37,534 bases of DNA from Buttiauxella noackiae ATCC 51607. GTDB lineage: Bacteria > Pseudomonadota > Gammaproteobacteria > Enterobacterales > Enterobacteriaceae. Below are positions 1-37,534 of the stretch, piece after piece. Each line of letters begins with the position of its first letter. Positions within the stretch are counted from its first letter, which is position 1. A program made the translations under genes and the position numbers. Location: the NCBI RefSeq assembly GCF_001654865.1, contig NZ_LXEO01000037.1, forward strand, positions 1-37,534, read 5' to 3'. The notes beneath the pieces are model-generated. The model did no database searches and had not been told where the DNA came from. It was given only the letters and a program-made list of their open reading frames with translations.

Positions 1-260
1 AATTTATTTCTTACTTTATTTATATTGTTAAACAATGGCTTGCAATCAGCATTTAGCAGACCAAGACTAATAAGGATATCCACTTTTAGAATAAAACTTA
101 TTCTTTTAAGCTCTAATGAATTAGAGTTATCTAACGCCATATGCAACACTTCATCTATAATACTATCTATAGCAAAATGTCCTTTTATAACGAGGGATAG
201 TTCACTTTCATCTTTATCAAACAATTCGTAAAATGTCTCTATAGCAAATTTACTGTCCAT
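1..260 (-). CDS. Partial HEPN/MltR-like protein, N-terminal part
   Basis: The reading frame enters from the left edge and starts at an ATG at 258-260, or at an in-frame ATG 12 bases upstream; neither has a clear ribosome site. About 86 residues are visible. The pattern is a helical segment, then LELKRISFILKVDILISLGL, then a segment ending NKVRNK at the cut. A helix followed by 'ALGL' and an (I/V)RN motif is typical of small all-helical HEPN-type proteins such as the MltR family, where RN is followed by FAH. The residues that would complete the motif are outside the window. AT-rich codon use differs from the flagellar genes. The family call is recognition by eye and tentative. Confidence 0.4.
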   Translation of the reverse strand, partial: MDSKFAIETFYELFDKDESELSLVIKGHFAIDSIIDEVLHMALDNSNSLELKRISFILKVDILISLGLLNADCKPLFNNINKVRNK

Positions 261-707
261 ATAATTAACCATTTTAAAGTACGTTAGTAGATTCATTCTA
301 TATGAGAAGTATTCCATCCGGATAGTACGTTTTACCTGATTAATTACTCGCCCTTCCCACTTAAAAAAAATCCGTCAGCGCGCAATGCTATCCCCGCCAC
401 GCCTACCCACTTCATGGGTGGGTTTTAATGCAGGTGCATGCCCCCCCTGAGCCGCGCCAGCTCTGGGGTGACGAAGTGTAAAAAATACGGGGTTTTACTG
501 TCTCAGTTCTGCCTGCCGATGCGCATAAACACAGATCTGTACCGAGGTATATTTCTGGTGATTATCTACTCTTGAAGCCGCATCAGGCCAGAATCCGATG
601 GACGTTAAAATGTTGCTATTTTTAGCCGAATAATTGATTTCCGGACTTGCCACCAGCAAATGCCAGTGGCCATCTATAAACTCAGAAACAATTAACGATA
701 ATTGCTC
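261..707. other. Intergenic stretch with no recognised gene
   Basis: No convincing coding frame is seen. A short ACCCA/TGGGT inverted repeat near 408-422, followed by GGGTTTT, could be a weak terminator in the plus direction. The composition shifts from AT-rich on the left to GC-richer on the right, consistent with a junction between acquired and resident DNA. Confidence 0.4.
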
Positions 708-1109
708 TTAACTACCCCGGTAAGTTGAGTAACCGTATTGACTCAACAGCAAAGGGATATGGAGCTTTTGATTCGTACTGGTGACGTTGAAAATCACAGG
801 AACTGATGGGAAGAATGTTTCCTGATTATTTGCCTTGAAATAATCCCCCACTTTAAAGGTCACTTTATAGATGCCTGGTTCCATATCACCATTGGCCGGG
901 AAAAGTGATTTGATTCTGCCGCCGGTATCCGTTTTTGAAGTCGCAAAATGCTTCCAGTAAGAACTCTCTTGTTTGTCCAGTTCCACGACTACGCCCTGGG
1001 AAGGCAAACCAGTCTGTTGATTGAGAATGTGAACACTCAGTGTTCCTTCTGGTGCTGCAAGTGCACTGAAGCTAATCAGGGAGAGAATTGAAGCTGCTAA
1101 GATTTTCAT
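708..1109 (-). CDS. hiuH: 5-hydroxyisourate hydrolase, periplasmic
   Basis: This is a transthyretin-related protein that hydrolyses 5-hydroxyisourate in urate breakdown. The start chosen is the ATG at 1107-1109, giving 133 residues that begin with a Sec-type signal peptide (MKILAAS to ALAAPEG). A longer reading upstream would bury the signal. The mature protein opens with LSVHILNQQTG and closes with the family signature SQYGYSTYRGS, which contributes active-site residues; the GDYFK segment in the middle is also characteristic. Length and exported form match enterobacterial HiuH (formerly YedX). It stands alone, with no other purine-catabolism gene visible. The ribosome site is weak (AGG about 9 bases upstream). 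Confidence 0.93.
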   Translation of the reverse strand: MKILAASILSLISFSALAAPEGTLSVHILNQQTGLPSQGVVVELDKQESSYWKHFATSKTDTGGRIKSLFPANGDMEPGIYKVTFKVGDYFKANNQETFFPSVPVIFNVTSTNQKLHIPLLLSQYGYSTYRGS

Positions 1110-1507
1110 TGCGTTAACCTGTTGTGAATTTGTTAACGGATTATATGAACCTACACACATAATAAAATTAAACTTTTTGTTATATGTCTGCGTCTTTAAG
1201 ACTGAAATTGCCGTTCAGTACAGAGAACTCTGCCGTAAGAAAATCAACAAGGGTTAGAAGGAGTGCGTGAATAGTCTGCAACTTATGCAACCCATAAAAT
1301 TCTTTGGAAAACAGCTCGCATTCCGTCTGTTAGTGGGTTGGTTAACATTTCCGATTTACGTTATAGTCAGCGCCGCTGCGGCAAAATCCGCAGCCGGGTT
1401 TCGCAGCCTGGAAAAACTATAAGGATTCACTTGATGTTATGCATTGAGTGTCAATGTCTCCGCGCACCTGTTGGATGCACAGTTCAAAAACTGTACACAC
1501 AACTTCA

Positions 1508-1615
1508 ATGGTGGCTCAGGCAGGGCAGCCTTCGGGCTGGCCGGTGTCCTTGTAGGCCGGTACTGCGAACCCTGTCTGGGCTACCACCAAAAGAGTTTCG
1601 CAGCTCCGGTGGTAG
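1508..1615 (+). pseudogene. Ash-family (P4-like phage) gene remnant
   Basis: From the ATG at 1508 the frame reads MVAQAGQPSGWPVSL, then a TAG at 1553-1555, then AGTANPVWATT and on to a second stop at 1613-1615. MVAQAGQP-GWPVS is the recognisable core of phage Ash-family proteins found in P4-like satellites and many enterobacterial prophages. The in-frame stop and lack of an upstream coding segment indicate a decayed copy. The same DNA forms a strong stem with a UUCG loop (1526-1539) inside a larger imperfect GGTGG...CCACC pairing, so it may persist as an RNA leader for the downstream gene. Other overlapping frames here are not supported as genes. Confidence 0.5.
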
Positions 1616-1640
1616 TCGTTATCACTACAAGGAGATGTAA

Positions 1641-1931
1641 ATGACACTTTCACACAGCCCCACCTTCCTACCTTTTCAATCAGACTGGCACAAAGCCGAT
1701 ATCATCGCCGCACTGCATAAAAAAGGCACTTCACTGGCTGCCGAATCCCGCGCAGCAGGATTAAGTTCCTCAACTCTTGCCAATGCGCTGATACGCCCAT
1801 GGGCGAAAGGGGAACTGATAATAAGCAAAGCCATTGGCGTACCCGTCGAAACCATCTGGCCGAGCCGCTACTTTAATCCCCAAACCAACGAGCCGATCGT
1901 CAGGCTAATGCGCACACGTCATCCGAAATAA
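1641..1931 (+). CDS. sfsB: SfsB/Nlp-type DNA-binding protein (Ner family)
   Basis: The 96-residue protein is a small helix-turn-helix regulator of the Nlp/SfsB type, related to phage Ner repressors. Recognisable segments are DWHKADIIAALHKKGTS, then AAESRAAGLSSSTLANAL with RPWAKGE (the helix-turn-helix), then the tail IWPSRYFNPQT. A strong ribosome site AAGGAG lies 7 bases before the ATG. In E. coli the homologue was linked to maltose and sulfur-related gene activation; whether it does that here is unknown. Its position directly downstream of an Ash-like remnant suggests it arrived with, or is a relic of, a phage or satellite. Confidence 0.85.
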   Translation: MTLSHSPTFLPFQSDWHKADIIAALHKKGTSLAAESRAAGLSSSTLANALIRPWAKGELIISKAIGVPVETIWPSRYFNPQTNEPIVRLMRTRHPK

Positions 1932-1936
1932 ACGAT

Positions 1937-1974
1937 TAGCGTCATTTACCAGAATCTCTGCGTAGGTGACGCTA
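1937..1974. repeat. Inverted repeat downstream of sfsB
   Basis: TAGCGTCA (1937-1944) pairs with TGACGCTA (1967-1974) across a 22-base spacer. There is no T-tract, so a plain terminator is unlikely. It could be an operator or a processed 3' hairpin. Confidence 0.35.
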
Positions 1975-2144
1975 TGATTAGCTTGAATGATTTCAGAAGA
2001 AGAAATGAAAATATTACAGGTGTATTCTGAACGATGATCAGAATAATGCATATAACACCGCCAGAATCATTACCCTATAAAGAACTTGTGATATTATAAG
2101 AATGTTTTTGTATAAAAAAACCAAATGTTAACAAACACAAGCAA

Positions 2145-3263
2145 ATGAAAAAAAAGAGTAATTATATTATGAATTATGATGATGCCATTGGTGAAGAGAG
2201 ACGCAAAATGATCTCTCTCAGTGGCGCATGGTTTATTGTTGTGACATTAACATTGTCTGCCTTTGTTTTGTTTTATGCCTATTTCCTGGATGACAACAAA
2301 TATATAACAGCAAATATTTACAGTAAGAATTTTGCATTTATTTATGTATTATTTATATCCACATTATGGGTTGTTCGCACATTAAACCCTTCTTATCTCG
2401 ATAAAAACTGGATGAGAAACGCATCAATACTCATTTTTATTAATGGAATGATATGGGGAGGCGTCGTTTTTTGTTATATCATGGAAAACCGTCTTCTCGG
2501 GCCAGTTTTTCTTTGCTTAATTGTATTATTTTGTGGTGTTGTATCTGGTTATACATTAAAACTTATTACTGTTTACTGCTTACCTATTTTTAGTTCATTA
2601 TTGCTGGCGACATTTTTAAAAAATGGATTACTTCAAACCATGTATATGTCTATTATACTCTCAGGGGTTTGGTTCATTATCAAAACCAGCGATTCTTTAA
2701 TTAAAAAAAGGATAAATAAGGAGATTGCGACTTCATTAATTTTAGAAAAAAAAGCATATAATGCACACCATTATGCCCAAACAGATTATCTGACAGGTGT
2801 TTTTAATCGGCGCGGTTTTGAGAACGAGTTTAAAAAAACAGTTTCTAATTGTTTGATTCAACAAAAACCCTTTGCAATCATACTTGTTGATATCGATTTC
2901 TTTAAGAAGATAAATGACACTTTTGGTCATATTGCTGGCGATGACTGTCTTATTACGGTTGCTGATAAAATCAAAAGCTGTATTAAATTTTACGCATCCA
3001 GTGTTTCTCGCTATGGCGGAGATGAATTTATTATCATCATCAATGATGCAACCTCTGCAAAGGTCGAGATGATTTGTCATGATATCAAAAAATCCATTAA
3101 TGAAAGTAGCTTAAAATTGATAGGGGAAAGGTGCATTTCAGTCACTCAAGGTGCGGCTATTTGCAATAATATCAAGAGTGTAAATGATATTATCAATGAT
3201 GCAGATAAGGCTCTTTATGAGGCAAAGGAAAATGGAAGAAACTGCTACCGAATCGCTGAATAA
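2145..3263 (+). CDS. Membrane GGDEF diguanylate cyclase
   Basis: The 372-residue protein has an N-terminal membrane half, with about six hydrophobic segments between residues 24 and 188, and a C-terminal GGDEF domain (about 213-372). Catalytic features present are DYLTGVFNRRGF at the domain start, the metal-binding region VDIDFFKKINDTFGHIAGD, and RYGGDEF (about 289-295). These predict cyclic di-GMP synthesis from two GTP on the inner face of the membrane. The usual inhibitory RxxD site, ending five residues before GGDEF's Arg-Tyr lead, is replaced by residues with neither the Arg nor the Asp, so product inhibition there is unlikely. The start could also be the ATG at 2169, which has AAAGAG about 10 bases upstream. 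The gene is AT-rich and stands alone. Confidence 0.9.
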   Translation: MKKKSNYIMNYDDAIGEERRKMISLSGAWFIVVTLTLSAFVLFYAYFLDDNKYITANIYSKNFAFIYVLFISTLWVVRTLNPSYLDKNWMRNASILIFINGMIWGGVVFCYIMENRLLGPVFLCLIVLFCGVVSGYTLKLITVYCLPIFSSLLLATFLKNGLLQTMYMSIILSGVWFIIKTSDSLIKKRINKEIATSLILEKKAYNAHHYAQTDYLTGVFNRRGFENEFKKTVSNCLIQQKPFAIILVDIDFFKKINDTFGHIAGDDCLITVADKIKSCIKFYASSVSRYGGDEFIIIINDATSAKVEMICHDIKKSINESSLKLIGERCISVTQGAAICNNIKSVNDIINDADKALYEAKENGRNCYRIAE

Positions 3264-3429
3264 CTCCTATCTACCAGAAGGAGATAATCATTCATGGTAA
3301 TGACTACATCCGTAATAAGAAGAGTCAGCTGATATAGGATGGTCTATCTTTATCATGTACCGCAAAATTTATCATTATTGACTGGTGCAAGCTGCTGATA
3401 CGGCCCCCTTGTTTATGGAGAAGGAATTA

Positions 3430-3834
3430 ATGAATCAGTCATCACTCCTTCCACATTCTTTCCCTATGCCAGAAATCCCGGGCGTTACCGTGACGCATGG
3501 CGGGCTGCATTATCTGCAACCTGAATTGCTACTGGATTTTATTAGCGTCTCGGCGCAACCGCTCGCTTCTGTCACCCCGGTTGCTGTGCTCTACGCCGAT
3601 ATCGGCGTCTTGCAGCGCATTGATTTACGTAAAATCCCTGTCCCTATCAATGGGCGCATTGTTTACCCTGTTAGTTCTCTGGCACTTCCCAGTCTGCGCG
3701 CAAGGCTCATCATTAACGGGCCGTTCAAGAAGCTAAAATTCCAGGGCACTCTGATTGCTGCAACGACGGAACCGTCGGTGCAAAACATGACGCTCATTGG
3801 CCTGGCGCTAGAATTTACAACCCTTCAATCCTGA
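3430..3834 (+). CDS. Hypothetical protein, 134 residues
   Basis: I do not recognise this family. The ATG at 3430 is preferred because AGAAGGAA lies 5 to 6 bases upstream; in-frame starts at 3385 and 3415 lack this. The protein has no signal peptide or membrane segment. It is rich in hydrophobic beta-like stretches (VTPVAVLYADIG, LRARLIING, MTLIGLALEF), suggesting a compact soluble beta-rich fold. GC content is higher than the GGDEF gene upstream, from which it is separated by about 165 bases. Nothing in the context assigns a role. Confidence 0.6.
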   Translation: MNQSSLLPHSFPMPEIPGVTVTHGGLHYLQPELLLDFISVSAQPLASVTPVAVLYADIGVLQRIDLRKIPVPINGRIVYPVSSLALPSLRARLIINGPFKKLKFQGTLIAATTEPSVQNMTLIGLALEFTTLQS

Positions 3835-4050
3835 CTTATGGCGACGTCCCACTACCATAAATTCAGAAACGACAACGGACCAAATCCCACCCTACAATGA
3901 CTGAATTGTGGGCTCTGTCACACTCTTAACGCTATGTTACGCCCTACACAAAAACGGGCTGTAAACCGATTTCCCCACCCTCTTAATTCGGGTTACAATC
4001 AATTAATCACTGTATGAATGAACAGTTTAATTGCTATGATCTGACTTTAA
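3835..4050. other. Intergenic region before the small ORF
   Basis: No gene is seen. The only recognisable element is the LexA-type box at 4010-4025. Confidence 0.5.
4010..4025 (+). promoter_or_regulatory. LexA-type SOS box
   Basis: The site reads CTGTATGAATGAACAG, i.e. CTGT-N8-ACAG, with flanks close to the enterobacterial consensus TACTGTATATATATACAGTA. It lies 25 bases before a 50-codon ORF and about 320 bases before the RIO kinase gene. A LexA repressor bound here would control one or both. Confidence 0.6.
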
Positions 4051-4203
4051 ATGGCGAAAAGATTGGTCGAACTGGGTAACCTGGATGTGCGGGGTCTCGA
4101 TTTACAAGGTGTTAAACGGGATAATTATCAGCTAGCCCAAATGATAGAGCACCTGGGAATCACAATTATCGGCCAGGCTCGCTGTATGGTATGTGTTCAG
4201 TAA
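4051..4203 (+). CDS. Possible small SOS-regulated ORF, 50 residues
   Basis: The frame runs from MAKRLVELGNLD to ARCMVCVQ. No obvious ribosome site precedes the ATG, and I do not recognise the sequence; it could be the surviving end of a longer gene. The LexA-type box just upstream is the main reason for listing it. It ends in a cysteine-containing tail (RCMVC) and has no membrane segment. Confidence 0.3.
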   Translation: MAKRLVELGNLDVRGLDLQGVKRDNYQLAQMIEHLGITIIGQARCMVCVQ

Positions 4204-4343
4204 AATGTTCGTCTGCAGACAAGCAATAAAATACATATAGTTACGTTATCCCTACCGATTTCGCCAGAAAATCACCCACATTTTCACGTATCATCAACGG
4301 TGTTATTGGTACGAAAAGCGGCTGAAATAAGGTATAAAGCGGC

Positions 4344-5204
4344 ATGAAAATCCCAAATAGAATCCAACCGCTGGTTGATGATGGCCTGATCGACGATGTG
4401 CTTCAGCGGCTGAAAAGCGGCAAGGAAGCTGACGTTTACACCGTTTTATGCGGTGACAAGATCCAATGTGCCAAAGTGTACAAAGAAGCTACACAACGTA
4501 GCTTTAAACAGGCTGTGCAGTATCAGGAAGGGCGAAAAGTCCGTAATACGCGTAATGCCCGTGCGATGCAAAAAGGCTCAAAATTCGGGCGCAAGCAGCA
4601 GGAAGAAACCTGGCAGACAGCCGAGGTCGAGGCATTGTTCCGCCTTGCTAACGCCGGGGTGCGCGTCCCACAGCCATATATGTGTATTGACGGCGTTCTA
4701 TTGATGGAGCTGGTCACAGATGCTGAAGGCGCTGTGGCTCCACGTCTGAGTGATGTCACTCTGGATGAAGAGAGCGCTGTCGCTGATTTCAATACCATGA
4801 TCCGCAATATCGTGCGCATGTTGTGTGCAGGCATTGTGCATGGCGATTTGTCAGAGTTTAACGTGCTGCTTGATGCGCAAGGGCCAGTTATTATCGATTT
4901 GCCGCAAGCCGTCGATGCCGCCGCAAACAACCATGCTGAATCTATGTTTGAACGTGATGTGAATAACATCACTGAATACTACGGCCAGTTCGCACCGCAT
5001 CTGCTGCAGACACGGTATGCAAAAGAGATCTGGGCGTTATATGAAGATGGGAAATTAACCCCGGAAACACCGCTCACCGGTCTTTTCGTTGAAGAAATTC
5101 ATGACGTGGATATGGATTCATTGATTGATGAAATCATTACCGCAGAGGATGAGTATTACGATCGTCAGCGGGCAGCCAAAGAACGCGACCAGCAGTACGA
5201 GTGA
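4344..5204 (+). CDS. RIO1-family serine protein kinase
   Basis: The 286-residue protein is an atypical protein kinase of the bacterial RIO1 type. The nucleotide-binding loop is SGKEADVYTV (about residues 25-34), with the expected lysine in AKVYKEA. The catalytic loop is HGDLSEFNVLL (His166, Asp168, Asn173) and the metal-binding loop is IIDLPQAVD (Asp about 184), the typical RIO replacement of DFG. The acidic C-terminal tail (EDEYYDRQRAAKERDQQ) is also typical. The length matches the bacterial family. A ribosome site (AAGG) lies about 9 bases upstream. The gene is not part of an obvious operon; its substrate cannot be told from the sequence. Confidence 0.9.
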   Translation: MKIPNRIQPLVDDGLIDDVLQRLKSGKEADVYTVLCGDKIQCAKVYKEATQRSFKQAVQYQEGRKVRNTRNARAMQKGSKFGRKQQEETWQTAEVEALFRLANAGVRVPQPYMCIDGVLLMELVTDAEGAVAPRLSDVTLDEESAVADFNTMIRNIVRMLCAGIVHGDLSEFNVLLDAQGPVIIDLPQAVDAAANNHAESMFERDVNNITEYYGQFAPHLLQTRYAKEIWALYEDGKLTPETPLTGLFVEEIHDVDMDSLIDEIITAEDEYYDRQRAAKERDQQYE

Positions 5205-5272
5205 TGGGGTTAAAAGTGGCTGGCGTGGCAAAATAACAAATATTGGATATCGAAACGGTTATTTACGCAGTT

Positions 5273-5430
5273 TATAGCCGTCATATTTCACGTTGTTGAT
5301 GCGTTGGCTACTCCTCTTCGCTCCAGTCACCAGATTTACTATGCTCATTGCACTATGAGCCTCTTCCATGAGGCTCACCCTTCAGGACAGCGCTTGCCGC
5401 CTGCCCATAACTCGAATTATTTTGGGTATA
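5273..5430. repeat. ERIC/IRU element, long variant
   Basis: The left end, TATAGCCGTCATATTTCACG followed by TTG and GATGCGTTGGCT, and the right end, CTTGCCGCC ... AACTCGAATTATTTTGGGTATA in pieces, match the ends of enterobacterial repetitive intergenic consensus elements (TATA...GGGTATA borders, CGCTC...CAGTCAC core). At about 158 bases it is longer than the usual 127. The centre contains an extra perfect hairpin, GAGCCTC (5357-5363) with GAGGCTC (5370-5376). ERIC elements are transcribed within mRNAs and may act on stability. Confidence 0.75.
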
Positions 5431-5482
5431 TATTTGTCATAATTGAGAGGGCATGAATGTGCAGAGTAAGAAATATAAAAGG

Positions 5483-5752
5483 TTAAACTGATTTAGGTAT
5501 GAGGTTTTCGCTGACGCTGTAATCCAATAAATGCCAGTTAAGAGTTTGCCCCGAGTGATAAGGCATAACACTTCCTTTCTCAACACTGACGACCTCCGTC
5601 ATCGCATTGATAGCAGCACTCCACACACCGCTTTGTTGGCAGATTGTTCCGCTGTACTGGGTATAGCCTAATGGCTTCCGGCTCTCGCCCTCCTGAGAAC
5701 CGTCAACATTGAAGCCAGAACCATAATGATAAAGGGAACTGTCTATCTTCAT
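5483..5752 (-). CDS. Unknown 89-residue protein with late-flagellar-type promoter
   Basis: I do not recognise this family with certainty. The ATG at 5750-5752 has an excellent ribosome site (AGGAGG, 7 bases upstream). The protein has no signal peptide or membrane segment; it contains SGTICQQSGVW and, later, GSVMPYHSGQTLNWHLLDY. The pattern GxxCxxSGxW ... MP ... W is reminiscent of short domains in secretion-related immunity proteins, but the match is too weak for a call. A sigma-28-like element (5791-5818) resembling those of lafA and lfgM lies upstream, and the gene is next to the laf operon on the same strand, so it may be a late Flag-2 gene. Confidence 0.6.
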   Translation of the reverse strand: MKIDSSLYHYGSGFNVDGSQEGESRKPLGYTQYSGTICQQSGVWSAAINAMTEVVSVEKGSVMPYHSGQTLNWHLLDYSVSENLIPKSV

Positions 5753-5790
5753 TATGTAACCTCCTGGAAATTAATAAGTGGCTACTAAGA

Positions 5791-5818
5791 AATGCGACAC
5801 AATTCTTGAACAAATTAA
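5791..5818 (-). promoter_or_regulatory. Sigma-28-like promoter before the 89-residue gene
   Basis: On the minus strand: TTAA, 16 bases, GTCGCATT. The same arrangement occurs before lafA (TTAA-N16-GTCGTTTT) and lfgM (TAAA-N16-GTCGCTTT). The start of transcription would be about 40 bases before the ATG. LafS, encoded in this window, is the obvious candidate sigma factor. Confidence 0.5.
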
Positions 5819-5835
5819 TACCGTGAGGAAACTTT

Positions 5836-6987
5836 TTAAACACCAACTTTGCGTGATTTTACTGATGTCACAGTAGCTATTTTTAGCTCTTCAAAGCGAC
5901 GGGAGCCTTCCGTATATCCCCACGCAGCCACAAGCTCAGCTTTACCAGGAATGTTTGTTGCTTCGCCACCCGCCTGAAGAACAATTTTTGCTGCTTGCAG
6001 CCGTTGACTTAATGACTGACGTAACGCTTTTAATTCCGTCGGGCTCATTAAACTTGCCTGCATAGGGAACACTGATTTGCCGGGTATCGCCTGGGCGATG
6101 GTTTGAGGCGTCTGTTTGGTTCCGGGAAGGTTCTCAAGCCCCAGGGCTGAAAATATCCCACTGCTAATCACGTTTTCATCAAACGGGATGGTGCCGTTTT
6201 CATGGCGAATAATCGCTTTGCTTAACGCACTCAATACCGAGGGAGCAGTAAGATCCAGCCGTTGATGAGGAGAAACCCCCAGAGCCTGGCTTACTTTGCT
6301 GATATAGCTGGAAGTGTCGTTGTTGTCTGAAGCTGGGGCCCAACGAGAAATCACCTTGCTAATGGTATCCAGCCCGCGACGATGGTAAGAAAGCAGGTTC
6401 ATCCCCAGTGCACGTATACCGTGTTCCGGGGATGAAAACTTAGCAAAGCGCCCGTCATTACCCGTTTGCCCCTGCCATTCAAAGAGCTCACTGGCTTCGA
6501 GATTGCCGGGATTATTGTTACGAATGCCGCGAATATTCCCCGCGTCCGCGGCACGCGCCGTTAGGCCGTTCTCACGGACTTCACGCGTTGCTGTGCGTGA
6601 AACGGTTTGCCCGCTTTCATTCCAGGGTTTGCCAGTGCGGCTGTTTTTACGCAGCGATAACCGTTTCATGAGGGAGATTTGCTTTTCGCTCCACCCCTGG
6701 CTTTTGGCAAATTTCACCAATTGTTCAAGCGTTGGCGTTGTGCTGGCTGTCGAAACAGGACGAGCCGTTTCAGAGCGTGGTGGTGGAGCCGCAGCTTTCA
6801 CATTTTCCACTTGTTGTTTTTGTAAGGCGGAAAGCGCCTGCTGAAAAGATGCCGTACTGGCAGACGCCGTGCTTACGCTTTTAGCAGGCTCAGTATTTGC
6901 CGCAGAGGCTGCAACAACCGGCTTTTCCACTGGCAAAGGGGTATTTTTTGCTTGTTGGCGGTAATAATACTGGGCAATAACCGACAT
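5836..6987 (-). CDS. Flagellum-linked lysozyme-domain protein
   Basis: The 383-residue protein begins with a low-complexity Ala/Ser/Pro-rich region (about 1-90) and a short basic segment. A lysozyme-like domain follows (about 150-260), marked by RGIRNNNPGNLE, FEWQGQTGNDGRFAKFSS, PEHGIRALG, LLSYHRRGL and RWAPASDNNDT. This signature is shared with phage virion-associated peptidoglycan hydrolases. The C-terminal 120 residues are unassigned. There is no signal peptide, so export would need the flagellar route or another path. The start has a good site (GAGAGGAA). It lies 52 bases after lafU on the same strand. Because LfgJ here lacks a hydrolase domain, this protein may open the cell wall for the lateral rod; that role is inferred. 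Confidence 0.8.
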   Translation of the reverse strand: MSVIAQYYYRQQAKNTPLPVEKPVVAASAANTEPAKSVSTASASTASFQQALSALQKQQVENVKAAAPPPRSETARPVSTASTTPTLEQLVKFAKSQGWSEKQISLMKRLSLRKNSRTGKPWNESGQTVSRTATREVRENGLTARAADAGNIRGIRNNNPGNLEASELFEWQGQTGNDGRFAKFSSPEHGIRALGMNLLSYHRRGLDTISKVISRWAPASDNNDTSSYISKVSQALGVSPHQRLDLTAPSVLSALSKAIIRHENGTIPFDENVISSGIFSALGLENLPGTKQTPQTIAQAIPGKSVFPMQASLMSPTELKALRQSLSQRLQAAKIVLQAGGEATNIPGKAELVAAWGYTEGSRRFEELKIATVTSVKSRKVGV

Positions 6988-7039
6988 GAGTTCCTCTCAA
7001 AATACGCCGGCGGGATCCCTGATACCACCGGAAAGCAAA

Positions 7040-7966
7040 TTAGTGCGCAGTTTTAGAACCACTCACAGGTTGCACCACATCCACACCATGTGTACCAAAG
7101 AATTGATATAGCGAGTCCGCAGCCGCGTGGGTTAACACCATGATCTCAATGCGGCGATTCGCCGCACTAAGTGGTTGATCCGGTTTAAGCAGCATTTTGT
7201 CTGCCATCGCATTCACCTGAATCACTTTGTCTCCCGCCATTCCGCCTTGCTCTAACGCTATTCGCGCAGCCAGGGCGCGGTCACCAGACAAATTCCAGTT
7301 GTTATAACGCGTCTGATCCCGATACATGGAAGAGTCCGTATGGCCGGTGATGATCACTTTGTTATCAATTTTATTAAATACCGGTGCTAGCTGAGTCAAT
7401 AAACGCTGGAAGAAGGGTGTCAGGATCGCACTACTACGCTGGAACATTTCCCGTTTTTGATCGTCCTGAATCAAAATACGTAACCCCTGGGGAATAATTT
7501 CCATCTCAAGGTTTGATTGCGCGTCAAAAGCTTTCGTGATTTCCGTAATGACGCGCGCCAACTCGATCATTTCCTGTTGTGAGCGTTTGTTCACATCTTC
7601 CAGCGACTCCGCTGATTTGCTCGCCTGAGCCAGTTGTTCAAGCTGATGGGTCAGCTCTTCTGTGGACTGTGCTCCGCCCTGCATGCCGGGCATGATCATA
7701 TTCGGGCCATTAATCGCTTTCCCACCGGAAGAGAGCGGCGACACCACCATGCCATCAAAAATAGATTCGCCTGTAAGTCTTGCAACCACCTCTTTACGCT
7801 CTTCTTCGGTCACCGAACTCATGATCCACAGCACCATAAACAGGGCCATCATGGCGAGAGTAAAGTCTGCAAACGCCACTTTCCACGCGCCACCGTGCGG
7901 TGCGTGATGTTCACGGCGTGAAGCGCGTTTTATGATCGTGGTGTGCGCCTGTTTCTTGCTACGCAT
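7040..7966 (-). CDS. lafU: Lateral flagellar motor stator protein LafU (MotB type)
   Basis: The 308-residue protein is the peptidoglycan-binding stator subunit that pairs with LafT. A single membrane helix (about 30-50) contains the conserved proton-accepting aspartate in KVAFADFTLAMMALF (Asp34). A C-terminal OmpA-like domain (about 190-265) carries VIITGHTDSS and NLSGDRALAAR, which anchor it to peptidoglycan. The ATG at 7966 overlaps the lafT stop by one base (TGATG), indicating translational coupling; a TTG one codon upstream is the alternative. It is full length, unlike the mbhA relic of E. coli K-12. Whether the stator is proton- or sodium-driven cannot be read directly. Confidence 0.94.
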   Translation of the reverse strand: MRSKKQAHTTIIKRASRREHHAPHGGAWKVAFADFTLAMMALFMVLWIMSSVTEEERKEVVARLTGESIFDGMVVSPLSSGGKAINGPNMIMPGMQGGAQSTEELTHQLEQLAQASKSAESLEDVNKRSQQEMIELARVITEITKAFDAQSNLEMEIIPQGLRILIQDDQKREMFQRSSAILTPFFQRLLTQLAPVFNKIDNKVIITGHTDSSMYRDQTRYNNWNLSGDRALAARIALEQGGMAGDKVIQVNAMADKMLLKPDQPLSAANRRIEIMVLTHAAADSLYQFFGTHGVDVVQPVSGSKTAH

Positions 7967-8829
7967 CAACCTTCACCAATCAGTTCATTAACCCAACCAT
8001 CAAGGGTGGCAAACGTGGGTTTAGTATCCATTGGCAGCATTTTACGCCCGGCGTCCACGGCCAGCAGCGTCGGTTTCCCGGCTACCTGGTTCACCAGCAC
8101 CGTACGCACACATTCAAGACCAGCCATCTGTTTTTTAGTCTGCTGTTCCATAGCGTTAGCTAATGGGTCAAGCAGGCAGTAACAGATGAATACGCCGAGG
8201 AAGGTTCCCACCAGAGCCGCCGCCACTTTCACGCCGATAATTGCAATAGAACCGTCGATGGATTGCATGGTGATGATAATACCCAGTACCGCTGCGCAAA
8301 TCCCAAAGCCAGGCATGGCTTCTGCTGTACGCTGCATTGAGCGAGAGGGTCTGAGAAGTTCTTCCTCCATCGCGCCCAGTTCCTGCTCAAGAATGCCCTC
8401 TAACTCATGCTCGTTAATTTTACCCATCGCCATCAAACGGAAGTTATCGGAGATAAAGGTGATCAACGCGTGATCTTCAAGCACTAGCGGGTACTTGAGA
8501 AATAACTCACTCTTTTCAGGTACTTCAATGTGTTCATCCAACACTTTCAGCCCGCCGTCCTGAACCAGTTCCAGCAGTTCATAGAGCAGCATCAGCAATT
8601 GGCGTTGATATTCAGCGGTATAGCTATTTTTGCGCATAGCGCTTTTGACCTGCCGCCACATCTCGATCAACACCGGTTTCGGGTTAGCCAGCACTAAAGC
8701 CCCGATCCCGGCACCAATAATAATCAACAGTTCGCCCGGCACCCAAAATGCGGCCAGTCGTCCACCTGATTCAAGAAAGCCGCCCACTACACAGCCAAAA
8801 ATGATCAATAGTCCTAGTAATTTTTGCAT
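7966..8829 (-). CDS. lafT: Lateral flagellar motor stator protein LafT (MotA type)
   Basis: The 287-residue MotA-family protein forms the ion channel of the lateral motor with LafU. Hydrophobic helices lie at about 1-22, 30-50, 170-190 and 198-222. The conserved channel region PGFGICAAVLGIIITMQS includes the functionally important proline at its start. The cytoplasmic loop between the helix pairs holds acidic and basic residues that would contact the rotor. The gene ends inside the lafU start and begins 7 bases after lafS. Its ribosome site is weak (GAGACA), so coupling from lafS is likely. Confidence 0.94.
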   Translation of the reverse strand: MQKLLGLLIIFGCVVGGFLESGGRLAAFWVPGELLIIIGAGIGALVLANPKPVLIEMWRQVKSAMRKNSYTAEYQRQLLMLLYELLELVQDGGLKVLDEHIEVPEKSELFLKYPLVLEDHALITFISDNFRLMAMGKINEHELEGILEQELGAMEEELLRPSRSMQRTAEAMPGFGICAAVLGIIITMQSIDGSIAIIGVKVAAALVGTFLGVFICYCLLDPLANAMEQQTKKQMAGLECVRTVLVNQVAGKPTLLAVDAGRKMLPMDTKPTFATLDGWVNELIGEG

Positions 8830-8836
8830 TGCTGTC

Positions 8837-9535
8837 TCACTGCGCTACGGCGTCTTTAATTTTTTGCGTGATTTTCTTATTCAGCTGGCAAATCCTGGCC
8901 TCGGTGAGATCCAGAACCAGCGCGATTTCTTTCAGGCTCATTTCATGTTGGTAATACAGACTCAGGATCAGCTGTTCCCGCTCATCAAGCCCGGCCAGAG
9001 CCGCACGCAATGAATCGCTGATAATGATTTCATCTTCCAGATTACGGCTGTTAAAGCTGAGGTCAGAATCCGTGGTGAGCATGTCATCAAGGCTATGGAT
9101 AGCACTGGCGCTATCGAGCAATAAATACTCCTGATACTCTTCAGGAGTGATCTCCAGATGTTGCTTTATCTCTTCAAATTCAACTTCTTTACCAAGCTTG
9201 CGGCTGAGTTCTCTGATAGCGTCATTGAGCTTGTGCGCTTTCTGGCGCAACCGACGAGGCCGCCAGTCCAGCACGCGTAACTCATCAAGTATGGCGCCGC
9301 GTACTCGTTGAGCCGCAAAAGCGGCAAACTGCTCATCAGGTCTGCCGTATCGGCGCAGCGAACTGAGCAAACCCATCAGGGCAATTTGCTGCATATCTTC
9401 GCTGTCGATAACGCTCTGGGCCTGCCATGAAAGCTGTTTTACAACTCGCTTTACCAAAGGCAGATATTGGGAAACGTAACGCGACTCTTCCGCGGGCGTT
9501 AGCGTTTCACTGGAGATAAAGGTGCTGCATTCCAT
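8837..9535 (-). CDS. lafS: Lateral flagellar sigma-28 factor LafS
   Basis: The 232-residue protein is a FliA-type sigma factor that directs late lateral-flagellar genes. Region 2 runs from YLPLVKRVVKQL through DSEDMQQIALMGLLSSLRRY to FAAFAAQRVRGAILDELR. Region 3 holds DWRPRRLRQKAHKLNDAI. Region 4 carries LDEREQLILSLYYQHEMSL followed by the helix-turn-helix KEIALVLDLTEARICQLNKK. The anti-sigma factor LfgM is encoded at 27.0 kb. Candidate targets in this window share T[TA]AA-N16-GTCG: lafA, lfgM and the gene at 5.5 kb. The ribosome site is AAGGAA, 6 bases upstream. Confidence 0.94.
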   Translation of the reverse strand: MECSTFISSETLTPAEESRYVSQYLPLVKRVVKQLSWQAQSVIDSEDMQQIALMGLLSSLRRYGRPDEQFAAFAAQRVRGAILDELRVLDWRPRRLRQKAHKLNDAIRELSRKLGKEVEFEEIKQHLEITPEEYQEYLLLDSASAIHSLDDMLTTDSDLSFNSRNLEDEIIISDSLRAALAGLDEREQLILSLYYQHEMSLKEIALVLDLTEARICQLNKKITQKIKDAVAQ

Positions 9536-9555
9536 TGTGCGTTCCTTTCCGATCG

Positions 9556-10050
9556 TTACTGCAACAACATTTTGCTAATGATCACATCGTTAAATGGCAT
9601 CTCGTTTTTGAGCTGTTTAAAACGCTCGCGATAGGCATTCATCAATTCATCGTGTAAATCAGTCACGCTCAGGGTGCGAACCAGGGCGTAATCCTTTTCG
9701 GTCAACAATGCGACGGTAGCCCCACGAATCGCAGGGATCATCATCTCGGTTTGTTTAACCGCGTCTTCGGTGGCTGCCGTTAAGGCCAGCTCAAGCAACA
9801 TGTAGCGCTCTTTGCCACCGTCATTCTTCAGGGTGATCATGATGTTGTTAATTTCAACAAACAGGACCTGAGTCTCTTCTTCGGACGAAGAAAACATCTC
9901 TTTGACTTTTTGCCAGGATGACGGTGCGGGTACCGCATCAGGTTCAGCGGCGGCTCCCGTCGGCTTTGCAAAGTGCATCGTTCCCATCACGGCCAGCACA
10001 GAAGAGATAAGGGCGATTGCCAGAGCCATCGAAAAGGTTTTAATCGTCAT
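9556..10050 (-). CDS. lafF: FliL-like protein LafF
   Basis: The 164-residue protein has an N-terminal membrane helix (about residues 5-24) and a periplasmic domain, the FliL layout; FliL proteins encircle or support the stator. Recognisable parts are VLFVEINNIMITLKNDGGKERYM in pieces and a C-terminal MPFNDVIISKMLLQ, close to the FliL ending 'V.FTDFVVQ'. The ATG at 10050 is preferred; a TTG at 10062 lies directly on the putative ribosome site. It sits between lafE and lafS, as in other Flag-2 loci. Confidence 0.88.
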   Translation of the reverse strand: MTIKTFSMALAIALISSVLAVMGTMHFAKPTGAAAEPDAVPAPSSWQKVKEMFSSSEEETQVLFVEINNIMITLKNDGGKERYMLLELALTAATEDAVKQTEMMIPAIRGATVALLTEKDYALVRTLSVTDLHDELMNAYRERFKQLKNEMPFNDVIISKMLLQ

Positions 10051-10066
10051 AGTGTTAGTCAACTTC

Positions 10067-11116
10067 TTATACTGTCATCAAAATAGATTTATCGTCCCGA
10101 GAGCGAGTCTCGTGCGTGTTATCCGGTTGTTCATTTGCCAGAATGAGCTCATTTTCACGGCCAGCATGGTGCTGACGCTGACCTGGTTGTTGCTGCTGAT
10201 TCTGGTTCGACAAACGGACGTCAACATCAACAAAATGCTGTTCCGTCAGCGCCTGGCGTAGTTCGTTACTCACTTGCTGTAGTGCCCGATAAACGTCGCT
10301 TTGCCCGGCGTTTATTTGCACCTGAATTCTCCCGGCCTCTATCTGCACAACAATCTCGATGCGCCCCATATCAGGCGGATCGAGGCGGATTGTTGCATGC
10401 TGAATCTGGTTATTAATTTGCAGATTCAAACGCTCGCCTAACGCATGTTGCAGCTGCGTTGATAATGGCTGGCCGCTGCCATCGACACGCATCGGGGCGT
10501 TAACCTGCGCCTGTGGTTGCCCGGCGGAGATAACAGGAATATTGGCCGCCGGTGCCGTGTTCAGTCCCGCCAGGCGTAGTGTTTCTGCCGTTACCGGGGT
10601 GAAGGATTTTTTAGGCACCACAACTTCTGCGGGTTCCGTCGAAGCAACCCGAACATGGCGCAGATGTGCATCAGGCGCGTGCGCCGTAGTCTGCATGTCC
10701 ATTGAGGCAGGCTCGGTTTTATCTGCCTGAACTTGCACATTGAGCGGGCGAGCGACCAGCTGTTCTGCTGCTGGCAACACGACTGGCGCAGTCATGAGCA
10801 TCGGCACATCACGGTTTACCAAAGTCGCCAAAAATTGCTGGGCCATTTGCTCAACTTGCTCATCCGGCAGTTCTGGCAGAAGTGCATCCAGTGCGACATC
10901 TTCTTGCCCTTCAACAACCTCTTCGTCCGTGGCGATTGAAACCGAGCTTGTGGCTAACAGCAGTTCTTCAAATAACATCTCGCCAGCATTTACATGCTGC
11001 GTTTCATCGACTTCCAGCACAGACGTTGTTGCCAGAGGCGGCAACGTCTGTGGGTATGCAGACTGCTGAAGTAAACTCCCCGAGTCCGATGTCGTGTATG
11101 AGAGAAAATCACTCAT
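10067..11116 (-). CDS. lafE: Hook-length control protein LafE (FliK type)
   Basis: The 349-residue protein starts at the ATG at 11116 (MSDFLSY), which has GAGGGAAGGG upstream; a longer frame to 11179 lies inside lafD. The N-terminal two thirds is low-complexity and acidic, as expected of a molecular ruler. The C-terminal FliK domain (about 225-330) carries ATIRLDPPDMGRIEIVVQ and VYRALQQVSNELRQAL, then a Gln-rich NQNQQQQPGQRQ tail. FliK proteins are exported and switch the export gate from hook to filament substrates. The gene overlaps the end of lafD by 8 bases. Confidence 0.9.
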   Translation of the reverse strand: MSDFLSYTTSDSGSLLQQSAYPQTLPPLATTSVLEVDETQHVNAGEMLFEELLLATSSVSIATDEEVVEGQEDVALDALLPELPDEQVEQMAQQFLATLVNRDVPMLMTAPVVLPAAEQLVARPLNVQVQADKTEPASMDMQTTAHAPDAHLRHVRVASTEPAEVVVPKKSFTPVTAETLRLAGLNTAPAANIPVISAGQPQAQVNAPMRVDGSGQPLSTQLQHALGERLNLQINNQIQHATIRLDPPDMGRIEIVVQIEAGRIQVQINAGQSDVYRALQQVSNELRQALTEQHFVDVDVRLSNQNQQQQPGQRQHHAGRENELILANEQPDNTHETRSRDDKSILMTV

Positions 11117-11450
11117 TGACGACCCTTCCCTCATCCAGTTCTCTATCCATAAACTGAGCGTAAGAAAGTGCCCCTTCACGCTGATTGCGCTGTTGAGTCA
11201 TTTCTTTACTCAGCTCATCGCGTTTCTGGCGTACTTGCTGATGCACCTGCTGATGGACTTTCTGGAGTTTGTTTAGCGCTTCGCGCTTTTGTTCGCTAAT
11301 TTCGCAGCCATGCAGGCTGATAAGCAATGCAGAGATATCGCTATCCAGTTGCTGGATTTTTTCCCAGTCCTGGCGCTTGCCTGCCGCTGCCAGCACACGC
11401 ATCTGCCAGTCAAGTAGCTGCAAATCATCCATGGCGTTTACCCATTTCAT
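11109..11450 (-). CDS. lafD: LafD, small FliT-position protein
   Basis: The protein of about 113 residues begins MKWVNAMDDLQLLDWQ; the ATG at 11450 has GAAGG 5 bases upstream, and an alternative ATG at 11432 would give 107 residues. It is helical with a basic, Gln/Lys-rich coiled-coil stretch (LNKLQKVHQQVHQQVRQKRD). The length, position after the FliS-like gene and helical content fit a FliT-type export chaperone or regulator, but sequence identity to FliT is not evident by eye. It overlaps both neighbours (lafC by 26 bases, lafE by 8), so translation is probably coupled. Confidence 0.72.
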   Translation of the reverse strand: MKWVNAMDDLQLLDWQMRVLAAAGKRQDWEKIQQLDSDISALLISLHGCEISEQKREALNKLQKVHQQVHQQVRQKRDELSKEMTQQRNQREGALSYAQFMDRELDEGRVVNE

Positions 11451-11820
11451 CCCAGCCTTCGCGCAGTTCACCGAGGATGGTTTCAACTTCTTCAATGGCA
11501 GAAACAGAGAGGTTATTGCTGCCGTCGTATAAGCGATAAACACAGTAGTCGTATAAATTCGCGAGATTTTTTGCCAGCTCACCACCTTTCTCGTAGTCCA
11601 GCGCACTGGTCAATGCATTGAGAATATCGATGCATTTATTGATGCTTTGGGCTTTGCGTTCGTAACGTTTTGCTTCGATATGGCTTTTCGCCCGCACCAG
11701 CTCATCGGTTAAACCGTTAAAGAGCATAAGCACCAATTGATGTGGCGTTGCCGCAGCGACCTGTGCTGCCATATCGGACTGGTAATACTCGCCGTAGCCT
11801 TCTTCACTGTTTCCGTACAT
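11425..11820 (-). CDS. lafC: Flagellin export chaperone LafC (FliS type)
   Basis: The 131-residue protein is a FliS-family chaperone that holds flagellin unfolded for export. Family features are the N-terminal tyrosine-rich lead, ATPHQLVLMLFNGLTDELVRAK, NKCIDILNALTSALDYEKGGELAKNLANLYDY in pieces, and the C-terminal EEVETILGELREGWDEM. The length is usual for FliS. A strong ribosome site (GAAGGAG) lies 6 bases before the ATG, and the gene follows lafB by 14 bases. Its partner is presumably LafA. Confidence 0.94.
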   Translation of the reverse strand: MYGNSEEGYGEYYQSDMAAQVAAATPHQLVLMLFNGLTDELVRAKSHIEAKRYERKAQSINKCIDILNALTSALDYEKGGELAKNLANLYDYCVYRLYDGSNNLSVSAIEEVETILGELREGWDEMGKRHG

Positions 11821-11834
11821 TTCCGTCTCCTTCC

Positions 11835-13160
11835 TTAGACTAAGCCAAACATACTGGCGGTGTTGTTCATCTGCTGTAACACGCTCTGCATGCGGGTGAA
11901 CTGCTGCAAATAGCGGTTATAGGCATTGTCATAACGCGTACTAATTTTGTCGCTGCGATCGGTTAATTCGTTTTCCCGACGGCGGTTGGTTTCTTCGCGG
12001 CTTTTGATTTCGCCTTTGGAAGAGCTCAGTAATTTGTCGAGAGATTTGTCCATTTTTCTCAGTAAGCCGTCGCTACCGTTAAATAGCGCATTAAGCTTGC
12101 CCGGGTCATCCGTTAGCTTTTCTTTGAGCTTGTCGCTATCGAGCGTGAGCTTGCCGTCTTTATCAGCGGACAGGCCAAACTGGGTAATATCGAGTCCACC
12201 AATAGAGGTACGTAACATTTCGTTTAATTCGCGGCGCAATCCACTGATGCTGGCATCACCAGCAAATGCCCCACGATCTGTACTGCTGGAACCCGAAGCG
12301 GTTAACGAGCTGAGTGTTCCGACAAGTTTGTTGTACGCCTCGACAAAGCTATTAACCTGGTTCTGGGTTTCCGTGGTATCAACACCAACATTAATACGCA
12401 GTGGCGCGTCACCCGTTTTATGTGTTTGATTCAATTCGAGGGTCACGCCGTCAATCAAGTTGGTCAGCGTATTAGTGCTGTTGGTTATCTGCATGCCACC
12501 GTTCTGCGGGTCACCAAGATAAACAATAGAGTCCTGAGCCTTTGAAATAGTGCGCTCACCACTGCCGGTCATTGATGCAGGTACATCACCACTTAAGGTG
12601 ATGGCATTTTCGGCACCGCTTTTATCACTGCTGAGCATTAGACGCACTTCGCCGCCGGTGCGTACCAGAGATGCGGTCACACCGGGATTGTCATCCATGC
12701 CGTTAATCGCTTTTGCAAGACCCGCCAGACTATCAATACCATCCATATCAATATCGATAGACTTAGCATCAGCACCACTACCCAGACCAATGGTCATGGT
12801 ACCTGTCGCATTTTTAACGCCATCATCGTTCAGGCCGTCATAGGCCAGTTGATGTGAAGAAGCCAACTGTTCAATAAACAGGTTATAGGTGCCTTTGAGT
12901 GCATCGGAGGTTGTGGTCGCTTTGGCCATATTCTCAACGCTCATACTGGCGCTGGTTTTCAGCATCCCGCTGCTGCTTTTATTAAGGTTCGTCAGCGAGG
13001 TACGGAAATCGGTCAGGTTACTTTTCAGGGATTTAAGTGCATTTTGCTGCGCGGTTAGGCGCGCTTTTTGCGTTTTAAGCTGGCTTTGCAGCGTTTGTAC
13101 GTCAAAGCCTGCAAGCTGTTTTGCCATTGTCTGCGGGTCAATGCTGCTGATATCGGTCAT
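11835..13160 (-). CDS. lafB: Filament cap protein LafB (FliD type)
   Basis: The 441-residue protein is the cap under which flagellin subunits fold at the filament tip. The N-terminal FliD region includes IDPQTMAKQLAGFDVQTLQ, followed by a coiled-coil (LKTQKARLTAQQNALKSLKS). The C-terminal region has QVNSFVEAYNKLVGTLSSLT and ends in a coiled-coil with RYLQQFTRMQSVLQQMNNT. The length is typical. The ribosome site GGGAGGAAG is strong. A sigma-54 element at 13201-13217 suggests that lafB heads its own transcription unit, running through lafC-lafU, separate from lafA. Confidence 0.94.
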   Translation of the reverse strand: MTDISSIDPQTMAKQLAGFDVQTLQSQLKTQKARLTAQQNALKSLKSNLTDFRTSLTNLNKSSSGMLKTSASMSVENMAKATTTSDALKGTYNLFIEQLASSHQLAYDGLNDDGVKNATGTMTIGLGSGADAKSIDIDMDGIDSLAGLAKAINGMDDNPGVTASLVRTGGEVRLMLSSDKSGAENAITLSGDVPASMTGSGERTISKAQDSIVYLGDPQNGGMQITNSTNTLTNLIDGVTLELNQTHKTGDAPLRINVGVDTTETQNQVNSFVEAYNKLVGTLSSLTASGSSSTDRGAFAGDASISGLRRELNEMLRTSIGGLDITQFGLSADKDGKLTLDSDKLKEKLTDDPGKLNALFNGSDGLLRKMDKSLDKLLSSSKGEIKSREETNRRRENELTDRSDKISTRYDNAYNRYLQQFTRMQSVLQQMNNTASMFGLV

Positions 13161-13200
13161 GCTTCCTCCCTGGCATAGTGCTATGTCCTGAAGCTATTTG

Positions 13201-13217
13201 TAGCAATAGTTATGCCA
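13201..13217 (-). promoter_or_regulatory. Sigma-54 promoter of lafB operon
   Basis: On the minus strand: TGGCATAACTATTGCTA, i.e. GG-N10-GC with TGGCA and TTGCT boxes. The start would be around 13190, about 30 bases before the lafB ATG. Sigma-54 promoters of lateral systems are driven by LafK, an NtrC/FleQ-like activator encoded outside this window. Confidence 0.7.
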
Positions 13218-13266
13218 ACTTTTAATTTATGTTAATTCAATGAGTTAAATCGAGGTGGGAAATACA

Positions 13267-13283
13267 TCTTCCGCATAGCGGAA
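13267..13283. terminator. Small hairpin between lafA and lafB
   Basis: CTTCCGC-ATA-GCGGAAG is a perfect 7-base stem between the REP pair and the lafB promoter. It has no clear T-run, so attenuation or mRNA-end protection is possible rather than strict termination. Confidence 0.3.
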
Positions 13284-13313
13284 GCGGTATTGAGACTCAT
13301 GACAAGCATCTTC

Positions 13314-13386
13314 GTAGGTCGGATAAGCGCAGCGTCATCCGACGCCAAGGCGTAAATGGCGGATGGCGCTTTGCTTATCCACCTAC
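13314..13386. repeat. REP/BIME pair
   Basis: Two inverted REP-like units: GTAGGTCGGATAAGCGCAGC followed by GTCATCCGAC (13314-13342), and GGCGGATGGCGC followed by TTTGCTTATCCACCTAC (13359-13386). They lie in the gap between lafA and lafB and could stabilise the 3' end of the abundant flagellin mRNA. Confidence 0.75.
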
Positions 13387-13417
13387 AACATCTGTTTAGT
13401 GCCATTTGTCAGCAATG

Positions 13418-13447
13418 TAAAACACCGCCGAAGCGGTGTTTTTATAC
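13418..13447 (-). terminator. Terminator of lafA
   Basis: On the minus strand AACACCGC-TTCG-GCGGTGTT is followed by TTACATT: an 8-base stem with a stable UUCG loop shortly after the lafA stop. The complementary side also reads into TTTTTAT, so it can act in both directions. Confidence 0.75.
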
Positions 13448-13456
13448 AAGGAGGGA

Positions 13457-14311
13457 TTAGCCCAGCAGGGACATCACCATACCGGACATGCTGTTTGCTT
13501 GTTTCAGCATCGACATACTGGTTTGTGCCAGCATCTGGTTTCGAGTCATATTAGTGGCTTCGGTTGCGAAGTCTGCATCCCGAATATTACCCAATGCCAG
13601 CGTCGTATTATCCTGCATATTGGATAGGTTGGCGGCGGTGTGGCCTAAACGGTTGATTAATGCCCCCATTCCGGAACGAACTTCGGCTACGCTGTTGATT
13701 GCCGTTTCTATTTTGCCAATCACTTGCGCAGCGTTTGCAGAAGAACCTGATACACTTAACCCACTAATATCTGTAGTAAGCGTCGCGCCCAAATCCTTAA
13801 TCTTAGAACTAAGATCTTTAGTATTCAGTTGAGTACCGCCGCTTGCGGTACCAATCTGGAAGTTCAAACCACCAGCTTTTGCCAGTCCACTTGTTCCAAA
13901 CAGCTTGGTTCCAGCAAAATCAGTACTTCCCCAGATGTTATCGAGCTCAGATACCAATGCGGAGAATTCAGCCTGCATAGCGACACGATCTTTATCGTTG
14001 TTTGTGTCGTTCGCTGACTGTGTCGCCAGGTCTTTCATACGGTACATAATGTTGGTGACTTCTTCGAACGCGCCTTCACCAGTCTGCAGCATCGCAGTGG
14101 CGTCAGAAATGTTACGCTGAGCAACACTCATGCCGTTAACCTGGCCCTGTAAACGGGTGGCAATTTGCAGGCCAGCCGCATCATCAGCCGCAGAGTTAAT
14201 ACGTTTACCGGTACCCAGGCGTTCCATCGCCGTAGACAGGATGCTGTTAGATTTGTTCAGAGCGTTGGTGGAAGACATTGCCGCGCCGCTGGTGAAAATT
14301 GAAAGTGCCAT
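13457..14311 (-). CDS. lafA: Lateral flagellin LafA
   Basis: The 284-residue flagellin builds the lateral filament. The N-terminal D0/D1 region has AMSSTNALNKSNSILSTAME and RLGTGKRINSAADDAAGLQI, and the C-terminal D1/D0 region has INRLGHTAANLSNMQDN and ends in MLKQANSMSGMVMSLLG. The central part is short (about 150-195), so this is a compact flagellin with almost no D2/D3, like other lateral flagellins; Ser/Thr-rich stretches there (DISGLSVSGSSAN) are possible modification sites. The gene has a ribosome site (AAGGAGAG), its own sigma-28-like promoter and a strong terminator, as expected for a highly expressed single gene. The cargo operons and the FliB-like gene downstream of lfgN may modify it. 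Confidence 0.96.
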   Translation of the reverse strand: MALSIFTSGAAMSSTNALNKSNSILSTAMERLGTGKRINSAADDAAGLQIATRLQGQVNGMSVAQRNISDATAMLQTGEGAFEEVTNIMYRMKDLATQSANDTNNDKDRVAMQAEFSALVSELDNIWGSTDFAGTKLFGTSGLAKAGGLNFQIGTASGGTQLNTKDLSSKIKDLGATLTTDISGLSVSGSSANAAQVIGKIETAINSVAEVRSGMGALINRLGHTAANLSNMQDNTTLALGNIRDADFATEATNMTRNQMLAQTSMSMLKQANSMSGMVMSLLG

Positions 14312-14367
14312 GTTGTTCTCTCCTTGAGGATTATGCTTTTAGGCAGTGTTTGCCTGTGTACTAAGAG

Positions 14368-14395
14368 AAAACGACACGCTTGATGTAGAAATTAA
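14368..14395 (-). promoter_or_regulatory. Sigma-28-like promoter of lafA
   Basis: On the minus strand: TTAA (14392-14395), 16 bases, GTCGTTTT (14368-14375), leaving an untranslated leader of about 50 bases. The related arrangement before lfgM supports it. Confidence 0.6.
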
Positions 14396-14857
14396 ATGCC
14401 TATGAAAAAAATATTCATATGAAGTTTATTTCATTTCATCTGACCGGCAAATAAGTGAAACCGGAAAGAATAATTTCCACAAAAATGGACATTGTTAAAG
14501 TGAGTGCATTAGATATTACAATGCGACAAATTTATCTTCAGACTTAAACCCCAACCAATAAAAAATGCATAAATTTATATAAATCCCATCATTTTATTTA
14601 ACAGATGAAATTTACTTCAAAAAATACATTTAACCAACTGTATTTTAATGATTTTTTTATTTTAATGCATATTTAAAATACATCAAATATAATAGCCACA
14701 CAAAAACAACCGCATACTTAATAACTGAAGATTTTTACTATCAGCAAATCATAAACATTAGCTAAAACCACTATGAAAGCCCCCGAAAAACGAGCATGTA
14801 AACCTGTTTTTCCTATCTATTTGTAATTGATATAGCACACCTAAAACTTTAAAATTT
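14396..14857. other. AT-rich regulatory gap between lafA and lafZ
   Basis: No gene is seen in this strongly AT-rich stretch between two divergent genes. A GAAAAAC/GTTTTTC inverted repeat lies near 14783-14812, before lafZ. The composition would suit H-NS binding or a binding site for LafZ itself, but no specific operator can be named. Confidence 0.45.
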
Positions 14858-15790
14858 ATGAGTAAACCTCGCTATTCTGTTAATAACTGGTTGCTGGATT
14901 TCACATCAGGCGCCATTGTCCATCGTCAGTCCGGAGAAATCCGTCGGCTCGGTGAATATCAGCTTAAGTTATTAGATTGTCTTATTGAGCATGCCGGGCA
15001 AACTTTATCACGCAATGAATTGACGGGCCTGGTATGGGAACGCAGAGTGATTGGTGATAACAGTTTGTCAAATGCCATTCACGCCCTGCGTGCAGCACTC
15101 GAGGATGACGGTAAGCAACAGCGGGTAATCAAAACGATTCCAAAGAAAGGCTATCTGCTTGATCCTGAATTTTGCCAGTTGATCGAACCAGAAGCAGACA
15201 TTGTTTCTTCGCCTGCACCTGTTTCAAATCCAACAAAAGTGCCTGAAGGAAAATACTTAATACAGCCGGAGATGGCAGAAACAGTCACAACGAATACTGT
15301 TTCTGTGAATGACGAGATTACGGTGCCTTTGGCTGCTAAGCGCATACGTTATTCCTTGCCTCCCTGGTCAGTCCTGTCATTGTTATTATTGATTTGCGTG
15401 ATAACACTCAGCGCCTGGTTAATATTTTTCCACAAGAATTGCGACGAAATGGTCGCTCAAGAGCAACAAAAAAATCAGTACAGCAACATCCGGGTTTTCC
15501 GCATAGCCGCCGCCGTAGATGAGATGAACGATGAGGACATCGTTAAATTAAAACCCACGCTTAAAGCATTGAATCAAGAGCTTATCGCCCATGATGCCTG
15601 GATGACGGTTTATTACAGAACCGATGAACAGGTGCTGAATTACACCTTCTCCATTGAAACCACCTGTGCTAACCAGCAACTGGCAATGACGCTTTATCAC
15701 TGGCGGATTGATAACCTGAAACTCACTAACACCATTTTTGGCGAGACCGAGAGAAAATTAAATGAAATGGCCGTTTGTACGAAACCTTAA
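14858..15790 (+). CDS. lafZ: ToxR/CadC-like membrane regulator LafZ
   Basis: The 310-residue protein joins an N-terminal winged-helix DNA-binding domain (about 8-103) to a single membrane helix (about 169-190, SVLSLLLLICVITLSAWLIF) and a periplasmic domain. The winged-helix region shows the family motifs RRLGEYQLKLLDCLIEH, LSRNELTGLVWERRV, DNSLSNAIHALRAAL and KTIPKKGYLL. This layout suits direct response to an outside signal. No ribosome site is obvious. The gene lies opposite to the flagellar operons, between lafA and lafW, the position known for lafZ in Flag-2 loci. Likely targets are flagellar genes, but this is not shown by the sequence. Confidence 0.85.
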   Translation: MSKPRYSVNNWLLDFTSGAIVHRQSGEIRRLGEYQLKLLDCLIEHAGQTLSRNELTGLVWERRVIGDNSLSNAIHALRAALEDDGKQQRVIKTIPKKGYLLDPEFCQLIEPEADIVSSPAPVSNPTKVPEGKYLIQPEMAETVTTNTVSVNDEITVPLAAKRIRYSLPPWSVLSLLLLICVITLSAWLIFFHKNCDEMVAQEQQKNQYSNIRVFRIAAAVDEMNDEDIVKLKPTLKALNQELIAHDAWMTVYYRTDEQVLNYTFSIETTCANQQLAMTLYHWRIDNLKLTNTIFGETERKLNEMAVCTKP

Positions 15791-16229
15791 TCTCACGCTG
15801 GCCGCAATCCTGATTGCTCTACTTTTTGGTGGCATATCACATCTGCATGCCAGCTCTGCGAAAGCTAAAAGTAGCCCGATAAAAGGGACAATGGAGATAG
15901 GTTTTTACGATTTAATGTCCGATCAGCGCGAAGTGTATCAGGCGCAGATCATGGATATGGATGAAGCACTGCTGTTCACATTAACGCGCAAAGATGATGT
16001 GATGTTTGTACTTCGCGGCAAGCTTGATGAAGTTATCCGTAAGCGTGGACGCGTGTTTTATGACTACGTCCCCATTCGTTATAGCAATCCAGGAAACCAC
16101 AAACTGATTTTCAGTTTTATCGATTTCCTGCGCCATAACACAGTGTGGGTTTACCCAATGACCGTGAACAAAAAACCGTTAGTCATTGGGCAAAGTGGGA
16201 TGATGCTTTTGTTTCCCCTGAGTCAGTGA
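15762..16229 (+). CDS. Small exported protein coupled to lafZ
   Basis: I do not recognise a family. The 155-residue protein starts inside the 3' end of lafZ (29-base overlap), so the two are almost certainly translated together. It has an N-terminal hydrophobic segment (about 9-26, LNLTLAAILIALLFGGIS) followed by a likely cleavage or anchor region, so it should be periplasmic or membrane-tethered. The rest looks beta-rich (EVYQAQIMDMDEALLFTLTR, KLIFSFIDFL, TVWVYPMTVNKKPLVIGQ). The gene pair resembles ToxR-ToxS and TcpP-TcpH, where a small periplasmic partner stabilises the regulator; that role is inferred from arrangement only. It ends 7 bases from the convergent lafW stop, with no terminator between. 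Confidence 0.75.
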   Translation: MKWPFVRNLNLTLAAILIALLFGGISHLHASSAKAKSSPIKGTMEIGFYDLMSDQREVYQAQIMDMDEALLFTLTRKDDVMFVLRGKLDEVIRKRGRVFYDYVPIRYSNPGNHKLIFSFIDFLRHNTVWVYPMTVNKKPLVIGQSGMMLLFPLSQ

Positions 16230-16236
16230 TGGCCCG

Positions 16237-17259
16237 TTAACGCAGTAAATTACTCACCGTACCCTGTCGCAAATTTGCCTGTGCGCCTAACGCTCTGGCA
16301 GTTGCGGCATAATCCTGGTGGCTGTTTTGTAAATGCTCTCGTAGTGCGCGGGCATGTTTCAGTGCCTCCGTAGGGCGGTATTGCGTCGCCATCTCATTGA
16401 TTCTTCGGCGCACATTGTCCTGGTGGTTGTACAACTGGCCGCGCTGTTGAGTCACTTGCTCCAACGCCTGCTGTACTTCCCCTTGATATTCACGCATCAG
16501 CGCGGGTTGCTGCGCCAACTGGCTCAGCGTGTCTGTCACTGCCGGTTCAGGGCGTGCCAGCAATGCGGTGAATTCATTAGCGGAAAAACGCTTTCCTTCC
16601 CCACGAACGCTTAACTGGCTACTGACCTGTGGCCAGCTTTTTTCATCCACGCTAAATGCCAGTGACTGCTGCTTATCAACACTGGCATGAATACCAAATC
16701 GCCCCAACCCCTGATTTAAACGCATAACATTCTGACGAGGTGTGGCACCTGCTTCGAGCGATACCGCCACCATTTCACGCCGCTGTCCGGCAAGAGAAAA
16801 AATCAACGTTTCGCTTTCATCATTCTGCAAAATTCGCCCAGCCGCTGGCAGCGTAAAATGCACCTGAGCGCTCTGCTCCGGGTCTACATCCAGATGCCTG
16901 TCAACAGTACCCGCCGTTAAATCCGGACGGTTATCCAGGAGTACAGAAAGGGAACGGGCAGCCTCATGAGCAGCATCGCCACGCAGTGAGCCGTGGCCAA
17001 CCGCATAACGCAGCTGTAAGAGCTGGTTTTCAACCTGCGATAAATAATTATCCGCCTGCTGGACTGAAGTCAGCTGCTGATTAAGCTGCACGTTATAACG
17101 CAGCGGGCGCGTAGAAATCAGCGGTGATTCAGGGAAACGGTTCTCAGTATTTTGCGCACGCGGTTGTGTCTGCTTTGACACCGCCGCGGTATGTTTCACT
17201 CCCCCGAGGTTCGAGGGAGTGCTTAAAGGAAGTCCTGCCTGGTTTAATCCAACCTGCAT
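16237..17259 (-). CDS. lafW: Hook-associated protein candidate LafW
   Basis: The 340-residue protein follows lfgL by 5 bases on the same strand, the position assigned to lafW in Flag-2 loci. The N-terminal region is polar and Gln-rich (VQLNQQLTSVQQADNYLSQ), the middle is beta-rich, and the C-terminal third is helical with a coiled-coil (YQGEVQQALEQVTQQRGQLY, RRRINEMATQYRP). Helical ends around a beta core are the architecture of axial flagellar proteins, but the sequence is not close to FlgK, FlgL or FliD. There is no signal peptide, consistent with flagellar export. It starts with a weak ribosome site and probably relies on coupling. Confidence 0.75.
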   Translation of the reverse strand: MQVGLNQAGLPLSTPSNLGGVKHTAAVSKQTQPRAQNTENRFPESPLISTRPLRYNVQLNQQLTSVQQADNYLSQVENQLLQLRYAVGHGSLRGDAAHEAARSLSVLLDNRPDLTAGTVDRHLDVDPEQSAQVHFTLPAAGRILQNDESETLIFSLAGQRREMVAVSLEAGATPRQNVMRLNQGLGRFGIHASVDKQQSLAFSVDEKSWPQVSSQLSVRGEGKRFSANEFTALLARPEPAVTDTLSQLAQQPALMREYQGEVQQALEQVTQQRGQLYNHQDNVRRRINEMATQYRPTEALKHARALREHLQNSHQDYAATARALGAQANLRQGTVSNLLR

Positions 17260-17264
17260 AATGA

Positions 17265-18173
17265 TTACATCTGATTAAAGAGAGAAAGTTGGCTTATCAT
17301 CATGAACGACTTGTTCGACGCCTGAACCGCCTGCGTATAGAGCTGGATATTGACGTAACTGGTGGCGGCATCAAGTGATGACAGTTCCTGAATGACCTGC
17401 TCATGGGAAATTTTGATATCAGAATGAGCATCATCGATAAGCGACAGGCGGTTTTGCTTTCCACCCAGCTCGGTATAGACCCCCGCCATTTTGTCGCTGG
17501 CAGTTTTAGTCTCCCCCAACAAGAGCTTTAAATCATCCCGATAATCTCCGCCAGGGGTCGCCATTTTGTCGCTCACACTTTTAAGCAAATTCAGCATGCT
17601 AAGATCGTTGTCGCTGCCAGAAAAAGCTTTGCTGATGTTAGTGTTTTCCGCAATCTCAATGCCATTTGCTACAGTCGTGGAACGCGTCGCATCATTCCCG
17701 GCATAACTGTAGGTTCCTGTCTTTTCATCAAAAACAACCGCTTGGGCGTTGGTTTTGGTGCCTGCAAAAATGTAATGCCCATCTTCATTTTTAGCATTCA
17801 TCGAGGACACCAGCGATTCCAGCATTTGGGCAATTTCATTTGAAAACCCGGCCATATCTTTGTCGCTGTGCGTGTCATTGCTAGCCGCCAGTAATTTGTC
17901 GCTCAGCGCCAACAATTGGTCACTCATTGCGGTCACGTGGGATTCCTGAATGGACAGGTTGCCAGACAAACGCGTGATGTTACTTTGATACTGTTCGATT
18001 GCCGACTGCTCACGGTTTAATTGCACCAGGCGGCTACTGGCAACGGGATCGTCTGAAGGCACATTGACGCGTTTTTGCGTCGCCATTTGTTCCATCAATT
18101 TACTCAGTTGCGCTCCGTTCTGGTTCATCTGGTGCAACATGGCGGACGAGTGGTAAAGACTGCTGATACGCAT
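17265..18173 (-). CDS. lfgL: Hook-filament junction protein LfgL (FlgL/HAP3)
   Basis: The 302-residue protein is the second junction protein between hook and filament. It has the flagellin-like N-terminus MRISSLYHSSAMLHQMNQNG and KRVNVPSDDPVASSRLVQLN, and a C-terminal helix with ELSSLDAATSYVNIQLYTQ and QASNKSFMMISQLSLFNQM. KRVN.PSDDP is diagnostic of FlgL. The length is typical (about 300). A good ribosome site (AAAAGGAA) precedes the ATG, and it follows lfgK by 21 bases. Confidence 0.95.
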   Translation of the reverse strand: MRISSLYHSSAMLHQMNQNGAQLSKLMEQMATQKRVNVPSDDPVASSRLVQLNREQSAIEQYQSNITRLSGNLSIQESHVTAMSDQLLALSDKLLAASNDTHSDKDMAGFSNEIAQMLESLVSSMNAKNEDGHYIFAGTKTNAQAVVFDEKTGTYSYAGNDATRSTTVANGIEIAENTNISKAFSGSDNDLSMLNLLKSVSDKMATPGGDYRDDLKLLLGETKTASDKMAGVYTELGGKQNRLSLIDDAHSDIKISHEQVIQELSSLDAATSYVNIQLYTQAVQASNKSFMMISQLSLFNQM

Positions 18174-18194
18174 GATAAATTCCTTTTTCTGTTA

Positions 18195-19562
18195 TCAGAA
18201 CAGCATCAGTAAATCGCTGAAAATCTGGTTGCCGGTGGCGATCACTTTCAAGTTGGACTGATACGCCTGCATATAAACCTGGAGGTTCATGGCCTCTTCA
18301 TCCTGGTTCACCGCACTCAGGTTATCGCGCTGTGTTTGCGCCTGATATGAGACGGCGGTGGCTGCATCCAGCTCAGTTTTATTCTGGCGGCTGGCAATTC
18401 CCACGGTGCTGATAATCGCGGCAGCGGCTTCATTCACGCTCATATTGCCCATATTACCAATGGAAATATCTTTGTTTTTCAGATCAATAAGGGCTTTAAG
18501 GTTGGTGCCGTTGCCGCTTTCATCTGCTTTATCCGAAAGCGCCAGTTCATCTGCTTTCAGGTCGCTGATTTGCAGCATCCCTTTGCCGCTAGTGAGATCA
18601 AAGACAAACAATGGTTTACCCGGCTGCCCGTTCAGATCAAAACCACTGGCCAGTTGCGCGTTAAACTCTTTGGCAAATTGCTCGGCCATATCCCGCACCG
18701 CGCTTTGCATCGTTTTTAGCGTGCCCTGCTCATAATCATTGAGTGCACCTAACTGCCCACCAATCGCTGATGACACACCAAAAGTGGTATTGAGGAATTC
18801 CAGCGAAACTTCCTGCTCACCTTGCTGGTTCATGGTGGATTTGAGCTGCCCGAAATGGCGGCCATTGACCAGCGGTTGGCCGTCGTTTAAGGAAACGTTA
18901 TAGCGGCCAGATGCATCCTCTGAAACTTTAACGCTGACCATGCTGCTCAACTCTTTTACCAGCTCATCGCGCTGGTCACGCAATACACTGGCATTGCCGC
19001 CTGTCGCTTCCTGGTCGGCGATTTGCTGGTTGTAACTGGCGATATTTTTACTGAGCACATTAACGTTACCCACCAGTGCATCACGCTGCGTATTAATTGA
19101 AACTTTCTGGCTACTGATAAAGCTGTCAACGTTGTTAAAACGGGTCGCCAGAGATTGGCCTTCATTGAGCAGTTGCTGGCGCAGCGCCGGTGAATCTGGT
19201 TGCGTGGTCAACGCATTGAGTGCTGCGAAAAATTTGTCCAGCCCGCCACCAAGACTCGTGCTGTCGGTGCCAATGACGCTTTCCAGCGCCCCTAAATATT
19301 TCTGTCCGGCATCGTAATATTCCGCACGCGTGTTGCTGTGCCAGACCTGATTTACCAGATACTGATCGGAAATACGGCGAATGCTGTCTACACGAACACC
19401 ATTACCTGCGGAAAAACTGTCGCCATTGGTGCCAATGGAACTTTGAATAATGCCCTGACGGCTATAACCAGGCGTAAGGTAGTTTGCCACGTTCATTGAC
19501 GTGGTACTCATGCCCTGCCGCGCAGCCTGCGCCCCCGAAAAAGCGATATTGATAATGTTCAT
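18195..19562 (-). CDS. lfgK: Hook-associated protein LfgK (FlgK/HAP1)
   Basis: The 455-residue protein forms the first junction zone on the hook. N-terminal signature: NIAFSGAQAARQGMSTTSMN and NVANYLTPGYSRQG. C-terminal signature: SAVNQDEEAMNLQVYMQAYQ and ATGNQIFSDLLMLF. It is shorter than E. coli FlgK (547), mainly in the central domains, as usual for lateral-type HAP1. The ATG shares one base with the lfgJ stop and has AAGGATC upstream. Confidence 0.95.
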   Translation of the reverse strand: MNIINIAFSGAQAARQGMSTTSMNVANYLTPGYSRQGIIQSSIGTNGDSFSAGNGVRVDSIRRISDQYLVNQVWHSNTRAEYYDAGQKYLGALESVIGTDSTSLGGGLDKFFAALNALTTQPDSPALRQQLLNEGQSLATRFNNVDSFISSQKVSINTQRDALVGNVNVLSKNIASYNQQIADQEATGGNASVLRDQRDELVKELSSMVSVKVSEDASGRYNVSLNDGQPLVNGRHFGQLKSTMNQQGEQEVSLEFLNTTFGVSSAIGGQLGALNDYEQGTLKTMQSAVRDMAEQFAKEFNAQLASGFDLNGQPGKPLFVFDLTSGKGMLQISDLKADELALSDKADESGNGTNLKALIDLKNKDISIGNMGNMSVNEAAAAIISTVGIASRQNKTELDAATAVSYQAQTQRDNLSAVNQDEEAMNLQVYMQAYQSNLKVIATGNQIFSDLLMLF

Positions 19563-19960
19563 TATGATCCTTGCTCTGAGCGCGTCATGGGCGGAGTCAA
19601 TTCCTTCTCTTTAACAGGTAAAGCGACCTGTTGCCCGGTTAACTTAAGCGCGCGGTCCATGCCTTCGGTCTGCGGCCCCAACTGCTTTATGATCAACGAT
19701 GCAATACCGCTACTACGTTGTGAAGCCAGCAAAGAAGCGAGCTTGTCATCATAAAAATCGCGCATCATCGTTTGCTGCTTGCTGGAAAAAGGATTGTCCC
19801 CTTCCGATAACACATCCGAAGCTTTGCGCATCTGGCTGAGCATGGAACGTAAAAAAAGCGCTTCGAACTGTTCCGCCGCCTGCTCAAGGTTCTGAGCTTT
19901 CTGCGTTCCGGTAAAATCTCCCGGAATGGTATGAGTTCTTGTGGTCAGCGAATCGATCAT
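19562..19960 (-). CDS. lfgJ: Rod-capping protein LfgJ without hydrolase domain
   Basis: The 132-residue protein matches only the N-terminal rod-binding domain of FlgJ: AEQFEALFLRSMLSQMRKAS, NPFSSKQQTMMRDFYDDKLA, SQRSSGIASLIIKQL. E. coli FlgJ is about 313 residues and carries a C-terminal muramidase that opens peptidoglycan for the rod; that domain is absent here. The frame ends cleanly with a coupled lfgK start, so the short form looks native rather than truncated by mutation. Another enzyme must supply the hydrolase activity; the lysozyme-domain gene at 5836-6987 is the local candidate. Confidence 0.93.
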   Translation of the reverse strand: MIDSLTTRTHTIPGDFTGTQKAQNLEQAAEQFEALFLRSMLSQMRKASDVLSEGDNPFSSKQQTMMRDFYDDKLASLLASQRSSGIASLIIKQLGPQTEGMDRALKLTGQQVALPVKEKELTPPMTRSEQGS

Positions 19961-19969
19961 TATCTTTCC

Positions 19970-21064
19970 TTAAATCACTACCAGTTCTGCATCCATTGCA
20001 CCGGCTTCGCTCAGCGCTTGCAAAATCGCCATCGTGTCATCAGGGGATGCACCAAGGCTGTTTAGCGTGTTGACAATATTTCTCAGGCTGGTTCCGGCAG
20101 GCACCATCACCATCTGCCCACGTTCGCGGTTCACGCTAATATTTGAATTAGGTGTTACGGTCGTGTTTCCCTGCCCGAACGGCGCAGGTTGGCTGACTTG
20201 AGGGGTTTCCTGAATGGAGACCGTGAGGTTGCCATGAGACACGGCTGCTGCACGAACCACCACGCCATCGCCAATCACAATCGTGCCGGTTCTTGCGTTA
20301 AACACCACGCGCGGTTGCTGTTTGCCAGTGCTGATTTGCAAATCTTCGAGGTTCGACATAAAGGCCACTCGCGCACCAGGTTGATCTGGCGCTCGTACCA
20401 TCACGTTAGTGGCGCTTTGCGCAGTCGCAATGGAGCCAAATGCCTGGTTAATTGCCATCGCGACATTGTTGGCGGTTTTAAAACTTGGCCGCTTCAGGTT
20501 GAGCACAACCTGGCTGTTGGCTTGAAAATCGGTAGGAATTTCCCGCTCGACGCTCGCTCCGTTAGGCACGCGGCCTACGGTTGGGGTATTCATGGTGATG
20601 CTTGAACCGCTATCACCTTCAGCCTTAAAGCCGCCAACCACAACGTTGCCTTGCGCCAATGCGTAAACTTCGCCATCTGCACCGCGTAACTGAGTCAATA
20701 AGAGTGTGCCTCCGCGCAGGCTTTTCGCATCGCCAATCGAGGAGACTGTAATATCAATTGATTGCCCACGGGCGTACATCGGCGGCAGCGTCGCACTGAT
20801 TGCCACCGCCGCCACGTTTTTCACTTTCGGGTCAATTTTGGCCGGCATCTGGACGCCAAACTGGCGCAGCATGTTGGTTACCGACTGGCTGGTGAATTTG
20901 ACCTGGTTTTTATCCCCCGTCCCATCCAACCCGACCACGAGGCTGTATCCCACCAACTGGTTGCCACGAACACCCTGAATATCAACGATATTCCCCAACC
21001 GTTCGGCATGAACCTGTCCGATAAAAACGAGCAGGAGCAAAAAGCCTGATACCGCGTTACGCAT
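19970..21064 (-). CDS. lfgI: P-ring protein LfgI (FlgI)
   Basis: The 364-residue protein builds the periplasmic ring around the rod. It starts with a Sec signal peptide ([20 protein letters not shown]). Family landmarks follow: [45 protein letters not shown], and a C-terminal [20 protein letters not shown]. The length is typical. It lies between lfgH and lfgJ with short gaps, in the conserved flg order. Confidence 0.97.
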
Positions 21065-21076
21065 GCTTTTCTCCTG

Positions 21077-21748
21077 TTAAATCGGGAACAGTGGGTGGTT
21101 AAAGAAGCGCGTCAGCCATCCTGCCGCATTCGCATCACTGAGCGCACCACGCCCGGCATACGAAATACGTGCGTTAGCAATACGTTGGGACGAAACCGTG
21201 TTGGCCTGGGACACATCTTCTGGCCTGACCAGGCCAGACACTCTCATGTATTCGTCGCCCTGGTTGAGCGTCAGCCATTTTTCACCACGTACTTCCATCA
21301 CGCCATTGGGTAAGACTTTATGCACCGCAACGGTAATGGCGCCGCGCAACATGTTTTGCTGTGCAGAATTAGCCGCACCTTTGAAGTTACGATCGCCACT
21401 GATAGAGGCGCTGGCTTTATCCAGCGTTTTACCGAACACTTCCGGCACGCCTATCGTCACGTCGTTTTCTTTACCAAAATTGGTGGTGGCCTGCTTGCTG
21501 GACTGGGTGGACTCATCCAGGTTGACGGTCAGAATATCCCCCACACGATAGGCGCGGCGATCCTGAACTAAGGACCAACTGTAACCGCTGTTATACAAGC
21601 CGCCGCCTGAAACAGCAGGCGTTACTGCCGCCAGTTCCTCCGGTGGTGCGTAGGCCGCATCGTCTTTCTTAACGAAAAGAGCCGGGCTTTCACACCCCGC
21701 CAAAACCAGGGCCAACAGCCCAACAAGCATTTTCTTTTTCATTTCCAT
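21077..21748 (-). CDS. lfgH: L-ring lipoprotein LfgH (FlgH)
   Basis: The 223-residue protein forms the outer-membrane ring. A lipoprotein signal ends in LVLAGC (Cys19), predicting lipidation. FlgH landmarks are GYSWSLVQDRRAYRVGDILT, VNLDESTQSSKQATTNFGK, MEVRGEKWLTLNQGDEY and RVSGLVRPEDV. The start may instead be two codons in, at 21742. It follows lfgG by 27 bases. Confidence 0.96.
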   Translation of the reverse strand: MEMKKKMLVGLLALVLAGCESPALFVKKDDAAYAPPEELAAVTPAVSGGGLYNSGYSWSLVQDRRAYRVGDILTVNLDESTQSSKQATTNFGKENDVTIGVPEVFGKTLDKASASISGDRNFKGAANSAQQNMLRGAITVAVHKVLPNGVMEVRGEKWLTLNQGDEYMRVSGLVRPEDVSQANTVSSQRIANARISYAGRGALSDANAAGWLTRFFNHPLFPI

Positions 21749-21775
21749 TCACTTCTTAATCGCAATCCCTGCGTT

Positions 21776-22561
21776 TTATAGCGTTTGTGTGACGAACTTC
21801 AGCATGTCATCAGCCGCGGAAACCATTTTGGCGTTCATTTCGTAGGCACGCTGAACGGTGATCATATCGACCATCTCTTCCACCACTTGCACGTTGGAAC
21901 CTTCCAGTGTTCCCTGCTCAAGTTGCCCTAATGCTTCTTCACCAGGAACACCTTCAACGGGTGCACCACTGGCAGCGGTTTCACGATACATATTGCCGCC
22001 AATTGCTGAAAGACCGGCCGGGTTCACAAAGTTAACCAGCGTGATTTGCCCAAGTTCCACCGGATCCACTTCATCAGCCACCAGCACAGAAACGGTACCG
22101 TCTTTAGCGATGTTCACCTCTTTGGTGTTCACTGGCAGTTCGATCTGTGGGATCAGTGGTTGCCCTTGTGCTGTCGTGACAACACCTTCACTGTTCACTT
22201 GCAGATTGCCCGAACGGGTATAGCCCACGGTGCCATCTGACATTTCAATCTGGAAGAAGCCTTGACCGGCAATCGCCACATCCATTTTTTGGTTGGTGAC
22301 TTGCATACTGCCCACGGTAAAGGACTTCTGCGTCCCGACCACTTTTACCCCGCTGCCATATTGCATGCCGCCCGGTGTCGCAGTGTCTTGATTTGCCTGC
22401 ACGCCAGGCGCACGCATGTTCTGATAAAACAAGTCTTCAAAAACGACGCGGTCGCGTTTAAACCCGGTGGTATTCACGTTAGCGAGGTTATTGGAAACCG
22501 CATTCATTTTGGCGTCCTGCGCCGCAAGACCGGTTTTACTGATCCATAATGCTGGATTCAT
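21776..22561 (-). CDS. lfgG: Distal rod protein LfgG (FlgG)
   Basis: The 261-residue protein forms the distal rod. N-terminal signature: WISKTGLAAQDAKMNAVSNN followed by LANVNTTGFKRDRVVFEDL. The middle has VAIAGQGFFQIEMSDGTVGY with TRSGN, and the C-terminal signature is QGTLEGSNVQVVEEMVDMIT with QRAYEMNAKM. The length is as in E. coli FlgG (260). A good ribosome site (AAGGGAA) precedes the ATG. Confidence 0.97.
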   Translation of the reverse strand: MNPALWISKTGLAAQDAKMNAVSNNLANVNTTGFKRDRVVFEDLFYQNMRAPGVQANQDTATPGGMQYGSGVKVVGTQKSFTVGSMQVTNQKMDVAIAGQGFFQIEMSDGTVGYTRSGNLQVNSEGVVTTAQGQPLIPQIELPVNTKEVNIAKDGTVSVLVADEVDPVELGQITLVNFVNPAGLSAIGGNMYRETAASGAPVEGVPGEEALGQLEQGTLEGSNVQVVEEMVDMITVQRAYEMNAKMVSAADDMLKFVTQTL

Positions 22562-22584
22562 TCTTTATTCCCTTAATAGTCAAA

Positions 22585-23316
22585 TCAGGTATTACGGAGT
22601 ACGCGATTTCCAGCTTGTGCAAGATCCTCTGCCACTTTCATCATTTTGATCTGCGCTTCAAAACTACGATTGAGGGACATATTGGAGATCATTTCGCTGA
22701 TGGCAGAAACGTTGCTGCTTTCCAGATGTTTGCTGGCAAGCGAAACGGTTTCACTGCGTGGTTCAGTGCGGTTGCTGCTTATCAAAAAACCGTTGTTATC
22801 TTTGCTTAGCTGGTTAGTTGCCACATCAACCAACTTGATACGGTCAACATCCATCAACGCGTTAATATCCCCGTCCTGAGGAACGATGGAAATTGTGCCG
22901 TCGTCAGCAATAGAGACTTGTGCAAACGGTGGCAGAACAATTGGCCCGCCCTCGCCCATCACCGGCTGGCCGCTTATGGTCAGATCGCCATCTTCGCTGA
23001 CGTTGATATGCCCGTTACGGGTATAGACCTCTTTGCCGCCCATTTGGAGGGCAATCAGCCCATTACCCACAATACCGACATCCAAATCACGGCCGGTTTC
23101 TTCAAGCGACCCTGATGCCATATCTACGCCGCCGCTGGCGTTTTGCACCATATAACGGGAATCATAACCACTGCCTGAAACCTTCGAGGACATTGCTTTA
23201 TCCAGGTCGCCACGAAAGCCACTGGTATTCACGTTGGAGAGGTTATTGGCGTGTACCTGCTGCTGCATCAGGCTGCGGCTGGCACCACTCATCGCGGTAT
23301 AAATGAGATGATCCAT
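22585..23316 (-). CDS. lfgF: Proximal rod protein LfgF (FlgF)
   Basis: The 243-residue protein is a proximal rod subunit. N-terminal: MDHLIYTAMSGASRSLMQQQ and VHANNLSNVNTSGFRGD. Middle: DVGIVGNGLIALQMGGKEVY followed by TRNG. C-terminal: KHLESSNVSAISEMISNMSL. The ATG overlaps the lfgE stop by one base (TAATG), so the two are coupled. Confidence 0.96.
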   Translation of the reverse strand: MDHLIYTAMSGASRSLMQQQVHANNLSNVNTSGFRGDLDKAMSSKVSGSGYDSRYMVQNASGGVDMASGSLEETGRDLDVGIVGNGLIALQMGGKEVYTRNGHINVSEDGDLTISGQPVMGEGGPIVLPPFAQVSIADDGTISIVPQDGDINALMDVDRIKLVDVATNQLSKDNNGFLISSNRTEPRSETVSLASKHLESSNVSAISEMISNMSLNRSFEAQIKMMKVAEDLAQAGNRVLRNT

Positions 23317-24512
23317 TACACAGCCTGCATTAGAGCGTTCATCATGTTGTCATTGGTGCTAATCACTTTGGTATTAGCCTGGTAGTTACGCTGAGCGCTC
23401 ATTAAACCAACCAGTTCAGAGGTCAAATCGACGTTGGACTCCTCCAGCGCATTGGATTTGATGTAACCCAGAAGACCGCTGCCTGGCGCACCAATTAACG
23501 GTGAACCAGAGGAACCGGTTTGTGCCCATGTCGTGCCATCTTGGGATTGCAGGCCATTCGGGTTCGCAAAGTTGGCAATGATGAGCTGCCCCTGCAACAT
23601 GCGCTCTCCGTTGGAGAAGGTGGCATAAACGTTGCCTTTTTCATCGACCTGCTGCCCGGTACGCTCACCCGATGCGTAACCATCACCCTGATTGCGGCTT
23701 ACGGAGAAATCAGAGCCATATTGGGTGGTGCCGGCGTAATTTAGTTTGATTTGGATTGGTGACGCACCGGTAGGTGCAAACGCCAAATCTCTCGAAGTAG
23801 ACCCATCAGCAAAGTTCGCCATATTTCCGTTAGTGCCGAATTTAATATCGTTCTCACCAATGCTGTTGCCATCCATGTAATAGTGGACTTTCCATTGGTT
23901 TTCAACGGTATCACTCTTAACGAAGTATTGCGTTAAGGTATGCTCGCGGCCCAGAGAATCAAAGATCTGTGTGGTATAGGTGTTGTTAAAAGAGGTGTCA
24001 TCTGTTGGGGAGAATTTTTTACCCGGCGCTTTTGCATTGGCATCAAAGTTCGCAGTAAAGCCTACATTTGAGGTCGCTTTCGCCGGAATAGAACCGCTCA
24101 TAATGCTCAGATTACTGACCGTACCCACCTGCAAATTACCGTTAGCATCGACAGGATAACCCTGCATGTTCATACCGAGGTTATTGACCAGGTTGCCGTC
24201 TTTGTCAGTACCAAAATAACCAGCACGGGTGTAAGAGGTGGTGCCGGTGGTATCGCGCACCACAAAGAAGCCGTTACCAGAAATCGCCAAATCCAGCGAG
24301 TTGCTGGAACTAATGATATTGCCGCCGCGGGTAATACTTTGCGTGACGCCAGTCACGCCCACGCCCAAAGGCTGAGACTGTGCATAAAGAGCGGAAAACT
24401 CCGCACGCCCGGACTTGTATCCCACCGTTCCGGTGTTGGCGATATTATTACTGATGGCCCCAAGCTGCTGGCTAATAGCGTTAAGACCTGACGTTGCGAT
24501 ACTAAAACTCAT
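23316..24512 (-). CDS. lfgE: Hook protein LfgE (FlgE)
   Basis: The 398-residue protein polymerises into the flexible hook. The start is the ATG at 24512 (MSFSIATSGLNAISQQL) with AGGATG about 7 bases upstream; a longer frame runs back into lfgD and is rejected. N-terminal signature: LGAISNNIANTGTVGYKSGR; C-terminal signature: NALEESNVDLTSELVGLMSA and QRNYQANTKV. The length is near that of E. coli FlgE (402). Confidence 0.96.
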   Translation of the reverse strand: MSFSIATSGLNAISQQLGAISNNIANTGTVGYKSGRAEFSALYAQSQPLGVGVTGVTQSITRGGNIISSSNSLDLAISGNGFFVVRDTTGTTSYTRAGYFGTDKDGNLVNNLGMNMQGYPVDANGNLQVGTVSNLSIMSGSIPAKATSNVGFTANFDANAKAPGKKFSPTDDTSFNNTYTTQIFDSLGREHTLTQYFVKSDTVENQWKVHYYMDGNSIGENDIKFGTNGNMANFADGSTSRDLAFAPTGASPIQIKLNYAGTTQYGSDFSVSRNQGDGYASGERTGQQVDEKGNVYATFSNGERMLQGQLIIANFANPNGLQSQDGTTWAQTGSSGSPLIGAPGSGLLGYIKSNALEESNVDLTSELVGLMSAQRNYQANTKVISTNDNMMNALMQAV

Positions 24513-24537
24513 GATTTCATCCTGATTACAAAAGTTG

Positions 24538-25218
24538 TTACGTCCGACGTGTGCCGGAAGCCTGTCCACCAAACTGACTGATACTGCTGTACGGGACTTC
24601 TCCAAGTCCGGCGATTTTCAGCATCGTGACGCCGCCTTTTAATGGGATACGCACGTTGCTGACTGTGCCGCCAATTTCCATAGGAATGGATTTTTCGGCG
24701 GTATCGGTCACAGCACTCAGAGTGTATTTGCCTTCCGGCAGACCCAGTTTTTTAGCATCGAGTGTGAAATCCACTAGTCCGGCCTGTTGGCGGCCCAAAT
24801 CAATCTTGTGTTCGTTGCCGCTGGCGTCTTTAACATGCACCGTTACCGACGATGCCGGGTGTTCCAGCGTCAGACGGCCATTGAGTACCGAGTCGCCCTG
24901 CAATTCCACACGGTCGGTTTGCACCATCACGTTTTGACCGACCAGATTGGCCGTAGTCAGCGTCTGCAAGTTGTCCATCATGATGCTGCTGTTTTGCATC
25001 AGACTGGCGACCTTCTCCATCGACTGCACCTGAGAAAGCTGTGCAAGTTGTCCGACATATTCCGTACCATCGGTTGGATTGAGCGGGTCCTGGTTTTGCA
25101 CCTGAGCTACCAGCAATTTCAGGAACATGTCATTCATACCTGATGCCGATTGCCCATTAGGGGAAATAGAACTTCCGCTGGTATCAGTCGCGTAAGTTGA
25201 GGTATCCGTTACATTCAT
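24538..25218 (-). CDS. lfgD: Hook-capping protein LfgD (FlgD)
   Basis: The 226-residue protein is the scaffold on which hook subunits assemble; it is absent from the finished structure. N-terminal FlgD signature: DMFLKLLVAQVQNQDPLNPT followed by DGTEYVGQLAQLSQVQSMEK. The C-terminal half is a beta-sandwich with ASGNEHKIDLGRQQAGLVDF. The ATG at 25218 has GAGGTG 6 bases upstream, inside the lfgC stop region. Confidence 0.95.
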   Translation of the reverse strand: MNVTDTSTYATDTSGSSISPNGQSASGMNDMFLKLLVAQVQNQDPLNPTDGTEYVGQLAQLSQVQSMEKVASLMQNSSIMMDNLQTLTTANLVGQNVMVQTDRVELQGDSVLNGRLTLEHPASSVTVHVKDASGNEHKIDLGRQQAGLVDFTLDAKKLGLPEGKYTLSAVTDTAEKSIPMEIGGTVSNVRIPLKGGVTMLKIAGLGEVPYSSISQFGGQASGTRRT

Positions 25219-25221
25219 CAA

Positions 25222-25647
25222 TTACACCTCGCCCAGACGCAGCACGCTTTGCTGCATGCTTTTGACATTACTGAGAACTTCAGCACTGGTTTCAAAACCG
25301 CGAGATGCCGACATCATGTCTGCCATCTCTTCCACCACGTTGATATCCGGGTAATAAACGTAACCTTCGTTGTTCGCCATCGGGTGATGCGGCTCGTAGC
25401 GTGAAACAGCCTGGCCGGTTTCTACCACATCCATAATCTGCACACGGGCACCTGCAAAGGCGTTATTTCCGGCGAGTTGGCTATTCTGGTAGATAGACGC
25501 AAAAACGGGGCGGCGTGCTTTATACACCGTGTCAGCACTTGCCGACGCGGCATCGGCGTTAGCCATGTTACTGGCGATGGTGTTCAACCTGACGGTTTGC
25601 GCCGTCATCGCAGAACTAGAGATTCGATAAATGTCCGTAAAAGCCAT
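25222..25647 (-). CDS. lfgC: Proximal rod protein LfgC (FlgC)
   Basis: The 141-residue protein is a proximal rod subunit. N-terminal: IYRISSSAMTAQTVRLNTIA followed by SNMANADAASA. C-terminal: GYVYYPDINVVEEMADMMSA followed by SRGFETSAEVL, as in FlgC. It has a good ribosome site (AGGAAG) and lies 18 bases after lfgB. Confidence 0.96.
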   Translation of the reverse strand: MAFTDIYRISSSAMTAQTVRLNTIASNMANADAASASADTVYKARRPVFASIYQNSQLAGNNAFAGARVQIMDVVETGQAVSRYEPHHPMANNEGYVYYPDINVVEEMADMMSASRGFETSAEVLSNVKSMQQSVLRLGEV

Positions 25648-25665
25648 ACTTTCTTCCTGAACGAA

Positions 25666-26016
25666 TTATTTGCCTTCGATGGCAGCCCGCAATCCCGAAA
25701 ATTTCATTTTCAGAAACGTCAGGCTCATTTGGTAGTCCATGCTGTTCTTCGCGAATGCAGCCTGCTCTACATCCAGTGCCACCGTATTCCCATCCGCAGA
25801 CGGTTGATAAGGCAGACGATATTTCACCTCGGTTTGCGCTCCCGGAAACAACGACTGTTTTGAACGTTGCATCTGCGCGGCAAAATCAATATCTTTAGCC
25901 TTGAAATTAGGGGTATCCACGTTGGCAAGATTGGTGGATAACAGCTCTGCCCTGGTCAGTCTGAGCTGCAATGCCTGTGGATGTACGCCTAATGCCTTGT
26001 CAAAACTAATGCTCAC
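25666..26016 (-). CDS. lfgB: Proximal rod protein LfgB (FlgB), GTG start
   Basis: The 116-residue protein is a proximal rod subunit and the first gene of the lfgB-lfgL block. It has ALQLRLTRAELLSTNLANVD with TPNFKAKDIDFAAQM, and a C-terminal NSMDYQMSLTFLKMKFSGLR. Two GTG codons compete: the one at 26022 abuts the ribosome site AAGGA, so the one at 26016 (MSISFDKALG), with AGGAG about 5 bases upstream, is chosen. The sigma-54 element at 26098-26113 should drive this operon. Confidence 0.93.
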   Translation of the reverse strand: MSISFDKALGVHPQALQLRLTRAELLSTNLANVDTPNFKAKDIDFAAQMQRSKQSLFPGAQTEVKYRLPYQPSADGNTVALDVEQAAFAKNSMDYQMSLTFLKMKFSGLRAAIEGK

Positions 26017-26097
26017 TGTCACTCCTTACAGTCTTGCGTCCTCTGTACTCCTGGCGCAGATTTCTCTCAGAGGAATCTTGCAATCAATGACATTTAA

Positions 26098-26113
26098 AGC
26101 AATTAACATGCCA
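26098..26113 (-). promoter_or_regulatory. Sigma-54 promoter of the lfgB operon
   Basis: On the minus strand: TGGCATGTTAATTGCT, with GG-N10-GC spacing and both consensus boxes. It lies about 80 bases before the lfgB start, within the lfgB-lfgA divergent gap, and would make the rod/hook block a middle-class transcript activated by LafK. Confidence 0.75.
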
Positions 26114-26126
26114 GGTTTATAACAAC

Positions 26127-26885
26127 ATGATTTTCAAACGGATAACTTCATCCCCCTCACCAATGAGGAAAAACATCTTCCGCCTGCTTTTTATCGGGCT
26201 GAGCCTCGTATGCAGTGCATCGCATGCCGCAGATGCGACTCATCAGTTGGATAAAATCTCCAGAAAAAGCGCCCAGGCGGAAATCAAAGAGATGGCGCAT
26301 AATCAAGGCTGGGGAAAATATGACTTACAGCTTGAAACGGTTCTTCCTACCGAAGCTTCAACATTGCCAGTATGCAAAAAAAATCCTGTAGCAACGCCGA
26401 CTGCCAGACGCACGTTGTACCGGCTTCGCTATGATGTCACCTGCCCAGACGCACAAGGCTGGACGCAGACGGTAGCAGTAAAAACAGTGGTCAATCTGCC
26501 TATCGTTATTGCCATGGAAACGCTGGAACGCGGACGTGTAATTGATACAAAGGATGTGGCTCTTAAGGTTCAGGATATTGCCCCACTCAATGCCCAGTTC
26601 TTTACCACGACAGATGAAGCTATTGGCCAAACGGTGAAGCGCCGTATTACATCCGCGCAGATTGTAAATTCCGCGCAGTTAGAACAACCCGTCATGGTTG
26701 AGCGTGGACAAAGTGTGTTGATGGTGGCTCGCCAGAACGACATCGAAGCCAGTACTTCGGGAGAAGCTATGAAACAGGGGCGTAAAGGGGATGTGATTCG
26801 AGTGAAGAACACCAGCAGCCAGCGCACCGTTGATGCAGTAGTGGTATCGCCTGGTGTGGTGCATATTCTTGTCGCTACTCGATAA
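26127..26885 (+). CDS. lfgA: P-ring chaperone LfgA (FlgA)
   Basis: The 252-residue periplasmic protein assists P-ring assembly. A signal peptide (about residues 13-34, KNIFRLLFIGLSLVCSASHA) precedes the mature part. The C-terminal SAF-type domain carries METLERGRVIDTKDVALKVQ, IGQTVKRRITSAQIVNSAQL and MKQGRKGDVIRVKNTSSQRT, all characteristic of FlgA. An alternative start at 26163 lacks a ribosome site. No convincing sigma-54 or sigma-28 element faces this gene. Confidence 0.94.
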   Translation: MIFKRITSSPSPMRKNIFRLLFIGLSLVCSASHAADATHQLDKISRKSAQAEIKEMAHNQGWGKYDLQLETVLPTEASTLPVCKKNPVATPTARRTLYRLRYDVTCPDAQGWTQTVAVKTVVNLPIVIAMETLERGRVIDTKDVALKVQDIAPLNAQFFTTTDEAIGQTVKRRITSAQIVNSAQLEQPVMVERGQSVLMVARQNDIEASTSGEAMKQGRKGDVIRVKNTSSQRTVDAVVVSPGVVHILVATR

Positions 26886-26907
26886 TCGTCATTATTTATT
26901 GAAGGAT

Positions 26908-26935
26908 TAAAGTTTTCGGTAATTTCCGTCGCTTT
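26908..26935 (+). promoter_or_regulatory. Sigma-28-like promoter of lfgM
   Basis: TAAAGTTT (26908-26915) matches the full sigma-28 -35 box, and GTCGCTTT (26928-26935) follows 16 bases after TAAA. This would give LfgM a LafS-dependent promoter, as in FliA-FlgM feedback. Confidence 0.55.
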
Positions 26936-26990
26936 ATACTGACAGAAGAAAATCTTTGCAGATGAACCTGGTATACCTCGGGAGAGAAAA

Positions 26991-27266
26991 ATGAAAATTA
27001 ACCAAAACCACTACTCGCAAATCCAGCCGACGCAAAACAGCCAGGCCACCAAAGAATTAAGTGAAACGAAAGCGTCAGCACCTCTTCGCAGTACACCGAT
27101 TGCAGCCGTTGACCCTGTTTTGGGTGATGCTCAGAAAGCACTGCAAAACCTGCCAGAAGTAGACATGGCCCGCGTAACGGAAATGAAGCAAGCCATCAGC
27201 AGTGGGCAATTGCACGTCAATCTTGATGACTTGACGCTTTCTATTCAGAAATACTTTCAACGGTAA
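26991..27266 (+). CDS. lfgM: Anti-sigma-28 factor LfgM (FlgM)
   Basis: The 91-residue protein is a FlgM-type inhibitor that binds LafS until the hook is complete and is then exported. The N-terminal half is polar and probably disordered (SQIQPTQNSQATKELSETKA). The C-terminal half holds the sigma-binding helices, DPVLGDAQKALQNLPEVDMA and RVTEMKQAISSGQLHVNLDD. The length is typical. The ribosome site is GGGAGAG. lfgN follows by 5 bases. Confidence 0.93.
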   Translation: MKINQNHYSQIQPTQNSQATKELSETKASAPLRSTPIAAVDPVLGDAQKALQNLPEVDMARVTEMKQAISSGQLHVNLDDLTLSIQKYFQR

Positions 27267-27271
27267 CGAAC

Positions 27272-27709
27272 ATGACAACAACAGGCCAACGGATGACCGC
27301 TTTGTTGCAGGATATGGTGCAGGACAGACAGCGCTATATCTCGCTAAAGAATTTACTGGAAGAGCAACGCACACTTTTGCTTGAGCGCAATAGCGAAAAG
27401 CTAGAAAAAATGAGTGAGCAATTGCTTGAAATATATAATTTATTATCTGAGAGCGCTGAACGCAGGGCTACAACTTTAGTTTCTTTAGGTGTAACAGCAT
27501 CAATCGAGGGGGTTAATAAATTATTTAGCCACTTAGATGTAGAGAAAAAAAATAAGATATCTGTTTTACTTAATGACATCCATCAGCAGGCTAAAACATG
27601 TCAGTTACTGAATGAAAGAAATGGCATGGTTTTGCAGATGCAAATGGATACCTTCGCTAATATCATTAATAATTCTGAAGTTGACTGTGGGATTTATCAA
27701 GCGAATTAA
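27272..27709 (+). CDS. lfgN: HAP export chaperone LfgN (FlgN)
   Basis: The 145-residue, wholly helical protein corresponds in position and shape to FlgN, the export chaperone of FlgK and FlgL. It contains LQDMVQDRQRYISLKNLLEE followed by QRTLLLERNSEKLEKM, and a C-terminal CQLLNERNGMVLQMQMDT, similar to the FlgN ending with 'N..NG.ll'. It closes the lfgA-lfgM-lfgN transcript. Codon use becomes AT-rich in its second half. In the usual Flag-2 order the lfi/lfh genes follow here; instead IS debris and cargo begin. Confidence 0.9.
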   Translation: MTTTGQRMTALLQDMVQDRQRYISLKNLLEEQRTLLLERNSEKLEKMSEQLLEIYNLLSESAERRATTLVSLGVTASIEGVNKLFSHLDVEKKNKISVLLNDIHQQAKTCQLLNERNGMVLQMQMDTFANIINNSEVDCGIYQAN

Positions 27710-27725
27710 ACGAATTACCCGACAA

Positions 27726-28159
27726 TGATCTTACCCTCCAATAGTGGACATGCGACAAAGTGAGTAAACTCTCAACCGAAGATGACTCATGGCAAAACCA
27801 GTATCAGCCAGCAAGAAGTCCCGCAAACAAAATACATCTGAACTCCGCAACAAAACCCTGAAGCTTGCAGCGCGCATAGATGTTACTGCCGAAGCCAGGG
27901 AACTCAGTTTGTATGAATGCTAAAGGTTACGGCTATGACAATGTCTACGTGGAAAGCTTCTTCACTCCCTGAGTGATGGATTGTATTCACGGAGAACACT
28001 TTGCCAGCAAGGTTATAATGCGCTCAACAGTGTTTAATTATATCTAGCGTGATTACAATCTCTGGCGTCGCCACAGTGCGTTTGGTGGTCTCAGTCCGGA
28101 ACAATTTGAAAACCAGGATTTCTCTTAGGGCTAGGCCCACATTGCGTGGCTAGGATACA
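27726..28159 (+). mobile_element. Internally deleted IS3-family element
   Basis: A left terminal repeat TGATCTTACCCTCCAATAGT (27726-) and a decayed right repeat ending at 28159 (CCCACATTGCGTGGCTAGGA) bracket only 434 bases. Inside, an OrfA start (27789-27923; MAKPVSASKKSRKQNTSELR, then LKLAARIDVTAEARELSLYE) runs directly into the OrfB C-terminus (GYGYDNVYVESFF, HGEHFASKVIMRSTVFNYI, RHSAFGGLSPEQFENQ) with stops. A deletion of most of OrfA and OrfB makes it non-functional. A second remnant of the same element lies at 34.77-35.13 kb in the same orientation. Confidence 0.8.
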
Positions 28160-28404
28160 CGACCTACATCCGCTAAATCTGGACATAACCTGCTTCCTTC
28201 AGCGCCTGAAGTTTGACAACCGCACCACATTGTATTGGCTGTGTCTCTGGATCAAATACATTGCTCTTGCCGAACTTCCCTTTGCTATAGTTTTCAGATT
28301 GACGGGCTTGCCTGCACTTTCTACTTCCTTATGAAACGGAAGCCAACCTTCCCACTAAACACAAAATCATTCATATCATATTGAAATTTAATAAAATAAA
28401 ATAA
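28160..28404. other. Gap between IS remnant and cargo operon
   Basis: No supported gene. A 62-codon open frame at 28146-28334 has no ribosome site and no recognisable content. The part from about 28340 becomes AT-rich and leads into the sigma-54 promoter. Confidence 0.5.
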
Positions 28405-28420
28405 TGGCACGAATATTGCT
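28405..28420 (+). promoter_or_regulatory. Sigma-54 promoter of aminotransferase operon
   Basis: TGGCACGAATATTGCT matches the consensus TGGCACG-N4-TTGCW at every fixed position, with GG-N10-GC spacing. The predicted start is around 28431, some 26 bases before the first ATG. The same class of promoter heads lfgB, lafB and the convergent cargo operon. Confidence 0.8.
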
Positions 28421-28456
28421 TTTATAATTTAAAAGCTACCTTGTCTTTTATTAAAG

Positions 28457-29575
28457 ATGGTCAACCATACAAGAATGATGAATCAGATTACAGTTACGAA
28501 ACCTTTCATGCCGCCGTTAGAAGAATATATAAAATCATTAGAGGTGATATGGGAATCAAAAAATCTCACTAACGGTGGACCCTTTCACCAGCAGTTTGAG
28601 GCTGCGCTAGCTGAGTATCTGAATGTGCCGTATATAAGCCTGTTCAATAACGCGACGATGGCATTAATTGTTGCTATGCAGGCGTTGCGTGTACAAGGAG
28701 AAGTAATCACTACGCCCTATTCTTTTGTAGCAACGGCGCATAGCGTTATCTGGAACCACCTAACACCTGTCTTTGTCGATATCGAACCTGATACGTGCTG
28801 TATGGATCCTACGAAAATCGAACAGGCCATTACCTCAAAAACCAGCTTGATTCTGCCAGTACATGTTTATGGTCGTACCTGCAACACCTCAGCCATTGGA
28901 GAAATCGCGAATAATTATGGTCTGCGTTGTATCTATGATGCTGCTCATGCGTTTGGCGTCAAAGATGAGGGCGGCTCGATATTGCGTCATGGCGATTTAT
29001 CAATTCTGAGCTTTCATGCCACAAAGGTCTTTAACACATTTGAAGGTGGCGCTATCGCTTGTAACGATTTGAACCTGAAAAAACGTATTGATTATCTTAA
29101 GAATTTTGGTTTTGCCAGTGAAACTAAAGTGGTTGCATCGGGTATTAATGGCAAAATGAATGAGCTTCAGGCGGCTTTTGGGCTGCTGCAACTTAATTAT
29201 ATTGATGAGGCTATTTCCCGACGTAAAAGTATCGATCATATGTATCGCGAGCTTTTAACGGGGACGTCAGGAATTGCCCTGCCGCAAGAATGGGATTCTG
29301 AATCCCATAACTACAGCTATTTCCCGATCTTTGTTGGTGGTGAATATCCACTCTCTCGCGATGCACTGTACGACAAATTAAAAGCCGCAGGTGTTCATGC
29401 GCGTCGCTACTTTTACCCACTGATTTCAAACATGCCTATGTACAGCAAGTGCTCAGGAGCTAAGGAGCGGGACTTACCTGTTGCGAATGCCATGGCTTCT
29501 CAAGTGCTGTGTCTTCCTCTGTACCCTGACTTATCCTTTAGCGAAGTTTTAAAAATCGTTGGGCTGGTGAAGTAA
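28457..29575 (+). CDS. DegT/DnrJ/EryC1-family sugar aminotransferase
   Basis: The 372-residue PLP enzyme belongs to the family that transaminates nucleotide-linked keto sugars. Visible motifs are ITVTKPFMPPLEEY and LTNGGPFHQQFEAALAEYL at the N-terminus, TTPYSFVATAHSVIW, the aspartate-containing CIYDAAHAFGV, and the PLP lysine in SFHATKVFNTFEGGAI (Lys about 190). C-terminal AGVHARRYFYPLISNMP is also typical. The translation start may be the ATG at 28475 or 28478 rather than 28457, since the family usually begins close to 'VTKP'. It heads a three-gene operon; the next gene follows after one base. The substrate cannot be told; a 3- or 4-keto sugar or a similar carbonyl compound is likely. Confidence 0.9.
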   Translation: MVNHTRMMNQITVTKPFMPPLEEYIKSLEVIWESKNLTNGGPFHQQFEAALAEYLNVPYISLFNNATMALIVAMQALRVQGEVITTPYSFVATAHSVIWNHLTPVFVDIEPDTCCMDPTKIEQAITSKTSLILPVHVYGRTCNTSAIGEIANNYGLRCIYDAAHAFGVKDEGGSILRHGDLSILSFHATKVFNTFEGGAIACNDLNLKKRIDYLKNFGFASETKVVASGINGKMNELQAAFGLLQLNYIDEAISRRKSIDHMYRELLTGTSGIALPQEWDSESHNYSYFPIFVGGEYPLSRDALYDKLKAAGVHARRYFYPLISNMPMYSKCSGAKERDLPVANAMASQVLCLPLYPDLSFSEVLKIVGLVK

Positions 29576-29576
29576 G

Positions 29577-30842
29577 ATGAATGTACTCATATTTCCGGCG
29601 GGAACCGAAATTGGTCGTGAGATCTGGCTGTCGTTGCGCTATGTTAAAGAGATGAATCTTTTTCTTGGTGGAGCGCATTATGAAAATCATGCGCTCTATT
29701 ACAATCAGGAATACTTTGTCCTTCCTTCAGTAAATGAATCCAATTGGTTGAGTGAGCTGCAAAAATGCATCGCAGAAAATAAAATTGATTACATTTTTCC
29801 AGCTCATGATGATGCCATTGTTGCGCTGGTAAACCAGCGTGAAAACATCAACGCGGTTGTACTTAGCCCCGAAGTTGACGTGTGCAATATCACACGTTCT
29901 AAAACGTCTACTTATCGCTTATTTGAAGATGTTATTCGTGTGCCTAAAATATTTTCTGAGACTGATGAAATCAGTTACTGGCCGGTTTTTGTTAAGCCGG
30001 ATAGAGGACAAGGTTCGCAGGGGGCGATGCGTGTGGAAACAAGTGAGCAGCTTGCGATTCTACTAAAAAAAACTCCAGAAAATATTATTTGCGAATACCT
30101 TCCTGGAGAAGAATTCACCGTCGACTGTTTTTCTGACCGGAAAAAAGGCTTGCTTTTCTGTCAGCCCAGAACGCGGGAAAGAATTCGTAATGGCATTGCC
30201 ATGAGCTCCACAATCGTCGAACTTGAAGGCATTGGGGATATTGCTCAGAAAATATCTGCCAAGCTTTCTCTGCGCGGCGCTTGGTTTTTCCAGGTTAAAC
30301 GTTCTGCTTCAGGTGAACTGGTATTGCTTGAAATTGCACCACGTATTGCAGGGACGATGGCGCTCAATCGTGCCCGCGGAATTAACTTCCCGCTGTTGAC
30401 GATTTATGAAAGTCAGCTTACTGATGTTGGACTTTATGCCTTACCTGGCAACGTGAAAATAAGCCGTGGGCTTATCAACCGATATCGTACGGATATCATC
30501 TGGCAACACGTCTATGTTGATTTTGATGATACAATTATTATCAACGGCAATTTAAACCTCTCGCTAATACAGTTCCTATATCAGGCAGTAAATGCGAAAC
30601 AGACCATCACACTAATTTCCAGACACAAAGGCGATCTGCATGCCGAATTAGAAAAGTGGCGAATTGGTTCTCTTTTTGATCAGGTAATTCATTTAACGAG
30701 TGATGAGAAAAAATCACAGTTTATTACTCATTACAGCAGCATATTCATAGATGACAGTTTTGCAGAACGCAGTGAAGTACATCAACGCACCGGTATTCCT
30801 GTGTTTGATACAAGTATGGTCGAGTTATTAATCAATGAGTAA
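29577..30842 (+). CDS. ATP-grasp ligase fused to a HAD-like domain
   Basis: The 421-residue protein has two parts. Residues about 1-310 form a carbamoyl-phosphate-synthase-like ATP-grasp enzyme: NVLIFPAGTEIGREIW (nucleotide-type fold), FPAHDDAIVAL, FVKPDRGQGSQGA, IICEYLPGEEFTVDCF and the metal ligands in VLLEIAPRIAGTMA. Residues about 313-421 form a HAD-like domain with motif I VYVDFDDTIIING (DxDxT) and a later FIDDSFAER that would be motif IV. ATP-grasp enzymes join a carboxylate to an amine or similar nucleophile; HAD domains usually remove phosphate. The gene starts one base after the aminotransferase and overlaps the cytidylyltransferase by 8 bases. The exact product is unknown. Confidence 0.85.
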   Translation: MNVLIFPAGTEIGREIWLSLRYVKEMNLFLGGAHYENHALYYNQEYFVLPSVNESNWLSELQKCIAENKIDYIFPAHDDAIVALVNQRENINAVVLSPEVDVCNITRSKTSTYRLFEDVIRVPKIFSETDEISYWPVFVKPDRGQGSQGAMRVETSEQLAILLKKTPENIICEYLPGEEFTVDCFSDRKKGLLFCQPRTRERIRNGIAMSSTIVELEGIGDIAQKISAKLSLRGAWFFQVKRSASGELVLLEIAPRIAGTMALNRARGINFPLLTIYESQLTDVGLYALPGNVKISRGLINRYRTDIIWQHVYVDFDDTIIINGNLNLSLIQFLYQAVNAKQTITLISRHKGDLHAELEKWRIGSLFDQVIHLTSDEKKSQFITHYSSIFIDDSFAERSEVHQRTGIPVFDTSMVELLINE

Positions 30843-31227
30843 TATTATTACATTTGGTACGTTTGATGTTTTTCACGTCGGCCATTTAAATATATTAAAA
30901 CGAGCAAAAAGCTTGGGCAATAGATTGTTTGTTGGCGTGTCCTCTGATGCATTAAACTTTCAGAAAAAAGGCCGTTATCCTGTCTATGAAGAATATGACA
31001 GAATGTCGATTATTTCAGGCATTAAATACGTTGATGTAGTATTCCTCGAAGAGTCATTGGATCTGAAAGTCAGCTATATTCAGAAATACAATGCCGATAT
31101 TTTGGTTATGGGCGATGACTGGAAAGGTAAATTCGATCATTTTTCTAGTTTTGCAAAAATAATTTACCTAGAACGTACGCCTACCGTCTCAACAACCTCA
31201 ATTATTGAGGTGATTAAAAAGTGTTAA
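30835..31227 (+). CDS. TagD-like cytidylyltransferase
   Basis: The 130-residue enzyme is of the glycerol-3-phosphate cytidylyltransferase type and should activate a small phosphorylated alcohol with CTP to a CDP derivative. Motifs are GTFDVFHVGHLNIL (HxGH, His14-His17), the middle YPVYEEYDRM and the C-terminal RTPTVSTTSIIEVIK, equivalent to RTxGISTT. The length equals TagD (about 129). The substrate could be glycerol-3-phosphate or another phospho-alcohol made by the two upstream enzymes. Its product would feed the CDP-dependent transferase encoded convergently. Confidence 0.9.
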   Translation: MSNIITFGTFDVFHVGHLNILKRAKSLGNRLFVGVSSDALNFQKKGRYPVYEEYDRMSIISGIKYVDVVFLEESLDLKVSYIQKYNADILVMGDDWKGKFDHFSSFAKIIYLERTPTVSTTSIIEVIKKC

Positions 31228-31229
31228 TT

Positions 31230-31261
31230 ATCATCAGCCCCGCAGTGGGGCTGATGATTTT
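31230..31261. terminator. Shared bidirectional terminator
   Basis: ATCATCAGCCCC (31230-31241) pairs perfectly with GGGGCTGATGAT (31247-31258) around a 5-base loop. A T-run follows on the plus side, and ATAATT-type sequence on the minus side. It separates the two convergent cargo operons. Confidence 0.88.
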
Positions 31262-31264
31262 CTG

Positions 31265-32335
31265 CTAAGGGGCGTTAGTTATTGCATCAATAATTACTTG
31301 AGCCGAGCGAACGCCAGCATTCCCGTCGTTAAATGCATCGCAATATTCTATTTTTATACGAGAAATTTCCCTAGTATTATTATCCCTCGGATAGTCACCT
31401 GACAAATAGCGACGAATGTCGTCCATCTCCATTGCTACGGGTAAATACTGACGAACCAGTTGCTCCGGGCTATCGCAGGTGCTGAATGTCCTGTTATTTT
31501 TCAAAAGATCAGGCATTTCCGCCCAATCCAGCAGGATGATGCTCTTGTCCGCATTGATCGCATCAAAAATGAAACCACTATTATCACTGATAACATAGTC
31601 AGCGATTTCCAGCAGTTGAAAGATCGATGTTTTCTCTTGCACAATATCCCTGAGAAAACGTTTGGCTATTTTAAGTGCCTGTCTTTCACTCATTTTATAT
31701 AACGTCCCGTGATGTAATTTGGTAATGATATTGTATTCATTTCTAAGCCTACTCAGTTTTTTAGCCCAATGAGGTAACGAACTGAGTTCACCGTAAGTTG
31801 GGGCATAGAGTATGGTTGGTTTTGCAGGATCCATTTTAAGATAGTCCAACTCTACTTTGGAATAGTTTCTTTTATGCCAGTCATCGAAACGCGGATTACC
31901 GACAATTTTAGTATGTTCGGGCAGAGCAAGCGCGTCATATGTATATTTGCTATAGCATAAAATACGGTGGTATTTTTTATTCCATGCCGCATGGTTCCAT
32001 TCGTTTTTAGCTAAACCATACACTGCACGCACATGAACTTTCGCAATATCCTCGGCATAAGATAGATAATATGGTGTAATTAGTGCATCATATATCTTTC
32101 CATTTTTTAATACAGAGGAAAGTAAAATAAATCCCAGTTCAGGAATCTCTATTGTGCTGAGAAAACTCAACATATTGTTCACGAACCCATCTTCTATTAA
32201 GTCATTGATGATTACCTGGCACTCGGAATTATCATTCAGCAAGGCGAGGATAATATTACGATAAACCTCATAATGAAATGAAGTTTCCATCAAAAACCCA
32301 ATGCAATGTTTTTTACAATTAGCATCCTCAATCAT
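31265..32335 (-). CDS. CDP-glycerol glycerophosphotransferase-like protein (TagB/TagF type)
   Basis: The 356-residue protein resembles the catalytic half of TagB/TagF, which transfer a polyol phosphate from a CDP donor to an acceptor. Family features are VGNPRFDDWHKR, PTILYAPTYGELSSLPHW, ITKLHHGTLYKM (catalytic His region), and VISDNSGFIFDAI with IILLDWAEM, which form the CDP-binding site. No membrane segment is seen, so it would act on the inner face of the membrane or on a soluble acceptor such as a glycosylated protein. It is last in a three-gene minus-strand operon and follows the sulfatase-fold gene by two bases. Confidence 0.85.
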   Translation of the reverse strand: MIEDANCKKHCIGFLMETSFHYEVYRNIILALLNDNSECQVIINDLIEDGFVNNMLSFLSTIEIPELGFILLSSVLKNGKIYDALITPYYLSYAEDIAKVHVRAVYGLAKNEWNHAAWNKKYHRILCYSKYTYDALALPEHTKIVGNPRFDDWHKRNYSKVELDYLKMDPAKPTILYAPTYGELSSLPHWAKKLSRLRNEYNIITKLHHGTLYKMSERQALKIAKRFLRDIVQEKTSIFQLLEIADYVISDNSGFIFDAINADKSIILLDWAEMPDLLKNNRTFSTCDSPEQLVRQYLPVAMEMDDIRRYLSGDYPRDNNTREISRIKIEYCDAFNDGNAGVRSAQVIIDAITNAP

Positions 32336-32337
32336 AG

Positions 32338-33588
32338 TTAATTTCCCTTCGCAGCATAAGATTGAATATGGTGATGTTTATTATTGATAAAAGTATCCAG
32401 AACCCCTTTCATCTCCGGGTAACTTTTCGTTATGGCATCCAATGTGGCCGGATAGATGATGCTTTTATAATGAGGATGACACTTATCGTGTGTTTTTTTC
32501 ATAATCCTGTCAGGATTGTAACGCAAATTTCCCACTTTATCCTCGGTAAACAAATTGAGCAAATTAAAATGATTTCCTGGATCCATTGTCCATGAATACA
32601 TTTCATAGCCATTCACAGTTTTCATCAGATGAAAGTAATCAGAAGTGACACTATAACCTTTGCGCAACGCTTGATTCTTTTTACTTTCTGGTTGGGCTGC
32701 GGATAAGTTTCGGCTGAAACAGTATTTTCTACCGCCATTTAAATCAAACGTCGGGGCTGATACCAGATCGGTATCGGGAATATTTACCAGACTAAGCACA
32801 ATTTTCTTAATATCTACCATACTGATTAGGTGATTAATATCTGTGCTAGACATTCCAGGATGATAAATAAAAGCTGGGGTATGAATAAGTGATGTGTATG
32901 GTTCGATGGCATGAGTATAACCGCCGTTAGCACCGTGGGTCCAGAAATCATCACCATGATCGCCATACGCAATTACAATAGTATTATTCAGCTGATTATA
33001 TTTCATTAACAAACGAAATAGCTCTCCGGTCGATCGATCGAGATTGGCCCAGCCGCGATGCCAGTAATCAATGCCATGTTGTCCCATTTTTTTTCTGTCA
33101 AAACAGCAAATATGGCTAGTTGGGTTCCAGAAGTAGAGCGCCAGTGGAGATGTTGGAGATTGCAGATGGGCTTCAACTTTAGAAATCATATCTTGGCAAA
33201 TATCTTCCCAGATATACTGTTCATTGTTATGTTCGCGCCAGACCTCGCTCAACTTATCCCATCCTGTAGGAGACTCTGTTCCCAGAGTCTCATAACCCTC
33301 AGTTTTGAGAATATTGAAAATATTGCGGCATGTTTTGTTTACCGTCATCTCATCTCCAAACACCCGGTTATGCTCAAGCAACATATCATCACCGTGCAGT
33401 AAGTCGCTCATAGCCATGAATGTTGACGTCGCACTTGAAAAGAAACGATTAAGACGAATTGATTTTTGATATATTGTGTTGATAGCAGGAAACCATTGCC
33501 TGTTAGCAAAAATCTGTTGGTTTAGGCTTTCCATATGAATAAAAACGACATTAGGTTTCATTACTGTATCCAATATTATAGGAGCCAT
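32338..33588 (-). CDS. Sulfatase/alkaline-phosphatase-fold protein without membrane domain
   Basis: The 416-residue protein has the fold of sulfatases, LtaS-type phosphoglycerol transferases and phosphoethanolamine transferases. Recognisable are PNVVFIHMESLNQQIF (metal site), SSATSTFMAMSDLL (candidate Ser/Thr nucleophile), and the metal-binding AYGDHGDDFWTHG. LtaS and MdoB/OpgB relatives carry membrane helices and act outside the cell; none is seen here, nor a signal peptide, suggesting a cytoplasmic enzyme. An alternative start is the ATG at 33561. Activity on a phosphodiester, sulfate ester or phosphate is possible. It starts 7 bases after the GT2 gene. Confidence 0.82.
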   Translation of the reverse strand: MAPIILDTVMKPNVVFIHMESLNQQIFANRQWFPAINTIYQKSIRLNRFFSSATSTFMAMSDLLHGDDMLLEHNRVFGDEMTVNKTCRNIFNILKTEGYETLGTESPTGWDKLSEVWREHNNEQYIWEDICQDMISKVEAHLQSPTSPLALYFWNPTSHICCFDRKKMGQHGIDYWHRGWANLDRSTGELFRLLMKYNQLNNTIVIAYGDHGDDFWTHGANGGYTHAIEPYTSLIHTPAFIYHPGMSSTDINHLISMVDIKKIVLSLVNIPDTDLVSAPTFDLNGGRKYCFSRNLSAAQPESKKNQALRKGYSVTSDYFHLMKTVNGYEMYSWTMDPGNHFNLLNLFTEDKVGNLRYNPDRIMKKTHDKCHPHYKSIIYPATLDAITKSYPEMKGVLDTFINNKHHHIQSYAAKGN

Positions 33589-33595
33589 AGTAGGA

Positions 33596-34624
33596 TTAAA
33601 GATTCTCTAATCGGAGTTTCATTTCTCTCATAACGGTAAGTTTCTCTTTGTCATGATGACTGTTCTGAAGCTTTATTTTATAGAGCTCAATCAGGATATT
33701 AAGGCGAGTATCACAATGTAAAATAGCTATTGATAAATGCAAGAGTGTTTCTGCAGTTATGCCATCATCAATTAAAAATTTAAATTTTAAAAAATGTAGT
33801 AATGGGTCATAAGGCCTTTTTTGAAGAAGAATATCCACATCTTGTCTGTTCAGCAGCATATTCCTGGTATATTGTTTCCAGCGTAGATCCATCGCTCGTG
33901 GCCAGGACTGCTCTTGCTGCCATTCATCCATTATTTTCATACGATTCAGATACATAAGCTGTTCTCTGTCGTTTCTGAACCAGGTGTTATTCCCATGGCG
34001 TCGATAGCATGCAACGTTTTTCTTATCCGAAACAAATGGGCCACATTTTGCCAACTTCAGAAACATATCCCAGTCTTCCTGTATCAAGTCAGGATCAGAG
34101 CGTGATATTGTGCGAAATGCAGAGGTTCGAATTAAGCAACCGATATAAAGAAGTGGATTACCATTGATAAGTAAAAAATCGAAATGATCGCCATTTACGA
34201 AATGTGTGATGTAATTTCGGCGGCAGTTATTTTCGAGTAGTAATTGTATTCCGCCATAGCAAAGCGAAGCATCAGGATTTCTTTCTAACAGTTTAACTTG
34301 GTTCGCAATTTTATCTGGAAAAATATAGTCATCAGAATCTACTACTGCGATATATTTTCCTTGTGCTGTCAGCATCGCTTCGATAATGGGTTTGCTATCG
34401 TTCTTTACTTTCATGGAGTAATAATTGGTTTTTCTCTCAATAAAATTAAAATTATATTTCTTTTGATATTTTTTTATGATGTATTGTGAGCCGTCGGTAG
34501 AAGCATCATCAACGACAATAACTTCGATATTTTTATACGATTGTGCAAAAACGCTATCCAGTGCTTCGCCAATATATTTGCTGTGATTGTAGCTTGTTAT
34601 AACGATGCTAACTAAAGGACCCAT
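33596..34624 (-). CDS. Family 2 glycosyltransferase
   Basis: The 342-residue enzyme has a GT-A fold glycosyltransferase domain: PLVSIVITSYNHSKYIGEAL, VIVVDDASTDGS (residues 37-40 bind the nucleotide), VVDSDDYIF (96-99, the DxD metal site), and a likely catalytic acidic pair in IQEDWDMFLKL. The C-terminal 130 residues are helical and unassigned. No membrane segments are seen. The ATG at 34624 (MGPLVSI) has GGAG 6 bases upstream; a GTG at 34636 is inferior. It is first in the minus-strand cargo operon. Confidence 0.92.
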   Translation of the reverse strand: MGPLVSIVITSYNHSKYIGEALDSVFAQSYKNIEVIVVDDASTDGSQYIIKKYQKKYNFNFIERKTNYYSMKVKNDSKPIIEAMLTAQGKYIAVVDSDDYIFPDKIANQVKLLERNPDASLCYGGIQLLLENNCRRNYITHFVNGDHFDFLLINGNPLLYIGCLIRTSAFRTISRSDPDLIQEDWDMFLKLAKCGPFVSDKKNVACYRRHGNNTWFRNDREQLMYLNRMKIMDEWQQEQSWPRAMDLRWKQYTRNMLLNRQDVDILLQKRPYDPLLHFLKFKFLIDDGITAETLLHLSIAILHCDTRLNILIELYKIKLQNSHHDKEKLTVMREMKLRLENL

Positions 34625-34654
34625 AGTTGACTCCACGTGTTAAAAAACAATATA

Positions 34655-34670
34655 TGCAAATATCGTGCCA
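34655..34670 (-). promoter_or_regulatory. Sigma-54 promoter of glycosyltransferase operon
   Basis: On the minus strand: TGGCACGATATTTGCA, a full match to TGGCACG-N4-TTGCW. The start would lie near 34643, about 20 bases before the ATG. It is the mirror partner of the promoter at 28405. Confidence 0.8.
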
Positions 34671-34769
34671 GTATTTTTAACCTAAATTATCATTAGGTTA
34701 TACGGATAGGCGGAAAAGCTTCTTCCTCTCGTAACTATCCCGAGTTCGTGAAGCTTAATTAACCCAATT

Positions 34770-35129
34770 AAGGGTTTGGTTGTATCTACCTGTGGTCGAG
34801 TACCGTCATTGGCTGGTCGATGTCGCCTTGTATAACGGCACAATTTGCCTGCGACATACTGCAAATAGGACTCTGGCGGCGTAAACACTCAAAAAAATGT
34901 CATTATTCACGCGGACCGTGGCTGGCAATACTGTTTATCAGAGCTTACTGAAACGCCATAAACTGCTCGGCAGTATAAGTGCTAAAGGTTGCTGCTTTAA
35001 CAATGCCTGCGTGGAAAGCTTCTTTCACTCCCCCTAGGTAGAATGCATTCACGGAGAACACTTTGCCAGCAGAGATATAATGCGCACAACAGTGTTTAGC
35101 GTGATTACAATCTCCGCCGTTACAGTGCG
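34770..35129 (+). mobile_element. Second IS3-family transposase remnant
   Basis: Frameshifted pieces of OrfB are readable: LAGRC and [51 protein letters not shown] and HSRRTLCQQRYN with changed frames. The nucleotides are similar to the 27.9-kb remnant (for example GCGTGGAAAGCTTCTT), in the same orientation. The right end is cut by the IS30-family insertion at 35130. Confidence 0.7.
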
Positions 35130-36323
35130 TGTTGAAATGGTCGATGCAACGCTAACCTAAAACGAGGAGGTTGTTGCCATGAAACGAAGAGTGCGCATTA
35201 ACTACACGTCGGAACAGAAAGCGATTATTTGGGACAGATATAAGGAAGGTGATTTCCTGAATGACATAGCCAGAATGTTCGACAGATATAACTTTTTAGT
35301 TATGCCCACTCACTAGTCAGGTGGATATAATCCTCCCACCCGAATATGGCGCAGGCTGTCTCTTTCGCCTGACGAAAGGGAAGATATATCCAGAGGGCTG
35401 GCAGCAAAAATCAGCAACAGGGAGATAGTCAGAAAATTATCAAGAGCGTTCTCGACTATTAACCGCGAGATCCACAGACACGGCAGTTTAAAACAATATC
35501 GCGCAGCACATGCTGACAAACAGCATGGGAAAATGCCCTGTCGCCTAAACCCTGTAACTTAATTGAATGCCCCGCATTATGTATAGCCGTTGCAGAGAAA
35601 ATGCATTATGGCTGGTCGCCAGAACCAATCGACGGTTGGCTTAAACTCTGTTATCCCGACAACCAGAAAATGCATATGTCACGAAAAGACTTTTAAAGCG
35701 CTTTTTATACAACGCGGGGAGCTTTATAAAAAGAGCTGCAGCAGTGCCTCAGAAATGAAAGAACAGTACGTAAATCTAGAGCGGCATCACTTAAAGGGTA
35801 GAGATCAGGTTCAATCTCGGATGCGATACCCATCATCTGATGTTACAGACAGAGCCATACTAGATCACTGGGAGGGAGATCTGGTATAAGGTTCTAAAAA
35901 CTCATATATTGTCACGGTGGTAAAACGCAATTCCAGCTTTGTTATGTTGCCAAAATGAGTGACAACAAGACAGCCAAAGTCATATCCGTACTCATTTAAG
36001 AAACCCAATATTTACCTGTTGAACTGTATAAATCATTAACTTGGGATCGAGGGGTAGAAATGACTAATCACACCCTTTTTACCATAACGATAGATATTCA
36101 GGTCTATTTTTGTGATCCTCAATTTCCCAGACAACTTGGATCTAATGAAAATACAAAAGGTTACTAACACAGTATTTCCCAAGAGGAACTGACTTATCAG
36201 TTCGCAGCCAACAACGATTAAATAGCGTCGCCAAATAACTTAATGAGGGAACGAGAGAATGCTAAACTATGAATCATACGCAGAATTTTTTAATAAGATG
36301 TGTTGCATCCATCAGTTGAACTC
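35130..36323 (+). mobile_element. Degenerate IS30-family element
   Basis: The left end TGTTGAAATGGTCGATGCAA (35130-) and an imperfect inverse copy GTTGCATCCATCAGTTGAAC (36302-36321) frame about 1.19 kb, near the 1.22 kb of IS30. It lies inside the IS3-family remnant. Confidence 0.7.
35179..36240 (+). pseudogene. IS30-family transposase pseudogene
   Basis: The frame starts MKRRVRINYTSEQKAIIW (ribosome site GAGGAGG) and is broken by several stops and shifts. Family pieces are SLSPDEREDISRGLAAKIS followed by NREIVRKLSRAFSTINREI, then DRAILDHWEGDLV, SLTWDRGVEMTNH and VYFCDPQFPRQLGSNENTKG. These correspond to the N-terminal helix-turn-helix and the DDE domain. Confidence 0.8.
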
Positions 36324-36333
36324 ACAAATATTA

Positions 36334-36352
36334 GCGGGAATATTATTCCCGC
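36334..36352 (-). terminator. Hairpin after the FliB-like gene
   Basis: GCGGGAAT-ATT-ATTCCCGC is a perfect 8-base stem 8 bases past the stop at 36360. The T-run is poor, so termination may be partial. Confidence 0.5.
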
Positions 36353-36359
36353 ATGATAA

Positions 36360-37307
36360 TTATAATAAAGCGAAGCCGCTGAGTAAAAAACGCTCAGAAT
36401 CCTGCTTTGTATTAACTTTCATATTCTTTACTTTATCATCCCATTCAAAATAAGCACTAATCAGAGTCACAATTTGTTCCCTGTCATACCCTGCTATTTC
36501 TTGGCAGTAAATAGAGATAATCATTTTCAAACGAAAAATATGTTCGGACAACTGGAAGAAAGATGTGCCATAGTTTTCATTAGTATCAGGAAATGTATTA
36601 TTATAAATAATATAAACTAATAGATTAGTTAAGATCTCTTGGTGCCGATTGAAAAATCCTTCACCCTGTTGCCACCCAAACTGGATCTGTTGTAGTCGTT
36701 CAGCGAGTCGTTCATCATTTAAGATAGTCAACTCACTTAACTTCAATATAAATGCCATTTTATGTTCGAGAGGACGATTAATATTTAACTTAATTTTGCC
36801 AATTTCTTTAAGCGCTGTTAACCGAATTTGAATTATTTCTGGCAACTGGTTCATCTGTTTCTGGAGCTGATTATTATCTGCCAGTGACAATAGATTGCGA
36901 AAAAGATCATCAAGCATACTGATATCAGAAACAACTTCATTATTGTCGCTATGTACCTTGCTCAATAAAACACCAATTAGATAGATTTTTTGTTCTAATG
37001 AGATAGCAGGGTGAGTTGCAAAATTAATACACAACTGGTTAATAACTTCTAAACTAGGGTTGAATAATAAAGACGATTCACTAGCAATCTTACTTTCATG
37101 TAAAATAAAAGCTTGCGGATTTAATAATATTTCTTTTGCCGCAGTTTGACACGATAAAGAGAGACTTTCCCGCTGTTGATTTTTCCAGGTTAAAGTTACA
37201 TATGGGTAACCCTCACCTTCTTTCAGGCAATTCTGGCATTGGCATTTCTTATTATTCTCTTTAAATCTTTTTACATATTCAGGCTGGTAATTGTCAATAA
37301 GTTCCAT
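36360..37307 (-). CDS. FliB-like flagellin lysine methylase, shortened
   Basis: The 315-residue protein resembles FliB, which methylates lysines of flagellin. The N-terminus has QPEYVKRF, the FliB lead, followed by KCQCQNC where FliB normally has C-x(n)-CxxxCC. It then goes within 25 residues to ESLSLSCQTAAKEILLNP, matching FliB's 'LSLSCPEAARLIL'. The segment of roughly 70 residues expected between them, which carries further cysteines, is missing. The C-terminal helical part (HQEILTNLLVYIIYNNTFP, LSEHIFRLKMIISIY) is intact. FliB is about 400 residues, so activity is uncertain. A ribosome site GGAGA precedes the ATG; the upstream gene ends 37 bases away on the same strand. Confidence 0.62.
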   Translation of the reverse strand: MELIDNYQPEYVKRFKENNKKCQCQNCLKEGEGYPYVTLTWKNQQRESLSLSCQTAAKEILLNPQAFILHESKIASESSLLFNPSLEVINQLCINFATHPAISLEQKIYLIGVLLSKVHSDNNEVVSDISMLDDLFRNLLSLADNNQLQKQMNQLPEIIQIRLTALKEIGKIKLNINRPLEHKMAFILKLSELTILNDERLAERLQQIQFGWQQGEGFFNRHQEILTNLLVYIIYNNTFPDTNENYGTSFFQLSEHIFRLKMIISIYCQEIAGYDREQIVTLISAYFEWDDKVKNMKVNTKQDSERFLLSGFALL

Positions 37308-37344
37308 TTATATTATCTCCTATATAACGTGTAAATTTGTTTTC

Positions 37345-37534
37345 TTAATTATGCTTTTTTCTGAAAAAAGTATGGGTGATGTCCGTACTGACACCATCTG
37401 TATAAGTATCCTGATCCGACATATACGCAAAGCTTGGATAAAAACCTAGCCACAGATCTTGTTTCATTTTTATCTGCCAGGCGGCATTCAGGGATGTCTT
37501 TTCATCTCTTGTCATGCGATAAAGATCTATCAGA
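37345..37534 (-). CDS. C-terminal end of a probable outer-membrane barrel protein
   Basis: The frame enters from the right edge and stops at 37345. The last 63 residues include KTSLNAAWQIKMKQDLWLGF, YPSFAYMSDQDTY and DGVSTDITHTFFRKKHN. Alternating polar and aromatic strands with a tyrosine-rich turn look like the final strands of an outer-membrane barrel, such as in Slam/DUF560 proteins. It ends 37 bases before the FliB-like start, so the two are probably co-transcribed. The N-terminal part is outside the window and the family is not secure. Confidence 0.4.
   Translation of the reverse strand, partial: LIDLYRMTRDEKTSLNAAWQIKMKQDLWLGFYPSFAYMSDQDTYTDGVSTDITHTFFRKKHN

Follow-up and report, generated by a model that had tools for sequence, protein, structure and literature searches.

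The lateral-flagellar (flag-2) locus of Buttiauxella noackiae ATCC 51607 carries six cargo genes of foreign appearance, which raises the question of whether they are switched on together with the flagellum beside which they lie. The window analysed was the whole 37,534-nt stretch of contig NZ_LXEO01000037.1. The initial annotation had placed sigma-54 promoters before both cargo operons and had proposed that surface-decoration genes are thereby timed with flagellar assembly. Very probably, both operons belong to the class II (middle) step of the flag-2 regulon for lateral flagella, being activated by LafK and sigma-54, and have products that modify flagellin. Features are listed in Table 1.

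Table 1. Promoter elements, genes and flanking repeats in the window (Pfam and other model matches with E-values).
Feature	Position	Strand	Remarks
sigma-54 element before lafB, TGGCATAACTATTGCT	13202..13217	-	12/12
Dyad of lafB promoter	13258..13272	-	centre -47.5
sigma-54 element of lfgB run (reference promoter), TGGCATGTTAATTGCT	26098..26113	-	12/12
Dyad of lfgB promoter	26167..26181	-	centre -60.5
Left degenerate IS3-type remnant	27911..28068	+	repeats D1, D2, D4; IS3-family transposase matches from about 27911
Dyad GGAAGCCAACCTTCC, predicted LafK enhancer of DegT promoter	28338..28352	+	centre 59.5 bp upstream of -24 T
sigma-54 -24/-12 element of DegT promoter, TGGCACGAATATTGCT	28405..28420	+	12/12 consensus positions; predicted start ~28430
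DegT/DnrJ/EryC1/StrS aminotransferase, first gene of plus-strand cargo run	28457..29575	+	PF01041 4.9e-98
ATP-grasp protein, 421 aa	29577..30842	+	PF15632 1.8e-18; best Pfam match ends at residue 277
TagD-like glycerol-3-phosphate cytidylyltransferase	30835..31227	+	PF01467 3.3e-22; TIGR01518 128.9 bits, below 165.4 cut-off
TagB-like CDP-glycerol glycerophosphotransferase, last gene of minus-strand cargo run	31265..32335	-	PF04464 1.2e-8
Sulfatase-superfamily protein, LtaS-like weak match	32338..33588	-	PF00884 2.1e-18; lipoteichoic acid synthase model 1.2e-4, far below cut-off
Family 2 glycosyltransferase (GT2), first gene of minus-strand cargo run	33596..34624	-	PF00535 3.1e-26; ATG 34624, longest ORF to 34636
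sigma-54 -24/-12 element of GT2 promoter, TGGCACGATATTTGCA	34655..34670	-	12/12 consensus positions; predicted start ~34645
Dyad GGAAGAAGCTTTTCC, predicted LafK enhancer of GT2 promoter	34712..34726	-	centre 48.5 bp upstream of -24 T
Right degenerate remnant, direct copy of left, about 7.06 kb away	34973..35120	+	ungapped pieces 85-92% identical
LafV/FliB-like flagellin lysine N-methylase	36360..37307	-	NF038110 1.4e-18, 67.6 bits, below 85 cut-off

Cargo genes and the probable target of modification

The two cargo runs are convergent, as had been annotated, and end at 31227 (plus) and 31265 (minus). The C-terminal part of the ATP-grasp protein had no Pfam match and is HAD-like by eye; relatives of this protein (E at most 1e-25) were found in 17 other genomes among the 392 searched. 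No sigma-54 site was found upstream of the LafV/FliB-like gene in the 227 bases remaining to the contig end. The most likely task of the aminotransferase, ATP-grasp, TagD, TagB, sulfatase-type and GT2 proteins is to make a glycan of glycerol-phosphate type and to attach it to lateral flagellin (LafA being the presumed target) before or during export. Two acquired gene blocks thereby probably decorate the second set of flagella.

Relatives of the cargo were found at 23 loci outside flag-2, and 14 of these adjoin fliC and/or fliA of the main flagellar system, a linkage to flagellin genes that supports the decoration role first given to the cargo. Alternatively, control could be as described and the target could be LPS or capsule on the cell surface, not flagellin. 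None of the flagellar landmarks tested was present in the clusters that hold the DegT relatives at L157-L161 and L165, several of which contain glycosyltransferase-like genes, and the TagB and sulfatase types are active on envelope polymers elsewhere in bacteria. A cell-surface target is nonetheless unlikely in view of the 14 loci at fliC and/or fliA and of the available text of PMC6993521, where the flag-2 slot is said to encode flagellin glycosylation and methylation, itself a prediction. As judged from sequence, the best reading of the cargo is as flagellin-modification genes driven by LafK and sigma-54.

Promoter architecture and its putative activator

Exact matches to TGGCACGNNNNTTGCW were found in the window at two places and nowhere else in its 37,534 nt, before the aminotransferase and glycosyltransferase operons as originally described. 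Both elements are intergenic, are oriented toward the first gene of their run, and have GG and GC at fixed spacing within TGGCAYR-N4-TTGCW, the sigma-54 consensus used here. This consensus had 10 matches in the 4,803,576-base genome, against 9 when reversed; of the 10, four lie on this 37.5-kb contig, at the DegT, GT2, lfgB and lafB promoters. The annotated site of the same class at lfgB was found at its given position; that at lafB was also found, starting at 13202 and not at 13201. Downstream of the lafB element and on the same strand are LafS (sigma-28; 8837-9535) and MotA/MotB-type LafT/LafU, and the same-strand run from lafB to lafS was taken to be one operon. Cargo heads scanned with a sigma-28 consensus gave 6 or 7 mismatches in 16 at best, and the lfgM and lafA controls, at 7, were no better matches.

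A palindrome, GGAAR-N5-YTTCC, lies upstream of both cargo -24 boxes and likewise at lfgB and lafB; the cargo promoters match the architecture of these two (dyad plus -24/-12). The dyad was derived from lfgB promoters alone (31 of 39 non-redundant promoters; 0.12 expected) and was found in 21 of 21 held-out promoters (0.06 expected), comprising 18 cargo promoters of relatives and the DegT, GT2 and lafB promoters of the window. Expected values were from single-base shuffles. The 18 were taken from 21 non-window cargo sites then known, leaving out L085, L089 and L094; L085 and L089 were looked at separately and both have the dyad. The strict dyad was absent from 12 of 62 lfgB promoters. Spacings fall into classes (-47.5/-48.5, about -56.5 to -62.5, about -79, and -91.5) that look helically phased. 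An IHF-like element between dyad and -24 was enriched (at most one mismatch in 45 of 71; 8.2 expected from single-base shuffles), and was rejected as a defining part of the promoter because it has two mismatches at DegT despite this enrichment.

The genome encodes an intact LafK of 343 aa, with an AAA+ domain (Sigma54_activat) and a Fis-type HTH (HTH_8). An AAA+ activator is thus available, both cargo promoters have an element resembling an enhancer on their upstream side, and the dyad is the putative LafK enhancer. No statement of a LafK binding site was found in the literature searched, and the dyad supplies a testable cis-element for this activator. Sigma-54 RNA polymerase at the -24/-12 element would be activated by a LafK oligomer bound to GGAAR-N5-YTTCC, some 48 or 60 bp upstream of -24. 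The cargo would therefore come on at the same time as the rod and hook genes headed by lfgB and the cap, sigma-28 and motor genes of lafB-lafS. This suggests that incoming decoration genes are fitted into the timing of flagellar gene expression, and would explain how such newcomers come to be expressed in step with the flagellum that they modify.

Dyad and -24/-12 element were combined into one pattern, which matched this 4.8-Mb genome four times, at the DegT, GT2, lfgB and lafB promoters (reversed control, 0). Among 392 family genomes 127 matches were counted (sum over rows) versus 4 for the reversed control. The pattern was present in 61 of 66 genomes with flag-2-type LfgA (E at most 1e-13, our own cut) versus 6 of 326 others. 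Most lafB-type matches were assigned by spacing; eight lafB promoters were inspected directly (window, L170, L171, L172, L178, L182, L183, L184). Outside the family, 2 of 281 genomes had a match, one at a flgB/flgA junction and one before a fliD-type gene adjoining flagellin (genes named by eye). The shared dyad, its spacing classes and an architecture that tracks flag-2 argue, at the level of sequence, for the proposed timing of cargo with the flagellum through sigma-54. Because flag-2 function is described as largely uncharacterised in the available text of PMC6993521, the pattern is useful for finding lateral-flagellar promoters, and cargo that has become detached, on the scale of whole genomes.

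Real sigma-54 promoters could also answer another enhancer-binding protein (e.g. of NtrC or PspF type), and cargo would then not be tied to flagellar assembly. Besides LafK, the genome encodes six AAA+ proteins that match it strongly (E 5.4e-54 or better) and a seventh that matches weakly, and in G239 the combined pattern heads a run containing TcyL-like permease genes and is probably not LafK-linked. Control by another such protein is very improbable, given that the dyad tracks flag-2 in the proportions above and heads the lfgB and lafB promoters, and that three of the six exceptions (G155, G243, G028) retain lafK or pieces of it.

Acquisition and wiring of the cargo

The cargo follows directly on lfgN (27272-27709); lfiJ is at 1169-1603 of another contig (L126), across a junction that is not covered by the assembly. 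Cargo GC is 0.36-0.45 versus 0.50-0.51 at 24000-25999, direct IS3-type repeats flank the block, and in the congeners G317 and G374 cargo is absent and lfgN directly abuts lfiJ, all in keeping with the description of the cargo as foreign-looking. The cargo block was matched in 87 of 5426 E. coli genomes; among the 60 of 88 records that were listed, no match extended beyond the IS3-type stretch or over more than 4% of the query. With lafK/lfiM, 1794 of the 5426 matched at 60-80% identity, and this comparison was set aside because the places listed cover 27% of the query. The block may have entered between the two IS3-type copies, and would have brought or acquired its own LafK-type promoters.

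If the cargo arrived with its promoters, these could now be relics, the genes being silent or read from sigma-70 promoters or by read-through. IS-derived debris lies on both sides of the block, a core gene is lacking in some 22% of the flag-2 loci in the literature (PMC6993521, available text), and in G240, where LafK has no orthologue (best match 45%), a TagD gene retains both the full dyad and the sigma-54 site. Such decay is very improbable here, as all four sites are kept at 12/12 with the dyad, and all six cargo ORFs and LafK remain open. Chance matching in AT-rich intergenic DNA is a negligible prospect: sites with up to three mismatches are not above chance in the window (59 versus 67 expected), but the two exact matches are not chance because 100 dinucleotide shuffles gave a mean of 0.03 and none reached two, every genomic match of the combined pattern is at a promoter, and no held-out promoter lacked the dyad.

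The predicted wiring of cargo by LafK and sigma-54 was compared in 60 of the 65 other genomes passing the LfgA cut (G370, G310, G154, G209 and G098 were left out). Eight of 62 loci were excluded (L035 and L036, cargo absent; L064 and L091-L094, rearranged; L047, disrupted), and among the 54 kept, a cargo ORF of 130 aa or longer was present in 50; if no lfiJ-lfiG could be recognised, the whole remainder of the stretch was counted as slot. A sigma-54 site headed the cargo in 17 of these 50 (permuted motifs: mean 0.24, maximum 3). The other 33 had no cargo-head site of 11 or 12 of 12 (32 if L085 is counted, which has a weak promoter with a 10/12 site and dyad). Sigma-54 wiring of flag-2 cargo is not general. 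Besides L085, a dyad scan of cargo loci without a strong head turned up isolated dyads that were mostly intragenic. One LafV arrangement is shared by fifteen of the 17 loci with a sigma-54 head, which probably represent few events. L039 and L132, flag-2 loci sharing at least four cargo genes with the window, have no sigma-54 head; in both, the cargo follows lfiJ and is read in the same direction. The idea that cargo standing apart from a core operon must carry a sigma-54 head was rejected, as several such heads are without one.

Sigma-54 sites were found at cargo relatives in none of the 23 loci outside flag-2. The related, unlinked cassette L176, 2.2 Mb from its flag-2 locus, retains both promoters, and its DegT is 81% identical to that of the window. 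There is about an even chance that flagellin-modification cassettes spread among enterobacteria with a portable two-part LafK address (dyad plus -24/-12), being recruited to the flagellar middle-gene step wherever they land, inside flag-2 or megabases away.

Comparison with known systems

In Vibrio parahaemolyticus, expression of the class II genes of the lateral system is driven by LafK with sigma-54, and sigma-54-type sites are reported before flgB2 and lafB, as here; neither cargo operons nor a LafK binding motif are described in the available parts of these reports (PMC3930126, PMC4481668, PMC9817140). In gel shifts RpoN alone bound flgB2 and lafA and not the predicted lafB site (PMC9817140, available part), a result that counts against the LafK/sigma-54 reading of the cargo.

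RpoN-dependent flagellin glycosylation in Helicobacter and Campylobacter likewise places modification enzymes among sigma-54 middle genes, but activation there is by the two-component FlgS/FlgR, and no comparable cargo slot is described in the available part of the source (PMC3930126). Variable region 1 (VR1) cargo of flag-2 loci in Enterobacterales (De Maayer et al., 2020; PMC6993521, available text) occupies a slot between lfgN and lfiJ that is probably the same, the lfiJ side being here on another contig, and has the same kinds of gene (TagD, TagB, LtaS-like, WecE-like, glycosyltransferases, LafV). The window cargo differs in its sigma-54 promoters with a common upstream dyad and in its related cassettes outside the locus; the word 'promoter' does not occur in the main text of that paper as available. 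In the Xanthomonas oryzae RpoN2/FleQ island (PMC8657755, available part), a flagellar sigma-54 activator also controls flagellin-glycosylation genes. FleQ and the main flagellar cluster are involved there, whereas here the activator would be LafK and the flagellum the second (lateral) one, the cargo is IS-flanked, and one dyad is common to core and cargo promoters.

Sigma-54 sites and cargo genes in the lateral-flagellar locus

The window, a complete contig (C37; 37,534 bases), holds part of a flag-2 lateral-flagellar locus, in which LafB (FliD type), LafA (flagellin), LafS (sigma-28), LafT/U (Mot type) and LfgA/M/N were recognised. A convergent pair of cargo runs follows lfgN, with a LafV-like flagellin methylase to their right. 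GC content falls from ~0.51 to 0.36-0.45 in the cargo block, which is flanked by degenerate IS3-type copies in direct orientation. In congeners G317 and G374 lfgN abuts lfiJ directly, without cargo, and among 12 genus genomes searched the DegT region was matched in full at the DNA level in its own genome alone (partial 66% matches in two others). Kinship points to a Buttiauxella-like genome, an lfgN match (L004) being from B. warmboldiae. The LafK gene lies outside the window, intact on contig C38, and encodes 343 aa (95% to G317) with Sigma54_activat and a Fis-type HTH. LafK is placed among sigma-54 activators without a signal-recognition domain in the accessible text of a review (PMC3162934).

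The sigma-54 sites that the initial annotation had described before the two cargo runs were recovered with the same sequence, position and strand. TGGCACGNNNNTTGCW had only two exact matches in the window, both of them these sites (mean of 0.03 expected from 100 dinucleotide shuffles). Near-perfect matches alone carry weight, because the pattern with three mismatches allowed was no commoner in the window than chance (59 found, 67 by chance). TGGCAYRN4TTGCW had 10 matches in the 4.8-Mb genome and the reversed pattern 9; four of the 10 fall in the 37.5-kb window contig, at lfgB, lafB and both cargo heads.

Promoters, dyads and related loci. Dyad centres are relative to the -24 T.
Feature	Position	Strand	Site	Dyad centre	Content
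lfgB promoter				-60.5	
lafB promoter				-47.5	
DegT promoter	28405-28420	+	TGGCACGAATATTGCT	-59.5	DegT aminotransferase, ATP-grasp protein, TagD-like cytidylyltransferase
GT2 promoter	34655-34670	-	TGGCACGATATTTGCA	-48.5	GT2 glycosyltransferase, sulfatase-type protein, TagB-like glycerophosphotransferase
Further dyad	16582-16596				intragenic
Further dyad	25162-25176				intragenic
Debris	34973-36250				between GT2 promoter and LafV; IS3-type remnant, with fragments that by eye belong to another transposase, IS30-like
L176	G169:C1:3229000-3244000			-58.5, -90.5	unlinked cassette, convergent DegT and GT2 runs
L185	G155:C2:320000-338000				regulator-only flag-2 remnant
L186	G243:C1:3104000-3122000				regulator-only flag-2 remnant
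L187	G240:C12:80000-98000				TagD-like orphan gene at 8501-8893
L190	G028:C1:4436000-4454000				decayed flag-2 remnant

An upstream dyad and its specificity

Of the 65 other family genomes passing the LfgA cut, 60 supplied flag-2 loci; the upstream DNA of 83 sigma-54 sites was compared, and inverted dyads were enumerated. GGAA-N7-TTCC occurred in 46 of 54 non-redundant upstream regions (0.25 expected). As a guard against circularity, discovery was rerun on lfgB promoters alone, and the remaining promoters were held out for test. The same dyad was obtained, in 31 of 39 non-redundant lfgB promoters (0.12 expected), and it was present in all 21 held-out promoters (0.06 expected), namely 18 cargo promoters of relatives and the window's DegT, GT2 and lafB promoters. 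The inner flanking bases were a purine in 70/71 and a pyrimidine in 70/71, so the element is GGAAR-N5-YTTCC.

Dyad centres keep preferred distances from the -24 T: -55.5 to -60.5 at lfgB, where the dyad is present in 50 of 62 promoters and its strict form absent from 12, and -47.5/-48.5, -56.5 to -62.5, -78.5/-80.5 and -91.5 at cargo heads. From their appearance, these values look like helical phasing. An IHF-like element lies between dyad and -24 in 45/71 cases, against 8.2 expected; that of the DegT promoter has two mismatches. Neither of the two further dyads in the window has an 11-of-12 sigma-54 site nearby, and they are possibly chance occurrences.

The combined pattern GGAAN7TTCC-N37-67-TGGCN7TTGC had exactly four matches in the window genome, which are the four promoters (reversed control, none). 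With TGGCAYR, 127 matches were found in 67 of 392 family genomes, and 4 matches in 4 genomes with the reversed control. Using our own cut of LfgA E at most 1e-13 to define flag-2 genomes (66 genomes), the pattern was present in 61/66 of these vs 6/326 others. Two of the six exceptions, G155 and G243, have kept lafK, and in these and G028 the match is the one preceding lafS. Another exception, G240, carries a TagD-like cargo gene and has no LafK orthologue (best match 45%). The matches in G239 and G119 look unrelated. In a sample of 305 genomes of the order, the pattern was found in 2 of the 281 outside the family; by eye, from protein starts, these lie at a flgB/flgA junction and before a fliD-type gene adjoining flagellin. 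The dyad is provisionally assigned to LafK because the combined pattern tracks flag-2 genomes.

Proposed activation and known systems

On the observed elements, spacing, specificity and genes we place a model in which LafK, bound at the dyad, would activate sigma-54 polymerase at the cargo heads. Activation would fall at the same step as that of lfgB and lafB-lafS, and the modifying enzymes would thereby be in place by the time lateral flagellin, presumably the product of a late gene, is produced. The TagD/TagB/sulfatase set points to a modification of glycerol-phosphate type, which De Maayer et al. put forward for genes of this kind (PMC6993521). Flag-2 cargo was already known from that paper, the main text of which does not contain the word 'promoter'.

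Excerpts of the sources describe flagellin glycosylation as controlled by sigma-54 in Helicobacter/Campylobacter (PMC3930126) and, with FleQ, in Xanthomonas (PMC8657755); the likeness is sigma-54 control of flagellin modification genes, which in the window is predicted from the sites and from the probable role of the cargo. For V. parahaemolyticus, the accessible text reports sigma-54 sites before flgB2, lafA and lafB, and gel shifts in which RpoN alone bound flgB2 and lafA, not lafB (PMC9817140). No LafK binding motif was found in these excerpts or in the listed entries of a literature search confined largely to open-access papers.

Distribution of the promoter arrangement

Of the flag-2 loci whose slot between lfgN and lfiJ contains a cargo ORF, 17 of 50 have an 11- or 12-of-12 sigma-54 site at a cargo head (300 permuted motifs: mean 0.24, maximum 3). 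L085, with a 10-of-12 site and a dyad, is a potential eighteenth. Fifteen of the 17 share one arrangement, with LafV first after lfgN, and probably represent few evolutionary events. Separate from these are the window, with two heads, and L044, with a glycerophosphotransferase-like plus methyltransferase protein. The other 33 loci have no site of this grade at a cargo head; in many, the cargo immediately follows lfgN or lfiJ on the same strand and, judged by position, could ride a core operon. This placement behind a core gene, with no cargo-head site, is found in L039 and L132, which have at least four cargo genes in common with the window.

A Maf-type gene after lfgA also has a sigma-54 site, and a dyad where tested (L092, PF01973, MptE-like; L169 and L181 by homology; same-length ORFs in L091, L093 and L094). 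Its dyad lies at about -79 in L091-L093, L169 and L181. The lateral loci L091-L094 and L169 have a longer LafK (444 aa in L092), and the lfgB promoters of L091-L094 are without the dyad.

Relatives of the DegT and ATP-grasp genes outside flag-2 were collected from 23 loci (L128-L131, L133-L141, L156-L165), none of which has an intergenic 11-of-12 site at the cargo head. Their few sigma-54 matches are intragenic (one 12 of 12, in L164), except for a match in L161 that no gene follows. A predicted role of the cargo in flagellin modification is supported, since 14 of the 23 loci adjoin the main-system flagellar genes fliC and/or fliA.

On whether the switch goes with the cargo or with its location, the most telling locus is L176, 2.2 Mb along the contig from the flag-2 matches of G169. 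Its DegT and GT2 are 81% and 53% identical to those of the window, both runs have a dyad and a 12-of-12 site, and the GT2 run also contains ATP-grasp, GFO/IDH/MocA oxidoreductase and FkbM methyltransferase genes. A dyad and 12-of-12 site were also found in G381 before a methyltransferase gene, on a contig other than that of the flag-2 locus, and in G325 before a GT9 gene that has a methyltransferase gene behind it and lies some 113 kb from lfgB. The switch can therefore travel with the cargo or be regained by it.

The L185 and L186 remnants lie beside leucine-synthesis-type genes and contain lafK (67% to that of the window genome), lfgM, lfgN, a ToxR-type regulator and lafS, the last with a dyad and sigma-54 site upstream. 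Neither 18-kb stretch contained a recognised structural gene of the flagellum, and neither genome had an LfgA match; the regulatory cascade may have been retained for another purpose. L190 comes from a genome listed as 49% complete; both lafK and lafS are broken into two ORFs there, and an intact dyad and 12-of-12 site precede lafS. The L187 TagD-like gene (81% to the window's) has a full dyad and 12-of-12 site and is followed by chemoreceptor and diguanylate cyclase genes.
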